NCBI RefSeq assembly: GCF_000315365.1
Contig: NZ_CAOS01000003.1
Coordinates: forward strand, 310,001 to 374,000
Length of the DNA: 64,000 nt
Source: Desulforamulus hydrothermalis Lam5 = DSM 18033
GTDB taxonomy: Bacteria > Bacillota > Desulfotomaculia > Desulfotomaculales > Desulfotomaculaceae
Reading direction: 5' to 3'
Numbering within the stretch: position 1 is the first letter of the stretch; every line of letters begins with the position of its first letter. The notes beneath the pieces are model-generated. The model was not told the DNA's origin and ran no database searches. It worked only from the letters and a program-made list of their open reading frames with translations. This document shows, in pieces, positions 1 through 64,000 of the stretch. The translations under genes were made by a program, and so were the position numbers.

Positions 1-1199
1 GCGAAGATAATTACCAGACCAAAGAAGATCCAGGCGCCGATGTCGGCCAGTAATTTACCGGTGTTGGGAGTCATCTTAATATATCCCATTTGACCCATTT
101 TTTCCGGCAAAGCAAACGCCCGGTTGACAAAACCAGCCAGGATGGCGATGGCATAAAAGGCTCGGATATAAATGCCCGGTACCACTTTAGTGGTAGCTGC
201 ACCTATCTGGATGCCCAACAGCGAGCCTACCAGCATACCCATGGCCAGGGTGTAGAAAATATAGCCATAGATGGCGTACTGGGCTATGGAACTATAACCG
301 GCAGTAAAGATAATCTGCAGGATATCGGTACCCACAGTGGTAAAGGAAGAAACACCCAAGCCGTAAACAAACATCGGGAAGGTTACAAAACCGCCGCCCA
401 CACCCATGATGGCCGCCAGGAAACCGGTAACACAACCGCAGACAGCCACAAACCAGGCAGAAATCTTACGCCCGCCGGGTGTAATATCTTCGTCAAACTT
501 AATCATAGGAGCCAGGTTAATGCTCTGCAGCTTAACCGCCAACTTGGTCATGCCTACCGGACCGCCGTGGGCATCTCCTTTAGCTGCCTTGGCCGCCTTG
601 CCCCGGGTAGTGATAAAGTCGTACAGAGAGTAGAAGCCCAGGAAGCCTAAAATCACCACATAAACGGTACTGATCACAAAGTCGCTTAAGACCGGGTTAG
701 CGTTGAACAACGCACGGTTTAATGAACCGCCGCCGGTTACACCGATACCGGAGCCAATTAAGAAAGCAATGGCCAGAGATACGTTAACGTTACCCAGCTT
801 TTTATGAATAACGGTTCCCATAATAGCCTTGGCAAAAATATGAAACTGGTCGGTACCCACAGCCAAAATACCCTTAACGCCCAGGCTCATCAGGGCAGGG
901 GTAATCACAAAGCCGCCGCCGGCCCCGATACAACCGGTTATTAAGCCGGCACAAACACCGACTGCCATTGATCCGTAAAACATAAACGGTGTATAGTGGG
1001 AGGGACCAAAACTGCTTTTACCGCCCAGGAAAGACGGCAGGTCAGCAGCATGGCCGATGGCCGGAATAAGCAAAGGCAGCAGCATGATAAACAAAATCAG
1101 CAGGTGTTTTCTGCTTCTGACAATATTGTTGCACATTTCTATTTCCCACCTGGCGTGAGCACGGGAGGCACTCATCAGTGCTTCATACAATCCTCTCAT
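1..1199 (-). CDS. TauE/SafE (TSUP) family permease, copy 1, C-terminus cut by window edge
   Basis: Polytopic membrane permease of the sulfite exporter TauE/SafE (TSUP) family, which moves sulfur-containing or organic anions. The reading frame stays open from the ATG at 1199 to the window edge and matches the complete copy at 2592-3878 almost throughout, including the two glycine-rich half-repeat motifs (GAGGGF-like and GVGGGF-like). By comparison about 30 C-terminal residues lie outside the window. The start (M-R-G-L-Y-E-A-L) was chosen because GGGGGTTGCCC lies just upstream and the same start occurs in copy 2. Substrate is not determined; sulfite or sulfonate is a family-level guess. Confidence 0.85.
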   Translation of the reverse strand, partial: MRGLYEALMSASRAHARWEIEMCNNIVRSRKHLLILFIMLLPLLIPAIGHAADLPSFLGGKSSFGPSHYTPFMFYGSMAVGVCAGLITGCIGAGGGFVITPALMSLGVKGILAVGTDQFHIFAKAIMGTVIHKKLGNVNVSLAIAFLIGSGIGVTGGGSLNRALFNANPVLSDFVISTVYVVILGFLGFYSLYDFITTRGKAAKAAKGDAHGGPVGMTKLAVKLQSINLAPMIKFDEDITPGGRKISAWFVAVCGCVTGFLAAIMGVGGGFVTFPMFVYGLGVSSFTTVGTDILQIIFTAGYSSIAQYAIYGYIFYTLAMGMLVGSLLGIQIGAATTKVVPGIYIRAFYAIAILAGFVNRAFALPEKMGQMGYIKMTPNTGKLLADIGAWIFFGLVIIF

Positions 1200-1254
1200 G
1201 CGGGCAACCCCCTTCAATCTGTTTTAGTTAAAAAAGGTGCTTTTAAATAACTCT

Positions 1255-1269
1255 CAGTAATGACAAAAC
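1255..1269 (-). promoter_or_regulatory. Leader motif shared by both TauE-like genes (copy 1)
   Basis: GTAATGACAAAA (plus-strand reading) lies about 60 bp upstream of the start. The same motif is found upstream of the second TauE gene at 3937-3950, although most of the surrounding leader has diverged. It may be an operator or part of a promoter; its role is inferred only from conservation. Confidence 0.3.
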
Positions 1270-1325
1270 AATGTTTTTTCTGTTCTAAAACTATTGATTA
1301 GTTCTTAATACGATGATAAAATAAG

Positions 1326-1337
1326 TTTGTGCAAATA
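1326..1337. repeat. TTTGTGCAAATA motif, first copy
   Basis: TTTGTGCAAATA occurs here and exactly again at 1650-1661, and the inverted form TTTGCACAAAA is at 1695-1705. The core TTTGTGCAAA is close to its own reverse complement, as expected of a binding site for a dimeric regulator. No regulator is identified. Confidence 0.3.
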
Positions 1338-1359
1338 AATTTGTGTTGACAAAATTACT

Positions 1360-1470
1360 TTATTTTTGGGTATCACCCCCTTGCTGTGGTATATGGGCTG
1401 CCACGGCTATTTGTTTTTATAACCCCTGGCATAACTGCCCGAAGATTAATTCCCCATGAACATTATTGCC
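1360..1470 (-). pseudogene. Remnant of the transposase-like gene, 3' end
   Basis: Read on the minus strand, this stretch translates to roughly 35 codons matching the C-terminus of the 463-aa transposase-like protein at 4048-5439. The remnant ends KQIAVAAHIPQQGGDT where the intact gene ends KTQILNAMNTPYQGGEM, and ELIFGQL aligns with EIISGHL. It contains an in-frame TAA just before the KQIAVA segment and has no upstream coding continuation. It sits about 160 bp upstream of TauE copy 1, the same relative place as the intact gene before copy 2. It is therefore best read as a decayed duplicate. Confidence 0.65.
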
Positions 1471-1499
1471 CCTGTATAATGAAAGTACACAGGTATATT

Positions 1500-1845
1500 A
1501 ATGGGTATAAACTCTTTCTTTTTTAAATGCTGACTACTTGACTGACTTTTTAAAACAAAAACCTGGTCATTTATTTAGCTAACTTAAACATTTGCATTAA
1601 TGTTTTCCGGTAATCAAACTTTAAGTTGCCTTTATTTTGCCTTCTATATTTTGTGCAAATATTAGCAAAGTGGTTTTATTTATGCAAGTGCTTTTTTGCA
1701 CAAAAGCAAAAATTTTTGATCGTGCAAGTTTCTCACTAAAGAATGTTTATTAATCAGCAAAATTTCACTTTTGACATTTACTCTTTGTCATTTTGATTTA
1801 TGAACCAAAGGGCCGGTCCGGCACTTATATCGCAGCAGTTCAAAA
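1500..1845. other. AT-rich intergenic stretch with inverted repeat
   Basis: No coding sequence was recognised. The stretch holds the 11-bp inverted repeat TTTTGTGCAAA (1649-1659) / TTTGCACAAAA (1695-1705), which could form a hairpin or be a regulator site. Confidence 0.35.
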
Positions 1846-1846
1846 C

Positions 1847-1872
1847 AAAAACACCCCCGCAGGGGTGTTTTT
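1847..1872 (-). terminator. Intrinsic terminator after the 238-aa gene
   Basis: Hairpin ACACCCC/GGGGTGT extended by A/T pairs, with a T run on the minus-strand side. It lies 4 bp beyond the stop codon of the gene at 1876-2592 and ends the TauE copy 2 unit. Confidence 0.8.
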
Positions 1873-1875
1873 CGA

Positions 1876-2592
1876 TTATGCTTCTTGCTTTTTAGCTGCT
1901 TTGCTCATGGTAATACCCAGTCCTTGACACAGGTAGTAAATGGCAAAACCGTACCACAAGGTGTAGATGAGATAGAATACCATCATAAAAGTCATGACGC
2001 CGGTGTTATCTCTTACTTGTTTAGCTTCCACACCATAGTAATTATAGGAAGGCTCAATGACTTTTTTCTGGAATTGGGTAATCGCAACCGACTCTTTAAA
2101 CCGCTCCTGTTTTTCTAAGTCTTTAATAACCGCTTTTGTAATGCTGTACCAGCGGTTGGTGGCATCCCTGGGGTCAGTGCCGTATTTCTGTTGCACGGCC
2201 TCACCGTTATTATCAAACATATTGGCACAGTCTTCAGCAATATTGGCTAATAAGTTGCCCAGGTCGGTTTTCACTTTCACCTTGATGCCGTCAACACTCA
2301 CCTGTGCACCGTCTACCTTTTGCAGGGCGGCCGACCATCTGTCAGCCTGTGCTTCATCTTTGCACGGCAAAGTAACATCAATTTCCGTTCCGTGCCACTT
2401 GTCAATTTTTTTAACTTCTCCTTGGATTACATCATTAACGGAACCCTTAGAGATTGAGTTAAACATGTCATCGGCAAACTCCAAACCGTTTCTGCCATTA
2501 CCAAATGAAGGGCTCATCATATATGCGTATATTCCCAGGAAGGAAAGCATCATCAGCAGCCCGATAAAAAAGGCTTTACTGTCTCTTATCAT
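1876..2592 (-). CDS. Unknown membrane protein coupled to TauE copy 2
   Basis: 238 aa with one hydrophobic segment near the N-terminus (about residues 9-27) and another near the C-terminus (about 200-225), flanking a hydrophilic central domain of about 165 residues. Its ATG overlaps the stop of the TauE-like gene (TAATG), so the two are translationally coupled and probably act together. The middle contains a CENMFDNN-like acidic stretch but no motif I recognise. A partner or extracytoplasmic sensor of the permease is plausible but not shown. An intrinsic terminator follows directly. Confidence 0.8.
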   Translation of the reverse strand: MIRDSKAFFIGLLMMLSFLGIYAYMMSPSFGNGRNGLEFADDMFNSISKGSVNDVIQGEVKKIDKWHGTEIDVTLPCKDEAQADRWSAALQKVDGAQVSVDGIKVKVKTDLGNLLANIAEDCANMFDNNGEAVQQKYGTDPRDATNRWYSITKAVIKDLEKQERFKESVAITQFQKKVIEPSYNYYGVEAKQVRDNTGVMTFMMVFYLIYTLWYGFAIYYLCQGLGITMSKAAKKQEA

Positions 2593-3878
2593 TAATGGCT
2601 CACTCCTTTCCCGCCGGAAGCCATGGCACCCTTTGCAGTCTCGGCCCGCAGGGTGGGAATACCCTTAATAAAGCTCAGAGTAATCCAACCGGCAAACAAA
2701 ATTACCAAGCCGAAGAAGATCCAGGCGCCGATATCAGCCAGCAATTTGCCTGTGGCTGCGTCCATCTGGATATATCCCATCTGCACCAATTTTTCCGGCA
2801 AAGCAAAGGCCCTGTTGACAAAACCGGCCAGAATGGCTATAGCGTAAAAAGCACGGATGTAGATGCCGGAAACCACTTTGGTGGTGGCGGCACCGATTTG
2901 AATGCCCAGCAGTGAACCCACCAGCATACCCATAGCCAGAGTGTAGAAAATGTAGCCATAGATGGCATACTGAGCAATGGAGCTGTACCCGGCAGTGAAG
3001 ATGATCTGCAGAATATCAGTACCAACGGTAGTGAAAGAAGATACTCCAAGACCGTATACAAACATGGGGAAGGTCAGGAAGCCGCCGCCCACGCCCATAA
3101 TGGCTGCCGCAAAACCAACAATGGCACCGCAAACAGCCACGAACCAGCCGGAAATTTTACGGCCGCCAGGAGTGATGTCTTCATCAAACTTAACCATGGG
3201 AGCCAGATTAATACTTTGCAGTTTGACAGCCAGCTTGGTCATGCCCACCGGTCCGCCGTGGGCATCGCCGCCCTTTTGATGCCTGGTTTTAATGAAATCG
3301 TAAAGAGAGTAGAAACCCAGAAAACCTAGCATCACTACATAAACCAGACTGATGACAAAATCACTCAACACCGGGTTGGCATTAAACAGCGCCCGGTTTA
3401 AAGTCCCGCCGGCGGTCACACCTAAACCGGAACCCACCAGGAAGGCAATGGCCAGAGGAACGTTAACGTTACCCAGTTTCTTGTGAATAACCGTACCCAT
3501 GATAGCCTTGGCAAAAATATGGAACTGGTCGGTACCTACCGCCAAAATACCCTTAACACCCAGGCTCATCAAAGCAGGGGTAATCACAAAGCCGCCGCCG
3601 GCCCCGATACATCCGGTAATCAGGCCGGCACAAACACCAACCGCCATTGATCCGTAAAACATGGTGGGGTTATAGTGGGAAGGCCCGAAGGCACTCTTAC
3701 CGCCGATAAAAGCAGGTAAGTTGGCCGCCTGACCAATGGCAGGAATAATCAAAGGAAGCATCATAATTGCTAAAATTAATAAATGTTTCCTGTTTCTGAT
3801 AATATTATTGGACATTTCCAGTTCCCATTTGGCATGGGCCCTGGAGGCGGACATTAAGGCTTCATACAATCCGCGCAT
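2592..3878 (-). CDS. TauE/SafE (TSUP) family permease, copy 2
   Basis: 428-aa polytopic membrane protein with the two-fold pseudo-repeat of the TSUP family: TGCIGAGGGF in the first half and MGVGGGFLTFP in the second. A long hydrophilic loop (about residues 200-255) separates the halves. The start is M-R-G-L-Y, preceded by GGGGGTTGCCC; a further in-frame ATG 23 codons upstream has no ribosome site. It is a paralog of the truncated gene at 1-1199 and is coupled to the 238-aa membrane protein. Family members export sulfite or take up sulfonates, sulfur anions or small carboxylates; the substrate here is unknown. Confidence 0.88.
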   Translation of the reverse strand: MRGLYEALMSASRAHAKWELEMSNNIIRNRKHLLILAIMMLPLIIPAIGQAANLPAFIGGKSAFGPSHYNPTMFYGSMAVGVCAGLITGCIGAGGGFVITPALMSLGVKGILAVGTDQFHIFAKAIMGTVIHKKLGNVNVPLAIAFLVGSGLGVTAGGTLNRALFNANPVLSDFVISLVYVVMLGFLGFYSLYDFIKTRHQKGGDAHGGPVGMTKLAVKLQSINLAPMVKFDEDITPGGRKISGWFVAVCGAIVGFAAAIMGVGGGFLTFPMFVYGLGVSSFTTVGTDILQIIFTAGYSSIAQYAIYGYIFYTLAMGMLVGSLLGIQIGAATTKVVSGIYIRAFYAIAILAGFVNRAFALPEKLVQMGYIQMDAATGKLLADIGAWIFFGLVILFAGWITLSFIKGIPTLRAETAKGAMASGGKGVSH

Positions 3879-3936
3879 CTGGGCAACCCCCTTTAAACAA
3901 GTCTGTAAAGCATTTTTTTTAAAATTTTTTCTCTGC

Positions 3937-3950
3937 GGTAATGACAAAAA
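3937..3950 (-). promoter_or_regulatory. Leader motif shared by both TauE-like genes (copy 2)
   Basis: GTAATGACAAAA in plus-strand reading, about 60 bp upstream of the start of the second TauE gene and matching 1255-1269. A second shared block, TTGACAAAATTACTTT, lies further upstream in both leaders (1346-1361 and 4030-4045). Confidence 0.3.
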
Positions 3951-4047
3951 TTTTCTAAATTATTTGCCTGAATGTATTGAATGTTGATTTTAAAAGTGCT
4001 AAGATCAAAATGAAAAGCAGGTAAATTGTGTTGACAAAATTACTTTT

Positions 4048-5439
4048 TTACATCTCACCCCCTTGATACGGTGTGTTCATTGCGTTGAGAATTTGTGTTT
4101 TAATCATCTCAAGCTGTAAATGGCCTGAGATTATTTCCGGCGAGTAATGGTAATCTACATATAAATTAATTGGCGGTATTTTAAGCTGGTCAGTTAAGTT
4201 GCGAAAACGATCGGTATTGACAGTCAGCCCGTAATCCAAACCTGGTTCCGGCCATCTGTCAATTACCCAAGCGGTGGTATGTTTTGTCTGTTTCTTTTGC
4301 TTGAGGTTTTCCTCATTAATGTAGTAATTAAAAACCTGATCATTGTCATTGTAGCTGTAAGTAACCAAATCCTCACACTGGTTGGATTTAATAACATTAT
4401 CTGCTTTTTTGCGAATTTGTGTTTCTCTGGTTAATTTACCCAGCAAGACATCAGCCTTAATAGTTTCTAAACCGGCCGACACTCTTGCCAGTTTGGCCTG
4501 TAATTCTTTAATTTTCCCTTCGCTCAACTGGCTGAAGCGGGTAACTTGAAAAAACAGGCGGTTACCGTGTTTTACACTTCCCTTTTTTAAGGCGTTTTGT
4601 ATTTCCCCCGGCACTTCCGCCGCAACTTTTGCTACCGGTAAGGAAGTGTCAGCAAGCATATTTGTTTCATCCAAAACAATAAACCGAGCAGCCGTTTTAT
4701 TGCGCAGCCTTTTCACCAATGTTTGCAGTTGCGCCGGAACATCACGCCACTCATCAGCGTATTCAAAATCAACCGGCACGCCGCAGCAATCACAGGCTAT
4801 CAGCGCAAATATTTCCTTGCGGTAATTCTGGGGCATAAAAATATTTCCGGTCATATCAACTTCAAAGGAGTTGCCTTCAAAAACAGCTTTAAATAAGTGG
4901 ATGACTCCTACTTTGTGAATGTTATCATTACCACCGGCATCAAAAAGCCTGGTTGACAACAAGACTCCTTTAGTCCTGTCTTGACCCAAAAGTTTCATCG
5001 CGTTATAAAATTGCAGGCTGGTCGCAGCAGTCAGGCCCAAATTTTGGCAAACCTCTTGAACCGGTTTGTCAATTTCTGCCGCTGTAATGGCTTTTACAAT
5101 CAGCGCTTCCGCCAACCCGTAGTTTGCCTCGCCAAAAAGCCGGAACAGCGCTTCTTTGAGGGGTGAATTATTGATTTGTTTTTTAACTTCATGGATCTGA
5201 GAAGTTATGTTGAGAGAAAGAGACAGCCCGGGTTCTTTTGCCTGGGTCTCAATTTCATTGTGTAATTTTCTCAAGCTGGCAATTAAATATTTAATCCTTT
5301 CAGCGGACAAGTTATCCACGCTGCCGAAATTAGCAATAACCCGCTGTTTAACTTTACCGTCCTGGCGGTAGTTCTCAATTAATTTTACATATACATATTC
5401 TTTGCCGTTTTTCTTGGTGGTTATCTTGCGAAAAAACAC
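4048..5439 (-). CDS. IS1634-like transposase-related protein, possibly inactive or domesticated
   Basis: 463 aa from a GTG at 5439 preceded by GGGGGGTGAAGG; an alternative TTG lies 7 codons upstream. The N-terminal 60 residues (FFRKITTKKNGKEYVYVKL, then a VKQRVIANFGS-type stretch) resemble the start of IS1634/IS4-type transposases. The middle has an EVDMTGNIF segment and a FIVLDETN segment where acidic catalytic residues would be expected, but I cannot assign a full DDE triad. The protein is somewhat shorter than typical IS1634 transposases and I find no clear terminal inverted repeats. It ends 170 bp upstream of TauE copy 2, and a decayed copy lies upstream of TauE copy 1. It may be a degenerate IS or a domesticated protein. 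Confidence 0.6.
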   Translation of the reverse strand: MFFRKITTKKNGKEYVYVKLIENYRQDGKVKQRVIANFGSVDNLSAERIKYLIASLRKLHNEIETQAKEPGLSLSLNITSQIHEVKKQINNSPLKEALFRLFGEANYGLAEALIVKAITAAEIDKPVQEVCQNLGLTAATSLQFYNAMKLLGQDRTKGVLLSTRLFDAGGNDNIHKVGVIHLFKAVFEGNSFEVDMTGNIFMPQNYRKEIFALIACDCCGVPVDFEYADEWRDVPAQLQTLVKRLRNKTAARFIVLDETNMLADTSLPVAKVAAEVPGEIQNALKKGSVKHGNRLFFQVTRFSQLSEGKIKELQAKLARVSAGLETIKADVLLGKLTRETQIRKKADNVIKSNQCEDLVTYSYNDNDQVFNYYINEENLKQKKQTKHTTAWVIDRWPEPGLDYGLTVNTDRFRNLTDQLKIPPINLYVDYHYSPEIISGHLQLEMIKTQILNAMNTPYQGGEM

Positions 5440-5460
5440 AACCTTCACCCCCCAGACCAA

Positions 5461-5868
5461 AGAATTGGCAATTGATTAACTATTAAACCTTAACAGAAAA
5501 AACATTCTTTTATGACAATAAATATGTTTTCAATTAATTAACATAATAGCTTTGTCATTTACCGTTTGCGGTTATGCTACCAAAAGGTTTTTTTTATTGC
5601 AAGAGATTTTTTACTCCAAAATAAAAAATATTTTTTGTTGGTAAGGTTTTATCATTACTAAAACCTTAAAAAGTCTTGTTATGCAAGCAGTGACATTATT
5701 TTGTTGTCATTACTGATTTTACAATAAAAAGGAATACTTTTTATTGTAAAAAATATATTGGAGAAATTGTTTTTCTGGCAATAAATTGTTGTTCTTTATT
5801 AATGCAATGTTAATTTGCCAAATAAGCCCTTGGGTCTTGACATAATTTTTTATTTTTATCTAACATAA
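5461..5868. other. AT-rich intergenic stretch with hairpins
   Basis: No gene was recognised. Besides the perfect inverted repeat at 5717-5751 there is a hairpin AAGGTTTT/AAAACCTT at about 5644-5668. The TGTCATTAC motif of the TauE leaders recurs near 5705. Confidence 0.35.
5717..5751. repeat. Perfect 15-bp inverted repeat
   Basis: TTTTACAATAAAAAG, a 5-bp loop, then its exact reverse complement. It lies upstream of the transposase-like gene. It could be a regulatory hairpin, a replication or condensation site, or an old transposon end. Confidence 0.6.
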
Positions 5869-5910
5869 AGCAAACCTGCCGTCGTGAGGCTCTCCGACAG
5901 CAGGTTTGCT
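5869..5910 (-). terminator. Hairpin after the VWA gene
   Basis: AGCAAACCTGC pairs with GCAGGTTTGCT, with an inner GTCG/CGAC stem. It lies 17 bp past the stop of the VWA gene. The T run is short on either strand, so termination strength is uncertain. Confidence 0.6.
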
Positions 5911-5926
5911 TGTTTTGGCCATACTT

Positions 5927-7735
5927 TTATCTGTTATCCTCCACCAGTTTCTTCAGTAACCTGCCAAAATCCGTGGTAACAGTATAATAGTCCGTCCAGG
6001 GGATTACGTGATCATAACCGTATACCCGGGGACGGTCGCCCAATAATATATTAATGGTTTGGCAACCCAGGTTTTTTAATCGTTTCACTTGTTCCTTCAC
6101 CATCCTGGTTTCCGGGCCGGGATTAGGGTTGCCGTCCGCGATGACAATTAACACTTTTTGCACCAAAGGCCTGCCTTCCGCCATCAGACGCAAAGCAGCA
6201 TATTTTAAAGCAGTTCCTTCCGGCGTGGTGCCCTCTGCGCCGGTCATGCCGATGCGGGACTTGTTGGTGGAAGCAGGGGTATATAACTCATACATGTTCA
6301 CCGCCCCCTTCAAATTAAAACCAAATACCCAGGTTTGTACCGAATCAAGCGGCTCCAGGGCCTCCACAAACAGCGCCGCCAGGTTGCGGGCCAACTGCAT
6401 CCTGGACAGACCTTCCCCGGCGGGATATACCATGGAAGCGCTGGTATCCACCAGCAGGCCGATATCCAGTTTGCGGGTACGGGTATCAATAATTTCTGTG
6501 CGGTGAAATATTTTATTGGAGAACCTGGCCTGGTAAAGAGCATCCTGGTCCAGTTCGCCGCTGGGGAGGTGGTACCGGTTGATCACCTGGCGGGTATTGG
6601 CCCAGCTTAAACGGTTTCTTAACCTGATAACAAAAGGCTTAACCACGCTGCGCGCTTGCTCATACCTGGCAGCGGCTGCTTCATCTGTTAACGGGCGGCG
6701 AAAAACCACCATTGGCGGCGGGGGCGGCGGGTAATCCGGGTCCAGGCCCGCCTCCATTAGTTCGCTGAGATTAGCAACCTGCAATTGTTCCTGCCGCATG
6801 TTTTGAATCAAGTTTTGCAGCTGGCTGGGAATATTGGTCTTATTATTGTTATTTGCAGTGCCAGGCTCCCCCTGGTGCTTTCCCCGTTTATTGTAATCAA
6901 GCAAAGAACTGGGCAGTGAATAAGCAATATCGTGCTGGATCAGATTGCCAAAAAGCTCCTCATATATTTTCCTGGCCACTGACCGGGTATTAAGTTTTCT
7001 TAGTCGCTCCGGATTATCAATAAATATCATTTTTTGCAGCATGGCCGCCACCTGGTTTACCCGTCCTACCTTCGCAACATAGTTTTTGGTAGACCTCATA
7101 ACCAGCAAAAATTCTGTAGCACGCAAATTCAGTTCATTTTCCATCAAATTTTGTTTTGGTTGATGGGCCCATTTTTCAGGTTGCAGGTCAAATTCATAGC
7201 GGCGGTACTTCCAAAAATAACCGGCATAACCTGGATAATACAAACCGGTCAAGTGTTCCACATAGGTGTCTTCCACCACATTACGGATTACGGCCATAAA
7301 CGGATTGCCGGGCATTTCAGTATAATACTCCGGCGAGCTGAACTGGGCATGGGCAGCTTCGTGCAGGGCCATACCGGTTAACACATCTACAATATCCGGC
7401 AATAAATAACCCCTGGGCGGATTAAACAAAGGTTCCGCGCTGAGAGCAATTTGTTTAGCGGCAAAGTCGGTGCGGGTTTCCTGGGAACTGAAATTAACTG
7501 TAAATTTGTTTCGTCCATGTACAATATCCACCACCCGGGCCACCGCCCCTAATATTGCAGTCAGGGCCATGGCCTGGGCATCCGTATCTTCCGAGGCCAG
7601 TAGTTTATGGCTGAACAGAGCGTAGGGCTGCCCTTGGGTCTTTGAATTATGGTCCAACCCCCGGCCGCTTAACCAAAAATCAGACAAGCTTTTGTTTTGC
7701 CAAGCAGTTATCGCAGACTGATCTGCTGTGCTCAC
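5927..7735 (-). CDS. VWA-domain protein with HExxH motif, partner of MoxR ATPase
   Basis: 602 aa from a GTG preceded by GGGAGGGAAAA. The N-terminal region has a putative zinc-metallopeptidase motif, ALHEAAHAQF (HEAAH at residues 125-129), followed by NVVEDTYVE (about 152-160), which could supply a third ligand. A proline run (about 335-341) precedes the C-terminal von Willebrand A domain with MIDAS motif DTSAS (430-434) and a later GTTPEGTAL loop. This layout resembles CobT-like and DUF2201-type VWA proteins, which work with an AAA+ chaperone in metal insertion or complex remodelling. The MoxR gene lies 39 bp upstream. The substrate complex is not evident from the neighbours. Confidence 0.8.
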   Translation of the reverse strand: MSTADQSAITAWQNKSLSDFWLSGRGLDHNSKTQGQPYALFSHKLLASEDTDAQAMALTAILGAVARVVDIVHGRNKFTVNFSSQETRTDFAAKQIALSAEPLFNPPRGYLLPDIVDVLTGMALHEAAHAQFSSPEYYTEMPGNPFMAVIRNVVEDTYVEHLTGLYYPGYAGYFWKYRRYEFDLQPEKWAHQPKQNLMENELNLRATEFLLVMRSTKNYVAKVGRVNQVAAMLQKMIFIDNPERLRKLNTRSVARKIYEELFGNLIQHDIAYSLPSSLLDYNKRGKHQGEPGTANNNNKTNIPSQLQNLIQNMRQEQLQVANLSELMEAGLDPDYPPPPPPMVVFRRPLTDEAAAARYEQARSVVKPFVIRLRNRLSWANTRQVINRYHLPSGELDQDALYQARFSNKIFHRTEIIDTRTRKLDIGLLVDTSASMVYPAGEGLSRMQLARNLAALFVEALEPLDSVQTWVFGFNLKGAVNMYELYTPASTNKSRIGMTGAEGTTPEGTALKYAALRLMAEGRPLVQKVLIVIADGNPNPGPETRMVKEQVKRLKNLGCQTINILLGDRPRVYGYDHVIPWTDYYTVTTDFGRLLKKLVEDNR

Positions 7736-7774
7736 TCTTTTCCCTCCCAGCTTCTCAGGCTGTTGCCAACCGGC

Positions 7775-8593
7775 TTATTTTAAATAGGCCTGGATTACCT
7801 GCAACACTGTAGTTTGTTCGCTATCCACACCGCCTTCCGGCGAGAAACGGTTAACAAAGGTGTATTTGAGGGCAGTCTGCAGCGGTTGTCCCCTGCTTAT
7901 CAATGCCGAAGCAGCAATGGCGGGACGGAATCCGGTGGGACGGCTAAGGCTTTCTTCATGGTACAGGCTGTTAAGTTTATGAGTAATCCTGGCCAGCAGC
8001 AAGGCATGCTGCGGCGTGGCACCATAGACCTTGTCCAGCAGATCAGCCATCACTTCCACCGGTGGCAGGGTAAGCTGAATTGTTTCAAATCGGTCTTCCA
8101 CCGCCGTATCTTCCATAAAGGTACCGGTATGGCTGCGGCCCCGGTTTTCGGTAGCAATAAAAATACAACGGGGATGCACCGTAATGTATTGTTTGGTTTC
8201 TTCAATATAAACTTCCCGGTTGTGGTCTAAAATGGTGTAAATAGAGTTATGAATATCGGGAGTTACCCGGTTAAATTCATCCAGTGCCACGATACCCGGC
8301 TGCTGAATGGCTGCAACAAACTGGGACTGAACAAAAACCGTTTGCCCGCCAATAAATTCCCAATGCCCGAACCAATCCCTGGGCGTCCGGACGGCACCCA
8401 CATTAACCCGGTGAAAAGGCAGGTTATGCGCCCGGGCCAGCCGCTTGGTAAGTTCTGTTTTACCCGTACCGGGATCGCCGGTAAGCATAACATTAATGCC
8501 GGAAAACATTAAATCCTGTATTACAGACAATTTTTCAGGATCAACCCAAAAATCAGGCAAACTTTCCACATTTTTTCCCCATTGCTCTGTCAT
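7775..8593 (-). CDS. MoxR-family AAA+ ATPase
   Basis: 272 aa with Walker A GDPGTGKTEL near residues 39-48, Walker B GIVALDEFNRV near 102-112, and a sensor-1 region around FIATENRG. The start ATG is preceded by GGGGGTTGTATT. It forms a two-gene operon with the VWA/HEAAH protein downstream. MoxR-VWA pairs act as chaperones that remodel or insert cofactors into specific enzymes; which enzyme is served here cannot be told from the window. Confidence 0.88.
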   Translation of the reverse strand: MTEQWGKNVESLPDFWVDPEKLSVIQDLMFSGINVMLTGDPGTGKTELTKRLARAHNLPFHRVNVGAVRTPRDWFGHWEFIGGQTVFVQSQFVAAIQQPGIVALDEFNRVTPDIHNSIYTILDHNREVYIEETKQYITVHPRCIFIATENRGRSHTGTFMEDTAVEDRFETIQLTLPPVEVMADLLDKVYGATPQHALLLARITHKLNSLYHEESLSRPTGFRPAIAASALISRGQPLQTALKYTFVNRFSPEGGVDSEQTTVLQVIQAYLK

Positions 8594-8759
8594 AATACAA
8601 CCCCCATGTTTGTGTGATATATCATACTTCTACAAGTTTTCTTACATACCCTCTATTGTTAGAAAAATGCAAGAAATACAGGAGAATTTCCAATAAAACA
8701 GGATTTTCCATGCCAACGGCGAACTTAGTTAAAGTAACGGGTTAACGGGGGTTCCTAAG

Positions 8760-9035
8760 GTGACTGACCATTTTCTTCATCAGAAGTATATTTATTGGAA
8801 ATATAAAGGCCGGTGGTGCATCGCCAAGGTGCAAATGAGCCCCGTCGCAGATAAAGTATATCTTTACATCTGGCAGTTGGACGGCACTTATGTGGGTATG
8901 ACGGCAGGCAAACGCCCGGAAACCGTACTGCAGTCCCAGGGTTATCAGATGTGGGTTGAGGAAGGTTGTCCGAATCTGAAAAGCCTGTTGGACCAAAGGA
9001 TTAAGAACAAGCAGGAACAGGTTGAGCTGTTTTAA
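8760..9035 (+). CDS. Small unknown protein
   Basis: 91 aa from a GTG start. No family was recognised. The chain is rich in aromatic residues (YIYWKYKGRWC near the N-terminus) and ends in a charged helix-like tail (QRIKNKQEQVELF). Purine-rich sequence precedes the start but is not a strong ribosome site. It is divergent from the MoxR operon across a 166-bp gap and is followed by another small unknown gene. Confidence 0.5.
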   Translation: MTDHFLHQKYIYWKYKGRWCIAKVQMSPVADKVYLYIWQLDGTYVGMTAGKRPETVLQSQGYQMWVEEGCPNLKSLLDQRIKNKQEQVELF

Positions 9036-9139
9036 TTTTAACCTGGACGGGTCGGACAAGATGCAAATTATTTTTACAACAGGGAATAATGTCCAAAGGG
9101 ACTAATATAAGCCAAGTTACATTTAGGAGGAATTTTATC

Positions 9140-9583
9140 ATGACCCAAGAAGCAAAGTTTGATGTTATCCAGGAGTACGGCAGCACTGCCTATAGCCCGG
9201 ATTTCGGCGCCTGGGCAGATCTCAATTATGAAGAAAACGGCCGGGAATTTTCCCGTACCACCATGGTTTTGGTTCACCCTGCCTGGACCGAACCCCTGGA
9301 AATGGCTGCCGGGGAATACTCGCCGCCCAGTTGGGCCTATGACCCTGAATCAGACATGTACTTACTGTTGGTGAAATGGCAAAACGGCGTCCGCCTGCCC
9401 ATTGCCTTTCATAAGGAGGCAGCCGGCAAACTGCTGTTTGACGAATATGTTAAAAATCCCTTTGATATTATGATCTCCAATAAAAAAATAGCCGGCGATA
9501 TTGAGCAGGACGACAGTTTGCGCATGCATGTGTTATGGGATGTTAAATTCAGCAAATCCCCCCAGGCTGCCTGGCCGGAATAA
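9140..9583 (+). CDS. Small unknown protein
   Basis: 147 aa. The start ATG follows AGGAGGAATTTTATC, a strong ribosome site, which favours it over an upstream ATG 17 codons earlier. The protein is acidic, has no signal peptide or membrane segment, and carries several tryptophans. I recognise no domain. An intrinsic terminator follows. Confidence 0.7.
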   Translation: MTQEAKFDVIQEYGSTAYSPDFGAWADLNYEENGREFSRTTMVLVHPAWTEPLEMAAGEYSPPSWAYDPESDMYLLLVKWQNGVRLPIAFHKEAAGKLLFDEYVKNPFDIMISNKKIAGDIEQDDSLRMHVLWDVKFSKSPQAAWPE

Positions 9584-9590
9584 TTTAGCA

Positions 9591-9621
9591 ACCCGGCAGA
9601 CAGCTGCCGGGTTTGGTTTTT
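9591..9621 (+). terminator. Intrinsic terminator
   Basis: Perfect stem ACCCGGCAG/CTGCCGGGT with a 4-nt loop, then TTGGTTTTT. Ends the gene at 9140-9583. Confidence 0.85.
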
Positions 9622-9675
9622 CATATACTTTTTTCCGAAGGGGTATAATATAACAAAAACCAGAGGTGTTTATCC

Positions 9676-9963
9676 ATGTCCTTACCCCCTGACGAAAAAT
9701 TCCTGATGAGTTATTTTGCCTCGGTAAATGCAGCAGCCCGGGCAGCCCAAGATTTAACCGAAGCAGGCTTCCGGCTTCCCTATATTAACTCCCTGGCGGC
9801 CAATTACCCCACTGATGTTTTTAACCAGTCGATCCACCCGGATCTCAGCGGGGGTACCCTGTCTGACCTGGACTATAATTATGCCGTTCCTTTTATACAA
9901 CCGCCTGCGGACAAGCTGCAGCAAGCCTTTGCCATTGTTCATCAACACGGTGGTAAAATATGA
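9676..9963 (+). CDS. Small unknown protein
   Basis: 95 aa. The N-terminal region (YFASVNAAARAAQDLTEAGF) looks like an amphipathic helix followed by a strand, reminiscent of small ferredoxin-fold stress proteins in which a helix follows a first strand. This is only a resemblance. A GAGGTG ribosome site precedes the ATG. It is a single-gene unit between two terminators. Confidence 0.6.
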   Translation: MSLPPDEKFLMSYFASVNAAARAAQDLTEAGFRLPYINSLAANYPTDVFNQSIHPDLSGGTLSDLDYNYAVPFIQPPADKLQQAFAIVHQHGGKI

Positions 9964-9977
9964 CCGATCTAAGACAG

Positions 9978-10014
9978 AAAGACGTCATGCCTAAACAAAA
10001 GGCGGCGTCTTTTT
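9978..10014 (+). terminator. Intrinsic terminator
   Basis: AAAGACG/CGTCTTT outer stem with an inner GCCT/AGGC stem and a T tract, just after the 95-aa gene. Confidence 0.8.
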
Positions 10015-10090
10015 AATTGTGCTGACCACAGCTTGCTCAGTATAATTATCAGTAATAATTTAATTAAAACTCCTTTGGAGAAACATTGGT

Positions 10091-11401
10091 ATGACTAAAT
10101 TATTAATCCAAAAACTGGAACAGATTGAAAATGCATTTTACCTGTCATCCGTCCAGGTCAGAGAATTAGCAAAGAAGCTGCAAACAGAAATGACAGGTTT
10201 GCCCGGCCAAGGCTCATTACAAATGCTGCCCACATTTATGCAGCTGCCTGCCGGCAGCGAAACCGGCACTTTTCTGGCGGTTGATTTCGGCGGCACTAAC
10301 GTTCGTTTACAGTTGGTGGAATTGCTGGGCCGGGGGCAGTATGCCATTAAAAAACAACATTCCTTCCGGTTGAAAGACCCCTCCGGCCGGTATGATTTCA
10401 CCGCCCGGGAAACCACCGGCGAAGCTCTGTTTGACTTTCTGGCCGGCCAGATTGCCTCTTTTATGGAGGGTACTTTCGCCACTTCACTGGGCCTTACCTT
10501 TTCTTTCCCCTGCCGTCAGCTGGCAGCCAACAAAGCCGTGTTGCTGCATTGGACGAAAGAGTTTCAAACCTCGGCAGTGGTAGGCCGGGAAATCATGGGG
10601 CTTTTGGCCGGAGCACTGGCTGACAGGGGTTTAGCCCATCTGCAGCCGGCTGCCCTCATAAATGACACCACCGGCACCTTGCTTACAGCCGCCTACAGCA
10701 ACCCCCACGCCGATATCGGCTCCATTTGCGGCACCGGACACAATACTTGTTATTTTAAAACAAAAGAACCGGCCATGATTATTAACATGGAAGCCGGCAA
10801 CTTTAAGCAATTTGCCCTTACAGCATACGACCGGCTGCTGGACAGCAACAGCCGCCGGCCGGGTACCCAACTGCTGGAAAAGGCTGTTGCGGGCCGTTAT
10901 TTGGGAGAAATTTGCCGCCTCATCCTGCTGGATATGGTTGAACAGGGCCTGCTTTTTCGTGGCAGCATACCGGCTTTAGTCAGGCAGCAGCAAACCATTG
11001 ACACTTCTGAGCTGGCTCTCCTGGCAGCGGATAATTCCCCCTCACTGCTTCATATTGACCGCTGGCTGGCCGCCAGGCAAAACATACATCCCACCACCTT
11101 GACTGACCGGCAAGTATTAAAAAAGATTGCTTTAACGGTTATTTCGCGTTCTGCCCGGTTGGTCGGCGCCACTTACATCGGCATCTTACAGCAAATAGAC
11201 CCGGGCCTGCAGCGCCGTCATGTGATCGGGCTGGACGGTTCACTGTTTGAGAAAATGCCCGGCTACCTGTCAAAAGTACGGGCAGTGCTGCGGGAAGTAT
11301 TCAACGATAAAGCCCAAAGTATTTTGCCGGTTCTTACCGGCAACGGTTCCGGCATCGGCGCTGCCATTGCGGCAGCCGTCTGTGCTGACAGACAGACCTA
11401 G
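10091..11401 (+). CDS. Hexokinase of the eukaryotic family
   Basis: 436 aa. Phosphorylates hexoses with ATP. The order of motifs follows eukaryotic-type hexokinases: phosphate-1 loop FLAVDFGGTNVRLQ (about residues 60-73), LGLTFSFPC sugar-binding region (about 136-144), NDTTGTLLTAAY (about 195-206) with the catalytic Asp, IGSICGTGHN (about 213-222), and a C-terminal GNGSGIGAA adenosine loop. The two-domain length of about 440 aa fits one hexokinase unit rather than the shorter ROK or Glk glucokinases. It is monocistronic. This family is uncommon in bacteria but known in some anaerobic Firmicutes; glucose as substrate is inferred. Confidence 0.88.
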   Translation: MTKLLIQKLEQIENAFYLSSVQVRELAKKLQTEMTGLPGQGSLQMLPTFMQLPAGSETGTFLAVDFGGTNVRLQLVELLGRGQYAIKKQHSFRLKDPSGRYDFTARETTGEALFDFLAGQIASFMEGTFATSLGLTFSFPCRQLAANKAVLLHWTKEFQTSAVVGREIMGLLAGALADRGLAHLQPAALINDTTGTLLTAAYSNPHADIGSICGTGHNTCYFKTKEPAMIINMEAGNFKQFALTAYDRLLDSNSRRPGTQLLEKAVAGRYLGEICRLILLDMVEQGLLFRGSIPALVRQQQTIDTSELALLAADNSPSLLHIDRWLAARQNIHPTTLTDRQVLKKIALTVISRSARLVGATYIGILQQIDPGLQRRHVIGLDGSLFEKMPGYLSKVRAVLREVFNDKAQSILPVLTGNGSGIGAAIAAAVCADRQT

Positions 11402-11531
11402 TTCTCCTGCCAAAGCAAAAAAAGGCCAGCCCCTGTTTAAGACACATAACGCGGGGCCGGCAACACCGGAAAAGTTCTGAAATTATATATTCGGCAAAGT
11501 GATTTAAATTCCTGTCGCCGCTGCGACACTT

Positions 11532-12119
11532 TTATGAATTTTCTGCCGGCGGTAACCCGGATGGTTCCTCCGGTACAAACAGACCGTTTTTGCCGCAGCA
11601 AATCATCACGAAGTTTACCAGAAAATGCGCCCAAACAGGTGCCCAGATGACCTGGGTCATCTGATACAGCCAGCCCAGGGCCACACTCATGGCAAAGGTT
11701 CCTAACAAGAGCACCCATTTTTTCAAATAGCGAACATGGATGACAGCAAACAGGGCGCTGGTCATGACAATACCTAAAACAGGCTGCAGGGCTGCCCGGA
11801 ATAACAGTTCTTCGGATATGGCACCCAAACCCATCAGCAATACCAGCGTAAAGTAAGAAAAAGAATAAAAGGTTTTATTCGTACCGTCATCCAGCAGCAG
11901 ATTATGAGGTACCATAAAAAACAGCAGTATTTGCAACAGTACCAACCCGGCGGCCAGCAGGCTGCCCCAGCCAAAAACCAAGGATGCCTCGCCAAGCCTG
12001 AATATATCAGCCCAACCGACCCCATGACGTACATTAAACAACCACAGCAGCGCCAGGCCCACAGATAAAATCACGGTTTGGGAAAGCAAGGCGGCTTTTA
12101 ATAACAACTTTTTATCCAT
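11532..12119 (-). CDS. CPBP-family intramembrane metalloprotease
   Basis: 195 aa, almost entirely hydrophobic with about six membrane segments. The family motifs are present: GAISEELLFRA (EExxxR), FAVIHV, and HFLVN near the C-terminus, giving the Glu and His residues of the CPBP (CAAX protease and bacteriocin-processing) site. Substrate unknown. It lies 20 bp downstream of addA on the same strand, so it may be read through from addBA. Confidence 0.85.
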   Translation of the reverse strand: MDKKLLLKAALLSQTVILSVGLALLWLFNVRHGVGWADIFRLGEASLVFGWGSLLAAGLVLLQILLFFMVPHNLLLDDGTNKTFYSFSYFTLVLLMGLGAISEELLFRAALQPVLGIVMTSALFAVIHVRYLKKWVLLLGTFAMSVALGWLYQMTQVIWAPVWAHFLVNFVMICCGKNGLFVPEEPSGLPPAENS

Positions 12120-12139
12120 AATACCGTCCTGTTTAATTT

Positions 12140-15100
12140 TTATTGGCCAGGCCCAAAATAAATAGTTTCCCCGCTTTGCAGCAGATAAACGGCTCTTTCT
12201 TTAACCGGCCTGTTAAAGATATCCAGTACCGCCCGGGTATATAGATTTATTTGCCCCCGGTAACGCTCTGCCGGAACACTTTGACCCGGCGTCACCGTAT
12301 CGGTTTTATAGTCAATCAGCAGCAACCCGTCCCCCTCATCTGCCAGGCAGTCAATCACCCCCTGCACCAGAACAATCTCTCCGGCCGCAGTTGATAATTC
12401 AGGATAAATCTCGTCAGCCGGTAAAGCCAGCGTGAACGGCAATTCCCGCTGTACCCGCACCGCCCGGAGCACCCGCTGCCCCAGCGGGCCGGCAAAAAAA
12501 CGGCTAATTTGTGCCGGCTGAATTACCGCCGCTTGTTCCGGCCGCAGGATTTCCCGCTCCACCAGGCGGTCCAACAAAATTTTAACATCTTGCTCGGTGG
12601 GAAAACTTTGCAGGCTGATGTGCTGCATCACCAGGTGGACGGCCGAACCCCTTTCCGCCGCTGTCAGTCCCCCGGCTTGCTGCAAAAATCCGGGGCGCCC
12701 GGTGACCGGCGGGCGGTGAGGCATAAAGGCTTCCTCGTAGTCAGTCAACCGTCCTTTGATTTCTGTTACCGACACCTTAGCCGGTTTGGTGGTTAGTTCC
12801 GCCAGAGGGTAAACCCAACTGAGCCGCCGGGCAACCTCCTGCTTGTATCCGCTGTCTGCCAGAGGTTCCAGCTTTTTTACTTTTGCCAGCCACTCTGATG
12901 CTTGCGGTTGATCAACAGCCGGCTGGTTTTGCACCTGCTCCATGTTATAGACAAAAATGCTCCAGCTTGATACATCCGCTGCCACCTCGGCGGGCGGTAG
13001 TGCTGTATCCCCTGCCTGCCGGCGCAAAACCTGCCCGTCCCGGTGACGGGCCAGGGCGGGACAAAGCCAATCCAGGTAACATCCGGCAGTCGTCAGCTCA
13101 CTGTCCGGCAACCGCCAGCCCGGCTGGTCTATGGCGGCGCACCATTTCTCCAAAGACTTGCTTAAATGGCGCACCGAACCCACCAGAATTAACTTCTCCC
13201 TGGCTCTGGTCAGGGCCACATAAAGAATCCTCATTTCTTCTGCCACCGCTTCCCGTCTGATCTGCTGCTTTATTAGCAGCTTAGGCAAGCTGGCATAGGC
13301 AACCCGGGTAGTCAGATTGATTATTTGGGGCCCCCAACCGAGCTTTTTGTGCATCAATAGGTTTTTGTTTAAGTCCAGCAGGTTAAATTTTTTGCCCAGG
13401 TTAGCCACAAAGACCACCGGAAATTCCAGGCCCTTGCTTTTATGAATACTCATGATGCGCACCACGTTTTCCTGTTCACCCAAGGTCCTGGCAGAGCCAA
13501 GATCGCCTCCGGCATCTTGCATGCGCTCCACAAAACGCAGAAAACTAAACAGACCACGGAAAGAGGTTGCTTCAAATTGCTTAGCCCGGTGATAAAGAAC
13601 CCGCAGGTTGGCCTGCCGTTGGGCGCCGCCTGTCATGCCGCCCACATAGTCATAATAGCCGGTTTCCCGCAGCAACAGCCAGATTAAATCAGCCAGGGAT
13701 CCCTGCCGGGCCTGCCACCGCCACTGCTCCAGCTTGGCCAGAAAAGCCGCCAATCGGCTGGATACTTCCCCTAGATCAGCCCGGGCGGCGGCCAGCACGG
13801 CATCGTAAAAATCGCCCTCCCGGCAGCACAGCCTGATTTGCGCCAGGTCCTCCCCCCGCAAACCCACCATGGGAGACCGCAAGACACCAGCCAGCGGTAC
13901 ATCCTGCCTTGGGTTGTCGATAATCTTCAGCAGTGATATAAAGGTTTCCACCTCCACCGCTGCAAAATAACCACTGCCCAGCTCCGCCGACACAGGAATC
14001 CCCATGGCCCGCAGTTCTTCCAGAAAAGTATTGGCCCGGCCGGCCGTGGCCCGCAATAAAATAACAATATCGCGGTAGGTTACCGGCCGGTACTGTCCCA
14101 TTCCTTTATCCCATACCATAAACCGGGATTCCGGAGACTCTCCGACACCCTTAACCATCTCCAGGATACGTCGCCCCACCAGCCTGGCCTCGGCCTGGTC
14201 AATGTCAAGTTCTGCCGTTTCCGCCGCCCCGTCGGGCTGCCAATCCGGCAAGTCTTCCTGGCCTGCGGCCGCCTGATCGCCGTTGTCAGGGGGCAATTCC
14301 CGGCGGTCTATTAAATGCAGTTCCACCGGCCCCTCAGCTGTCAGCACCCCCTCACTGTCTGGGAAATCGGCCCCATAACGGAGTTCAGAAGCCTCATCGT
14401 AGTCCACTTCGGCAGCAGCGCCGGTCATAATTTGCCGGAAAATAAAGTTTACAGCATTAATCACACTCAACCGGCTGCGAAAATTTTTACGCAGGTCTAT
14501 ACGACAGCCGGCAGCATTGCCCGGTTCACCGTACTGCCGGTATTTGTCTAAAAAAAGACCGGGTTCCGCCAGGCGAAAACGGTAAATACTCTGCTTTACA
14601 TCCCCCACCATAAAACGGTTGTTATCCCGGGCCACTAACTGCAGGATGGTTTCCTGAACCTCATTTATATCCTGGTACTCATCCACCAGCACCTCAGCAA
14701 ACTGTTCCTGCAGTTCCCGGGCCACCGGGGAAGGAATTACCTGACCGGGACCGCCGGACTGATCCAGCAGGACAGCCAAACAGTAATGCTCCAGGTCGTT
14801 AAAATCCACCAGCCCTTTTGTTTGTTTTTTTCTTTGATAACACTGCCTAAACTCCTCTGTCAGGTGGGCCAGTTCCTTCATCAGGGGGTGCAGTAAGCGC
14901 AGGTCCTGCAACAGTTCCTCGGGAGGGGCAGCAAAATAAACAGCGGTAACTTCCTTAACCATGTCTTTGGCCTTGTTTCTCAGGTCCTGAACCTTGGTCT
15001 TGAGAGCTTCATCCACCTCGCCTCGACAGGCCGCCAACCTGCCCCAGTGCAGGTTGGTAAAAGAACGGTATAATTTATCCCAACTCATGTCGTTACAGCA

Positions 15101-15892
15101 AACCAGCGGCTCCAACTGCCGGATATCCTCCGCCAGCTGCCGGCAGTAGGGCAACGGGCCGCCGGGCTGCCCGGCCCACCAGGCGGCTTGTTTTAACAAG
15201 CGCAGTGCTGCCCGTATATGATTACTAATTTCTTTTTTAACTTGTTCCAGCCATGGCAGTTGATCCAGGGAAGCATCCTCAGCCAGGGCAAAACTGTCTG
15301 CCGCTGCCGTCAGCCAGTGGCCGGGCCAGGGGTGACTGCCGGCAAAACGATACAAAGTCAGCACTAAATCCTGCAGCCGGCTGTCGTCCCGCAGGCCGCC
15401 GTAAGCATCCACCAGGCGTATAAAGGCTGCATTGTCCTGCCGGGCATAGCGTTCTTCAAATACTTCTTCCAGCACCTCCAACCGCAGCAATTCCGCTTCT
15501 GTTTCATCTGCCACCCGGAAACCCGGGTCTAAATCCAGCAGGTAATAGTAACGCCGCAGCAGGTCAAGGCAAAAGGAATGCAGGGTGGTGACGGCAGCCC
15601 GGTTAAGCATGGCCAGCTGCTTGGCCAGCCGCCTGTCATGGGGATTTTCTTTAAGAGCTTGGTGCAGCGCAGCGGCAATGCGTTCCCGCATCTCTGCCGC
15701 AGCAGCGTTGGTGAAGGTAACAACCAGCAGGCTATCCACCTCCACCGGTCGCTCCCGGTCAGTAATCAGCCGGATAATCCGCTCCACCAGCACCGCTGTT
15801 TTGCCGGCTCCGGCTGCTGCCGCCACCAACAGCGCTTTATCCCGGGTAGTAATGGCAGACCATTGTTCATCCGTCCATTTTGCGTCACGCAT
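12140..15892 (-). CDS. addA: ATP-dependent helicase/nuclease subunit A
   Basis: 1250 aa. Helicase-nuclease subunit of AddAB, which resects double-strand breaks for recombination. UvrD-type motor: Walker A VAAAAGAGKTAVL near residue 30, ATPase motif VLVDEYQDINEVQ near 420, and SIHKSKGLEFPVV further on. The RecB-type nuclease domain at the C-terminus carries LLLIDYKTDTV. The start is M-R-D-A-K-W: its ATG overlaps the end of addB by 8 bp and has GTGGGTGATAACC before it, whereas the next upstream start is weaker. Length fits Firmicute AddA (about 1200-1250 aa). Confidence 0.95.
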   Translation of the reverse strand: MRDAKWTDEQWSAITTRDKALLVAAAAGAGKTAVLVERIIRLITDRERPVEVDSLLVVTFTNAAAAEMRERIAAALHQALKENPHDRRLAKQLAMLNRAAVTTLHSFCLDLLRRYYYLLDLDPGFRVADETEAELLRLEVLEEVFEERYARQDNAAFIRLVDAYGGLRDDSRLQDLVLTLYRFAGSHPWPGHWLTAAADSFALAEDASLDQLPWLEQVKKEISNHIRAALRLLKQAAWWAGQPGGPLPYCRQLAEDIRQLEPLVCCNDMSWDKLYRSFTNLHWGRLAACRGEVDEALKTKVQDLRNKAKDMVKEVTAVYFAAPPEELLQDLRLLHPLMKELAHLTEEFRQCYQRKKQTKGLVDFNDLEHYCLAVLLDQSGGPGQVIPSPVARELQEQFAEVLVDEYQDINEVQETILQLVARDNNRFMVGDVKQSIYRFRLAEPGLFLDKYRQYGEPGNAAGCRIDLRKNFRSRLSVINAVNFIFRQIMTGAAAEVDYDEASELRYGADFPDSEGVLTAEGPVELHLIDRRELPPDNGDQAAAGQEDLPDWQPDGAAETAELDIDQAEARLVGRRILEMVKGVGESPESRFMVWDKGMGQYRPVTYRDIVILLRATAGRANTFLEELRAMGIPVSAELGSGYFAAVEVETFISLLKIIDNPRQDVPLAGVLRSPMVGLRGEDLAQIRLCCREGDFYDAVLAAARADLGEVSSRLAAFLAKLEQWRWQARQGSLADLIWLLLRETGYYDYVGGMTGGAQRQANLRVLYHRAKQFEATSFRGLFSFLRFVERMQDAGGDLGSARTLGEQENVVRIMSIHKSKGLEFPVVFVANLGKKFNLLDLNKNLLMHKKLGWGPQIINLTTRVAYASLPKLLIKQQIRREAVAEEMRILYVALTRAREKLILVGSVRHLSKSLEKWCAAIDQPGWRLPDSELTTAGCYLDWLCPALARHRDGQVLRRQAGDTALPPAEVAADVSSWSIFVYNMEQVQNQPAVDQPQASEWLAKVKKLEPLADSGYKQEVARRLSWVYPLAELTTKPAKVSVTEIKGRLTDYEEAFMPHRPPVTGRPGFLQQAGGLTAAERGSAVHLVMQHISLQSFPTEQDVKILLDRLVEREILRPEQAAVIQPAQISRFFAGPLGQRVLRAVRVQRELPFTLALPADEIYPELSTAAGEIVLVQGVIDCLADEGDGLLLIDYKTDTVTPGQSVPAERYRGQINLYTRAVLDIFNRPVKERAVYLLQSGETIYFGPGQ

Positions 15893-18800
15893 GGTTATCA
15901 CCCACACTTTCTTTAATCAACAACCACAGCTGCGGTTCTTCCTCATCAAATAACAGCCGATATGTATTATCCTCCAGCAAAGGGTCGAACTGGCAGACGG
16001 CTTTAAAGATACAGAAGGCACAGGCTGTTTCCCGGCCCCGCCGGTAGGGACTGACAGCAATTTCCCCTTGCATTATCCGGCGGCCGGCGGATTGTAAAGT
16101 TTGTTCCAGGTAGCTGCGCAGCAGGTTGAACTGCTCCGGGTCAATTACTTTGGACTTGCTGAAGAACTCACCGTTTTTTTTCAGCCCCACCGGCAGCAAA
16201 TCCGACTGCCCGTTTAATTGACTGTCCATGTGAGCGATCACCAGCGGATCCGCCAACAGTAACCCCTTCATTTTTAACTGCTTCAATAAGCTTTTGGCCG
16301 CTTCCTCTTCAGACAGCGGGCCGTTACTGGAAACAAAGGGGTTCCGGATACTGAAGTACAGCATGCCTGCCGGTAAGGCGGACTGCTGCACCAGGCGTTC
16401 GGCATGCAGCAGGGCCACATGCAAATAGGTAAGCAGCTGTAGTTGCAAGCCGTGTACAATACCTGCCAGATCAAGCACAGCTTGGCCTGACTTATAATCA
16501 ATCACCGTTAAATACAGCCGGCCGCCTGCAGCGGCACAGTCAATGCGGTCGATGCGGCCGTTCATTTCCATGCTGCACCGGTTGTCCAGATCGAAACTAA
16601 CCGGCGGCAACTCTGCATTCTCGCCAAAACCTATTTCCACCGCCACCGGGCGGAAAGTACCGCGCCGGGCATGCTCCCTTAAAGTCAGCACTGCCCTTTC
16701 TAAGGTTTTCTTTAATTTTCCGGTAAGATACCGGTAACGGGCGGTACTGAGAAGAATCTCGTTTTGCAGCCGGGGTGCCAGCTCATCAACAACCTCACCC
16801 ACCAGTTCTGCTGCCTGCTGTCTGGTTAGCCGGCCCCAGTCGGCAGCCTGCTCCTTAAGACGCAACGCAAATTCTTTCAGGGCGGCGTGATAAAACTGCC
16901 CCAGATCCGGCGCCGCCAGTTTAAATTGACGCCGCTCCTTAAGCTTCAAACCATGCCACAAAAAATGAGCAAAGGGACAGGCTGCAAAGCGTTCCAGTCT
17001 TGATACGCTGGCTTTCAGGCAGCTGCCGTACAGCCGCCGCCCCAGTCCGGAAGATAAGCGGGGTTCCCGGTTAACATGAAACAGCCCCGCCAGTACCCGC
17101 CGGCAGGTTTCCCGGTAGGACGGCTGCTCTGCAAACCAGGCATAAACATCCTGCCAAACCGGTGCCACCCGGCGCCCTGCTTTAACTTCCCGCAACATGG
17201 CCGCCAAATAAGATAAAGCGCGTTCCGGTGCAGCTATAAATGCCAGGTCGCCGGTGGGACAGGGCGGTTCCACCGGGGCCAGCCTTTCCTCAAGGCCCGG
17301 CAGCAGCTCCTTCACCCGGGTGACAACCTGAGAAGCAACCAAGGGCTTTCCTTCATCATCCGCCTGGGGATAACTTAACCACAAGGTCTGGCTGGCTCTG
17401 GTAAGAGCCACATAGACCAGATACTGTTCATCCAGAACCTGTCGCCGGGAATCGGGTGCCAGGGCAATACCGGCATTCCTTAAGACCTGGCGTTCCGTAT
17501 CGCTGAACAAGCCGTCTTCAGGCGGACGGGCCGGCAATACACCGTCATTAATTCCCAGTACCAGGGCCGCTTTTACATCAGGGTTGCGAGAACGCTCCAG
17601 GGTTCCCACCACCATCTGGTCCAACCCGGGCGGAATTAAACCCAGTTTTAATCCGGCCAGTCCGGCTTCCAGCACCTGGGCGTATTCTTCCAAAGTAAGC
17701 TGCTCATCACCCATGGCTCCGACAATTTCATCCAACAACTGAATAACGTTTTGCCAGAGCTGGGCGTGTTCCCTGGCCTCCACCAGGCGGCCCTGCTGCT
17801 CGGCCGTTTTAGCCCAGTTTTCCAACTGTTCCGCCACTCTTAACGATTCCAGCAGTTCAAACAAAGCAGCGGTAATTTCCCGTACGTTGGCAGCTTGCTG
17901 CACCTGTTGGCTGAAGTTTAAAAGCCAGCCAACAGCCTGGTAGCGCACCCGGTTGATTAAGGCTAATTCCTCTGCTTCCCACTCACTGCAGGCGGCTTCT
18001 TCATCCAGGGTGTAGCGCCGGCGGTAAGTCCAATCCCGCCCGTCCGTCCAGCGGGATCCCCGGATACCGTGTGCCAACACATAGTTTTCCAGCTTATCCA
18101 CCTCATCCCGCGCCACCGGCATCAGATCGGTCTTTAAACAGCGAAATACCGGCCCATAAGCCCATTGCTGGATGACCACTTCCAGGACACTGCGCAACAG
18201 CTCTACCAGCGGATGGTGCAGGACATTTCTTTTCTGGTCAATAAAATGCGGTATTCTATGATCTGTAAAAACGGTGTTGATTAAATGACTGTAATTATCC
18301 AAATCCCGTAAAACAACCACTATATCACGCCAGCGCAAGCCTTCATCCCGGCACAGCCTGATGATTTCCCGGGCAGCCGCCTCCACTTCCGCCCGGCGGT
18401 TGGCACAGGCCGTCAAACTTACTCCCGTAGCCTGCCGGCCGGGAAGGGCAGTGTAGCGAAAAAAATTTTTTTCCAGGTAGGCAATACCTTCACTGTGTTG
18501 AAAACGGGGCGGCGTTGCCGCCTGCAGCAAAACCGGCGGTTCCACCATTACCTTTAATTTGGCTGCCGTTTCGCACAGGGTATGATAGGTTTCTACGGTA
18601 GGATAAAAAAACTCCGCTGTATGGCATTTTTTATTTATGTAAACCGGATCAAAACACAGGGTGACATTAACCCGGTTAGCAGTTAATAACAATTGTTCTA
18701 TAACCCCGAATTCCTGGGGTGTAAAACCCGTAAAGCCGTCTAAATAAAGGTCGGCATTATGCAGCAAAGGAGCGCTGCCCAACCGTTCCGCCAGCAGGTT

Positions 18801-19352
18801 GAGGTAATCGTCCGGATCGGTAAACCTGCCGGCCAGCAGCTGTTCCATTTGGGCATATAGCAAACTTAAATCCTGCAGCTTATCCAGCATGGGGCTGCTG
18901 CCTTGCTTCTCCAGGCGCCGGATACCCTCAACCAGGTCATCCGGTTTAACCCGGTACATTTTCAATTCCGTGAGGGCGCCGGCCAGGCTGTCAGCAAAGC
19001 CGGGCTGCCGGGCTGCCCGGTGAAAAACCTTGAGCTCGGATTTTTTTTGTTCCAGAATATGCCGCAGCAACATGCGCTTGCCCAGTTCCCCCAGATGAGC
19101 CCTGGCTGCTCCCCCTGCTTCCTGCAGCACCCGCCAGGCCAGGCGGCGAAAGCTTAAAACCTGAGCCCGCACAATTCCCCGCAACCCCGGTGTGGATACC
19201 AGCAAGTATTCGTATTGAAAAGTGGCCTGTTCCGGCACCAGCAAAATAATAGGCGGGCCATCCTGGCTTTGCCGCAGCCGGCTGCGTATTTCCTCCAGAC
19301 AAACATGGCTTTTGCCGCTGCCTGCCCTGCCAATAATAAAACGAAGGCTCAC
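15885..19352 (-). CDS. addB: ATP-dependent helicase/nuclease subunit B
   Basis: 1155 aa. Nuclease and Chi-recognition partner of AddA. A Walker A motif GRAGSGKSHVC stands at the very N-terminus. The C-terminal nuclease has VIDYKSGQ. The iron-sulfur cysteines of AddB are visible: one in RFAACPFAHF and three in CAFCIFKAVC. Starts at GTG after GGAGGGAATGC. Its end overlaps addA, so the pair is translationally coupled. Confidence 0.95.
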   Translation of the reverse strand: MSLRFIIGRAGSGKSHVCLEEIRSRLRQSQDGPPIILLVPEQATFQYEYLLVSTPGLRGIVRAQVLSFRRLAWRVLQEAGGAARAHLGELGKRMLLRHILEQKKSELKVFHRAARQPGFADSLAGALTELKMYRVKPDDLVEGIRRLEKQGSSPMLDKLQDLSLLYAQMEQLLAGRFTDPDDYLNLLAERLGSAPLLHNADLYLDGFTGFTPQEFGVIEQLLLTANRVNVTLCFDPVYINKKCHTAEFFYPTVETYHTLCETAAKLKVMVEPPVLLQAATPPRFQHSEGIAYLEKNFFRYTALPGRQATGVSLTACANRRAEVEAAAREIIRLCRDEGLRWRDIVVVLRDLDNYSHLINTVFTDHRIPHFIDQKRNVLHHPLVELLRSVLEVVIQQWAYGPVFRCLKTDLMPVARDEVDKLENYVLAHGIRGSRWTDGRDWTYRRRYTLDEEAACSEWEAEELALINRVRYQAVGWLLNFSQQVQQAANVREITAALFELLESLRVAEQLENWAKTAEQQGRLVEAREHAQLWQNVIQLLDEIVGAMGDEQLTLEEYAQVLEAGLAGLKLGLIPPGLDQMVVGTLERSRNPDVKAALVLGINDGVLPARPPEDGLFSDTERQVLRNAGIALAPDSRRQVLDEQYLVYVALTRASQTLWLSYPQADDEGKPLVASQVVTRVKELLPGLEERLAPVEPPCPTGDLAFIAAPERALSYLAAMLREVKAGRRVAPVWQDVYAWFAEQPSYRETCRRVLAGLFHVNREPRLSSGLGRRLYGSCLKASVSRLERFAACPFAHFLWHGLKLKERRQFKLAAPDLGQFYHAALKEFALRLKEQAADWGRLTRQQAAELVGEVVDELAPRLQNEILLSTARYRYLTGKLKKTLERAVLTLREHARRGTFRPVAVEIGFGENAELPPVSFDLDNRCSMEMNGRIDRIDCAAAGGRLYLTVIDYKSGQAVLDLAGIVHGLQLQLLTYLHVALLHAERLVQQSALPAGMLYFSIRNPFVSSNGPLSEEEAAKSLLKQLKMKGLLLADPLVIAHMDSQLNGQSDLLPVGLKKNGEFFSKSKVIDPEQFNLLRSYLEQTLQSAGRRIMQGEIAVSPYRRGRETACAFCIFKAVCQFDPLLEDNTYRLLFDEEEPQLWLLIKESVGDNHA

Positions 19353-19420
19353 CGCATTCCCTCCTTACCGCAACTGAATAACATTTCGCCTCACAAAAAC
19401 AAACCCTTTCCAGCCAACTA

Positions 19421-19444
19421 AAAAACCCCGGCAACAGGCCGGGG
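19421..19444 (-). terminator. Intrinsic terminator for the DMT gene
   Basis: CCCCGGC/GCCGGGG hairpin followed on the minus strand by six T. It lies downstream of the DMT exporter but is separated from its stop codon by repeat element A, which abuts the hairpin. Confidence 0.7.
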
Positions 19445-19445
19445 C

Positions 19446-19522
19446 CGGAGTGTTGACAAACCTTGCCGGTGGTTTATGATCTCCTTTAGCTCCGGTCTTT
19501 CGCACCGACAGCGCTATGATTC
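19446..19522 (+). repeat. Terminator-associated repeat, copy A (partial)
   Basis: Begins GGAGTGTTGACAAAC, then continues with CGGTGGTTTATGATC and CTCCGGTCTTTCGCACC up to CGACAGCGCTATGATT. This matches one end (reverse complement) of the 266-bp element at 47211-47476. The other end is missing or too diverged to see. It starts directly beside a terminator hairpin. Confidence 0.7.
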
Positions 19523-19558
19523 GTCCACTCGTAATCCGAGTCGCTTCAAATATACGGG

Positions 19559-20446
19559 TTACTCACTGCCGGCAGTTTGTTTCATGTTATAGTAAACACC
19601 GGCCATAATTAACAGGCTGCCAATGAAAAACGAACCGCTAAGATGTTCGTCCAGGAAAAACCAGCCCAGCAGCGTCCCTACCACCGGCTGCAGGAAAAAA
19701 AATAACCCCGCCTGGTGGGAAGGCACCAGAGCTAAACCCTTATTCCAGCTAAAAAAAGCCAGGGCGGTTGAAATAATACCTATGTAAAGTACACTCAAGA
19801 CAATCGGCAGTTGAAGCAAATCCGCCGGTGACCATTGCCCGTACTCAAAATAAAGGCAGGGAAAAGTAAACAAGGTGGCTATCAAAATACCCCAGGTGGT
19901 TATTTGCAGCGGTGAGTAAACAGTTGATACCTTGCGCGAGATAACCGAGTAATAACCCCAGCAAAGGGCAGCGCCCAACAAAAACAAGTTGCCTGCCAGG
20001 GCTGATGGTTCTCCCTGCCGCCCCGGTACCCCTACCACCACCAGCACACCGGCCAGAGCCACCGCCATAGCAACCGCCTGCTTAACAGTCAGCCTCTCCT
20101 TTAAAATAACAACCGCAAAGGCGGACAAAAACACCGGTGACAGGGTGGTTATCACCGCACCCATATGGGCGGAAGACAGCTTGGTACCGATAAACTGGGC
20201 AGCAATTGAAAAAAAATAACCTACCAAACCCACTTGCAAGATTAACCCTCTGGCTGTGTCAGGCAGCAGTTTTTCTTGTTTCCGCCATAAGATCCCGACC
20301 AGCAGCAGGGCAGCAACCAGGTAGCGCAAAAACAATAAAGTAAAAGGGGGAACGGTAGCCAGGGCAAACTTGCTTACTACATACATACCCCCCCAGATCG
20401 CAGCGGCCAGCGATAGATATAACGCGCCGCCAATCATTGAATTCAT
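19559..20446 (-). CDS. DMT-superfamily (EamA) transporter
   Basis: 295 aa with about ten membrane segments in two EamA repeats; typical family phrases are LAAAIWGGMYVVSK near the N-terminus and FFLDEHLSGSFFIGSLLI near the C-terminus. The start is M-N-S-M-I-G-G: GGAGGT is 6 bp upstream of this ATG, while the ATG two codons earlier is too close. Members export metabolites or amino acids; the substrate cannot be told. Confidence 0.87.
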   Translation of the reverse strand: MNSMIGGALYLSLAAAIWGGMYVVSKFALATVPPFTLLFLRYLVAALLLVGILWRKQEKLLPDTARGLILQVGLVGYFFSIAAQFIGTKLSSAHMGAVITTLSPVFLSAFAVVILKERLTVKQAVAMAVALAGVLVVVGVPGRQGEPSALAGNLFLLGAALCWGYYSVISRKVSTVYSPLQITTWGILIATLFTFPCLYFEYGQWSPADLLQLPIVLSVLYIGIISTALAFFSWNKGLALVPSHQAGLFFFLQPVVGTLLGWFFLDEHLSGSFFIGSLLIMAGVYYNMKQTAGSE

Positions 20447-20504
20447 GTTCATACCTCCCGTTATGAGACAGCCGGTATGACTTGCCGGGCATATTAGACC
20501 TGTC

Positions 20505-20849
20505 TTATTTTTTCCCCGCCGTTTTGGCGGCAGTTTTTTTCTTGCCCACTGCATTGACCGCAGTTAAAATAACCTGTCGCCCCTCTCTGCTAACTTCGAT
20601 CCGATAATCGATTATTCCTTCTTTATACAACTGAACCTTTAGCTCCAGCAGCGCTTTTCCCACCTGCTCCTGTAACTCAGGGGTAAAAAATGAATGAATG
20701 CCTTCCCTGGCCGGCCCTTTGGATTGCGGCTTAGCTGCCGGCCGGCTCACCTCTGTATCCTGCCAAGCATTCTCAAAAGTGATTTCTTCTTTGTAGTTAG
20801 CCAGCATTTCTTCATCACTAAGGTTTTTTCTTATTTTGATTTTCCCCAT
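20505..20849 (-). CDS. Small basic protein of unknown function
   Basis: 114 aa starting M-G-K-I-K-I-R-K after GGGTGAGGATA. No signal or membrane segment. The C-terminal half has a helix (TPELQEQVGKALLELKVQL) and an alternating beta-like segment, then a Lys/Ala-rich tail KKKTAAKTAGKK that could bind nucleic acid. It lies upstream of the DMT gene on the same strand. Function not recognised. Confidence 0.65.
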   Translation of the reverse strand: MGKIKIRKNLSDEEMLANYKEEITFENAWQDTEVSRPAAKPQSKGPAREGIHSFFTPELQEQVGKALLELKVQLYKEGIIDYRIEVSREGRQVILTAVNAVGKKKTAAKTAGKK

Positions 20850-21086
20850 TATCCTCACCCGTAGTTTTTTACTCACCATTATAAAAGAAAATAAAACATC
20901 CTGCCAGATGATAACAGCAACTCTTAATTTGTTCAACATGTAGCAATTTGTAAAATTTTACATAATATATTGGTAAATATTTCTAATTTGTCTGTTGCTT
21001 TTTTCTCATTGATATGCTTGTCCTGCTTGAGATACAATAAAAATAACGGTTTTTTATGACACATTATGTAAAAAAAGGAGACAGTT

Positions 21087-21827
21087 ATGATATTTAATAA
21101 AAAAATTGTCTGCAGTTTCATCCTGGCGGGGCTTTTGTTTTTTAACAATACAGCCTTTGCCGGTAACTTTTATACCGTAAAAAAAGGCGATAGCCTTTGG
21201 AGTATTTCTCAAGCATACGGCACTACAGTGGAAGAACTAAAAAGAGCCAACCGCTTAACCGGCGATAATTTATCCATTGGCCAGCGGTTGCTTATTTCTT
21301 ATCCGGTTTTAACTTCCCGTGGCCCAGCAAAATCGCCGTTACCTGACTGGTTGGCAGTTACCTCCGCTGTGCCTGCCGCCGACCAGGCAAGCCAAGTGTC
21401 CCAGGATCAACAGCCAACTGTCGAACTGGTTGACTGGTTTACTGAAGGAAAAAAGTTATTGCAAAGCGGCGTAATTTTTTCGGTGGCTGACTGCGCCACC
21501 GGTGCCCAACTTCAATTAAAGGTTTTGAGTGCCGGTAATCATTGCGATATTGAACCGGCATCACAGGCAGATACAAATGCCATGCTGAGGCTGTTTGGCC
21601 AGTGGACCTGGTCACCCCGTCCGGTGGTGATCCAAATTAACGGCCGCCGCATTGCCGGTTCTCTTTCCGGTATGCCACACAGCATCGATACCACACCGGA
21701 CAACGGTGTTGAGGGGCATTTTGATCTTTACCTGCATAACAGCCGCCCCCACGGCAGCGGCGTCTCCCAAAGTTATGTACAGCAGCATTATGCTGCCGTT
21801 GCCAAGTCGGCAGGGTCAGATAATTAA
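21087..21827 (+). CDS. Secreted LysM-domain protein
   Basis: 246 aa. A signal peptide (about residues 1-26, ending at NTAFAGN) is followed at once by one LysM domain, FYTVKKGDSLWSISQAYG onward, which binds peptidoglycan or chitin-like glycans. A linker precedes a C-terminal region (about 120-235) with SVADCATGAQLQLKVLS and a GMPHSIDTTPDN segment, known from other Firmicute LysM proteins but of unclear function. Strong AAAAGGAG ribosome site. CATTATGTA at 25 bp upstream could be a sporulation-type -10. It opens the probable spore-surface locus. Confidence 0.85.
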   Translation: MIFNKKIVCSFILAGLLFFNNTAFAGNFYTVKKGDSLWSISQAYGTTVEELKRANRLTGDNLSIGQRLLISYPVLTSRGPAKSPLPDWLAVTSAVPAADQASQVSQDQQPTVELVDWFTEGKKLLQSGVIFSVADCATGAQLQLKVLSAGNHCDIEPASQADTNAMLRLFGQWTWSPRPVVIQINGRRIAGSLSGMPHSIDTTPDNGVEGHFDLYLHNSRPHGSGVSQSYVQQHYAAVAKSAGSDN

Positions 21828-21859
21828 GTTTGTTTTTTATGATGTTTGTTTATAGCGGT

Positions 21860-21890
21860 GCTGTTTTCCCTGAGAAAACAGCATTTTTCA
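21860..21890 (+). terminator. Intrinsic terminator
   Basis: GCTGTTTTC/GAAAACAGC stem followed by ATTTTTCATTTT. Confidence 0.85.
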
Positions 21891-21927
21891 TTTTATAGAG
21901 ATAATTAATAACCGGATTGGCTGTAGT

Positions 21928-21945
21928 TGAATAGCATGTAATAAA
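21928..21945 (+). promoter_or_regulatory. Promoter-like motif of CsxC-like gene 1
   Basis: TGAATAGCATGTAATAAA. The same TGAATAnCATGnnnTA pattern lies before the other two CsxC-like genes, always 34-36 bp from the CATG to the start codon. CATGnnnTA resembles a SigK-type -10 (CATAnnnTA). Confidence 0.5.
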
Positions 21946-21970
21946 CATTTTTTTGAAGGAGGGATAAGTC

Positions 21971-23089
21971 GTGTTCAATTTTAAGACTGATTTTTTCAGT
22001 CAACCTAAAGTTGGACAGATCATAGAAACAAACCAAGAAAGCGACATGCAAGCAACGACAATAGCGGAACTGCCTGAATCAGCTGAGTTGCCGCTGTCGG
22101 CACAAAGTGAAGCGGCAGAACAAGCGAATCCGGCAAGGGATGCGGTTGATGCCGTCTACCAGGAATTAACAGCATGGCCGGAATTGCCTGATGCATTAAC
22201 TGAACCGCCCGAGTCCACCGTAACAGAAACCAGAGTTTTTTATCACCCGGGATGTATCGATACCGCCGGAGCCAATTTGCTCAGTTGCGATAATACACCG
22301 GTGCCTGTTACGGGCCTGCCGGGGGATGTTGTTGCTAAACTGCCCGTGGTGCTGGCGGAACTAAGTATCCGGGTCAATGTGGATGCCAAGGTTGACCTGC
22401 CGGAACAGGCACTGGAAATCAAAGAAATCAACAAATCTGTTAAACTTACCCAATGCCTGGTATTACAAGATCCGGAAGAAACCATCCCACCCCTGCTCTT
22501 TCTTAAGGGATTTATCCGCAAGAACATTAATTATGCTGCAAAGGATTGTTCCCACCAGGCCGGTACCTGCGGCGATATACGCCACTGCACTGTGGATGTG
22601 CCTTTTAGCTGTACCACGCCGGTAGTATTTAACGGCACCCCGCCGGTTGTCCCACTGGTCAATACGGTATCAGAGTTTCAGTATTTTCGGCGGGAAGATT
22701 TACCTAACAGCCGGTTCTCTGAAAAGGATGAATTATTGTCAGGAGATTTATCCGAGTTTAATCAGGTTACCCAGGAATTCTATAATGAACTGCCTTATGG
22801 TGAATTAGTCAGCGCCCGTATTGTAGAATATGACGAATTTATCAAGGGCGACGCCAAAGCCGCCCAGCTGCCCCCGGGCGAGCAGGAGTTTTTTGCTTTA
22901 GAGCAAAAAATGGTGCTGCTGTTAACCATTAAAATTTTACAAAAACAACAGGTTTACATTCCCCCTACCCCTAGCGCACCGGCACCCTCTCCGAACAGCG
23001 ACCTGGACAGTGGTCTGCCGCCCGTGGATGAATCGGAAACTTCCGAACCGGCAACCGGCGATCAAGACAAACCTGCGACTGCCACATAA
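21971..23089 (+). CDS. CsxC/SPOCS-like spore coat protein, paralog 1
   Basis: 372 aa from GTG after GAAGGAGGG. A variable acidic N-terminus (about 1-110) precedes the conserved domain shared with the two following genes: LPVVLAELSIRVNV, an LPEQALEIKEI segment, KSVKLTQCLVLQD, LKGFIRKNINYA, CGDIRHCTVDVPFSC, and a C-terminal SARIVEYDEF. The KGFIRKNI-type beta strands resemble the SPOCS domain (DUF3794) and CsxC-type proteins of clostridial spore surfaces. Conserved cysteines suggest disulfide cross-linking. A Pro/Glu/Asp-rich tail ends the protein. No signal peptide, which fits assembly from the mother cell. Confidence 0.75.
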   Translation: MFNFKTDFFSQPKVGQIIETNQESDMQATTIAELPESAELPLSAQSEAAEQANPARDAVDAVYQELTAWPELPDALTEPPESTVTETRVFYHPGCIDTAGANLLSCDNTPVPVTGLPGDVVAKLPVVLAELSIRVNVDAKVDLPEQALEIKEINKSVKLTQCLVLQDPEETIPPLLFLKGFIRKNINYAAKDCSHQAGTCGDIRHCTVDVPFSCTTPVVFNGTPPVVPLVNTVSEFQYFRREDLPNSRFSEKDELLSGDLSEFNQVTQEFYNELPYGELVSARIVEYDEFIKGDAKAAQLPPGEQEFFALEQKMVLLLTIKILQKQQVYIPPTPSAPAPSPNSDLDSGLPPVDESETSEPATGDQDKPATAT

Positions 23090-23170
23090 AATCAAGTTGA
23101 CGGAAAAACCAAGTAATACCGACATATTTTGGCGGTACAGTTTAAAAAATGTAACCCGCTTCGAGACACC

Positions 23171-23190
23171 TGAATATCATGCACTATAAA
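23171..23190 (+). promoter_or_regulatory. Promoter-like motif of CsxC-like gene 2
   Basis: TGAATATCATGCACTATAAA, same pattern and distance (CATG 36 bp from the ATG) as in the neighbouring paralogs. Confidence 0.5.
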
Positions 23191-23212
23191 ACTATAAAGG
23201 GGGATTTCATGA

Positions 23213-23998
23213 ATGTCCAAAAATGACTTGCTCGATCTGCCCCAGGATGACCGGGGAAAAAGCAAGAGTTACGCCACAGCCGCTTGCGTCAATGTATCCG
23301 GCGGGACCCAACCGGAATGTGTAAGCACCACCGCTCCCATAACTTATATCAGAGGTCCGGTAACTGTAAAAATACCCGTTGTACTGGCTGAACTAACGGT
23401 ACAAGTGAACTTGAATTCTATGATTACCCTGCCTGAACCTGCCCTGGAAATTAAAAGAATTAAAAAACGTTTAAAGGTAACCCAGTGTTTGCTGCTGCAG
23501 GATACCAATGTACTGTTCCTCAAGGGTTTTGTTCGTAAAAACATTGAATATGCTACCCGCAGCTGTGCAAACGCCGAAGGCGTTTGCGGTGACATCCGTC
23601 ACTGCACTGTTGACGTACCCTTCAGTTGCTCAACACCTGTCACTTTTAACGGGGCTACACCGGCCACACTTAATTTAAATACACGGGAAGAGTTTGAATT
23701 TTTCCGTACCCAGGATCTGTCAGACCGGGAGTTTGCTGAAAAAGACTTCTTGCTGTCCGGTGACATGTCAGAGTTTAACCAGATCAGCCAGGAATATTTC
23801 AATGAACTGCCCTTCTGTGAACTAATCAGCGCCCGCATTGTGGAGTATGATGAGCTAATCAACCGTATACGGCCCGCCCATACCAAACTGCCCTTTGAAG
23901 AAAAAGAGTTCAAACAAATTGAAGAAAAAATGGTGCTTTTTATTACCCTGAAGATCTTACAAAACCAACAGGTAATAGTGCCTTCACAAAGCACTTAA
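23213..23998 (+). CDS. CsxC/SPOCS-like spore coat protein, paralog 2
   Basis: 261 aa. The ATG at 23213 follows AAAGGGGG; an overlapping ATG 4 bp upstream gives only a few codons. It has the same domain as its neighbours with the motifs PVVLAELTVQVNL, LPEPALEIKRI, FLKGFVRKNIEYAT, CGDIRHCTVDVPFSC and LISARIVEYDEL. It lacks the long acidic N-terminus and the Pro-rich tail of paralog 1. The own promoter-like motif and a following hairpin suggest it is transcribed singly. Role inferred: structural protein of the spore surface. Confidence 0.75.
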   Translation: MSKNDLLDLPQDDRGKSKSYATAACVNVSGGTQPECVSTTAPITYIRGPVTVKIPVVLAELTVQVNLNSMITLPEPALEIKRIKKRLKVTQCLLLQDTNVLFLKGFVRKNIEYATRSCANAEGVCGDIRHCTVDVPFSCSTPVTFNGATPATLNLNTREEFEFFRTQDLSDREFAEKDFLLSGDMSEFNQISQEYFNELPFCELISARIVEYDELINRIRPAHTKLPFEEKEFKQIEEKMVLFITLKILQNQQVIVPSQST

Positions 23999-24007
23999 GT
24001 TATTTGT

Positions 24008-24046
24008 GGGAAGTAACCACAGCAAGCCGCTGCCAGGTTGCTTCCC
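24008..24046 (+). terminator. Terminator-like hairpin
   Basis: GGGAAGTAACC/GGTTGCTTCCC, one G-U pair, followed by a pyrimidine-rich stretch. Ends CsxC-like gene 2. Confidence 0.6.
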
Positions 24047-24345
24047 TTCTTACCTTCTTATAGCAACCCCATTATCATGCCATTTCCTTTGTTTCCATTA
24101 TTTTACTTTCAATGTATGCAGTCTTTTTCTTTTTGCTACTGTGCCACGCATTTTTTGTTTTTATAGAATTAGCTAAATCCTTCTTTGCTCACCCAACTAT
24201 CAGTGTTTGCCAATTCTTTGGCCGAAGTGCACCAACTCTGGTTTTCCACATCCTTTATCTACAGTGGGGACGGTTCATAAAACCACCGCCGGCAATTCTT
24301 CTATCTGGTTTTTTTTCCATAAAAAGTAACATAAAATATTTTCCC
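24047..24345. other. Intergenic stretch, possible repeat remnant
   Basis: No gene supported; the open frame here is T-rich and without a ribosome site. GGTTCATAAAACCACCG at about 24269-24285 resembles the inner arm of the terminator-associated repeats and may be a decayed copy. Confidence 0.3.
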
Positions 24346-24363
24346 TGAATAACATGCAGTAAA
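24346..24363 (+). promoter_or_regulatory. Promoter-like motif of CsxC-like gene 3
   Basis: TGAATAACATGCAGTAAA; CATG lies 34 bp from the start codon, as in the two paralogs upstream. Confidence 0.5.
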
Positions 24364-24386
24364 ATAATTAAAGGAGGATTGCCACC

Positions 24387-25154
24387 ATGTCTGGATGCTT
24401 CCCACCCCACAAACCCTGTGGCAAAGTGGTCACCGGCGGCGTGCAGCCCGAATGTGCCAGTGTTACGGTTCCCATTACCGGACTGTCAAGCGGCGCCACA
24501 GTTAAAATACCGGTAGTGCTGGCTGAATTGACGATCCAGGTAAATATCAATTCAATTGTAACCCTGCCGGAACCGGCTTTGGAAATTAAGGACATTAAAA
24601 AACGCGTTAAGGTAACTCAATGCTTGCTGCTGCAAGACCCGGCAGCCCCCGGCGGGCCCGCTACCCTTTCGATTAAAGGCTTTGTACGCAAGAACATTGA
24701 TTATGCCACTCGCCTTTGCGCCAATTTAGAAGGGGTTTGCGGCGATATCCGGCACTGTACGGTTGACGTACCCTTTAGCTGCATGACGCAGGTTGTCTTT
24801 AACGGCGCCACACCCGCTTCCATTCTGGTAAATACAACCGAAGAATTTGAGTTTTTCCGCAGTCAACCACTCAAAGGCCATGGTTTCGCCGAAAAAGACC
24901 GCTTGCTGTCAGGCGATCTTTCCGAGTTTAACCAGGTAAGCCAGGAATTTTTCAACGAGCTGCCTTTCTGTGAGTTAATCAGTGCCCGTATTGTTGAGTT
25001 TGACGAATATCTCAACCGCCGGCGTCCTAAGACCTGTGCTTTGCCCTTTGAGGAAAAAGAATTCAGGCAAGTGGAAGAAAAAATGGTGCTTTATCTTACC
25101 CTTAAAATTCTGCAAAATCAACAAGTGGCCATCCCCCCCTTGGGTCCCGGTTAA
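24387..25154 (+). CDS. CsxC/SPOCS-like spore coat protein, paralog 3
   Basis: 255 aa starting at ATG after AAAGGAGGATT. Closest to paralog 2 through the whole length: PVVLAELTIQVNI, LPEPALEIKDI, SIKGFVRKNIDYAT, CGDIRHCTVDVPFSC and LISARIVEFDEY. A Gly/Pro/Ala insert (AAPGGPA) sits where paralog 2 is shorter. Cysteine positions are conserved among the three. A strong terminator follows. Tandem placement and the similarity point to local gene duplication. Confidence 0.75.
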   Translation: MSGCFPPHKPCGKVVTGGVQPECASVTVPITGLSSGATVKIPVVLAELTIQVNINSIVTLPEPALEIKDIKKRVKVTQCLLLQDPAAPGGPATLSIKGFVRKNIDYATRLCANLEGVCGDIRHCTVDVPFSCMTQVVFNGATPASILVNTTEEFEFFRSQPLKGHGFAEKDRLLSGDLSEFNQVSQEFFNELPFCELISARIVEFDEYLNRRRPKTCALPFEEKEFRQVEEKMVLYLTLKILQNQQVAIPPLGPG

Positions 25155-25167
25155 AATGCAGCCAAAA

Positions 25168-25196
25168 ACACTCGAAACCCTTTCGAGTGTTTTTTT
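25168..25196 (+). terminator. Intrinsic terminator
   Basis: Perfect stem ACACTCGAAA/TTTCGAGTGT with a short loop and six T. Confidence 0.9.
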
Positions 25197-25264
25197 ATGG
25201 TTAAAGTAACCGAATTGCCTGCACAGGAATAAATTAACATTAAATATATGCAAGGAGGTTGCCT

Positions 25265-27874
25265 ATGAATAAGAAGGAATTTAAACAGTATATCCAGGCA
25301 ATGGTTGATTCCATGCTGGAGAAAATACCGGATTACGACGCTTCGGAAGAAGATCTGGCCGGTATTTTTCAGGAATACCCTGATGACATCCCTGATGAAC
25401 TGATCGAAGAACTATACACCAAGCTGCAAGCAAGTGGCGGTTTTGCCGATGACGGCGACTGGGATAACATATACCAGTGGAGCGAGCTGCTTGACTGGGC
25501 AGGTTTTAAAGAAAGTGGCGGTTACTGCAGCAGTGATGACAGCTGTGATTTTTGCGATGAATCTGCCTGGGATAACCCATGCCCCCCGTCAAAACCAAAA
25601 TTCAAGCCGCCGTTTAAAAAGCACTGCTCGGATGACAAGTGGTTGAAATGCTTTATCTTAACCTGTCTTAAACTAAAACTGATTCTCTGTCTGCTTAAAA
25701 ACCCCCGGTTCGGGTTACAGGAAATAAAGCGGGAAATTAAGCTCATTGAAAATGCTGTCTTTAGCCCTACCTTTGGATTAAAGGAAATTAAAAAAGAAAT
25801 TCGCCGTCTGGAATGCGGCATCTTTAACCCTACCTTCGGTTTGCCGGAAATCAAAGCCGAGGTGTCGGCTATTGAAGCCGCTGTCTTCAGTGAAACCTTC
25901 GGCCTGAGCGAAATCAAGGCTGAGGTGTCCGATATCCTGGCTTTGGTCAGCAACCTGGATTTAGCCCTGTTGTCGGATATTAAGTCTGAAGTGTCCGCCA
26001 TTGAGTCGGCGGTCTTCAGCCAAACCTTCGGCCTCAGCGAAATCAAGGCTGAGGTGTCCGATATCCTGGCTTTGGTCAGCAACCTGGATTTAGCCCTGTT
26101 GTCGGATATTAAGTCCGAAGTGTCCGCTATTGAGTCGGCCGTCTTCAGCCAAACCTTCGGCCTCAGCGAAATCAAAGCCGAGGTGTCCGATATCCTGGCT
26201 TTGGTCAGCAACCTGGATTTAGCCCTGTTGTCGGATATTAAGTCCGAAGTGTCCGCTATTGAGTCGGCCGTCTTCAGCCAAACCTTCGGCCTCAGCGAAA
26301 TCAAAGCCGAGGTGTCCGATATCCTGGCTTTGGTCAGCAACCTGGATTTAGCCCTGTTGTCGGATATTAAGTCCGAAGTGTCCGCTATTGAGTCGGCGGT
26401 CTTCAGCCAAACCTTCGGCCTCAGCGAAATCAAAGCCGAGGTGTCCGATATCCTGGCTTTGGTCAGCAACCTGGATTTAGCCCTGTTGTCGGATATTAAG
26501 TCCGAAGTGTCCGCTATTGAGTCGGCGGTCTTCAGCCAAACCTTCGGCCTCAGCGAAATCAAAGCCGAGGTGTCCGATATCCTGGCCATTGTGACAGATA
26601 TTGTTCTCAACCCTGTATTTGGCATTAGCGAAATTAAGGCCGAGGTGTCGGCACTGGAATCTGCAGTGGCAGGTATCATGGATGAGATTAGCAGCCAGAC
26701 CTTTGGTCTTAGTGAAATCAAAGCTGAGGTGTCGGCTATTGAAGCCGCCGTCTTCAGCGAAACCTTCGGCTTGAGCGAAATCAAGGCTGAAGTGTCCGAC
26801 ATCCTGGCCATTGTATCCAATCTGGACTTTGCCCTGTTCTCTGATATTAAGTCCGAAGTGTCGGCTATTGAAGCCGCCGTCTTCAGCGAAACCTTCGGCT
26901 TGAGTGAAATCAAGGCTGAAGTGTCCGACATCCTGGCCATTGTATCCAATCTGGACTTTGCCCTGTTCTCTGATATTAAGTCCGAAGTGTCCGCCATTGA
27001 AGCCGCAGTCTTCAGCCAAACCTTCGGCTTGAGTGAAATCAAAGCCGAGGTGTCGGCTATTGAAGCCGCCGTCTTCAGCGAAACCTTCGGCTTGAGTGAA
27101 ATCAAGGCTGAAGTGTCAGCCATTCAAAATGATGTAGACGGCATTACCGCCTTACTTATATCTATCTTAGTTCTCCTGTTGGATTCTGACTTTAGCCTGC
27201 CTGAGATAAAAACCGAAGTCTCAGCCATTGAATCCGCTCTCTTTAGCGAAACCTTCGGACTCAGTGAAATCAAGGCGGAGGTATCCGATATCCTGGCTAT
27301 CGTATCCAATCTGGACTTTGCCCTGTTCTCTGATATTAAGTCCGAAGTGTCCGCCATCGAAGCGGCCGTCTTCAGTGAAACCTTCGGCCTGAGCGAAATC
27401 AAGGCTGAGGTGTCGGCTATTGAAACCGCCGTCTTCAGTGAAACCTTCGGCCTGCAGGAAATAAAATCTGAAGTTTCAGCTATACTGGCTGAATTTGACC
27501 AGCTTATGCTGTGCAAAGGCCCTGCCGCCAATTTAACCACCGGCCCCTTCCTGGCCACAACCCAGGAATACAATATGGAAGTAGAAGCCTTTAACGCCAC
27601 CGGCACCTTCCAGAGCGTTACCTTCCAGGTGTTTTCCTTAGAAACCTGCCCGGCTTCCCTGCTTGACTCGGTGGCCTTCACCAACATCACCCCCTGCTGC
27701 GGCGCCCGGGCTTCTCTCAATATCGCCGGACCCCTGCGCAGCATCATATTGAAAGCCCAAACCAGCTCTACTTTCGGCCTCTTCCTGTATGCCGTATCCA
27801 TAACGGGCGGCGGCGGCAAGGTCAGCCAATTCCATTCCTCAGACTTTCTGCCCCTGGGTACCTTCTGCGTTTAA
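25265..27874 (+). CDS. Large EIKxEVS-repeat protein, probable spore-surface fibre
   Basis: 869 aa; ATG chosen because AAGGAGG is 6 bp upstream (a TTG two codons earlier abuts it). The N-terminal 120 residues are acidic with a Cys cluster (GYCSSDDSCDFCDES), then a Lys/Pro stretch and a Cys-containing hydrophobic helix. From about residue 150 to 750 come about 27 copies of a motif [ST]FGLxEIKxEVSxIExAVFS or SDIKSEVS, alternating with hydrophobic SNLDLALL spacers, most likely a long helical or coiled rod. The C-terminal 110 residues (from LTTGPF) form a beta-rich domain with CC, shared with the next gene. No signal peptide. Not a family I can name; a spore appendage or exosporium filament is inferred from neighbours. 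Confidence 0.75.
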   Translation: MNKKEFKQYIQAMVDSMLEKIPDYDASEEDLAGIFQEYPDDIPDELIEELYTKLQASGGFADDGDWDNIYQWSELLDWAGFKESGGYCSSDDSCDFCDESAWDNPCPPSKPKFKPPFKKHCSDDKWLKCFILTCLKLKLILCLLKNPRFGLQEIKREIKLIENAVFSPTFGLKEIKKEIRRLECGIFNPTFGLPEIKAEVSAIEAAVFSETFGLSEIKAEVSDILALVSNLDLALLSDIKSEVSAIESAVFSQTFGLSEIKAEVSDILALVSNLDLALLSDIKSEVSAIESAVFSQTFGLSEIKAEVSDILALVSNLDLALLSDIKSEVSAIESAVFSQTFGLSEIKAEVSDILALVSNLDLALLSDIKSEVSAIESAVFSQTFGLSEIKAEVSDILALVSNLDLALLSDIKSEVSAIESAVFSQTFGLSEIKAEVSDILAIVTDIVLNPVFGISEIKAEVSALESAVAGIMDEISSQTFGLSEIKAEVSAIEAAVFSETFGLSEIKAEVSDILAIVSNLDFALFSDIKSEVSAIEAAVFSETFGLSEIKAEVSDILAIVSNLDFALFSDIKSEVSAIEAAVFSQTFGLSEIKAEVSAIEAAVFSETFGLSEIKAEVSAIQNDVDGITALLISILVLLLDSDFSLPEIKTEVSAIESALFSETFGLSEIKAEVSDILAIVSNLDFALFSDIKSEVSAIEAAVFSETFGLSEIKAEVSAIETAVFSETFGLQEIKSEVSAILAEFDQLMLCKGPAANLTTGPFLATTQEYNMEVEAFNATGTFQSVTFQVFSLETCPASLLDSVAFTNITPCCGARASLNIAGPLRSIILKAQTSSTFGLFLYAVSITGGGGKVSQFHSSDFLPLGTFCV
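25901..26588 (+). repeat. 129-bp tandem repeat array
   Basis: About five near-identical 129-bp units (43 codons: SEIKAEVSDILALVSNLD-type block plus SDIKSEVSAIESAVFSQ block) within the repeat protein; for example TCGGATATTAAGTC at 25973 recurs at 26102. Near identity at synonymous sites indicates recent expansion. Copy number may vary between strains and be misassembled. Confidence 0.9.
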
Positions 27875-27882
27875 GCAGTCTT

Positions 27883-27910
27883 TGTGCCGGCAACCGTGGT
27901 TGCCGGCACA
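27883..27910 (+). terminator. Strong hairpin after the repeat protein
   Basis: 13-bp perfect stem TGTGCCGGCAACC/GGTTGCCGGCACA with a 2-nt loop. No T run follows, so it may stabilise mRNA rather than terminate. Confidence 0.6.
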
Positions 27911-27992
27911 CTAATTACCGCTGGCAACCAAGTAACATTTATCAAACTTTGTCATATTATGTAAAAGAAATCTTTTAGAGGAGGTCTTGCCT

Positions 27993-28913
27993 GTGCATAA
28001 CTGGGACGACGACAACCCTTGGGGCAAATGGGGCAAAAAATGTTATGACCCCGGCTGTGGCGAGGAGCCCGGCGAAGATGGCTTTGACAGCGAAGATACA
28101 TGCGATTTTGACCAAACGGCCCTGCTGCTGCACAAAATTATTAAAGCCCTGTGCATACTAAAGCGGGAAATTGCCAAGTGCGAAGAAATTTTATGCAACC
28201 CCAAGTTTGGCCTGAAAGAAATCAAACGGGAAGTGCGCAATATTGAACGGGGCGTTTTCAGCCCCACCTTCGGCCTGCCGGAAATTAAAGCCGAAGTTTC
28301 CACCGTGCAAACCATTGTGGGCGGCATTATGGATATGCTGGATAATCCCACTTTCGGGCTGCCGGAAATTAAGGCGGAAGTATCTGATATTCTGGCCATT
28401 GTCAGCAACCTTAACCTGGACTTCCCCGTCACTCTCTTATCTGACATTAAATCAGAAGTTTCCGCCATTGAAGCAGCGGTCTTCAGCCCAACCTACGGCC
28501 TGCCGGAAATTAAAGCCGAAGTCAGCCAGATCCTGGCCAACCAGAGTGAAAGCCCCCTGCTCACCACCGGTCCTTTTACCGTAGACTGCAACGAACTGAC
28601 CATGCTGCTGAAGGCTTTAAACAACACCGCTACACCCCAGAGCGTTACTTTTGTGATACGCAACCTGACCAACTGCCCGACGGTGGCGGTAAGTGAGGTG
28701 GGGCTGGCGGTACCCGCCTGCTGCAGCGAAGATACTGAAGTAGCCATCCCCGGCAGCGGCCAAAGAAACATTGAGGTCAGGGCCAGCCGCAGCTCGGCCG
28801 ACGGTGTGCTGGTCTACCTGGCCACCAAAACCGGCATGCCCTTCAGCGCAGGGAGCAAAGTAAATGAATTTAAGCATGCGGAATGGGTGCCTGTAGCCAC
28901 TTTCTGTTCCTAA
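27993..28913 (+). CDS. Short EIKxEVS-repeat protein, paralog of the preceding gene
   Basis: 306 aa from GTG at 27993, 8 bp after AGAGGAGG (a TTG two codons upstream is too close to that site). Acidic Cys-containing N-terminus (HNWDDDNPWGKW, DSEDTCDFD), a helix with two Cys, then only about six EIK/DIK motifs (FGLKEIKREV, FGLPEIKAEVS). The C-terminal domain begins LTTGPFTVDCNEL and ends WVPVATFC, parallel to the end of the larger protein (LPLGTFC). It may form the short or basal version of the same fibre. CATATTATG lies 40 bp upstream. Confidence 0.75.
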   Translation: MHNWDDDNPWGKWGKKCYDPGCGEEPGEDGFDSEDTCDFDQTALLLHKIIKALCILKREIAKCEEILCNPKFGLKEIKREVRNIERGVFSPTFGLPEIKAEVSTVQTIVGGIMDMLDNPTFGLPEIKAEVSDILAIVSNLNLDFPVTLLSDIKSEVSAIEAAVFSPTYGLPEIKAEVSQILANQSESPLLTTGPFTVDCNELTMLLKALNNTATPQSVTFVIRNLTNCPTVAVSEVGLAVPACCSEDTEVAIPGSGQRNIEVRASRSSADGVLVYLATKTGMPFSAGSKVNEFKHAEWVPVATFCS

Positions 28914-28918
28914 ACCCG

Positions 28919-28949
28919 GGTCGGCAGCTGCGGCTGCCGACCTTTTATT
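28919..28949 (+). terminator. Intrinsic terminator
   Basis: GGTCGGCAG/CTGCCGACC stem followed by TTTTATT. Confidence 0.85.
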
Positions 28950-29005
28950 GCACAGCTTTTCTCCCGGCAGCATATACTGGCTTAGAAAAAACACGGAGGA
29001 AAGCC

Positions 29006-30976
29006 ATGATTTCTTTATGCATGATTGTCAAAAATGAGGAACACAACCTGGCCAGGTGTCTCAACAGTGTTAAAAACTGTGTTGATGAAATAATTATCGT
29101 GGATACCGGTTCAACCGACGGCACCCTGACAATTGCCCGGCAGTATGGCGCCAAAATTTATCATTATCAGTGGGATGAAGACTTTGCCGCCGCCCGCAAT
29201 TACAGCCTGGAACAGGCCGGCGGGGAGTGGATTCTTTATCTGGACGCTGATGAAGAACTGGAACCTAATAGCTGTGAGCGCCTGCGGGCCCTGGCCGCTG
29301 ACCCCCTTTATGAAGCATATTTTTTCCAAATCATTAACCTTACAGATAATAATGCTCCTTTAAAACATATTAATGTGCGGATGTTTCGCAATAAGCCCCG
29401 GTACCGCTTCACCGGAAAACTGCACGAACAAATTATCAGCGCCATCCCCCCCCGCAGCGGCCGGCCGCCGGTGGTTAACTCCGGCCTTTGCATTATCCAC
29501 TACGGCTACCTGGCCAGGGAATTTTTGATCAAAAACAAAGCGGTGCGCAATCACCGCATCAACCAGCGCCTGGTGGAGGAGGAACCTGATAACCCCTTTT
29601 ATCTGTACAGTCTGGGCGGCTCTTGTGTAAATTTGAACGACCTGACCGGCGCCATCACCCATTACCGCAAAGCCCTGCAGCACGTCAACCTGCGGGCCAT
29701 GTATGCCCCCAGCATTTTTATTTCCCTTATTTCCTGCCTGTCCAAAACCGGCCGGCTGGTGGAGGCGGCAGAGTATATAGAACAGGGCAAAACACACTAC
29801 CCTGACTATGTGGATATTCATTTTGTTGAAGGAGAGTTTTACCACCGCCTAGGCCATCTTCAACGGGCTGTGGCCTGCTATGAAAAATGCCTGCAGTTGG
29901 GAGAACAACTGGCGGGCAAATATACTTCCCGTACCGGGGTGGGCAGCTTCCTCCCCTGTTTTAAGCTGGCGGAGATTTATCAACAGGAAGGCCGTCTAAA
30001 AGAAGCCCTGGCCTATCAAATTGCCGGTTTAAAGTATCAGCCCGCCGACATCAACCAGTATATTGCACTGGCCCGCTTGCTGCAGCAAGCGGCAAGCAGC
30101 AGGCAGCAGCTTTATGAAATATTAAAGGAAAATATCAAACATAAGGATCAGGTTGCCCGGCGACTGCTGCTGGCCCGTATTTTTTACGAAATTGGCGAAT
30201 ATGAACAGGCCCTTGAATTATTCAACGAACTGCCGGACGACCGGCAGGAAACCGCTTATTATAAAGCATTAACCTGCATTAAGAGCGGCCGCCGGGCAGC
30301 CGCCCGGCAAAGCATGGCTTACATCCGGCAGTCTCATTTATATGAAAGTGTGCTGGCAGAATTGTTGCCGGCCTGCTGGACCGCCGCTCCCCCGGAGGAT
30401 GTGCTGCCTTACCTGGAACATGAGGCGTGGCCAGCCCCGGAACACCGCAGCATTATACTGAATATAAACCACCTGTTGTTAGACCGGCCGGCCGCCTCAG
30501 AAATCAACCTGCATAACTACTACGTCAACCAGATTGTAAATCAACTGCTGGCCCAAAAAGCCTTTAGCGCCGTGGATAAAATTTTAAACCAGGGCGGTTT
30601 GACCGCTGCAGCAGATAAAATCAACTATTTAATGCAAGATGACAGCAATCCCTGCCGGGTGGAAATGGCCGCCCGCCTGGCCCTGGCCGCTGTTAAAATG
30701 GGTTCCGTGCAGCCGGACTGGCTGTTTGCCTGGGGCAAATATTTTTATCACAACAACCGGCTGGCTACCGCCCAGGCCGCTTTACAGCAGGCCCTGCGGC
30801 TGCACCCCCGCAACGGCCGCTACCAGCAACTGTTAATATTTATCTACGGCCGGCAAACCCTGCAAATGGTACAAACCGCTCTCCGGCATTACCCTGCTAA
30901 CCCGCAGTTCACCCGCCGGTTAATTGAGCTGCATGAATTTTTAAATTTGGATGCCGGATTAAAGGGGGTGCATTAA
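29006..30976 (+). CDS. Glycosyltransferase family 2 with TPR-like region
   Basis: 656 aa. Start M-I-S-L-C-M-I-V after CGGAGGAAAGCC; an in-frame ATG 41 codons upstream overlaps the previous terminator. GT-A domain (about 1-220): SLCMIVKNEEHNLARCL, IIIVDTGSTDGT, and the metal-binding DxD-type LDADEELEP. The remaining 430 residues are helical TPR-like repeats (for example LGGSCVNLNDLTGAITHYRK). Such TPR-fused GT2 enzymes often glycosylate surface proteins. CATATACTGG 35 bp upstream resembles a SigE/SigK -10. The next gene starts one base after its stop. Confidence 0.85.
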   Translation: MISLCMIVKNEEHNLARCLNSVKNCVDEIIIVDTGSTDGTLTIARQYGAKIYHYQWDEDFAAARNYSLEQAGGEWILYLDADEELEPNSCERLRALAADPLYEAYFFQIINLTDNNAPLKHINVRMFRNKPRYRFTGKLHEQIISAIPPRSGRPPVVNSGLCIIHYGYLAREFLIKNKAVRNHRINQRLVEEEPDNPFYLYSLGGSCVNLNDLTGAITHYRKALQHVNLRAMYAPSIFISLISCLSKTGRLVEAAEYIEQGKTHYPDYVDIHFVEGEFYHRLGHLQRAVACYEKCLQLGEQLAGKYTSRTGVGSFLPCFKLAEIYQQEGRLKEALAYQIAGLKYQPADINQYIALARLLQQAASSRQQLYEILKENIKHKDQVARRLLLARIFYEIGEYEQALELFNELPDDRQETAYYKALTCIKSGRRAAARQSMAYIRQSHLYESVLAELLPACWTAAPPEDVLPYLEHEAWPAPEHRSIILNINHLLLDRPAASEINLHNYYVNQIVNQLLAQKAFSAVDKILNQGGLTAAADKINYLMQDDSNPCRVEMAARLALAAVKMGSVQPDWLFAWGKYFYHNNRLATAQAALQQALRLHPRNGRYQQLLIFIYGRQTLQMVQTALRHYPANPQFTRRLIELHEFLNLDAGLKGVH

Positions 30977-32110
30977 ATGGCCAAAACCGTCAGCCTGTGT
31001 CTAATTGCCAAAAACGAAGAAAAACATATTGCCCGTTGCATTAACAGCGCCAAACCCTTTGTAGATCAAATTGTGGTGGTTGATACCGGTTCCACTGATC
31101 ACACAGCCGAAATAGCTGAAAGCCTGGGAGCGGAAGTATACCACCATATCTGGCAGGATGACTTTGCCCTGGCCCGCAACCAGTCCCTGTCATACGCCAC
31201 CGGTGACTGGATAATTTTTCTGGACTGTGATGAAGAGCTGGCTCCCGCAACTGCGCCGTTACTGCGGCAAGTTATTCAGGATGACTATTATCAGGGGTAC
31301 TGGGTAAAAATTGTAAACTTTTACGATAACCGGCCCAGCACCAGCTTTATCGGTTTTCGGTTGTTTCGCAACAGCCCCCGGCACCGTTTTGAAATACCCA
31401 TTCACGAGCAAATACTGCCGGCAGTGATTCGCAATTCATCGCCGGAAAAAATCGGCCAGTCCGACATCACCATTTATCATTACGGCTATGAAAATGATCA
31501 AGAAGCCCACCGCAATAAAATTCAGCGCAATTTAAGAATTTTGCACAAAGCCATGCGGGATTACGGCCAGACAGGATTTTTACCCTTTTACCTGGGGGTT
31601 GAGTACCAAAAACTGGGGGATTACCAAAAGGCGTTGGCCTACTATCAAATTTCCCTGCCCAGAACTCCCCTGACAGAATCCTATGCGCCCGCCCTGGTCC
31701 GGGGCATGGCCTTTTGCTTGTTAAGCCTTAAACAATACCAGGCGGGTATTGATTTGATAGATCACTTTTTGCAGGTTTATCCCGATTACACCGACCTGGT
31801 GTTTTTAAAGGGGGCCATGTATGCAGCGCAGGAAAATATCCCGGCGGCTCTGGCCTGTATGAACCGCTGCCTGGCTATGGGTCCGCCGCCCGGCCATCTT
31901 TTTTCCAGCCATGGCATCGGCCGGGAAAAACCCCTGGCTGTGATAAAAGATTTAACCGAAAAATTGCTGCACCAGGCAGCCGCCTCTTTGGCTCGGGGCG
32001 AATGCTCCCAGGTCTTCTTAACACTCAACACAGTCTTGGAGCAGCTAACCAAAACACCTTACGAAGAAGGGTTCCATAAGATGATAGAAATTATGTTAGC
32101 AACATTATAA
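30977..32110 (+). CDS. Glycosyltransferase family 2 with TPR-like region
   Basis: 377 aa; its ATG follows the previous stop directly (TAAATG), with AAAGGGGGTG as ribosome site, so the two are coupled. GT-A domain with VSLCLIAKNEEKHIARC, VVVDTGSTDHT and FLDCDEELAP, plus a HEQI-type conserved His region, very like the N-terminus of the preceding enzyme. TPR-like helices occupy roughly residues 190-370. Likely acts in the same glycan pathway. Confidence 0.85.
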   Translation: MAKTVSLCLIAKNEEKHIARCINSAKPFVDQIVVVDTGSTDHTAEIAESLGAEVYHHIWQDDFALARNQSLSYATGDWIIFLDCDEELAPATAPLLRQVIQDDYYQGYWVKIVNFYDNRPSTSFIGFRLFRNSPRHRFEIPIHEQILPAVIRNSSPEKIGQSDITIYHYGYENDQEAHRNKIQRNLRILHKAMRDYGQTGFLPFYLGVEYQKLGDYQKALAYYQISLPRTPLTESYAPALVRGMAFCLLSLKQYQAGIDLIDHFLQVYPDYTDLVFLKGAMYAAQENIPAALACMNRCLAMGPPPGHLFSSHGIGREKPLAVIKDLTEKLLHQAAASLARGECSQVFLTLNTVLEQLTKTPYEEGFHKMIEIMLATL

Positions 32111-32117
32111 ACCCAAC

Positions 32118-32158
32118 GAAAGAAAGATGATCTTGCTTAGGCGGCTCCTCTTTCTTTC
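32118..32158 (+). terminator. Hairpin between glycosyltransferase genes
   Basis: GAAAGAAAGA/TCTTTCTTTC stem with a 20-nt loop. A weak terminator or attenuator. Confidence 0.4.
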
Positions 32159-32177
32159 TAAGAGCGGAGGATAAAGC

Positions 32178-33890
32178 ATGTATTTGGTTGATCAGCTGAG
32201 GAGCAGCGAATATCTAAGCCGGTTGGAGCGTCTTAAACTCATACCGGGGCAAACGTTGGTCAAGAAAGCCGGCGCGGTCAGGGCAGATAAGCTGCATGTG
32301 GTTTACTTGCTGGGTCATGTCAGTGTCTGCGGCGGGGTAAAAATCATCCTGGAACATGCCAACCGGCTGGTGCAGCACGGTGTGCGGGTAACGCTGCTGT
32401 CCCACTTCCCCAGGCCGGACTGGTTTGAGTTAAGGGCGGATTATCGCCGGGTTCCCTTTGGCCTTGACCTGGCCCGGGGGATTCCCTTTGACTGTGATGT
32501 GGTGGTGGCCACTTACTGGGATCAGTTGGGTGCCTGTGTGGAAGCCTGTGTTGCCCCGGTGGTTTATTTTGAACAGGGAGATTTCCATTTATGGGATTGG
32601 CCAAAGGTTAACCCTGAGCTGCAGGAAATTATCCATCATTTTTACCGGCTGCCGGCTCATATCATAACCTGTTCGGTCACCGGTGCCCGTAAAATTAAAG
32701 AAGTATTTGGACGGGAAGCGACAGTCTTTTACAATGCACTGAACAGCGAGGTTTTCTTCCCAAAATCCCAACCGCCCGCTGACCGCATTGTCCTGGGCGT
32801 GGGCCGGGACACCACTCCCTTCAAGCGGCTGCCGGATATTGGGGAAGCCTGCCGGCTGGTTCAGGAGCAGGGTTACCCGGTTGAGTTCAGATGGGTCACT
32901 CCCTACCCGCCTGTGCGACCCGTGGGCACCATTGTGCTTAATCCCAGCCAGGCAGAACTGGGCAATGTTTACCGGCAAGCCTGGGTCTATGTTTGTGCCT
33001 CCGAGTATGAAACCTTCCCCTTACCGCCGCTGGAAGCCATGGCCTGCGGCACTCCGGTAATCACCACCCCGAACGACGGGGTCAAAGCCTATGCCGTGGA
33101 GGGCGAAAACTGCCTGTTTTATGAAACCGGCAATACCCGGCAATTGGCAGCCACCATCATCCGCCTGCTGGAACAGCCCGACTTATATAACAAATTACAG
33201 GCCGGGGGTTATCAAACTGCCAAACAGTTCAGTTGGCAGCAGGTTATCCCCCAGCTTAAGGCTTATTATGCCAAGGTTGCCGGTTATCAACCGGTGCTTA
33301 TAAATCAGCCTTCTGAATGGGAGGAACTCCGGCCGTCAGAATTGACCGCCGCTGAACAGCAAGCAGTGGCCCAAGCGCTGGGTGGCACTACAGCGGATCA
33401 GGTTTATCTGCCTTTTGTCTATAAATTGCCGGAATTTACCGTGGTTCGCTGGCAGCCGGTTTTTTACCGAAAAAAAGGCAGCAGCGGCCGGGCCGAATTT
33501 CTTTATGGCTTATTTAAAGCCGGTTCCCTGGCCGAACACCCTTACAGCTTGGCCCTGGAACAAATACAGTTGCAAAACCATCGCCAAGCGCTGGCAAGAT
33601 TTAAAAGTTACCTGGATAAAACCAATAACCACCGGGAGGCCGCGGTTCTTATCAGGTGGCTGGCCTGGTGTTTGCTTAAATTAGAACGTTATAGCGATGC
33701 CCACCGCCTGATGCACAAGGGCATGCAGCTTTACCCGGACTTTGCCGACTTTTATTACTTATATGCTTTGTTTTTCCGGCACCGGGGCTTTGCGGCGGAG
33801 TTGCAGACCATGCAAAATACCTTGCGGGTGCTGGGGGATGGTGCGGGCTATCCGGAATACATTAAAGACATTGCCGCCCTGACTCTTTAG
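32178..33890 (+). CDS. Glycosyltransferase family 4 (GT-B) with C-terminal helical region
   Basis: 570 aa after GAGCGGAGGATAAAGC. GT-B fold: N-terminal Rossmann domain beginning LHVVYLLGHVSVCGGVK (about 38-54), and the nucleotide-sugar domain with the E-x7-E motif in SEYETFPLPPLEAMACG (about residue 275-291). The last 150 residues are TPR-like (FKSYLDKTNNHREAAVLI), an add-on shared with the neighbouring GTs. Transfers a sugar from a nucleotide donor, with retention expected for GT4; acceptor unknown. Confidence 0.85.
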   Translation: MYLVDQLRSSEYLSRLERLKLIPGQTLVKKAGAVRADKLHVVYLLGHVSVCGGVKIILEHANRLVQHGVRVTLLSHFPRPDWFELRADYRRVPFGLDLARGIPFDCDVVVATYWDQLGACVEACVAPVVYFEQGDFHLWDWPKVNPELQEIIHHFYRLPAHIITCSVTGARKIKEVFGREATVFYNALNSEVFFPKSQPPADRIVLGVGRDTTPFKRLPDIGEACRLVQEQGYPVEFRWVTPYPPVRPVGTIVLNPSQAELGNVYRQAWVYVCASEYETFPLPPLEAMACGTPVITTPNDGVKAYAVEGENCLFYETGNTRQLAATIIRLLEQPDLYNKLQAGGYQTAKQFSWQQVIPQLKAYYAKVAGYQPVLINQPSEWEELRPSELTAAEQQAVAQALGGTTADQVYLPFVYKLPEFTVVRWQPVFYRKKGSSGRAEFLYGLFKAGSLAEHPYSLALEQIQLQNHRQALARFKSYLDKTNNHREAAVLIRWLAWCLLKLERYSDAHRLMHKGMQLYPDFADFYYLYALFFRHRGFAAELQTMQNTLRVLGDGAGYPEYIKDIAALTL

Positions 33891-33914
33891 CGCCTGGGAA
33901 AAGGAGACTGCCAA

Positions 33915-35030
33915 ATGATCAGTGTGATTATGCCGGTCTATAACGGCGAGGCTTTTTTAGAAGAAACCATACAGAGCGTACTGCAGCAAACCATGCCGGA
34001 TTTTGAATTTATCATTATCAACGATGGCTCCACCGACCGCAGCGAAGAAATTATCCTGTCTTTTAAGGACCCCCGTATTCGCTACTTTAAACAAGCCAAC
34101 AGCGGCCCGGCAGCCGCCAGAAATAAAGGCCTGGACAATATGAAAGGGGATTTCGCGGTAATGCAGGATGCTGATGATATTTCACTGCCCATGCGCTTTG
34201 CAACCCTGCTGCGTCATTTTACCTCCCCCACTGTCGGCATTGTCCACTCTGATGTTTTATTAATTAATGAATATAACAGGCCGCTGGGCTATTGGGCAGC
34301 CGGCAATATTGAGAAAAAACGCATCCTGCGGTTTTTTTTAAAGGTGGGCACCCCTTTTAATAATAACAGCCTGATGATACGCCGGGAGGCCCTGCAGGGC
34401 ATCAGGCAGGATGTCTCCCTGCCTTTAAGTGAAGACACCGACATGATTTGGCAGGTAGCCAGGCATTGGGAAGCCGTCCATGTTCCCGAACCCCTGTTGC
34501 TGTACCGTCGTCATACAACCAATCTTACCAATACGAAAGACTATCATGTTTTGTTTGCTCATGTACACAAATTTCTTAACAGTTGTTCCCTGGAAGAATT
34601 AATTCCCGAGTTGAATTGGCAGGCAGCGGATGACGCCGTTAACCGGGCCCGGGCTTGTGCCATTATTGCTTTATTTCTGTTGCGCCGGGGCATGCTGCCG
34701 GATTGCCTGAGCTGGTATAATAAGGCACAATCGCTGGCTAAACAGAACGGCGAATTATTGGTTGATGCCATCGGTTTTATCATCAAGGGCGACTATTTGC
34801 AAGCCGCCCAAATCCTCTGCCAGGGTGATGCAGGAGATCCGGTGGTGTTAAACTATCTTGGCGAGTGTTTAGCCCTGACCGGAAATACTAAGGAAGCCCA
34901 GAAACATTTTCTTAAGGCTTTACAATTAAAACCAGATTATGAGGAACCCTTAAGCAACTTAAAAGGATTGTTGGGATTAAGACGGACAGCCTTCATTGAC
35001 CGGAGCTGGACGAAATTTCATCTGGCCTAG
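33915..35030 (+). CDS. Glycosyltransferase family 2 with C-terminal TPR motif
   Basis: 371 aa after AAAGGAGACTGCCAA. GT-A domain with ISVIMPVYNGEAFLEETI, FIIINDGSTDRSEE and the DxD-type QDADD. A single clear TPR near the C-terminus (LGECLALTGNTKEAQKHFL). It follows the GT4 gene by 24 bp, completing a four-gene glycosyltransferase run. Confidence 0.85.
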   Translation: MISVIMPVYNGEAFLEETIQSVLQQTMPDFEFIIINDGSTDRSEEIILSFKDPRIRYFKQANSGPAAARNKGLDNMKGDFAVMQDADDISLPMRFATLLRHFTSPTVGIVHSDVLLINEYNRPLGYWAAGNIEKKRILRFFLKVGTPFNNNSLMIRREALQGIRQDVSLPLSEDTDMIWQVARHWEAVHVPEPLLLYRRHTTNLTNTKDYHVLFAHVHKFLNSCSLEELIPELNWQAADDAVNRARACAIIALFLLRRGMLPDCLSWYNKAQSLAKQNGELLVDAIGFIIKGDYLQAAQILCQGDAGDPVVLNYLGECLALTGNTKEAQKHFLKALQLKPDYEEPLSNLKGLLGLRRTAFIDRSWTKFHLA

Positions 35031-35071
35031 TTTTGGCTGTCTTAAAGGGTCTTCCTATACCGAAAAAAAAA

Positions 35072-35104
35072 CATCCCGTTTCACTGGCTAAGTGGGACGG
35101 GATG
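35072..35104 (-). terminator. Intrinsic terminator, mainly for the methyltransferase
   Basis: CATCCCGT/ACGGGATG stem with inner CACT/AGTG; eight T follow on the minus strand. It may also stop the convergent glycosyltransferase transcript. Confidence 0.85.
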
Positions 35105-35141
35105 CTTGCTTTGGTTGCAAAACAGGGAAAACTTTTGGCCC

Positions 35142-35960
35142 CTATTTTATCTTGATCCAGAAGGAGCTGCCGTGGGTTTCCACACCGTTCATGGCAGTAT
35201 CTTGCCATATGGGAGCTAAAATATCATTTAGTTCCGGTTGACAAGAAATATAATAATTGGGCAGGATGATTTCAAACTTGCCGCCCTCCGCCAATAAATA
35301 GCAGGCCAGCAGATATTGCTCGTTGTAAAACCGCTGGCCCCATACCGGCGGATAGTCAAAGGGCAGCAAAATATCATGAAATTCCACCAAAACTCCGGGC
35401 TTCAGCCGGGGTAAAATTTCTAAGAAAACCACTGTGGCATCGGTGTTGGTGAACGCCCGGTGAGAATGATCCACAAACAATACATCGCCTGCCGCCAGGT
35501 CCTGAAAAAGGGTTAAATCTGTATCCTCCACCGGTTGCCGGACCACCTGATCGCAGATAGCATCAATTTCTGCCCTGGGCTGCGGGTCCACTGAAGTAAT
35601 GCTGGTTCGCAGCCCCTGGTCTTTAATGGCCCGGCGGGCAAATTTAGTGGAATTACCTGAACCTATTTCAATATAACGGCGGGGGTTATGCAGGGCTAAC
35701 ATGCCGTAAAGCGCCAACGCATCCAACCCGGGCAGCCAGCCGTTGATCCAGGCCGGTTCTGGATTGCCGGGTCCGGGCGGGATTTGAGGAATGCGGCTGA
35801 AAGCCTCCTGATAGGGCAAAAAACTCTTTAAATACTGCCGGTAGACCGGCTCAGACCGGCTGATGACGGTTGTCAGCTCAGGATGGGGCGGCTTGCCGTA
35901 ACCATATCGCGGTTGTGGTTTTACCGGGTAATCCAAAAAAATAATTTGGCCGTTTTTCAT
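35142..35960 (-). CDS. Class I SAM-dependent methyltransferase
   Basis: 272 aa after GGAGGAAATT. The Rossmann SAM-binding motif is YIEIGSGNSTKFA (about residues 106-118), followed by SVDPQPR and the DVLFVDHSHR acidic loop; FHDI follows. This fits the Methyltransf_24-type group found among O-methyltransferases acting on sugars. Convergent with the glycosyltransferase run; methylation of the surface glycan is inferred from place only. Confidence 0.82.
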   Translation of the reverse strand: MKNGQIIFLDYPVKPQPRYGYGKPPHPELTTVISRSEPVYRQYLKSFLPYQEAFSRIPQIPPGPGNPEPAWINGWLPGLDALALYGMLALHNPRRYIEIGSGNSTKFARRAIKDQGLRTSITSVDPQPRAEIDAICDQVVRQPVEDTDLTLFQDLAAGDVLFVDHSHRAFTNTDATVVFLEILPRLKPGVLVEFHDILLPFDYPPVWGQRFYNEQYLLACYLLAEGGKFEIILPNYYISCQPELNDILAPIWQDTAMNGVETHGSSFWIKIK

Positions 35961-36044
35961 AATTTCCTCCGGATCATCAGCAGGTTAATGCTGTTATATT
36001 TATTAGGCAATCAAAAATTTGCGGCACACTGCGCCGTCTGTTTT

Positions 36045-36524
36045 TTATTTAAAGAAAATAAAGGGCCAGGGCACAGGCGGGGGATTTCGCTTGGCAGGGG
36101 CAACCGGCACCGGCTGCGGTGCGGCTGCTTCTGAGTCGGGCTGCTTTTGTACCGGTAACGTATGGATAACCGTGCGCCGGCGTATCCTTTGACCGGCCAC
36201 CACGCTCACCAAAGCAAGGCTAAGGGCTGCCACGCCACCCCCAACCACTAATAAAGTCTTGGGTTTGCCCAGTTTGCTTTTAAATTGTGTAAATACTTGG
36301 CTTAACGGCTTATACTCCTGCAGCATCTTTTCAAATTCCTGCAGCCAATAATCCATACCGTCGTTATTTAAGTTAACATCCTCCCGGATATCGCCGGCTT
36401 CCGAGTTTGCGCCGGCCTGCTCCGGCAATTGTTCCCGTGCTTCTGCCGTTTCCCGGCCAACCTGTGCCGGTTCATCAGTCAGCTCATACTTCTCCCGGCC
36501 GGCACTGCTTGTTGTTTCTTCCAT
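36045..36524 (-). CDS. Single-pass membrane protein with acidic N-terminus
   Basis: 159 aa starting M-E-E-T-T-S after GGGGTGA; an ATG 11 codons upstream is less well placed. The first 90 residues are acidic and low in complexity. A predicted membrane segment (LLVVGGGVAALSLALVSVVA, about residues 93-112) is followed by RIRRR and a Pro/Ala-rich tail ending PPPVPWPFIFFK. By charge the acidic part should be on the outside only if insertion is reversed; the Arg cluster suggests the C-terminus is cytosolic. Function unknown. Confidence 0.65.
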   Translation of the reverse strand: MEETTSSAGREKYELTDEPAQVGRETAEAREQLPEQAGANSEAGDIREDVNLNNDGMDYWLQEFEKMLQEYKPLSQVFTQFKSKLGKPKTLLVVGGGVAALSLALVSVVAGQRIRRRTVIHTLPVQKQPDSEAAAPQPVPVAPAKRNPPPVPWPFIFFK

Positions 36525-36645
36525 AAAATCACCCCGACCTTCCTTCATGCTCAACATGGCTTGGTTGAAGCCAACCTTTCATTGGTTGTTAACATTTTAT
36601 CGGCCGGGACACTAATGGGTGATAATTAACCGACAGCCAATTTTT

Positions 36646-37731
36646 TCATATTAATAATTTTTTCAGTGCTTCTCTGTACCTGGGGTTTGGCCATTGTCCA
36701 TACAGCTTTGCCCATATTTTTTTAGCCTGATCAAGCTTACCGGCTTGCTGGTAAGCAAAACCAAGATCGAACATCACCTGATGATAAAGCTCTGTATCAA
36801 AGGCTTGGTTATCCTGTTCATAGGTTTGCTGCAAGAAAACAAAATCCTCAATGGCCTGTTCAATTGAAAGGGCCACATCTTCCGGCACCTTGTAGTAATA
36901 TAGGTAAGCTCGCAAATACCGCAGCCTGAGATTGCCCGGTTCTTCCTGTAGAGCGCTGTTGACCAGTTGCAGCCCATGGACGGAACGGCGAAGAAATTCG
37001 TCTTGACTGTCGCCGGTGCTTGCCTCAAGAATCAGACAGGCTCCGTAATAAGCCCGGGCCAGGTTGTTTTGGGGATGCTCCCGGTAGATTGCTTCCCACA
37101 ACGCAAGGGCGCTTGGTAAAGCCCCCGGGTCACCTCCCAGAGCCAAATCATATAAATGAAAGCCGGCCAGAAATTGATCTTGATCAGGCAGTGATTTTTC
37201 ATTTTGTTTACCGGTTGCTTCCCATACTTGTTCATTAATATCTACATTATTTTGCTCCCAATCTTGTACCTCGTCTGGTTCTTCACTTGGCGCCCAATTT
37301 TTTGTCTCATCTTGTTCATCCCTTTTCTCCCAGTCAGCCGGCTCTTCCTCCTGCAGCCAATCACCGGTCAGGTCTGCTACATGGTCATCCGACAAAAAAT
37401 CACTCCCTGCTTGATCTGCCGGCTGCCAGGGATTCTCCTCCGGCTCCCATGACTCTTGAGGACAACCTGCATCCTGAGCTTCTTTTTTCTCCCCGGCCGG
37501 TGCGGTGCCTTTGATAATTTCGTTTACAGCATCCCACAGGGCACTGAGATGTGAACCCGGGCCTTTTTTTACTACCGCCGGATATTTTGTTATTTGTTGC
37601 TCGCTTACCTGCCGGTTGCCCTCGGAACCTTCCGATGAGGTTGTGTGTTGTTGGCAAGCAGCGGTGTTATGAACTTGCAACTGGGGTAAAGCAAAAAATC
37701 GTGGTTTCTTCCACTCATTCATATTAAACAT
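36646..37731 (-). CDS. Acidic low-complexity protein with C-terminal TPR region
   Basis: 361 aa; ATG preceded by GGGGGAAAAGAA (an ATG three codons in is an alternative). Residues 80-190 are rich in Asp, Glu, Trp and Gln (for example EEEPADWEKRDEQDETKNW). The C-terminal 170 residues look like TPR helices: LARAYYGACLILEASTGDSQ and FDLGFAYQQAGKLDQAKKIW. It lies upstream of the 159-aa membrane protein on the same strand with a 120-bp gap. Probably a scaffold; possible link to spore-coat assembly is by location only. Confidence 0.7.
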   Translation of the reverse strand: MFNMNEWKKPRFFALPQLQVHNTAACQQHTTSSEGSEGNRQVSEQQITKYPAVVKKGPGSHLSALWDAVNEIIKGTAPAGEKKEAQDAGCPQESWEPEENPWQPADQAGSDFLSDDHVADLTGDWLQEEEPADWEKRDEQDETKNWAPSEEPDEVQDWEQNNVDINEQVWEATGKQNEKSLPDQDQFLAGFHLYDLALGGDPGALPSALALWEAIYREHPQNNLARAYYGACLILEASTGDSQDEFLRRSVHGLQLVNSALQEEPGNLRLRYLRAYLYYYKVPEDVALSIEQAIEDFVFLQQTYEQDNQAFDTELYHQVMFDLGFAYQQAGKLDQAKKIWAKLYGQWPNPRYREALKKLLI

Positions 37732-37901
37732 TTCTTTTCCCCCTCGTCCGGTACAAAAAATTGCATTTTGTCAACACTTTACCAGATATTTTATAAAAAC
37801 AATTCTTCCGGCGTGCCTGTACATACAAAAAGAAAAGCCCAAATAAGGGCTTACGTTTGTAGGCAAAGATAACTGTCAACTGCAGCGTCAACAACGCCCT
37901 A

Positions 37902-38081
37902 TTATTTTTTATAGTTAACAACCGAGCGGATAAACTTTTGAACCGCTTTTGTATTTTCAGTTAATGGATAATTTTGCTTCTTATTTTCTTTTATCTCCTT
38001 TATCAGTTCAGCCAAGCCAGGCAGGTCGGCAACATGATATTTATGGAAAAAAATGGTTTTTAATAAATCTTTTTGACTCAT
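37902..38081 (-). CDS. Small unknown protein
   Basis: 59 aa. The ATG follows AAAGGAGGAGGTGTTTTG, a very strong ribosome site. Sequence is Lys-rich and helical (LPGLAELIKEIKENKKQNYP). Divergent from the Cys-rich coat-like gene across about 165 bp of AT-rich sequence, so the two may be expressed together in sporulation. No family recognised. Confidence 0.65.
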   Translation of the reverse strand: MSQKDLLKTIFFHKYHVADLPGLAELIKEIKENKKQNYPLTENTKAVQKFIRSVVNYKK

Positions 38082-38246
38082 CAAAACACCTCCTCCTTTC
38101 TGTAGCCTATGTAAATTAACCGGTAAGTGTTACCATTAAATAAAATATACAATTTTATGTAACACATTGGTAAAAATTACAATATTATGCAATAGAGGCC
38201 GGCTATTATTGTGCAGCCTTAATTATCATTATTAAGGAGGGTCTAT

Positions 38247-39011
38247 ATGACTAAAGAAATGCAGGATGACCGATTTAAGCCCAAATGCCCCCCTGCGCCT
38301 GTAGACATCTGTGTGCCGGTGGTATTTGCCGTTGACGATGAAACCGGCCATAACGCTTTTGTAGACACCAATATATTCGTGTTTCCTTCCAATATCTGCC
38401 GGGTTGAATGCGAAAACATAGAAATCACGGGTCGTACCATTACCTTTAATTGTGACAGGTTGTTATTGTGTGTGGACTATATTTTATGCCTGAAATTCTT
38501 CCCCAAGGTGGGGTCTCCTTACTGCCAAAGCTTTCCGGGCTGCTTTGCCAAGGAAATCAAATTTAATGAATTTACTGCAGCCATCCACCACCGACACCGG
38601 CTTACCCAGAAAGAATTCAGCGAAGCCCAGGGAGTTTGTGTGGAGGTAGAAGTGGTACCCGGCCACCGGGGATGTTTTAACCGGTTATTTAACTTAACAA
38701 AGATAGATCCTTGCCTGACGCTGATTATCAACTTTATTAGGTTTAACATTAGGGTTAAACTGTTTCAAGAACGAAATATCATTGTGCATGCCATTGTGGG
38801 CAAACCTGCCGTGCGCCTGCCAAAAGTTGTGGAAAGCTGCTGCAGCTGCAGATTTAATAATTTAATTAATAAAAAAGATATTACCCAGCCCAATGATTCT
38901 GGCGTTCTGCCCGCCGCAGTTGAATCTGCCTTGTTGCCGGACATTGAGAAATATAAGCTGAAAGCCCTGGAAGATTTTCAAAGAGAACTGCAAAACGAAA
39001 CAGTATTTTAA
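38247..39011 (+). CDS. Cys-rich protein, distant coat-like
   Basis: 254 aa after AAGGAGGGTCTAT. No signal peptide. Rich in Cys and beta-prone segments: CPPAPVDICVPVVFAVDDETG near the N-terminus, VECENIEITG, ESCCSC near residue 195. The PVVFA opening followed by a beta-strand series recalls the three CsxC-like proteins (PVVLAEL), but the CGDIRH block is absent. Probably another spore-surface structural protein; confidence in that role is moderate. Confidence 0.65.
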   Translation: MTKEMQDDRFKPKCPPAPVDICVPVVFAVDDETGHNAFVDTNIFVFPSNICRVECENIEITGRTITFNCDRLLLCVDYILCLKFFPKVGSPYCQSFPGCFAKEIKFNEFTAAIHHRHRLTQKEFSEAQGVCVEVEVVPGHRGCFNRLFNLTKIDPCLTLIINFIRFNIRVKLFQERNIIVHAIVGKPAVRLPKVVESCCSCRFNNLINKKDITQPNDSGVLPAAVESALLPDIEKYKLKALEDFQRELQNETVF

Positions 39012-39044
39012 GTAAGGTACTGACTCATATCCAAATTTGGACTT

Positions 39045-39066
39045 GGCGCAACCTTGCGGTTGCGCC
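39045..39066 (+). terminator. Hairpin left of repeat element B
   Basis: GGCGCAACC / GGTTGCGCC stem, 34 bp after the coat-like gene. A near-copy lies on the other side of the element at 39183-39202. Confidence 0.6.
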
Positions 39067-39067
39067 C

Positions 39068-39181
39068 CAGAGTGTCGACTAACATTATCGGTGGTTTATG
39101 AACCTCTTTGGCTCCGGTTTACGCACCGACAGGAGATCATAAAACCACCTCGCTTTGTTTTACATTCTTTGCTACCGTCTG
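39068..39181 (+). repeat. Terminator-associated repeat, copy B (114 bp, minimal form)
   Basis: Starts CAGAGTGTCGACTAAC and ends GCTACCGTCTG. Inside are CGGTGGTTTATGAACC, GGCTCCGGTTTACGC and, from the opposite arm, GATCATAAAACCACC. It equals the two ends of the 266-bp copy C joined without the centre, as expected for an internally deleted, non-autonomous (MITE-like) form. Confidence 0.75.
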
Positions 39182-39182
39182 T

Positions 39183-39202
39183 GGCGCAACCTTGGTTGCG
39201 CC
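39183..39202 (+). terminator. Hairpin right of repeat element B
   Basis: GGCGCAACCTTGGTTGCGCC, a shortened duplicate of the hairpin at 39045-39066. Confidence 0.6.
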
Positions 39203-39463
39203 CCCCTGCCTTTGTCTTTAATCTTTGCCTGGGGCGCTGTACCAACCTGCGGTGCTTATACATGAAAACAAAATGTCCTCCCTGGCTTTTTGGCAAAAGG
39301 GAGGTAAACAACCGGGAGAAAAATACCTGTTACAACCGGCCTGCCTCCGAAATTAATTCCGGAGGGTTTTTTCAGCCCGGCAATCTTTACTAAAAGGGAA
39401 TTTTGTAGTTTAATGTAATTATTTATTAAGGACAAATGTTCATGTACATAGGAGGCCTTTTTT
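39203..39463 (+). other. Leader region of thrC
   Basis: No gene. Contains a CCTCCCT/AGGGAGG hairpin (about 39273-39305) and then the intrinsic terminator at 39344-39372, about 90 bp before thrC. This could be an attenuator, but I see no T-box sequence and no known riboswitch. Confidence 0.4.
39344..39372 (+). terminator. Intrinsic terminator upstream of thrC
   Basis: CCTCCG, 10-nt loop, CGGAGG, then GTTTTTT. Confidence 0.75.
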
Positions 39464-40966
39464 ATGAAGTATGAAAGCACACGTGGCAACGCACCTGCTC
39501 TGGCTGCCGCTGAAGCAATTAAAATGGGCATCGCACCCGATGGCGGCTTGTTTGTACCGGTAGAAAGGGTTACCTTAACAGAGGAGCAACTGCTATCATT
39601 AAGCTCTCTCCCTTATACCGAGAGGGCGGTAGCAATTTTACAACCTTTTCTGACTGATTTTAGCAATGAAGAATTACTTCATTGTGTTGAAGCCGCTTAC
39701 GGCGGCGATAAATTTGATGTGCCCGAAGTGGCGCCGGTAAGATCCCTCACGCCTGATACCTCTGTACTGGAACTGTGGCACGGACCTACCTGTGCTTTTA
39801 AGGATATGGCTCTGCAAATCCTGCCGCAGTTTTTAGTTAAAGCTATGGAAAAGACCGGAGAAACTGCCGAAATAATTATTTTGGTAGCTACTTCCGGTGA
39901 TACCGGCAAAGCTGCCCTGGAAGGTTTTGCAGATGTGCCCGGCACCGGCATTGTTGTTTTCTTCCCGGAGCAAGGAGTCAGTGAAGTGCAAAGGCTGCAA
40001 ATGGTGACCCAAACGGGAGGCAATGTTCATGTGATAGGTGTACGGGGCAACTTTGATGATGCTCAAAGCGGTGTAAAGCAGGTTTTCGGTGATCAAGAAC
40101 TGGCTCTGCTTTTAGCAGGTAAAGGCTACCGCCTTTCCTCTGCCAACTCCATCAACTGGGGCCGGCTGGTACCCCAAATTGTTTATTATTTTTCTGCCTA
40201 TGCTGATTTGCTTAAGGAAGGAAGAATAAGGGCGGGGGAAAAAATTAACTTTGTCGTGCCCACAGGTAATTTTGGCAATATCTTAGCCGGTTTTTATGCC
40301 AAAACCATGGGCTTACCCATTAACAAATTAATTTGTGCCGCCAACGCCAACAATGTGTTAACAGATTTTATCCAAACCGGGTCCTATGATCGCAACCGGC
40401 AATTTCTCAAAACCCTGTCCCCTTCTATGGATATTTTAATCTCCAGCAACTTGGAGCGGCTGCTGTACGAATTAACCGGCCGGCAGGCTGCTAAAATCAA
40501 CCTCTGGATGAATCAACTGAAGACCCAGGGAAGCTACGTTGTTGATCAAGACACCCTTGATAAAGTGCAAAGCCATTTCTGGTCAGATTTTGCCGATGAT
40601 CAGGAAACTCTTAGCACCATCCGGGAAACCTGGCAGCAGCACCGCTACCTGCTGGATACTCACACCGCCGTAGCTGTAAGGGTTTTGGAAAAATACCGTC
40701 AAGCCACCGGCGATGCTACTTACAGCGTGGTTGCTGCCACCGCCAGTCCCTTTAAATTTAACGGCAGCGTAGCCGGCGCTCTGCTGGGAGAAGCCGGTAT
40801 TGCCGGCAAGAGTGAATTTGAATTGCTTGATACCCTGTCCTTTTACACCGGCTGGCCTATTCCCAAGGGATTGCGTAACCTGGACAAACGACCGGTTCTA
40901 CACCGGGCCGTAACTGACAGAGATAAAATTAATGAAGCTGTCAGATCTGTCCTACTGGCCAGGTAG
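39464..40966 (+). CDS. thrC: Threonine synthase
   Basis: 500 aa after AGGAGGCCTTTTTT. Converts O-phosphohomoserine to threonine with PLP. The Schiff-base lysine is in GPTCAFKDMALQ (Lys113), with SGDTGKAALEGF for phosphate binding near residue 147. The N-terminal MKYESTRGNAPALAAAEAI and the length of 500 aa match the longer yeast/E. coli-type ThrC. Monocistronic, ended by a strong terminator. Confidence 0.95.
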   Translation: MKYESTRGNAPALAAAEAIKMGIAPDGGLFVPVERVTLTEEQLLSLSSLPYTERAVAILQPFLTDFSNEELLHCVEAAYGGDKFDVPEVAPVRSLTPDTSVLELWHGPTCAFKDMALQILPQFLVKAMEKTGETAEIIILVATSGDTGKAALEGFADVPGTGIVVFFPEQGVSEVQRLQMVTQTGGNVHVIGVRGNFDDAQSGVKQVFGDQELALLLAGKGYRLSSANSINWGRLVPQIVYYFSAYADLLKEGRIRAGEKINFVVPTGNFGNILAGFYAKTMGLPINKLICAANANNVLTDFIQTGSYDRNRQFLKTLSPSMDILISSNLERLLYELTGRQAAKINLWMNQLKTQGSYVVDQDTLDKVQSHFWSDFADDQETLSTIRETWQQHRYLLDTHTAVAVRVLEKYRQATGDATYSVVAATASPFKFNGSVAGALLGEAGIAGKSEFELLDTLSFYTGWPIPKGLRNLDKRPVLHRAVTDRDKINEAVRSVLLAR

Positions 40967-40976
40967 CATCATAAAA

Positions 40977-41011
40977 ACCGTACCGCATTCATGGCGGTAC
41001 GGTCTTTTTTT
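40977..41011. terminator. Bidirectional intrinsic terminator
   Basis: ACCGTACCGC/GCGGTACGGT perfect 10-bp stem, seven T on the plus side and a T run on the minus side, between convergent thrC and the Na/Pi cotransporter. Confidence 0.9.
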
Positions 41012-41030
41012 GCATGATATATTGCAAAAT

Positions 41031-42686
41031 CTAATTGTAACTTGGTTGCAATTTTTCCTCCGGCCATACACAGGATAGGTCATTAGTAAGAACCGCGGCA
41101 ATATTTTTCATATGCTCGCTGATTTTTAGGTAGCAATCTAGCAAACTCATGTAAATAAAAGTTAAATTATCAGTTTTGATGCCACCCTTTTGTATCCTGG
41201 CTAAGTGACTCATCTGCAAGCGAAATTGCAAATCAACAATTTCCTCCTGTAATATTTTGGCTTTTTCTGCCAATAAACAACTATTTGTAGCCAGGGCCGT
41301 ATTTACTAAATATATCATTTGCACAACCTTTTGGTGCAGGGCAAATATTTCTCGTTGACCCATAGTTGAAAACTCCAGATTTTTCATATTCATACGTTCT
41401 GCCATTCCTATGACATTCCTTTCTACAATATCTCCCACAAACTCGTATTCCCTCACTATATTAAGCAACCCAAGCGTTTTATTGAATTCTTCCCTGGTTA
41501 ACGGTGTTCTCATTAATTTAGTTAAATAATTATTGGTTGCCATCGCCAGCAGATCAACCTTTTCTTCCTCCTCTAATATTTTGTCTGCTTTTTCTTGATC
41601 ATAGCAAGCAAATAAAGTGTAGACAGGCTTAATCATATCAATAACATAATCGGAAATGTTCATAATTTCTTTGCTGGCCATACCAATTGCTAATTCCGGA
41701 CTTGGCAAGAAATTATCTTCTAAGTACTTTGGCTTAATGTGACCGCCCTGGTTCTTATCCGGCAGTACTATTTCAAGAAAATAAGCACAATGTTTTAAGA
41801 AAGGTAAAAACAGCAGGGTAATGACGATATTGAAGAAAGTATGTGTATTTGCTACCTGAAAGCCAGGCGCATCTGTAACATAAACCATCAAGCAAACAAT
41901 TTGTTCCATGAACGGCAAAAAAACAAGAACACCTGTTGTTTTAAATAAAAAATGAGCCAGTGCCACCCGTTGGGACTCTCGACTGGCACCCAGGCTTGAT
42001 AACATAGGGGTAAAAGTGGTTCCTATATTGGCTCCTAACAGCATGTAAACAGCTGTTTCTAAACTAATCATGTGCTGTATGGCCAGCAGCATAATTATAC
42101 CGATAGCAGCCGCGCTGCTGGAAATCAAAAAAGTAAAAACTGCTGCCCCAATAATACCCAGCCAGGGATAACTGCTTATTTGCGTTAATGTTTTGCTTAT
42201 CGTTGGGTCAGTTTTTAACGGGCTCATAGTGTCACACATAATTTTTAAACCAAGGAAAAGTATGCCAAAGCCAATCAAGGCTAAAGCCATTCTTTTTTTG
42301 CGGTTTGATTTAGCCATTATGAACATGAACGAGCCGATAAAAATTACAGGCAAAGATATTTCGGTTGCCTTTAAGGCTATCAGCTGCGCAGTAATAGTAC
42401 TGCCAATATCAGCTCCCAGAACCACCGCCAGCGTTTCCCTTAAACTGATGATGGAAGCACTGGTTAAGCCTATTAGCAAAACTGTAGTAGCTGTACTGCT
42501 TTGAAATAGCAAGGTAATTAAAGTTCCCAACAGCACTCCCACAAACCGATTTTTTGTTAACAGCATAAGTACCTGCCGCAATTTTCTGCCAGCCACTTTT
42601 TGTAAATTCTCTTTCATCAGGGACATACCGTACAACAGCAGCCCCACTCCTCCGATCATATTTAAGACAACCACATTCCAATGCAT
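41031..42686 (-). CDS. Na/Pi cotransporter family protein with PhoU-like domain
   Basis: 551 aa; start M-H-W-N-V-V after GGTGGGGGTGATCTA. N-terminal half has two inverted Na/Pi cotransport repeats with the QSST-type motifs TLLFQSSTATTVLL (about 57-70) and FLISSSAAAIGI (about 190-201). After the last membrane segment (about residue 305) a PhoU-like helical domain extends to the end. Imports or exports phosphate with sodium. Divergent from the amino-acid ABC operon across 188 bp holding a palindrome. Confidence 0.88.
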   Translation of the reverse strand: MHWNVVVLNMIGGVGLLLYGMSLMKENLQKVAGRKLRQVLMLLTKNRFVGVLLGTLITLLFQSSTATTVLLIGLTSASIISLRETLAVVLGADIGSTITAQLIALKATEISLPVIFIGSFMFIMAKSNRKKRMALALIGFGILFLGLKIMCDTMSPLKTDPTISKTLTQISSYPWLGIIGAAVFTFLISSSAAAIGIIMLLAIQHMISLETAVYMLLGANIGTTFTPMLSSLGASRESQRVALAHFLFKTTGVLVFLPFMEQIVCLMVYVTDAPGFQVANTHTFFNIVITLLFLPFLKHCAYFLEIVLPDKNQGGHIKPKYLEDNFLPSPELAIGMASKEIMNISDYVIDMIKPVYTLFACYDQEKADKILEEEEKVDLLAMATNNYLTKLMRTPLTREEFNKTLGLLNIVREYEFVGDIVERNVIGMAERMNMKNLEFSTMGQREIFALHQKVVQMIYLVNTALATNSCLLAEKAKILQEEIVDLQFRLQMSHLARIQKGGIKTDNLTFIYMSLLDCYLKISEHMKNIAAVLTNDLSCVWPEEKLQPSYN

Positions 42687-42744
42687 TAGATCACCCCCAC
42701 CAACCAACTTTAATAAACTTAAGAATAAGCAAATAATTTATTTC

Positions 42745-42761
42745 CTGCAATAATTTTGCAG
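42745..42761. promoter_or_regulatory. Palindrome in divergent intergenic region
   Basis: CTGCAA-5 bp-TTGCAG, between the Na/Pi cotransporter and the ABC transporter genes. Possible operator for either gene. Confidence 0.3.
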
Positions 42762-42874
42762 TAAATACTACATTAATTTTTCTCTGCTTATTTTTCATAT
42801 TGACGTTTTTACTTTAGTTAGTTAAAATATCAAAGAGATATTAATTTAATACATAGCGGGAGGAGAATGGTGAA

Positions 42875-43714
42875 GTGAAAAAGAGTAGTATTTGGCCGGT
42901 GGTTATCATGTTGTTAATCGCCCTGGTGGCAGCAGGCTGCAGCAGTACCAAAGAGAAACCGGCAGCAGCGCCGGAACCGGCTAAACAGGCCGAAAAAAAC
43001 ACCTGGGAACTGGTTAAAGAAAAGGGTGTCCTGGTGGCAGGCCTGGATGATACCTTTGCCCCCATGGGTTATCGCGACGAAAAGACTAATGAATTAATCG
43101 GCTTTGACATTGACATGGCTGAAGAACTTGGCAAGCGTTTAGGCGTTAAAATTCAGTGGCAGCCCACCCAGTGGGACGGTGTTATTCTGGCTTTGGATTC
43201 CAAACGCTTTGACGTGATTATCTCCGGTATGACCGTTACAGAAGAACGTAAAAAATCCATTAATTTCTCTACCCCTTACATTAATGACGGTTTAGTTATG
43301 GTAGTTAAAAAAGGAACCACCGGTTTTAAAACAGCCGAAGACCTGAAAGGCAAAGTGGTAGGCACTCAAGCCGGCAGTTCCGGTGAAGAAGCTGTGAAGA
43401 AAATGGAAGGCTTGAAAGAAGCGAAACTTTATAAAACTTTCCCTGATGCCTTCAACGATTTGCAAATTGGCCGTATTCCCGTGGTAGTGGTAGACGCCAT
43501 GACAGCCGGCCATTACTTGGGCAAGCGTCCCGGCGTTTTTGAAGTGGTAGGCGAACAATTAACCAAAGAGCCTATGGCTATCGGGATCCGCAAAGCTGAT
43601 GTAGAATTAAAAGAAGCCATTGACAAGGCCATTGCCGATATGCAAAAAGACGGTACCCTGACTAAAATCTCTATGAAATGGTTCCAAAAAGACATAACAA
43701 CAAAAGCTGAATAG
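42875..43714 (+). CDS. Amino-acid ABC transporter, substrate-binding lipoprotein
   Basis: 279 aa. Lipoprotein signal with lipobox LVAAGC (Cys22). Solute-binding family 3 fold: GVLVAGLDDTFAPMGYRDE, then IGFDIDMAEELGKRLGVK, RFDVIISGMTVTEERKK, and a C-terminal GTLTKISMKWF. Family members bind polar amino acids such as Gln, Glu, Arg or cystine. First gene of a three-gene transporter operon. Confidence 0.92.
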   Translation: MKKSSIWPVVIMLLIALVAAGCSSTKEKPAAAPEPAKQAEKNTWELVKEKGVLVAGLDDTFAPMGYRDEKTNELIGFDIDMAEELGKRLGVKIQWQPTQWDGVILALDSKRFDVIISGMTVTEERKKSINFSTPYINDGLVMVVKKGTTGFKTAEDLKGKVVGTQAGSSGEEAVKKMEGLKEAKLYKTFPDAFNDLQIGRIPVVVVDAMTAGHYLGKRPGVFEVVGEQLTKEPMAIGIRKADVELKEAIDKAIADMQKDGTLTKISMKWFQKDITTKAE

Positions 43715-43759
43715 ATTTTTGCTTTTGAACATTAAAGAATATATAAGGTTGGTGACAAC

Positions 43760-44431
43760 ATGCAATTGGGCCCATTGGACATAAATTTCATCTGGCAGAT
43801 AATGCCCAATTTACTGTTGGGAGCACTCATGACAATAAAACTCACTTTTTTCGCCATTGTCTTTGGGACGCTGATTGGCTTGTTTGTCGCCCTGGCAAAA
43901 ATCTCCGGCATTAAATTGCTGCGCTGGTTGGGCGGGCTTTATACCTGGGTTATCCGGGGTATACCGCTGTTGCTCCAACTAATGTTTCTTTATTACGGCC
44001 TGGCCTTCGCAGGTATCGTTCTGGAAGAATTTACCGTAGCAGTTATTGGACTTTCCGTATGCGGCGGCGCCTATATTGCTGAAATTATCCGGGCAGGTAT
44101 TCTTTCAATTGATAAAGGTCAAATGGAAGCCGCCCTATCCATGGGGATGAGCTACAGCCAGGCCATGCGGCGGGTCATCATCCCCCAGGCGTACCGCCGC
44201 TTGCTGCCCCCCATGGGTAACGAGTTCATCACCCTGATGAAAGACAGTGCCCTGGTTTCAGTAATTTGTATGACGGAATTAATGCGGGCAGCCATGCTGC
44301 TGCAAAATGCCACTTTCCGCCCGGTGGAGATATTTGTCACCGCAGGTTTGCTTTACTTGCTAATGACTACCGTCTTTACTGCGATATTTACCAGGTTGGA
44401 AAAAAGGCTGGCGGTGGCAGATGGTGATTAA
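43760..44431 (+). CDS. Amino-acid ABC transporter, permease
   Basis: 223 aa, HisM/GlnP-type permease with about five membrane segments and the EAA loop AALSMGMSYSQAMRRVIIPQ (about residues 124-143). It follows the binding protein by 45 bp and is 12 bp before the ATPase. Confidence 0.92.
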   Translation: MQLGPLDINFIWQIMPNLLLGALMTIKLTFFAIVFGTLIGLFVALAKISGIKLLRWLGGLYTWVIRGIPLLLQLMFLYYGLAFAGIVLEEFTVAVIGLSVCGGAYIAEIIRAGILSIDKGQMEAALSMGMSYSQAMRRVIIPQAYRRLLPPMGNEFITLMKDSALVSVICMTELMRAAMLLQNATFRPVEIFVTAGLLYLLMTTVFTAIFTRLEKRLAVADGD

Positions 44432-44443
44432 GGAGGTGTTCCT

Positions 44444-45235
44444 GTGGTAATCGCAGAAAATGTGCGCAAAAACTTTGGAAAACTGCAGGTTTTAAAGGGC
44501 ATTAGCCTGGAAGTTAAGCAGGGAGAAGTTGTTGTCATTATCGGTCCCAGCGGTTCCGGCAAAAGTACCTTCCTCCGTTGCATTAACCATCTGGAAGCCA
44601 GGGACAGCGGCGTTGTTGAGGTTGACGGTCAACCGGTGGGATTTTCCCAGTCAGCCGGCGGCAGGCTGTTGCCCGTTAAAGGCAAAGACCTGTGCCGGCT
44701 GCGCAGCAGCATTGGTATGGTTTTTCAACGCTTTAACCTGTTTCCTCATATGACCGCCTTGGCCAATGTTATGGAAGGACCGGTCACAGTGTTGGGTAAA
44801 TCCCGGCAAGAAGCCAGGCAGCTGGCCGAAGAACTGCTGGCCAAAGTGGGCCTGGCTGATAAAGCCGACAGCTTCCCCAGTCAGCTGTCAGGCGGCCAGC
44901 AGCAACGGGTAGCCATTGCCCGGGCGCTGGCCATGAAGCCTAAACTAATGTTGTTCGATGAACCCACCAGCGCTTTGGATCCTGAACTGGTGGGAGAGGT
45001 TTTGGCGGTTATTAAGAACCTGGCCGCTGAAGGTATGACTATGATTATTGTCACCCATGAGATGGGGTTTGCCAGGGAAGTAGCTGATCGGGTGGTATTT
45101 ATGGATGAAGGTAAGATAATTGAGTCCGGCACCCCGGAGCAAATTTTCACTTCGCCCAGGCATCCCAGAACAAGAGAATTTTTAAGCAGCGTATTAAGAA
45201 GTTATGACAAAGAACCCTATCCGCAGGTTGGATAG
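44444..45235 (+). CDS. Amino-acid ABC transporter, ATP-binding protein
   Basis: 263 aa from GTG after AAGGAGGTGTTCCT. Walker [14 protein letters not shown] (about 34-46), signature LSGGQQQR, Walker [13 protein letters not shown] and switch VTHEM. GlnQ-type import ATPase. Residues about 65-85 carry a small insert ([14 protein letters not shown]) relative to the usual form. The terminator overlaps its stop codon. Confidence 0.93.
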
Positions 45236-45242
45236 GGTTCTT
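45210..45242 (+). terminator. Intrinsic terminator overlapping the stop codon
   Basis: AAGAACCCTATCC/GGATAGGGTTCTT, 13-bp perfect stem, with the stop codon of the ATPase gene inside the 3' arm. Confidence 0.9.
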
Positions 45243-45381
45243 CCTTTCATACTTCAAGGCAACCGATGTCTGCAGGAATTTAGAAGTGGCCGGACTTTTT
45301 TAATAAGTTGCAGGGATCTTTGCTTAATTGTCTAAATTTTATTAAATATCTTAACAATGTTTGATTGGGCGGTGTGTTAAA

Positions 45382-47166
45382 ATGTCCAGATTATGGCCTA
45401 TTGCTGCCAAAGCACAGCAAATTGCAGAAACCATTTCAGTTGTTCTGGGCGTTGAGACTGAAATAGTTGATAACGAGTTTACAATTGTGGCCGGAACCGG
45501 CAAGTATAGAAGGCTGGTTGGGACAAAAGATTATGAAGCCCGTTATCATAACTCCCAATACCTTTATGCCCGGGTTTTAAAAACAGGCGAAACCTTTGTC
45601 ATTGAAGACGCCGCCTGTGATCTTTACGGCCCCCGCGATTTAGGAGAAATCGGCGAAATATGCTGTGCCATCAGGCTGCGGGAGGAAATCATCGGGGTGC
45701 TGGCCCTGGTGGCCTTTGATGACTTGCAGCGCAGCCGCTTATTAACCCATCGGGAAGACCTGCAAGAATTCCTGCAAAATATGGCTTCCCTGCTGGCCTC
45801 CCATGTTGCGGAAGTGGAGGCTTATAACAGGATTAATATCGAATCTAAAAGATTAGAAGTAATTATTGAATCCATCAGTCAGGGCATTATTGCCGTTGAT
45901 CAAAACGGTTTAATTACCCACTGCAATCAAGAAGCTGAAAAACTTACCCGGCGGCCCAAAGACAAATTAATAGGCTTTTCTGTTTTAGATATTTGGCCTC
46001 ACTCCCCCCTGGCCGATGTCATTAAGACAGGCCAAGGTTATAAAGACAAAGAAGAGTTTTACCACCATAATAACTCCAAAATTCATTTACTGGTCAGTGC
46101 TACCCCCGTTTTATTGAACAATCGGGCATTGGGCGCGGTAGCCTTATTCAGGGATCTGGATGAAGCCCGTAAAAGTGCCTACGCCATCGCCAGCACTGAA
46201 CGGAATTTGGAAATAAACCAGATTAAAGGTGCCAGCAGTAAAATAAATGACTTAAAAAACCAGGCTTTGCGGGTGGCTCAAAGCAACTCCACCGTTCTCA
46301 TCATCGGGGAAAGCGGCACCGGAAAAGAACTTTTTGCCAGAGCCATTCATTACGCCAGCCCACGCCAGGATAAACCGCTGGTTATTGTCAACTGTGGCGC
46401 AATTCCGGAAACCTTGCTGGAAAGCGAGTTGTTTGGCTACGAAGAAGGAGCTTTTACCGGCGCCCGCAAGGGAGGCCGTCCGGGTAAATTTGAGCTGGCT
46501 GACGGAGGTACCATTTTTTTGGATGAAATTGGCGATCTCCCTCTGCATCTGCAGGTAAAGCTGCTTCATGTATTGCAGCGCAAACAGGTAGAACGGGTAG
46601 GCGGCAACAAAGTAATCCCGGTGGACGTGCGGGTTATTGCAGCCACCAATCGCAATTTGGAAGCCATGTGTGCCAAAGGCGAATTTCGAGAGGATTTATA
46701 TTACCGTTTAAGTGTTATCCCCTTTAGCGTTCCTCCCTTAAGGGAGCGCCGGGAAGACATAGAAATATTAATGGATCATTTTCTGCAAAAATACCGCCAT
46801 TTGATGGGCAAACAGATCCGCGGCTTCAGCGAAGACATTCGTAAAGCCTTTTTGGCATATCATTGGCCGGGTAATATCAGGGAACTGGAAAATGCTGTGG
46901 AATATGCGGTTAACATGGAACCATCCGAATATATTTGCCTGGACAGTATTCCTGCCAAGATTCGCTCTTTTTGGCTGCGCCGGGATCATACCAAACAGAT
47001 TAACTTAGAAGAACAAATTAAGCACTATGAAAAGCAGTTACTATTGGGGTATCTGAAACAAGTCAAAGACGGCAAATTAAACTTTACTGATCTGCCTGCT
47101 GCCCTGGGCATCAGCCGCGCCACCCTTTACCGTAAGTTAAAACAGCACCGGCTTTATGACAAGTAA
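45382..47166 (+). CDS. Sigma-54-dependent transcriptional activator (GAF-PAS-AAA-Fis)
   Basis: 594 aa from ATG at 45382 with GGGCGGTG upstream; a TTG seven codons earlier is less likely. GAF-like sensory region (about 10-150), PAS (about 155-270, beginning [16 protein letters not shown]), AAA+ domain with Walker [14 protein letters not shown], the sigma-54 contact loop GAFTGA, Walker [14 protein letters not shown], and a C-terminal Fis-type helix-turn-helix ([18 protein letters not shown]). Activates RNA polymerase with sigma-54. The only sigma-54-type promoters I see in the window are at 60066-60081 and 63543-63558, so the putrescine/GABA operons are candidate targets; the adjacent ABC transporter shows none. 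Confidence 0.93.
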
Positions 47167-47189
47167 AATAAGACAGAACATTAAACCGC

Positions 47190-47210
47190 AACCTTCTTTG
47201 TCAGAAGGTT
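47190..47210 (+). terminator. Terminator hairpin left of repeat element C
   Basis: AACCTTCT, TTGTC loop, AGAAGGTT; lies 24 bp after the activator gene and directly against the repeat. A near-copy with a T run lies at 47477-47501. Confidence 0.65.
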
Positions 47211-47476
47211 CAGACTGTAGACAAAGGTTGTAAAATAAAGTGAGGAGGTTTTATGATCCCCTGTCGGCGACTTGTCGAAGCGCCGGTCACAGCACTTGAT
47301 GAGCAAAAGGAAACATTGGGGTGGCGTTCACAGGACGTGGGCGCTACCCGAACCGGGCCAGGATGGACCGGTTGAGGCGACCCCCAAGGGTGACCGAAGC
47401 TAATCATAGTGCTGTCGGCGCGTAGACCGGAGCCAAAGGGGATCATAAACCACCGATAATGTTTGTCAACTCCCTG
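47211..47476 (+). repeat. Terminator-associated repeat, copy C (266 bp, longest form)
   Basis: Imperfect terminal inverted repeats: CAGACTGTAGACAAAG at the left, and GTTTGTCAACTCCCTG (reverse complement CAGGGAGTTGACAAAC) at the right. Subterminal arms GGTTTTATGATCCCC (left) and GGGGATCATAAACCACC (right) are also inverted. The centre (about 47290-47410) is GC-rich and hairpin-prone and is absent from copy B. It is flanked by two near-identical terminator hairpins. Confidence 0.75.
47253..47375 (+). CDS. Small ORF inside repeat copy C
   Basis: 40 codons from ATG at 47253, 5 bp after GAGGAGG, an ideal ribosome site. The predicted product begins MIPCRRLVEAPVTALDEQKE and ends GPGWTG. Copy B keeps the ribosome-site region and start but gives only about 14 codons. 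The product resembles no family I can name. It may be a true small protein of the element or a by-product of the inverted-repeat arm. Confidence 0.3.
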   Translation: MIPCRRLVEAPVTALDEQKETLGWRSQDVGATRTGPGWTG

Positions 47477-47501
47477 AATCTTCTTTGTAGAAGGTTTTTT
47501 T
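47477..47501 (+). terminator. Terminator right of repeat element C
   Basis: AATCTTCT, TTGT loop, AGAAGGTT followed by five more T. A near-duplicate of 47190-47210. Confidence 0.75.
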
Positions 47502-47551
47502 ATTCACGCAACGAATAATAAACTATTCCAGTTAATAAAGGTGATTTTTAA

Positions 47552-48238
47552 ATGTCCTATAAAATACTGATCATTGAAGATGACCGAAATATCTGTGAGC
47601 TGTTAGCTCTGTATTTTAAAAAAGAAGGTTACACGGTTGTTTTGGCCCATGACGGTTCTACCGGCTTAAATTTGCTGCATGCCGAAAAGCCGGATGTAAT
47701 TATATTGGATATTATGTTGCCTGTCATTAATGGCCTGGAGGTTTGCCGCTTAATCCGTCAGCACTATACCATGCCGGTTATCATGTTGACTGCGAAGGAC
47801 ACTTCGGAGGATAAAGTTGCCGGCTTGGACACCGGAGCGGACGATTATGTGGTAAAACCCTTTGACCCCAAAGAGTTATGTGCCAGAGTGAGAGCCCATT
47901 TAAGGCGTCAAACTAGCCGACAAGCTGCAAAAAACACCCTGGTGGTTGGCAATCTTTGCTTGGATATGGCAAAATACGAAGTGCTCCTTAACGGTGCACC
48001 CGTACCTTTAAAACCCAAGGAAATTAACCTGCTACATTTCTTAATCTCTCACCCGAACATTGTTTTCTCAAGGGACACCTTACTGGAGAAAGTCTGGGGC
48101 TATGATTATGTTGGTGAAACACGAACAGTTGATGTTCATATTAAAAGGCTACGCGAAAAATTAGAAAACCATGCCACCGGTTGGCAAATTAAAACCGTTT
48201 GGGGAATTGGTTATTGTTTAGAGGTTAAGAATGTTTAA
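47552..48238 (+). CDS. OmpR-family response regulator
   Basis: 228 aa. Receiver domain with phospho-acceptor Asp in VIILDIMLP (about residue 53) and the conserved Lys in VVKPFDPKEL (about 103); winged-helix DNA-binding domain from about 130 with TRTVDVHIKRLREKL. Overlaps the sensor kinase gene by 8 bp. Putative target sites are the 11-bp direct repeats at 49623-49655 and 54631-54658. Confidence 0.93.
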   Translation: MSYKILIIEDDRNICELLALYFKKEGYTVVLAHDGSTGLNLLHAEKPDVIILDIMLPVINGLEVCRLIRQHYTMPVIMLTAKDTSEDKVAGLDTGADDYVVKPFDPKELCARVRAHLRRQTSRQAAKNTLVVGNLCLDMAKYEVLLNGAPVPLKPKEINLLHFLISHPNIVFSRDTLLEKVWGYDYVGETRTVDVHIKRLREKLENHATGWQIKTVWGIGYCLEVKNV

Positions 48239-49622
48239 AAATATCTTTCAAAGAATGTTTGTTACTTATTTGGCTGTTAATATTTTATCTGTTACTACCC
48301 TGGCCTTTCTGCTTAATACCTTTATCAGTGATTATCACCTGCAGCAAAAGCAACAGGATTTATTAATGTTGGGCCGGGAAATTAATGAGTTATTTAATCA
48401 ACCTGCCTTTCATCAACAACCGGAACAAATCAGACAAGCCGTTGATCATCTGGGAAAGATTACCGGTACTAAAATATATATATTTAATCTTTCCCCTAAA
48501 GTGGCAAAGAATGCCTTTAACTTCGAAGCAATTAACAATGAAGCCGGTCTGGTTAAAGATATTCCAAAAATCATGTCCGGTTCAACTGTAATGAAAAAAA
48601 AGGAGTTTTCAGGTTATTTAAAAACATATGTGGTTTATGTAGGCATGCCCTTATCAATTAATCAGGAAATTGTCGGGGCAGTATTATTGTTCTCTCCCCT
48701 TAATGAGATAAAAAAAATAGTTCAACCCATCAATAAAATTGTTTGGCTTTCCGCAGCTGCTTTTATGTTGCTTGCCACCCTCCTGATACATTTGGTTTCT
48801 TACCGCATTTCAGTCCCTATTGTTAAAATAAGCCAGGCTGCGGAAGAAATTGCTGCCGGTAAATTTGACCGCCCCATTGATATCAACGGGGCGGATGAAG
48901 TTAGTCGGCTGGCAAAATCCTTTTTGTTTATGCGCCAGCAAATACAACAGACCGAAAGAATGCGTCAAGAGCTGCTGGCCAATGTATCACATGAATTACG
49001 GACGCCCTTGACAACTATCCGTGGTTTTATACAGGCCATTTTGGACGGCATTGTGGAACCGCAACACCAGCAAAAATACTTGCAATTATCTTATCAAGAA
49101 GCAGGTCGGCTAGCCAAGTTAACAGATGATTTGCTTGACCTGGCTAAATTGCAAACCGGCCATTTACAGCTGTGTAAGTCGGAAGTTAATTTAGGCTGCC
49201 TGTTGGAACAAATTGCCGAATCCTTTTCTTTAAACTGTTCTAAAAAAAACATTTTGTTAAAATTGGATATCACGCCAAAACTGACAATATCGGTTGACCC
49301 TGACAGATTCCCGCAGGTTGTTATTAATTTATTACATAACGCTTTGAAATTTACCCCGGCTGGCGGCTCAATTACTCTGAGTGCAAAATATCAAGACAAT
49401 AAAATTGTTATTCAGGTTGCTGATACCGGTATAGGAATAGCCTCTGAAGAATTAAATAATATTTTTGAGCATTTTTATAAAAGTGATAAGTCCCGTAACG
49501 CTTCCCAGGGCGGTGCCGGTATTGGTCTGTACGTTGCCAAGCAGATTGTAGAGCTGCACGGCGGCACCATTGCAGTCATGAGCGAAATTAACAAGGGCAG
49601 TACCTTCACCATTGTACTGTAA
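48231..49622 (+). CDS. Sensor histidine kinase
   Basis: 463 aa. N-terminal membrane segment (about 9-29), extracytoplasmic sensor (about 30-165), second membrane segment (about 168-188), HAMP, phospho-acceptor His in NVSHELRTPLTTIRGF (about residue 256) and ATPase boxes NLLHNALKFTP, VADTGIGI and GAGIGLYVAKQI. Paired with the response regulator. The signal is likely envelope-related, given the secreted helical proteins downstream. Confidence 0.93.
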   Translation: MFKNIFQRMFVTYLAVNILSVTTLAFLLNTFISDYHLQQKQQDLLMLGREINELFNQPAFHQQPEQIRQAVDHLGKITGTKIYIFNLSPKVAKNAFNFEAINNEAGLVKDIPKIMSGSTVMKKKEFSGYLKTYVVYVGMPLSINQEIVGAVLLFSPLNEIKKIVQPINKIVWLSAAAFMLLATLLIHLVSYRISVPIVKISQAAEEIAAGKFDRPIDINGADEVSRLAKSFLFMRQQIQQTERMRQELLANVSHELRTPLTTIRGFIQAILDGIVEPQHQQKYLQLSYQEAGRLAKLTDDLLDLAKLQTGHLQLCKSEVNLGCLLEQIAESFSLNCSKKNILLKLDITPKLTISVDPDRFPQVVINLLHNALKFTPAGGSITLSAKYQDNKIVIQVADTGIGIASEELNNIFEHFYKSDKSRNASQGGAGIGLYVAKQIVELHGGTIAVMSEINKGSTFTIVL

Positions 49623-49655
49623 GTTTACATTTTGTTTACAATTTGTTTATTCACA
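49623..49655 (+). promoter_or_regulatory. 11-bp direct repeats before the secreted-protein operon
   Basis: GTTTACATTTT (49623), GTTTACAATTT (49634) and GTTTATTCACA (49645) are spaced exactly 11 bp, the phasing used by OmpR/PhoB-type regulators. GATAAT at 49670-49675 fits a -10 about 18 bp after the last repeat. Related repeats precede the 54-kb paralog. Confidence 0.6.
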
Positions 49656-49724
49656 GGTTATAAATTAAAGATAATCTAATCATAATCACTTAATTTATGT
49701 TTAGTAGCTGGGAGGTTAGTCAAG

Positions 49725-50057
49725 TTGACACTTCTCCTGAGATATGTCTTCATATTACTGCTTCTCTCCTCTCTGGCCGGTTGCCATACTGCCACGGACA
49801 AACAATCAAATGAAAAATTACCGGTTTCTGAACAAGCAGTTATTCCATCTGAAAAAACTGACCAAAATAAGCCTTCAACTCAGGGGAAAACGCATGAGCA
49901 GGCAATTACCGACGGCAGGGTTATTCAATCCAGTCCCCAAGCTCCTGACCCGGAAACCCAACAACTTTACAACCAGCTCGACAAAGAGCTCGCGGAGATT
50001 ACCAAAGTATTGGAAAGTCTTGACTCAGTTGACGATCAAGATATGTGCAAAAAATAG
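49725..50057 (+). CDS. Small lipoprotein of unknown function
   Basis: 110 aa from TTG after GGGAGG. Lipoprotein signal with lipobox SLAGC (Cys at about 20). The mature part is hydrophilic and Gln/Thr-rich, ending in a helix (LYNQLDKELAEITKVLESLDS). Overlap-range spacing (11 bp) to the next gene suggests one transcript. No family recognised. Confidence 0.65.
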   Translation: MTLLLRYVFILLLLSSLAGCHTATDKQSNEKLPVSEQAVIPSEKTDQNKPSTQGKTHEQAITDGRVIQSSPQAPDPETQQLYNQLDKELAEITKVLESLDSVDDQDMCKK

Positions 50058-50068
50058 CGGGAGTGACT

Positions 50069-50587
50069 ATGATGAGGAAAATCGTCATTTTAATGTTAAT
50101 AATAATAGCAACATCTTCCCTGGCCTTTGGAGCGGAAAAATCATTGGAGCCACAGAGTATAAATAAAAAACATAAGCTTACAAGGCAAGAAATAAAGTCT
50201 CAACTACTGGCTCAGCAAGAATTAATAAAAAATAACCGGCTACAAGAACAACAATTAAAAAAGGAACTTGCCCAGAAAAATTATGAGGTTAAGCAGCAAA
50301 TCAAATTATTATTGAGAAAAAATCATACCTTAACACCCGAAAAGTTAACTCTTATAAAGGATACCATTATAAAAGTCAAATCAGATCTAAGGGATTTAAA
50401 AAATACAGCCGGCAATATCACCCCAATACTGGCAGAATATAAAGGCCATATTAAAAACCGAGATCTGGCGGCAGCAGCAACAAACCTTGACAGCATAATA
50501 TCTATCCAACAACAACGTATTGCCTTATTAAAGAGTCTAATAATTAGTTTAGAAGATTTGCAAAAATGTTTGTTAGTTACCACGTAA
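50069..50587 (+). CDS. Secreted helical protein, paralog of the 54-kb gene
   Basis: 172 aa; ATG-ATG pair after GCGGGAGTGACT, first ATG used. Signal peptide (about 1-23, ending SLAFGA). The mature part is almost all helix and Lys/Gln-rich. The C-terminal segment LAAAATNLDSIISIQQQRIALL aligns in character with the end of the protein at 54043-54573 (MQNIMDDIISTRQALNQTL). Such secreted helical bundles resemble Spy/CpxP-like envelope-stress chaperones in general shape; this is only an analogy. Confidence 0.7.
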   Translation: MMRKIVILMLIIIATSSLAFGAEKSLEPQSINKKHKLTRQEIKSQLLAQQELIKNNRLQEQQLKKELAQKNYEVKQQIKLLLRKNHTLTPEKLTLIKDTIIKVKSDLRDLKNTAGNITPILAEYKGHIKNRDLAAAATNLDSIISIQQQRIALLKSLIISLEDLQKCLLVTT

Positions 50588-50615
50588 AAAGATGACTGTG
50601 CCAAAAAGTCATTTT
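50586..50615 (+). terminator. Intrinsic terminator
   Basis: AAAGATGACT/AGTCATTTT stem with a T-rich end, at the stop of the helical protein gene. Confidence 0.65.
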
Positions 50616-50658
50616 CCTATTTTGGCAACCCAACCTTGATTGTGATATAACACCAAAA

Positions 50659-50706
50659 ACAAAGCATCCCGCCTCACTTTTATCGTGAAACGGGATGTTT
50701 GTTTAT
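50659..50706 (-). terminator. Terminator of the CAP-domain gene
   Basis: GCATCCCG/CGGGATGT stem with inner CAC/GTG; on the minus strand the T-rich TTTGTTTTT follows. Confidence 0.7.
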
Positions 50707-51368
50707 TAATTCCGGGGCTTGGTGATGAGGAAGGACTGACCTATTGTTGACAATCTGCATAAAATATTAACCGTTAAACATTTGGACAAACATTTTACCA
50801 TAAGGACCGCCGTTCACCACGCCGATACCGACTTTGGTATATTCAGGCTTTAATATGTTAGCTTTATGACTGGGAGAATTCATTAAGTTTTTATGAGCAG
50901 TGTTTACATCCGGTGCACCGGCCAGGTTTTCTCCGGCATACCGATACGTAACACCGGCATTTTTCATCATCTCGAAGGGGGTACCATAGGTAGGTGAGGT
51001 ATGGCTAAAATAATTATTAACAATCATATCCTGGGCTTTTAAACGCGCCAGTTCGGTGAGCTTGGCGTCATATGCCAGGGGTTGCAAGCCGGCCGCAAGC
51101 CGCTCTTGATTAATTAAGTTCAACATAGCCTGCTCGTCAGCCACGCTTATATTTATGGATGCAGCAACAGGCTGTTGGGATGTCTGAGCCGGTGCTTGGG
51201 TTGGTGTTTGGGTTGGTGCCTGGGTTGATGGCTGAGCCGGTGCTTGGGTTGGTGTTTGTCACCGCCGGGATATAATTGACCCAGGTTCGCCGGAAAGAAA
51301 ATGACCCACCCTTAGCGAATATATCCCCTTCGTAATTAACGGCCAAGTTAATCTTCGGAGGGAGACAC

Positions 51369-52592
51369 ATGCTAAGGAGTGGGATAGTGATATCGTTACA
51401 TACCATGAGGGCAGAAGGCAAGAGTATTCGTGAAATTGCCCGTCTAACGGGGCATTCTCGAAATACAGTTCGCCGATATCTCCGGGGTGAATTCTCCCCC
51501 GAAAAGGGAACCCGTAAATCTCGTGGTTCCAAGCTTGATCCGTATAAACCGTTCCTGCAGGAACGTCTTCAAGAAGGTATCTATAACTGCGAGGTTTTAT
51601 TCGATCTTCTACGAGAAAAGGGGTATACCGGGGGACGTACCATCTTGAAAGACTATGTGAAGGACTTCCGTCCTCCCAAACAAGTTCCCGCTGTTCTTCG
51701 TTACGAGACGAAACCTGGTGAATATGCACAGGTCGACTGGGGACTGTGTGATTACGTAGATTTGGACGGTACAGTCCGAAAAGTGCCGGTATTTGTCATG
51801 GTATTGGGGTACTCTCGTTCCACCTATATAGAGTTCACTAAGCGTTGTGACATTCACAGCTTTCTTCGTTGCTTGATTCATGCTTTTGAATATTTTGGGG
51901 GCATCCCAAAGGTAATGCTGACCGACCAGATGAAAACCGTCGTACTGGGCATGGGAGATGATCGAAAACCTCGCTGGCATCCGCTTTTTGCCGACTTTGC
52001 TGCAGCGATTGGGCTTGTTCCAAAAGTATGCAAAGTTCGACGCCCCGAAACAAAGGGAAAAGTGGAACGAGGCGTTCAATACGTAAAAAACAACTTTCTT
52101 CCTGGCAAACGCTTCGTTGATTTACAGGATCTCAATCAACAAGCCCTACACTGGTGCGAGCGGATTAACCGCCGTATTCATGGAACAACCGGCGAACGTC
52201 CCATCGACCGACTCCGTGAGGAAAATCTGTCGCCTATCCCTTCAGCTGAACGATGGGAAAAATACTTGCATGAACCAAGACAGGTCAGCCGAGACGGATT
52301 TGTTAGCTACGATGGTGTACGATATGGGGTTCCATGGAGGTACAGTGGACGTGAGGGTACCGTGCGAGAAGTGAATGGGTGGGTGGAAATCTGGGCCGAC
52401 GGCACATGTATTGCTCGACACCAAAAGGTCTATCGATCCCGTGCAACTGTTTTTTGTGAAAACCAGTATGCAGGTCTTACGACTGCTCAAGGATATGCCT
52501 ATCCACGTCCGCAAGCCCGACAGATTTCATCGCAGCAAGTGGAAGTGCGTTCGCTGGATGTCTATGAGCAGCTGACGGGGGTGGGAGCATGA
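51369..52592 (+). CDS. istA: IS21-family transposase
   Basis: 407 aa after CGGAGGGAGACAC. N-terminal helix-turn-helix (KSIREIARLTGHSRNTVRRY, residues about 16-35), catalytic core with Asp in YAQVDWG (about 119), Asp in MLTDQMK (about 185) and Glu in KGKVERGVQYVKN (about 230): a complete DDE set. Overlaps istB by 4 bp (ATGA). Confidence 0.95.
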   Translation: MLRSGIVISLHTMRAEGKSIREIARLTGHSRNTVRRYLRGEFSPEKGTRKSRGSKLDPYKPFLQERLQEGIYNCEVLFDLLREKGYTGGRTILKDYVKDFRPPKQVPAVLRYETKPGEYAQVDWGLCDYVDLDGTVRKVPVFVMVLGYSRSTYIEFTKRCDIHSFLRCLIHAFEYFGGIPKVMLTDQMKTVVLGMGDDRKPRWHPLFADFAAAIGLVPKVCKVRRPETKGKVERGVQYVKNNFLPGKRFVDLQDLNQQALHWCERINRRIHGTTGERPIDRLREENLSPIPSAERWEKYLHEPRQVSRDGFVSYDGVRYGVPWRYSGREGTVREVNGWVEIWADGTCIARHQKVYRSRATVFCENQYAGLTTAQGYAYPRPQARQISSQQVEVRSLDVYEQLTGVGA

Positions 52593-53356
52593 TTGAACTG
52601 GAACAAGCACGGCTACGTCTCGAGGAACTTGGGCTTCAGCAAGCGGCTCTACTCTTGGATGCCCATTTGGAAGCGGCAAGTCATGGACAGCCCACCTATC
52701 TGTCCTTTCTCAACATGCTTCTAGATGCAGAGATAGCGGAACGTCAAAAACGGAATATGGAGGTACGCACCAAACTCGCACACTTGCCTTACCGAAAAAC
52801 GCTGGAGGAGTTCGATTTTGCTTTCCAACCCAGCATTGACGAACGGTTGATTCGAGAGCTGGCCACGATGACTTTTGTAACCCGACACGAGAATGTCTTG
52901 TTCTTAGGGCCTCCCGGAGTAGGAAAAAGTCATCTGGCGGTGGCGTTGGCTGTAGAAGCCATCTCGCAAGGGATATCCGTTTACTTTGTCAGTCTCTCGC
53001 AACTCATCGAAGATCTGCGAAAAGCTTACACGGAAAACAGGCTGGATAAACGCCTACGCATCTATATTCGACCAAAGCTCCTGATTATTGACGAAATTGG
53101 TTACTTACCGTTTGACAGTTTGGCAGCTAACCTCTTTTTCCAGGTAGTAAGTGCAAGATACGAGAGAGGGAGTATTCTGTTGACCAGCAACAAGAGTTTC
53201 GGTGAATGGGGGGAACTGATGGGCGATCCGATACTTGCTACGGCTATCCTGGATCGGCTCTTACACCATTCCCACATCGTCAATATTAGGGGGAATAGTT
53301 ACCGACTTCGTGAGAAGATGAGGACTGGAGCCTACGGCTCCCCCTCTACCACCTAA
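52589..53356 (+). CDS. istB: IS21-family ATP-binding helper protein
   Basis: 255 aa. AAA+ helper of transposition with Walker A GPPGVGKSHLAVAL (about 108-121) and Walker B LLIIDEIGYLPF (about 168-179). Start ATG overlaps the istA stop. Regulates target choice and activates IstA. Confidence 0.95.
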   Translation: MIELEQARLRLEELGLQQAALLLDAHLEAASHGQPTYLSFLNMLLDAEIAERQKRNMEVRTKLAHLPYRKTLEEFDFAFQPSIDERLIRELATMTFVTRHENVLFLGPPGVGKSHLAVALAVEAISQGISVYFVSLSQLIEDLRKAYTENRLDKRLRIYIRPKLLIIDEIGYLPFDSLAANLFFQVVSARYERGSILLTSNKSFGEWGELMGDPILATAILDRLLHHSHIVNIRGNSYRLREKMRTGAYGSPSTT

Positions 53357-53686
53357 CCAACAAAAAATCGCCGGGTGGGTCAATTCTAAACCGGCGATGG
53401 TGGGTCAAAATAAAGTCGGCGTTGACAGTGTTTGGGTTGATGGCTGAGCCGGTGCTTGGGACGTTTGTTTAACTGATTGATTGTTAGTTTGACTAGCCGG
53501 TCGGCCGGCTGTGTTTTGATAATAATTGTAATTGCTTGTGTACTTTGTATAATTTACAGCCTTATAAGCAGTATAATTATAATACGTATAGGCCTCAGCA
53601 GAAGTTGCCCCCGAAATAACCAGTGTCATGGCAAAAATAAAAGCACCTACGGTCAAACCGGCCATTCTTTTCCATGCAGTTTTCAT

Positions 53687-54008
53687 AAAACTCCCCTTTC
53701 TCTTTTTGTTTGCGACTTGTTACGCTATTTATAGTAATCTTTTTATGGCTAAAAGACAAATATATATATACTAGTTAATTATGAATACCATTAAACTAAC
53801 TTTATTTACTTACAATATAATTCTTATTATTCTAAATAACTGTCAGATGGAAAAAGCATATGTTTTGTGTAATTTTAACTAAAATGCCCGTAACTTAAAT
53901 AAGGCCCTTGTCACCTTCTACCGGAAGATGCAAGGGCTTAAACGTTATCCAGAAATTGCGCCAACCTTTGGAAACCGCCTGGTGCTGACCAGCCTGCCAG
54001 GGTGGTAT
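53687..54008. other. AT-rich intergenic stretch
   Basis: No gene recognised. Includes a (TA)n-like run near 53761 and a hairpin GCCCTTG/CAAGGGC at 53901-53939 that may act as a terminator. Confidence 0.4.
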
Positions 54009-54036
54009 GAAAAGAGGAGGCTTACCGCCTCCTCTT
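54009..54036 (-). terminator. Intrinsic terminator
   Basis: AAGAGGAGGC/GCCTCCTCTT perfect stem, TTACC loop, T run on the minus strand. Ends the gene at 54043-54573. Confidence 0.85.
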
Positions 54037-54042
54037 GCTCGA

Positions 54043-54573
54043 TTATTCCTTGGCAACATCAACTGTTTGCAGGGATGCAAGAATCTGTAACTGGATTTCT
54101 TTAATTTGCATCAAGGTTTGATTTAGGGCCTGACGGGTGCTGATAATATCATCCATAATGTTTTGCATTAGTGTTTGGTCGTTGGCCCGGCGAGCAGCTT
54201 TCATTGCCTGCCAGTTATTTTTTTGCGCAGCCCGCAGAACTTTTCTTTCCTGCTGCAGCTGCTTTATGCTGTTGCGGATATTTTTATAGTCAACAGCACT
54301 GCCTTTCTTACCTTTTCTTAATTCCTTGATCTGTTTGTTGTTATTTTTTATGTCAGCTCGCAGGTTTTTCGCCTCTTCCCTCAACTGTAGCAGTTGATCA
54401 TAACCCTGCAGATCCTTTACCTTTAACTTTTGCATATTTACTTCTTCACTGTTATCTTCTCTGATTAAATCCTCAGAAATAACCGGAGGATTATTTGTTT
54501 CTGCTGCCAGGGCTGCACCCGCTCCCCCTGCTAACATCACCAGAATTAACAGCATAGACAGTAGTTTTTTCAT
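54043..54573 (-). CDS. Secreted helical protein, paralog of the 50-kb gene
   Basis: 176 aa; M-K-K-L-L-S start after AAAGGAGGTATGTTCAA. Signal peptide about 1-25 (ending AALAAE). The mature protein is coiled-coil-like, rich in Lys, Gln, Asn and Arg (EEAKNLRADIKNNNKQIKEL). The C-terminal helix (QNIMDDIISTRQALNQTLMQ) resembles the end of the 50069-50587 product. 11-bp repeats like those upstream of that operon lie before this gene, so the same two-component system may control both. Confidence 0.75.
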   Translation of the reverse strand: MKKLLSMLLILVMLAGGAGAALAAETNNPPVISEDLIREDNSEEVNMQKLKVKDLQGYDQLLQLREEAKNLRADIKNNNKQIKELRKGKKGSAVDYKNIRNSIKQLQQERKVLRAAQKNNWQAMKAARRANDQTLMQNIMDDIISTRQALNQTLMQIKEIQLQILASLQTVDVAKE

Positions 54574-54604
54574 TTGAACATACCTCCTTTGTTTTGATAT
54601 TTTT

Positions 54605-54658
54605 AGTATAGAAGAAATTTGTAACCGCCTTGTGATTAAAATGTAAACAAATTGTAAC
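54605..54658 (-). promoter_or_regulatory. Direct repeats and promoter before the 54-kb helical protein
   Basis: Minus-strand reading: GTTACAATTT then GTTTACATTTT (54658 to 54638) then AATCACA, nearly the same order as at 49623-49655. A TATACT -10 candidate is at 54610-54605, about 32 bp after the last GTTTACA. Confidence 0.55.
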
Positions 54659-54696
54659 AATTAACTTAAATGCTATCATTCTTTGCCCAGCAATAA

Positions 54697-54736
54697 AAAC
54701 AGCCGTGCTGCCCAGATGGGACCGCCACGGCTGTTT
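54697..54736 (-). terminator. Intrinsic terminator of the permease operon
   Basis: AAACAGCCGTG/CACGGCTGTTT stem followed on the minus strand by TTTTTA. Ends the putrescine operon after the permease. Confidence 0.85.
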
Positions 54737-54748
54737 GATGCAGACTGT

Positions 54749-56191
54749 TTATTTTACAAAAACGTCCTCATATTTTACACGACCAACCTGGGCCGGCTTC
54801 AGCTTATAGCCCCATAACTTATACCAGATAATAGGCAGAACCAGCAAAGGTAAGCCAATATAAAGAGAAATACGCAGTTCTTCGTTGAAGGCAATGATTC
54901 CCAGGCAGGCCACCTGTACCCAGATGGCAAAATGGGTTAAGTAAGGGAAAAACGGGGTACGGTATTTTAATTGATTAACATCAAAACCCTCCCTTACCAG
55001 CTTGCGACGGAAATTAAGCTGGGACCAGCAAATAGAAATCCAGGCAATAGCCCCGGCAAAACCGGACAAAGCCAGCAGGTAGGTATAAATAATTTCACTG
55101 GTATCAAAGGTGTAAGCCAGTACGCAAATCCAGCATCCTGCAATAGATAACAAGGTAGCGTTCTGGGGTACACCGTTTTTGTTCAGCTTGCCCAGGAATT
55201 TCGGTGCCATTCCTTCACGGGCCAAAGCATAAACCGCCCTGGTGCAACCGTATAGGCCGGAGTTTGAGCAAGAAATGGCTGCTGTCAGCACCACAAAGGA
55301 AAATAAACCGCCGGCCCATTTAAAGCCATAGGAATTTAAAGCAGCAGCAAATACACTCTCTTGCAAGCCTGCCTCTCGCCACGGGAAAATACATACCAGT
55401 AAAAACAAAGGTATGATGTAGAGAGCAATAATACGCCAGGTAACGTTTTTTACAGCAACCGGAATGGTTTTTTCCGGTTCTTTACTTTCACCGGCCGCCA
55501 GGCCAATAATTTCCGAGCCCTGAAAGTTGACCAGAATGATCACCATAGTCAGCAGGATGGCCCAGGATCCCTTGGGGGTAAACCCGCCGTCACCCAGCAA
55601 CAAGGAGGTACCCTTGAACCCGCCCTGGCCGATTACACCAAAAAAGATCAAAACAGCCAGTACAACAAACATGATAATGGCTAAAATTTTTATGATGGCC
55701 AGCCAGAATTCCAACTCGCCAAAGGTACCCACATAGGCCAGGTTAATAGCGGTGATAATCAGACCAAAACCGATAGCCCACCAGACGGTATCCACAGCAG
55801 GAAAGAAGTTGTTCATAATAATCCCCGCTGCAATCATTTCTGACGGCACATAAAACACCCAGGTCAGCCAGTAAGACCAGCCGACACCGCAGGCCCAGGC
55901 CGGCGAAATAAAGTCGCTGGCATACGTGACAAAAGAGCCGGAAATTGGTATGGCCACCGCCAGCTCGCCCATACAGAGCATCACGCAAAGAACAATCAAC
56001 CCACCCAGCAAGTAGGCCAAACAGGCTGCCGGCCCGGCCGCGTCTATCACATAACCGGTACCCAGGAAATAACAGCTGCCAATAATACCGCCCAGAGCAA
56101 TCAGCTGCAGGTGTCGGGATTTCAGGCCCCGCTGCAATCCTTCTCCGGTTGCCGAACTACCCGGCAATAATTCGCTCTCCTTCAGTGACAT
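54749..56191 (-). CDS. APC-family amino acid/polyamine permease
   Basis: 480 aa with 12 predicted membrane segments. Family phrases: LKSRHLQLIALGGIIGS (about 24-40), PISGSFVTYASDF, and a NFQGSEIIGLAAGESKEPEKT motif (about 222-243). The AAT-type subfamily includes GABA (GabP) and other amino acid permeases. Start after GGAAGGAGAATGAACC. It is the last gene of the patA-ferredoxin-AOR-moaD operon, so putrescine, GABA or a related amine is the likely cargo; this is inferred. Confidence 0.88.
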   Translation of the reverse strand: MSLKESELLPGSSATGEGLQRGLKSRHLQLIALGGIIGSCYFLGTGYVIDAAGPAACLAYLLGGLIVLCVMLCMGELAVAIPISGSFVTYASDFISPAWACGVGWSYWLTWVFYVPSEMIAAGIIMNNFFPAVDTVWWAIGFGLIITAINLAYVGTFGELEFWLAIIKILAIIMFVVLAVLIFFGVIGQGGFKGTSLLLGDGGFTPKGSWAILLTMVIILVNFQGSEIIGLAAGESKEPEKTIPVAVKNVTWRIIALYIIPLFLLVCIFPWREAGLQESVFAAALNSYGFKWAGGLFSFVVLTAAISCSNSGLYGCTRAVYALAREGMAPKFLGKLNKNGVPQNATLLSIAGCWICVLAYTFDTSEIIYTYLLALSGFAGAIAWISICWSQLNFRRKLVREGFDVNQLKYRTPFFPYLTHFAIWVQVACLGIIAFNEELRISLYIGLPLLVLPIIWYKLWGYKLKPAQVGRVKYEDVFVK

Positions 56192-56210
56192 GGTTCATTC
56201 TCCTTCCGTG

Positions 56211-56243
56211 GCCTGACGCCGTTGTCAGGCAGATCTTTTTTTT
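56211..56243. other. Hairpin between moaD-like gene and permease
   Basis: GCCTGAC/GTCAGGC stem; on the plus strand eight T follow, on the minus strand it lies in the permease leader. It may set differential expression by mRNA processing or be an antisense terminator. Confidence 0.45.
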
Positions 56244-56262
56244 CGATATAACACCCCCGAAT

Positions 56263-56505
56263 TTAGCCGCCTGCTACCGGGGGAAAGATTATCAAACAAT
56301 CTCCTTCCCCCAGCAAGGTAGACGGTTCTGCCTTTTTACCGTTTACAACCATCATACTTACATACTCCCTGGCAATACCCAGTGAGCTAAGTATACTTCC
56401 AACGGTGGCATGCTCCGAAAGGTCAACCCAAATTGGCCCGCCCTGAAGATTAGGTGCATAACGGGTGAGCGGCCCCCGCAATTCCACCTTGACCTTCCTT
56501 TGCAT
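56263..56505 (-). CDS. MoaD/ThiS-family sulfur carrier
   Basis: 80 aa ending FPPVAGG, the C-terminal Gly-Gly that is thiocarboxylated and donates sulfur to molybdopterin. Beta-grasp pattern with VKVELRGPLTRYAP at the start. Starts 4 bp after the AOR stop. Role inferred: supplies the dithiolene sulfur of the pterin cofactor that the AORs use for tungsten or molybdenum. Confidence 0.85.
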   Translation of the reverse strand: MQRKVKVELRGPLTRYAPNLQGGPIWVDLSEHATVGSILSSLGIAREYVSMMVVNGKKAEPSTLLGEGDCLIIFPPVAGG

Positions 56506-56509
56506 GGGC

Positions 56510-58273
56510 TCAGGCCAACCCCAGTTCTGCCAGTTTGGCAGCGGTGGGAACGCCGTTGTTATCCCAACCTCTTAACCGGTAATACTCATCCAGCATTTGG
56601 GCAAAGTCTTTTGCCGGCAGCCGCTGTCCCGCAACGGCCCCGCCGGGCAGACAATCGTTAAATATTCGACGCGGCAGCGTATCATCCTGCTTGGCATAGC
56701 CTTCTCTTATATTAAAAAGTCGTGCCAGGTTAAAGATAGCTTCGCCGGCCTTAATTAACCGGTCAGCGTTTATCTGTTCTCCTGTCGCATAGCTCAGCAG
56801 CTCCGCCATACGTTCAAAGGACAGGGCCCAAAAATCACATAAAATGAGTGAAAATTTAATTGCATTGTAATGCTGCAGCTCCATAACAAAGGCCGCTTTT
56901 CCCTCAACGGTACACGCCTCTCGGTCGCCGTAGGCTTCTTCGGCCACCGGCCAGGCACTCATATGACAGGCACCCCGGGGAGCAGTGGCATAGGCCAAAC
57001 CCATTCCCCAGGCGCCCCTCGGCTCATAACCGGGCATTTCCAAGCCTTTAACATGCATGGCATACTCCTGCCCGCCATATTTTTCTGCCATGGCTTTAAC
57101 ACCCAGGGCTAACTCCTGGCCGATACCCTGGCGCCGGGCAATTAATTGAGGCGCTTCCAGGTATTTGGGTATATCCCCAAAAGTCATGCCAAAATCGTAT
57201 ACCTGCTTTTCTGTCAGCTCCATGGCAAAGGCTATCACACCGCCGGTGGAAATGGTATCCAGTCCTAAATCATCGCACAACGCATTGAATTTGACCACTG
57301 CCGCTAAATCAGCAATGCCACAGTTGCTGCCGGCCGCCGACAAGGTTTCGTATTCCGGCCCTTCCAGTTCTGTGCCGGCGGCTCTTAAAAAGTTACCGCA
57401 GCCCAAACCGCAGCTAAAGCAGCCTTTTTTGCTCAGTCGCAGCTGCTGTACTTTAGCGCTGCTCAGTGACTCATATTCGTCAAAGGTACCGCTTTGAAAG
57501 TTGCGCGTAGGTAAAATCCCTGCCGTTTGCGATAACTCCACCAGCATGGGTGTGCCGTCGGTGTAAGCCCACAGGTTGGTATCAGTTAACAAATCCTGGC
57601 GTAAAGCATTTAAAGCAGTTTCCAACAACCCCTCCATGTTGGCTGCCTGCACATCGCCGGTGCCGCTCACCACCACCGCCTTCAGGTTTTTACTGCCCAT
57701 AACACTGCCAACGCCGCCGCGGCCGGCCTGACGGTACAGTTCAGAGGAGATGCAGGCAAAGGGAACCTGATTTTCTCCCGCCGGCCCAATGGCCAGCACT
57801 ACTGACTCGGCACCGCAGGCATCTCGCAGCCGGAACTCGGTAGCCCTGGTTCCTTGACCCCAGAGATGTGCCGCTGATTCCAGGCTTACCTGATCGTTTT
57901 GAATCTTTAAATAAACCGGAGAAGCTGCTTTGCCTTCAATAATCACCGCATCAAAGCCGGCAAACTTTAAAGCCGCGGCAAAACTGCCGCCTATGGAACA
58001 ATCCAACAAGGTGCCGTTGGCCGGCGATTTGGTTACTATGGCCAGCTTGCCGGAGCAGGGAACCGCCGTGCCGGTAAAAGGCCCGGTAATGAGAATTAAT
58101 TTGTTTGCCGGCCCCAGGGGATCGGTGTGAGGGGCAAGCTCTTCGTAAAGATATTTCATCCCCAAACCCTTACCGCCATAAAACTGCTTAGCCCAGTCCA
58201 TGCGCAAAGCTTCACGGGAGATAAGACCTGTGGTTAAATTAACTCGCAGCACACAATTCCGGTAGCTATACAT
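56510..58273 (-). CDS. Aldehyde:ferredoxin oxidoreductase (AOR), copy 1
   Basis: 587 aa. Oxidises aldehydes to acids, reducing ferredoxin with a W- or Mo-bispterin. N-terminal pterin-binding domain with YGGKGLGMKYLYEEL and the GRGGVGSVMGSKNLKAV region (about 184-200). The [4Fe-4S] ligands are Cys285, Cys288 and Cys292 (CFSCGLGC) and probably Cys479 (LILCDFW), the same spacing pattern as Pyrococcus AOR. Overlaps the ferredoxin gene by 8 bp and precedes moaD. Given the upstream PatA, 4-aminobutanal (or 1-pyrroline) to GABA is the proposed reaction; the substrate is inferred. Confidence 0.9.
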   Translation of the reverse strand: MYSYRNCVLRVNLTTGLISREALRMDWAKQFYGGKGLGMKYLYEELAPHTDPLGPANKLILITGPFTGTAVPCSGKLAIVTKSPANGTLLDCSIGGSFAAALKFAGFDAVIIEGKAASPVYLKIQNDQVSLESAAHLWGQGTRATEFRLRDACGAESVVLAIGPAGENQVPFACISSELYRQAGRGGVGSVMGSKNLKAVVVSGTGDVQAANMEGLLETALNALRQDLLTDTNLWAYTDGTPMLVELSQTAGILPTRNFQSGTFDEYESLSSAKVQQLRLSKKGCFSCGLGCGNFLRAAGTELEGPEYETLSAAGSNCGIADLAAVVKFNALCDDLGLDTISTGGVIAFAMELTEKQVYDFGMTFGDIPKYLEAPQLIARRQGIGQELALGVKAMAEKYGGQEYAMHVKGLEMPGYEPRGAWGMGLAYATAPRGACHMSAWPVAEEAYGDREACTVEGKAAFVMELQHYNAIKFSLILCDFWALSFERMAELLSYATGEQINADRLIKAGEAIFNLARLFNIREGYAKQDDTLPRRIFNDCLPGGAVAGQRLPAKDFAQMLDEYYRLRGWDNNGVPTAAKLAELGLA

Positions 58274-58667
58274 CCGTTGTCACCTCCAGGGCGCCGTGCG
58301 GGCACCAGGCAACACACCAGGGAGTGCCGCCGCACAGATCACAAATTCTGGGCCTGCTTTCACTGTCCAGGGTAATTATTTGATTGGGACAGTGGCTGAT
58401 ACAAGCACCGCAGCCGGTGCAAGCTTGCCGGTCCAATTGTATTCTTCCCTCCTGCACGGAAACGGCCCCCACCGGGCAAACCGCTACACAGGTTAGGCAA
58501 CGGTCGCAAATACTGACTTTAACCAGCAGTCCGCCGTCCGGTTGGTATTCTGAAAGTACTCTTAACCGGGATTTATGGGGGTTAAACACCCCCTCATGGG
58601 TAGCCGAGCAGGCCAGTTGGCATAACTTGCAACCTATACATTTCTCTGCTGAAAAGGCCAGTTTCAT
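58266..58667 (-). CDS. Four-cluster ferredoxin-like electron carrier for AOR
   Basis: 133 aa, 16 cysteines in four groups: CIGCKLCQLAC (from Cys10), CDRCLTCVAVC, CTGCGACISHC and CDLCGGTPWCVAWC, giving up to four [4Fe-4S] clusters as in HycB/DmsB-type subunits. Start overlaps the patA stop by one base (TAATG) and its end overlaps the AOR start, so stoichiometry is tightly coupled. Accepts electrons from the AOR. Confidence 0.92.
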   Translation of the reverse strand: MKLAFSAEKCIGCKLCQLACSATHEGVFNPHKSRLRVLSEYQPDGGLLVKVSICDRCLTCVAVCPVGAVSVQEGRIQLDRQACTGCGACISHCPNQIITLDSESRPRICDLCGGTPWCVAWCPHGALEVTTDV

Positions 58668-60028
58668 TAAACCTCTCCTCTTTCCACCATACCTTTTACT
58701 TCCGCCAGCGTGTCTTTTAACCGCTCCAGCACTTGTTCAAGCTGCTCCTTGCTGATGGTAAGGGGGGGCTCAATACGGATGGATTTGGAATTAATATAGG
58801 TGCCTGCTACCAGTACCCCCCTGGCAAACAGCCCTTTGGCCACTTCATAACCGATTTCATTGGTAACAAACTCTATGCCAATCAGCAGGCCTTTGCCACG
58901 AACTTCTTGCACCACGGAAGGATACTGCGCCGCCAGCTCTTTTAACCGCCCAATCATAAATTCTCCCAGTTCTGCCGCCCGTGCCGGCAAATTTTCTGAC
59001 AAAATAATATTAATATTAGCAATGGCCGCCGCACAGCAAACCGGATTGCCGCCAAAGGTAGTACTGTGTAAGATGGGATTATCAATCAGCTTTTGCCAGA
59101 TTTCTTTTCTGGAAACAAACGCGCCAATGGGCATAACACCGCCGCCAAAGGCTTTGGCCAAACAAAGAATGTCCGGTACCACATTATAATGATCACAGCA
59201 GAACAACTTGCCCGTACGCCCCATACCGGTCTGCACTTCGTCCAGAATCAACAGGGCACCATATCGGTCACACAACTGCCGCACCCGAGGCAGGTAATCA
59301 TCCGGCGGGACAATAACGCCTCCTTCCCCCTGAATTGGTTCCAGTATTACGGCCGCCACATCTTCTCCGATAAAAGCACTGCTTTCCAGCATCATGGCGA
59401 TGGCATCCGCATCACCGTACGGCACGTGCCGGAACCCCTGAATTAACGGCAAGAAGGGCTTGCGAAACACACCTTTGGCAGTGGCTCCCAGCGAACCAAG
59501 GGATTTGCCGTGAAAACCCCTGGTGGTGGCAATAAAGGTTGTTCTGCCGGTATACATCCGGGCAAATTTTAAAGCTCCCTCCACAGCTTCCGTACCGCTG
59601 TTAACAAAGAAGGCATACTGTAAATCTCCCGGCGTAATTTTAGCCAGCAGCTGAGCCAAAAAACCCCGCAGGGGATCCAACAGCTCTTGACTGTGCAAGG
59701 CCTGTCTTTTCAACTGGTTAATTACCGTTTCTATCACTTTGGGGTTTCTGTGTCCCACATTATAGATGCCAAAACCGCCCAGGCAATCGATAAACTCCCG
59801 GCCATAAACATCGGTAAAGGTACTGCCGCTGTCTTTCCACTCCACTGATGTATAATCTGTTGAAACCGATTTGCGATACTCTAAAAAGCCGGGGTTTACA
59901 TGGTCACGAAAACATTTGACAGTTTCTTGCACCACCCAGTCCTTTTCGCTGTTTGTTAATTCTTCCCGGGCAATTAAATCCAGATACTTTTGCGATAATT
60001 CAACTGCTTCGTTAAAATTTCTTTCCAT
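58667..60028 (-). CDS. patA: Putrescine aminotransferase
   Basis: 453 aa, class III PLP aminotransferase; start M-E-R-N-F-N after GGGGGAGAATTA. The sequence follows E. coli PatA (YgjG) closely: [13 protein letters not shown] (about 43-55), [48 protein letters not shown], and the PLP lysine Lys292 in [14 protein letters not shown]. Transfers an amino group from putrescine to 2-oxoglutarate, giving 4-aminobutanal. E. coli patA is also read from a sigma-54 promoter, as here. First gene of a five-gene operon. Confidence 0.92.
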
Positions 60029-60065
60029 TAATTCTCCCCCTGTCAATTTATTGTATTTTAAAAAT

Positions 60066-60081
60066 TGCAAATATTGTGCCA
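60066..60081 (-). promoter_or_regulatory. Sigma-54 promoter of the patA operon
   Basis: Minus-strand TGGCACAATATTTGCA, matching TGGCACG-N4-TTGCA with the GG (-24) and GC (-12) at correct spacing. It ends 37 bp before the patA start. Confidence 0.85.
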
Positions 60082-60164
60082 TATGCATAAAGTCTGTTTT
60101 TTGACATTAACCATAAAAAATAACTGTTATACTGCTGCCTGTAAAAATATGCCAAAATGATAAT

Positions 60165-60178
60165 TCTCATTTTTGAGA
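60165..60178. promoter_or_regulatory. Palindrome upstream of the sigma-54 promoter
   Basis: TCTCA-TTTT-TGAGA, about 85-100 bp upstream of the -24 element, a usual place for an activator-binding site. A related TTGAG/TTGAGAAAA cluster follows. Proposed as the site of the sigma-54 activator. Confidence 0.45.
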
Positions 60179-60352
60179 TGCCGCATCATAATTGAGAAAA
60201 TTTGAGGTGGCAAAAATATGCAATTAATCCCTTTGTATCTTGTATACAACTCGTTTACTCCTGAAATCTTTTATTTCCATTGTTTTTTGAAAGGCAGCCG
60301 ATTTTGCCGGGCTGGAAAACCGCTATTGACAACCGGCCGATGATGACGTATC

Positions 60353-60376
60353 AAAAAAGAGACTTGAATCTCAAGT
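60353..60376 (-). terminator. Intrinsic terminator of the gabT-AOR operon
   Basis: Minus-strand ACTTGA-GAT-TCAAGT followed by CTCTTTTTT; the stem includes the AOR copy 2 stop codon. Confidence 0.75.
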
Positions 60377-62146
60377 TTGATACACAGCACTGCTGAGTTC
60401 GCCCGGTATACCCTTATCATCCCAGCCGCGCAGTTGATAATACCTTTGTACCATGCCGGCCAGTTCATCCCGGCTGATGCCACGGCCTGCCAAGGGTTGT
60501 TTAAATATTTTGTCCGGCAGGGTATCGTGGCGCCGGTCAAAGCCACAACGCAAGTTAAACATGCGGTTTAATGTGATGATGCGGTTAGCCGTCTGCCTTA
60601 GGTCGCCAACTTCATAGCTATACCCTGTAAGCACCCGCAGCAGTTCCTGCAGTTGTTCCCATTGCACCAAATCCCTGAAAAACACGCACAAAATTAAGGT
60701 GTTAAAAACGGTAAGCCGGTTTTCATATTCAATGTACAACTCCGGTTTGCCCTCAACGGTGTCTGGATTTATCACACCTGACAGTTCCGGTTTATAAAAG
60801 GTAGCCCTTAAATGGCAGGCCCCTCTGGCCGAGGTGGCATATCCCAGCCCTACCCCCTTTAATATTCGGGGATCATAACCGGCCGGTTCCATTCCCTTAA
60901 CATGCACTGCTTCCTCAGTCATGCCCAGGCGCTCAGCCGCCGGGATGATGCCGTCTGCCAGGACCGCCCCTGCCCCTTCCCGCCGTGCCGTTTGTTCCAG
61001 CAGGCGGGCAGTCGCCGCTGCGTCTCCGTAAGCGATGTCCAGGTTTCCCTTGCCCCTGGCGGTTGCCTCCATAGCCAGGGCTACCAGGTTGCCGGCAGTG
61101 ATGGTATCCATGCCCAGGCGGTCGCACAGGTGGTTGAGATAAATAATCTCGTCCATGTCAGTAATGCAGCATAAACCGCCAAAGGCATAGATTGTTTCGT
61201 ATTCCGGTCCCTCCAACTGCAAACCGCGCCGCAACCCTGTTTTAACAGTAACCAGCTTACCGCAGGCCAACAGGCAGCGGCAGCAAGCCCGGGGCTGTAC
61301 GTGATAATGTTCCAGCAGCCGTTCACCGCTTATTTGCTCCCACTCCGGCAATTCGCCGGCAGACCAATAACGGCTGGGAAAAGCCCCGGCTTTATTGAGC
61401 AGTGCTACCATTCCCGGCGTACCGTAAGTGCGATAAAATTTCACCCCGGGCTGCCCTTGAGCCGAGCGTGCCAGCCCGGTAAGCAGTTCTTGCAGTCCTG
61501 CTTCATCGGCCACCGGACTGCGGGCGGTGCCGTAAAATACTATCCCCTTGACTTTTTTACTGCCCAAAACCGCTCCCATGCCGCCCCGGCCGGCGGAACG
61601 CCAGAAACTGCTCTCCAGACAGGCAAAGGCTACCTGCTGTTCCCCCGCCGGCCCAATTACAACCGCCTGGGCCCCCGGCCTGTTCACTTCTTTTAAAATA
61701 GTTTCTTCGGTCTTTATGGTATCCAAGCCCCAAAGGTGGGCGGCTTCCCTAAAAGCCACCCCCCGGTCGGAAATTTCCAAGTATACCGGCCGATCAGCAC
61801 AACCTTCCACAATTACTGCGTCATAGCCGGCTGCTTTCATGGCCTCTGCCGCTTTGCCGCCGCAGTATGACTCTCCAAAACCTCCGGTCAGCGGTGACCG
61901 GGCAAATACCCCGAACCGGCCCACGCCAAAAAAGCCTGAGCCGGTGGCAGGGCCCAAAGCAAATATTAACTTATTGCCCGGGCCCAGCGGGTCGGCTTTT
62001 GCTACATTCTCTTGCCATAACAAATAACTGCCTAACCCCTTCCCCCCCAGGTATTGCGCTAAAACTTCCTCCGGAATGCTTTCCGCCTGATAAAGCCGGT
62101 TAGTTAAATCAATGCGCAGCAGTTTGCCGTAAAAGCCCTTCACCAT
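60371..62146 (-). CDS. Aldehyde:ferredoxin oxidoreductase (AOR), copy 2
   Basis: 591 aa after a run of G (GGGGGGTTAT). Same fold as copy 1: YLGGKGLGSYLLWQE, GRGGMGAVLGSKKVKG (about 187-202), cluster Cys288, Cys291 and Cys295 (CRCLLAC) and a late Cys in LILCVFF. It lies 20 bp after gabT, so succinate semialdehyde to succinate is the proposed reaction. No ferredoxin gene is attached; it may share the one at 58266-58667. Divergence from copy 1 fits a different aldehyde. Confidence 0.9.
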   Translation of the reverse strand: MVKGFYGKLLRIDLTNRLYQAESIPEEVLAQYLGGKGLGSYLLWQENVAKADPLGPGNKLIFALGPATGSGFFGVGRFGVFARSPLTGGFGESYCGGKAAEAMKAAGYDAVIVEGCADRPVYLEISDRGVAFREAAHLWGLDTIKTEETILKEVNRPGAQAVVIGPAGEQQVAFACLESSFWRSAGRGGMGAVLGSKKVKGIVFYGTARSPVADEAGLQELLTGLARSAQGQPGVKFYRTYGTPGMVALLNKAGAFPSRYWSAGELPEWEQISGERLLEHYHVQPRACCRCLLACGKLVTVKTGLRRGLQLEGPEYETIYAFGGLCCITDMDEIIYLNHLCDRLGMDTITAGNLVALAMEATARGKGNLDIAYGDAAATARLLEQTARREGAGAVLADGIIPAAERLGMTEEAVHVKGMEPAGYDPRILKGVGLGYATSARGACHLRATFYKPELSGVINPDTVEGKPELYIEYENRLTVFNTLILCVFFRDLVQWEQLQELLRVLTGYSYEVGDLRQTANRIITLNRMFNLRCGFDRRHDTLPDKIFKQPLAGRGISRDELAGMVQRYYQLRGWDDKGIPGELSSAVYQT

Positions 62147-62166
62147 ATAACCCCCCGTTAGAATAT

Positions 62167-63501
62167 CTATTTTTGGTTAACAGCTGATGTCAGGGATTCT
62201 TCCAGGATATCCAGCGCTTCATTTAGTTGACCGTCAGTCATGACCAGGGGGGGGAGAAATCTCAGTACATTGCTGAAAATGCCGGCTGCCAGCACCACCA
62301 GGCCACGTTTGTAACACTCTGCCACCAGCCGGGCTGTTAATTCTTGATCAGGTTCCCTGGTTTGACGGTCTTTAACAAACTCTACCGCAACCATAGCACC
62401 TAAACCCCGCACATCGCCAATAGCCGGGAATTTTTCCTGCATGTCCTTCAGCCGTTCTTTAATCTGTGCGCCGATACAGTTAGCTCTTGCACAAAGATCT
62501 TCCCTCTGGATCTTATCTATTACCGCCAGGGCGGCTGTGCAGGCAATCGGGTTCCCTCCGTAAGTACCGCCAATCTCACCGGGATTAGGAGCATCCATGA
62601 CATCCGCCCGCCCCACCACGGCACTTATTGGAAAACCGGCCGCAATGGCTTTTGATAAGGTCATTAAATCCGGTTGCAAATCATAATGCTCACATGCAAA
62701 CATTTTGCCGGTTCTGCCAAAGCCTGTTTGTACCTCATCTGCTATGAACACTATGTCATTCTCCTGGCAAATGGCTTGCAAGCCGGGCAGGAATTCCGGC
62801 GGCGGCACGATAAATCCTCCCTCGCCCTGCACCGGTTCGGCAATTACGGCCGCTATTTTATCAGCCGGGCACTCGGCGGTAAAAAACCGCTCCAGTTGTT
62901 CCAAACAGCGGAGGCCGCAACCAGGGTATTGCAAACCATAGTAACAACGGTAACAGTAGGCTGAAGGAATTTTATAAACATCCGGGGCAAAAGGACCAAA
63001 ACCGTATTTATAGGGTTTTACCTTGCTGGTTAAGGTCATGGCCATTAAAGTACGGCCGTGAAAACCGCATTCCAGGGAAATAATGCCGGTTTTCCCTGTG
63101 TATTTACGGGCAATCTTAACGGCGTTTTCCACTGCCTCCGCCCCGCTGTTGGCAAACATCGCCTTTTTGGGGTACTCGCCGGGCGTAAGGGACACCAATT
63201 TTTCAGCCAGGTTGACATAGGGTTCATACATTGAAACATGAAAGCATGGGTGAAGGTACTTAGCCAACTGCTCCTTAACTGCCTCAATAACATCGTCCGG
63301 GCAGTGGCCCACGTTGGTTACACCAATGCCGCAGGCAAAATCGATCAAAATATTGCCGTCTACATCGGTAATTAATGCCCCCTTGGCTCTGTCAACAAAA
63401 AATTTCCCGGTATTGCCAACCCCCCTTGCCACATACTGCCGGCGTTTTTCTAACAGCTGTGCCGATTGAGGACCCGGAATGTCGGTTTTTAATCTGGTCA
63501 T
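62167..63501 (-). CDS. gabT: 4-aminobutyrate aminotransferase
   Basis: 444 aa, class III PLP aminotransferase; start after GGGAGGAAATTAAT. GabT-like order: PGPQSAQLLEKRRQYVARG, FACGIGVTNVGHCP, FANSGAEAVENAVKIAR, the Cys-rich YCYRC...C...C insert (Cys183, 186, 195, 199), AEPVQGEGGF, DEVQTGFGRTG and PLP lysine Lys284 in LSKAIAAGFP. Converts GABA and 2-oxoglutarate to succinate semialdehyde and glutamate. First gene of the second sigma-54 operon. Confidence 0.92.
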   Translation of the reverse strand: MTRLKTDIPGPQSAQLLEKRRQYVARGVGNTGKFFVDRAKGALITDVDGNILIDFACGIGVTNVGHCPDDVIEAVKEQLAKYLHPCFHVSMYEPYVNLAEKLVSLTPGEYPKKAMFANSGAEAVENAVKIARKYTGKTGIISLECGFHGRTLMAMTLTSKVKPYKYGFGPFAPDVYKIPSAYCYRCYYGLQYPGCGLRCLEQLERFFTAECPADKIAAVIAEPVQGEGGFIVPPPEFLPGLQAICQENDIVFIADEVQTGFGRTGKMFACEHYDLQPDLMTLSKAIAAGFPISAVVGRADVMDAPNPGEIGGTYGGNPIACTAALAVIDKIQREDLCARANCIGAQIKERLKDMQEKFPAIGDVRGLGAMVAVEFVKDRQTREPDQELTARLVAECYKRGLVVLAAGIFSNVLRFLPPLVMTDGQLNEALDILEESLTSAVNQK

Positions 63502-63542
63502 ATTAATTTCCTCCCTGTGTTTTAGTATTAACTGATTGGTTA

Positions 63543-63558
63543 TGCAAGGTATATGCCA
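63543..63558 (-). promoter_or_regulatory. Sigma-54 promoter of the gabT operon
   Basis: Minus-strand TGGCATATACCTTGCA, with GG and GC at the -24/-12 spacing and TTGCA at the -12 side, 41 bp before the gabT start. Confidence 0.8.
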
Positions 63559-63639
63559 AATAAGCTAACACAACAACGGTTAATAAACTTTCCACACTAA
63601 GCTGACTGACCACGCTGCCTACCCCCCCCCCAAAAAAAA

Positions 63640-63665
63640 ATCGTACCACCGGCCGGTGATACGAT
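63640..63665 (-). terminator. Intrinsic terminator of the L,D-transpeptidase
   Basis: ATCGTA, ACCGGCCGGT and TACGAT form a long palindromic stem; on the minus strand nine T and ten G follow. Element D abuts it, lying between it and the gene. Confidence 0.8.
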
Positions 63666-63727
63666 CAGAATGTTCATATGAAGTTGGCCGGTGGTTTATA
63701 CGCCCCTTCAGCCCTGGCACCGATACA
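63666..63727 (+). repeat. Terminator-associated repeat, copy D (partial, diverged)
   Basis: Starts CAGAATGTT directly after the terminator hairpin, then GCCGGTGGTTTATACGCCCC and GCCCTGGCACCGATAC, matching the ordered blocks of copies A-C. It runs to the stop codon of the L,D-transpeptidase. Confidence 0.6.
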
Positions 63728-64000
63728 TTACGATTTGTTTCTGATTTCAACCTGCGTGCCCAGCGGCACCATACTGTACAATTCTTCTGCATCCCGGTTA
63801 TTTAAACGAATACAGCCGCCCGAAGCGTCGCGGCCGATAGAAGCCGGTTCGTTGGTGCCATGGATGCCGTATTTATGGCCAACCGGCGCTCTGGCGTCAT
63901 GGTCGGCCCGTTTATCCTTGTCATCCGGCACTGCCAAACCCATCCAACGGGTGCCGTAAAGGGAATCCTGGCCGGCCGGGAAAGATAGTTTATTGACAAT
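63728..64000 (-). CDS. L,D-transpeptidase (YkuD), N-terminus beyond the window
   Basis: The frame is open to the window edge; 90 codons are visible. The YkuD active site is complete: HGTNEPASIGRDASGGCIRL (His, Ser, Cys, Arg) followed by NRDAEELYSMVPLGTQVEI. Cross-links peptidoglycan 3-3; in spore formers such small enzymes often act in the spore cortex or coat. Upstream text TRWMGLAV and KYGIHG also fits the fold. Confidence 0.88.
   Translation of the reverse strand: MVNKLSFPAGQDSLYGTRWMGLAVPDDKDKRADHDARAPVGHKYGIHGTNEPASIGRDASGGCIRLNNRDAEELYSMVPLGTQVEIRNKS

Follow-up and report, generated by a model that had tools for sequence, protein, structure and literature searches.

A heptad-repeat protein of Desulforamulus hydrothermalis as a putative collagen-free fibre of the spore surface

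Introduction

The spore hairs described so far are chiefly fibres of collagen-like proteins (BclA) or of beta subunits (ENA). A gene of Desulforamulus hydrothermalis Lam5, located at positions 25265 to 27874 of the window (the whole stretch of 64,000 nucleotides analysed here), encodes a protein of 869 amino acids dominated by copies of a single motif, which raises the question of what structure such a protein forms and where it serves the cell. The anatomy of the protein, its locus and its promoter are direct observations on the sequence. Together they make it quite probable that the gene encodes a glycosylated, non-collagenous coiled-coil fibre of the spore surface (exosporium or outer layer), produced late by the mother cell. 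If so, a coiled-coil fibre with conserved glycosylation enzymes would represent a further building plan for spore hairs, and the protein would provide a first candidate component of the outer surface of spores in environmental sulfate reducers. Compared with the original prediction for this DNA, the short paralogue, the CsxC and glycosyltransferase neighbours, the common promoter and the spore context are additions. The features described between positions 21087 and 35030 lie on the plus strand.

Organization of the long protein and its short paralogue

The long gene starts with an ATG at 25265, directly preceded by AGGAGG. An acidic, Cys-rich N-terminus had been predicted, and the first 150 residues indeed contain eight Cys and 30 Asp plus Glu. 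This N-terminal region (25265-25708) is closed by a hydrophobic, Cys-containing helix (about 25634-25702) that is conserved in the orthologues and reads WLKCFILTCLKLKLILCLLK; it is proposed as a candidate anchor. The repeat stalk follows (25709-27505), and the estimate of about 27 EIKxEVS motifs proved exact, with 27 IKxE[VI] motifs counted between residues ~150 and 748. The C-terminal head domain (LTTGPF...PCC...FLPLGTFC, 27533-27871), supported by a conserved alignment and the model of the short paralogue, comprises about 115 residues with a conserved CC pair. A second copy closes the short paralogue encoded next to the long gene (27993-28913), which carries five motifs and is read from a GTG start 8 nt after an AGGAGG. 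Judged by eye, the N-termini of the long and the short protein show no signal peptide.

AF2 modelling of the short-paralogue head yielded eight beta strands with pLDDT mostly 80-90, in line with the beta-rich, CC-containing C-terminus originally described. Fold comparison of this model retrieved TM1070, a sensory rhodopsin transducer, carbohydrate-binding modules (CBMs) and LecB-like lectins at borderline Z scores of 6-8.6; these matches hint at glycan binding without establishing it. In a Foldseek search of the head, a recombinant Ena2A chain was weakly matched (E 1e-2, TM-score 0.25). At the sequence level, the head domains gave no match in Pfam (16 head domains, up to E 1) or among PDB sequences. 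The search of the repeat against family databases, proposed with the original prediction, likewise led to no known class, and the library models cover neither repeat nor head. Matches on the repeats to Pfam DUF3953, RED_N, herpes pp85 and crescentin, to NCBIfam NuoI and to PHROGs were rejected as repeat-driven, as either no single stretch passes alone or the score lies far below the cut-off. A literature search found no paper describing the repeat; the surfaceome study of D. reducens dealt with vegetative cells.

The stalk: coiled coil or solenoid

The basic unit of the stalk has 21 residues and the form xTFGLxEIKxEVSxIExAVFS. Its five core positions L, I, V, I and V follow each other in steps of 3-4-3-4, occupy a and d positions and are hydrophobic in all 27 motifs of the long protein. 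The heptad frame of these positions runs on across units, with a d position at the unit junction (P/S/E) that is not hydrophobic. In 22 proteins of the repeat family, successive motifs follow each other mostly at intervals of 21, 28 or 35 residues, and 109 of 128 distinct inter-motif segments are multiples of 7, compared with ~18 expected at random, the sequences being related and not independent. Spacings outside this register (22, 24-26 and 45) are mostly confined to a single variant unit, which ends in LLSDIK or similar. The heptad pattern is thus kept through the repeats, as expected of a parallel oligomeric coiled coil. Heptad-quantised spacing and hydrophobic core positions together suggest a segmented coiled coil that ends in a beta-sandwich head.

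The P-T-F-G between units breaks the helix, so that a continuous coiled coil is not certain, and both the continuity of the stalk and its oligomeric state are predictions. Most a and d positions of the stalk hold beta-branched residues, which in coiled coils favour trimers, and the chains of the long protein would oligomerise, probably as trimers. For the fibre assumed by the original prediction, support is indirect and comes from the spore-surface locus, the heptad spacing of the repeats and the beta head; the AF2 model of the full 869-residue protein, computed as a single chain, was uninformative (pLDDT 33).

The main rival is a helical scaffold in the same spore layer: the repeats might form a monomeric solenoid of paired antiparallel helices with two-helix units of 43 residues and no extended fibre, and act within the coat or exosporium as a scaffold or as a platform for binding. 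The AF2 model of the short paralogue, with one low-confidence helix per motif and breaks at PTFGL, is compatible with such an arrangement, and amplification often involves two unlike motifs together, a block of 43 residues. However, single insertions of 7 or 14 residues (spacing 28 and 35) beside plain 21-residue units suit an axial heptad register better than they would a solenoid whose helices are matched, and the core positions keep their 3-4-3-4 pattern uninterrupted, which leaves the solenoid rather unlikely and the coiled-coil stalk preferred.

A locus with spore-surface features

The long gene is directly preceded by three genes for proteins of the CsxC family (NF045794), encoded at 21971-23089 (E 4.6e-71, 239 bits), 23213-23998 (E 1.6e-79) and 24387-25154 (E 1.2e-78). 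Scores of 239-267 bits against a family cut-off of 135 place all three in the family; they are neighbours, not relatives, of the repeat protein. A LysM-domain protein (Pfam LysM, E 2.7e-18) is encoded further upstream (21087-21827). CsxC was found in purified exosporium of C. sporogenes (PMC4942563), and the three proteins are possible basal-layer partners of the repeat protein. No CsxC match was obtained in two genus genomes with the fibre gene (G003 and G007), and outside the genus CsxC genes do not adjoin the repeat gene.

Downstream of the short paralogue, four glycosyltransferase genes were recognised by Pfam domains. The first encodes a GT2-TPR enzyme (29006-30976; the ORF is listed from 28883, the ATG at 29006 being more likely) and is followed by a second GT2-TPR gene for a protein of 377 amino acids (30977-32110), also supported by synteny. 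Then come a GT4 (32178-33890) and a GT2 glycosyltransferase (33915-35030), both with TPR. The 377-residue enzyme has the same plan as SgtA of C. difficile, a glycosyltransferase with TPR that is encoded beside bclA3 and adds the first sugar to threonines of BclA3 (PMC7157674). Each of the eight genus genomes with the repeat gene has GT2-TPR genes directly beside it (in fragmentary form in one draft), and the same arrangement is found in order-level relatives and some distant Bacillota; at the distant loci L118, L119, L122 and L126, the neighbouring GT2-TPR gene is absent. The sole genus genome without the repeat gene (G004) is also without a close homologue of the 377-residue enzyme: its best match there is 36% identical, compared with 57-77% in relatives having the repeat gene. 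At one related locus, an additional GT2 gene lies between the long and the short fibre genes (L034:11450-12946).

A common promoter element connects the structural genes. The pattern [GA]T[AC]AC[AC]-N15-[CG]A[AT][AT][AT] matches six times in the 64 kb (both strands), and five of the matches stand before structural genes at positions -58 to -63: those of the three csxC genes (21908-21933, 23151-23176 and 24326-24351), the long (25206-25231) and the short fibre gene (27932-27957). For the short gene, position 27990 served as the reference point, and its GTG start is probably at 27993. As the pattern was derived from these window genes themselves, its conservation in relatives and the sixth match are the fairer tests: in D. 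putei (L043) and in L034, it precedes five out of five of the orthologues. The short gene shows the clear sigma-K form AACA-N15-CATATTATG, also found 5' of long genes in other genera (L035 and L037). In C. difficile, the -35 region contains AC in promoters of sigma-K and ATA in those of sigma-E, and bclA1-3 are under sigma-K (PMC3789822). By this comparison, the promoter common to the five structural genes appears sigma-K-like.

The sixth match (GTAACACATTGGTAAAAATTACAATATTATG, region 38159-39011) lies 88 nt before a gene at 38247 for a Cys-rich protein of 254 amino acids without family match, which occurs elsewhere in the genus only in G007, where it is disrupted; the protein is a candidate for a further spore-surface protein.

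The locus is interpreted as a spore-surface locus because it unites three CsxC-family genes, the short paralogue, the GT2-TPR genes and the sigma-K-like promoter. Clusters of glycosyltransferases serve vegetative surface proteins too, and the repeat protein could in principle be a vegetative cell-surface or secreted adhesin with neighbouring glycosylation genes, unrelated to spores. Three CsxC-family neighbours and sigma-K-like promoters speak against this reading, as does the lack of a signal peptide (by eye) in the long and short proteins, which is expected for mother-cell coat proteins; an adhesin is accordingly improbable, and a fibre of the spore surface is retained.

Expansion of the 129-bp arrays

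Two tandem arrays were detected by TRF in the long gene, one with 5.7 copies of a 129-bp unit (25857-26586, 97% matches) and a second with 2.5 copies (26729-27054, 95% matches); sub-periods of 63 bp were reported as well. Among the five full units of the first array, units 3 and 4 are identical (129/129), and unit 5 differs from them by one base, unit 2 by five and unit 1 by 11. When one and the same peptide was encoded twice independently in simulation, following local codon use, the identity came to 73.6% +/- 3.5%, with a maximum of 84.5% in 2000 draws. The near-identity noted earlier, synonymous sites included, exceeds every one of these draws and therefore indicates recent duplication or homogenisation, not protein constraint.

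The proposed change in copy number is supported between species by motif counts and differing array units. In the long proteins of genus orthologues, 4, 6, 13, 13, 14, 15 and 27 motifs were counted, with D. putei (4 motifs, 367 amino acids) at one extreme and D. hydrothermalis and L034 (27 motifs each, the latter with 898 amino acids) at the other. Compared with the array period of 129 bp in D. hydrothermalis, L034 shows periods of 129 and 192 bp, L037 one of 135 bp and L117 one of 147 bp, and the D. putei gene is without such a tandem array. Expansion thus took place separately in several lineages.

An assembly artefact, the check suggested at the outset, is very unlikely: the genome is a draft of 16 contigs and two units are identical, but the reading frame is intact, similar arrays recur in single-contig genomes, and the Lam5 assembly combined Sanger 10-kb clones, 454 mate pairs, PCR finishing and Illumina checks (PMC3569332). 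In one relative (G288, L116:8560-8720), the array is broken into two frames of 1137 and 998 amino acids, where the sister genome G312 (L117) has a single frame of 1323; a frameshift, a pseudogene or a sequencing error may account for this.

Distribution and relation to collagen-like proteins

The repeat gene occurs in eight of nine Desulforamulus genomes and has relatives elsewhere in Bacillota. Searches recovered the head domain from 16 of 113 genomes in the class and from 16 of a sample of 398 genomes across the phylum, and the repeat profile from 15 of the latter; no plasmid records carrying the head domain were found. The profile of the short paralogue matched four named loci, which belong to D. 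putei, D. aeronauticus, D. aquiferis and an uncultured Desulfotomaculum. SpoIVA is present in all nine genus genomes including D. hydrothermalis, as expected of a spore-former. In a family of order-level relatives, a gene for a headless second repeat protein with a His/Lys/Cys-rich tail at its end lies 5' of the repeat-plus-head gene (L037:5776-6684, L038:9673-10536 and L042:6528-7445).

A collagen domain (PF01391) is not matched anywhere in the genome of D. hydrothermalis. The repeat protein occurs without collagen in this species and four further genus members and together with it in three, and the sole genus genome without the repeat protein (G004) has the collagen domain. This distribution, with small numbers (nine genus genomes), suggests that the repeat protein may substitute for collagen-like proteins.

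Comparison with known spore fibres and proposed assembly

The closest parallel is provided by the BclA-type nap glycoproteins (BclA of B. anthracis, BclA1-3 of C. difficile and BclA of C. sporogenes). Both systems combine a repetitive stalk of variable length with a C-terminal beta head and have an adjacent GT-TPR gene (sgtA-bclA3, PMC7157674), and the sigma-K-type expression of the BclA genes (PMC3789822) finds its counterpart in the sigma-K-like promoter predicted here. In contrast, the Gly-X-Y collagen stalk is absent from the repeat protein, whose stalk is a putative heptad coiled coil. Its head, compared with the C1q/TNF-like jelly roll of BclA-type proteins, is a predicted beta-sandwich without sequence match to known families and with best fold matches to TM1070 and CBMs (Z 8.6 or less). 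The F-ENA endospore appendage (DUF4183) with F-Anchor and F-BclA is likewise a fibrous structure of the spore surface, shows stalk plus beta head and a nearby glycosyltransferase, and occurs in Clostridia too (PMC11952670). However, it is a chain of beta subunits, whereas the stalk of the repeat protein is predicted to be helical, and DUF4183 is not matched by Pfam in the long, short or head sequences of the repeat family. Trimeric coiled-coil fibres of viruses (reovirus sigma-1, phage tail needle gp26) share the stalk-plus-head plan; the resemblance of their heptad stalks is weak and not significant (E 0.12-0.55), and no homology is claimed. Judged from sequence, the repeat protein is thus neither a collagen-like BclA nor an F-ENA, being BclA-like in architecture and gene neighbourhood.

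The surface location, glycosylation, oligomerisation and orientation that we infer can be joined in a model. The fibre would be made in the mother cell late in sporulation from a sigma-K-type promoter, and the neighbouring GT-TPR enzymes would O-glycosylate its Ser/Thr residues in the mother-cell cytoplasm. The Cys-containing N-terminus may attach to a Cys-rich layer of CsxC type with the heads pointing outward, and lysis of the mother cell would expose the fibres, so that no secretion signal would be needed. Unequal recombination in the 129-bp array would gain or lose blocks of two motifs and thereby shift stalk length over evolution. By arithmetic (1.485 A per residue), a continuous helix would measure ~89 nm in D. 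hydrothermalis and ~12 nm in D. putei.

Whether these proteins form a separate class of collagen-free spore fibres appears evenly balanced; such a class would have a glycosylated heptad stalk, its own head and dedicated GT-TPR enzymes, occur in several Bacillota classes, replace absent collagen-like nap proteins, and evolve rapidly in length by array expansion. If the proteins form coiled-coil spore hairs, the 4-27 motifs within one genus would offer a natural series of stalk lengths relating nap length to adhesion, dispersal and resistance.

Other features of the window

A VWA-domain protein (602 amino acids) adjoining an AAA_5 (MoxR/GvpN-like) ATPase is encoded on the minus strand at 5927-8593. 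An imperfect 12/24-bp tandem repeat (51181-52592) abuts a gene for an rve/Mu-type transposase. The region 10091-11401 encodes a full two-domain hexokinase (Pfam Hexokinase_1/Hexokinase_2, E 2.7e-49 and 2.8e-57). Hexokinases of this type are generally regarded as typical of eukaryotes.
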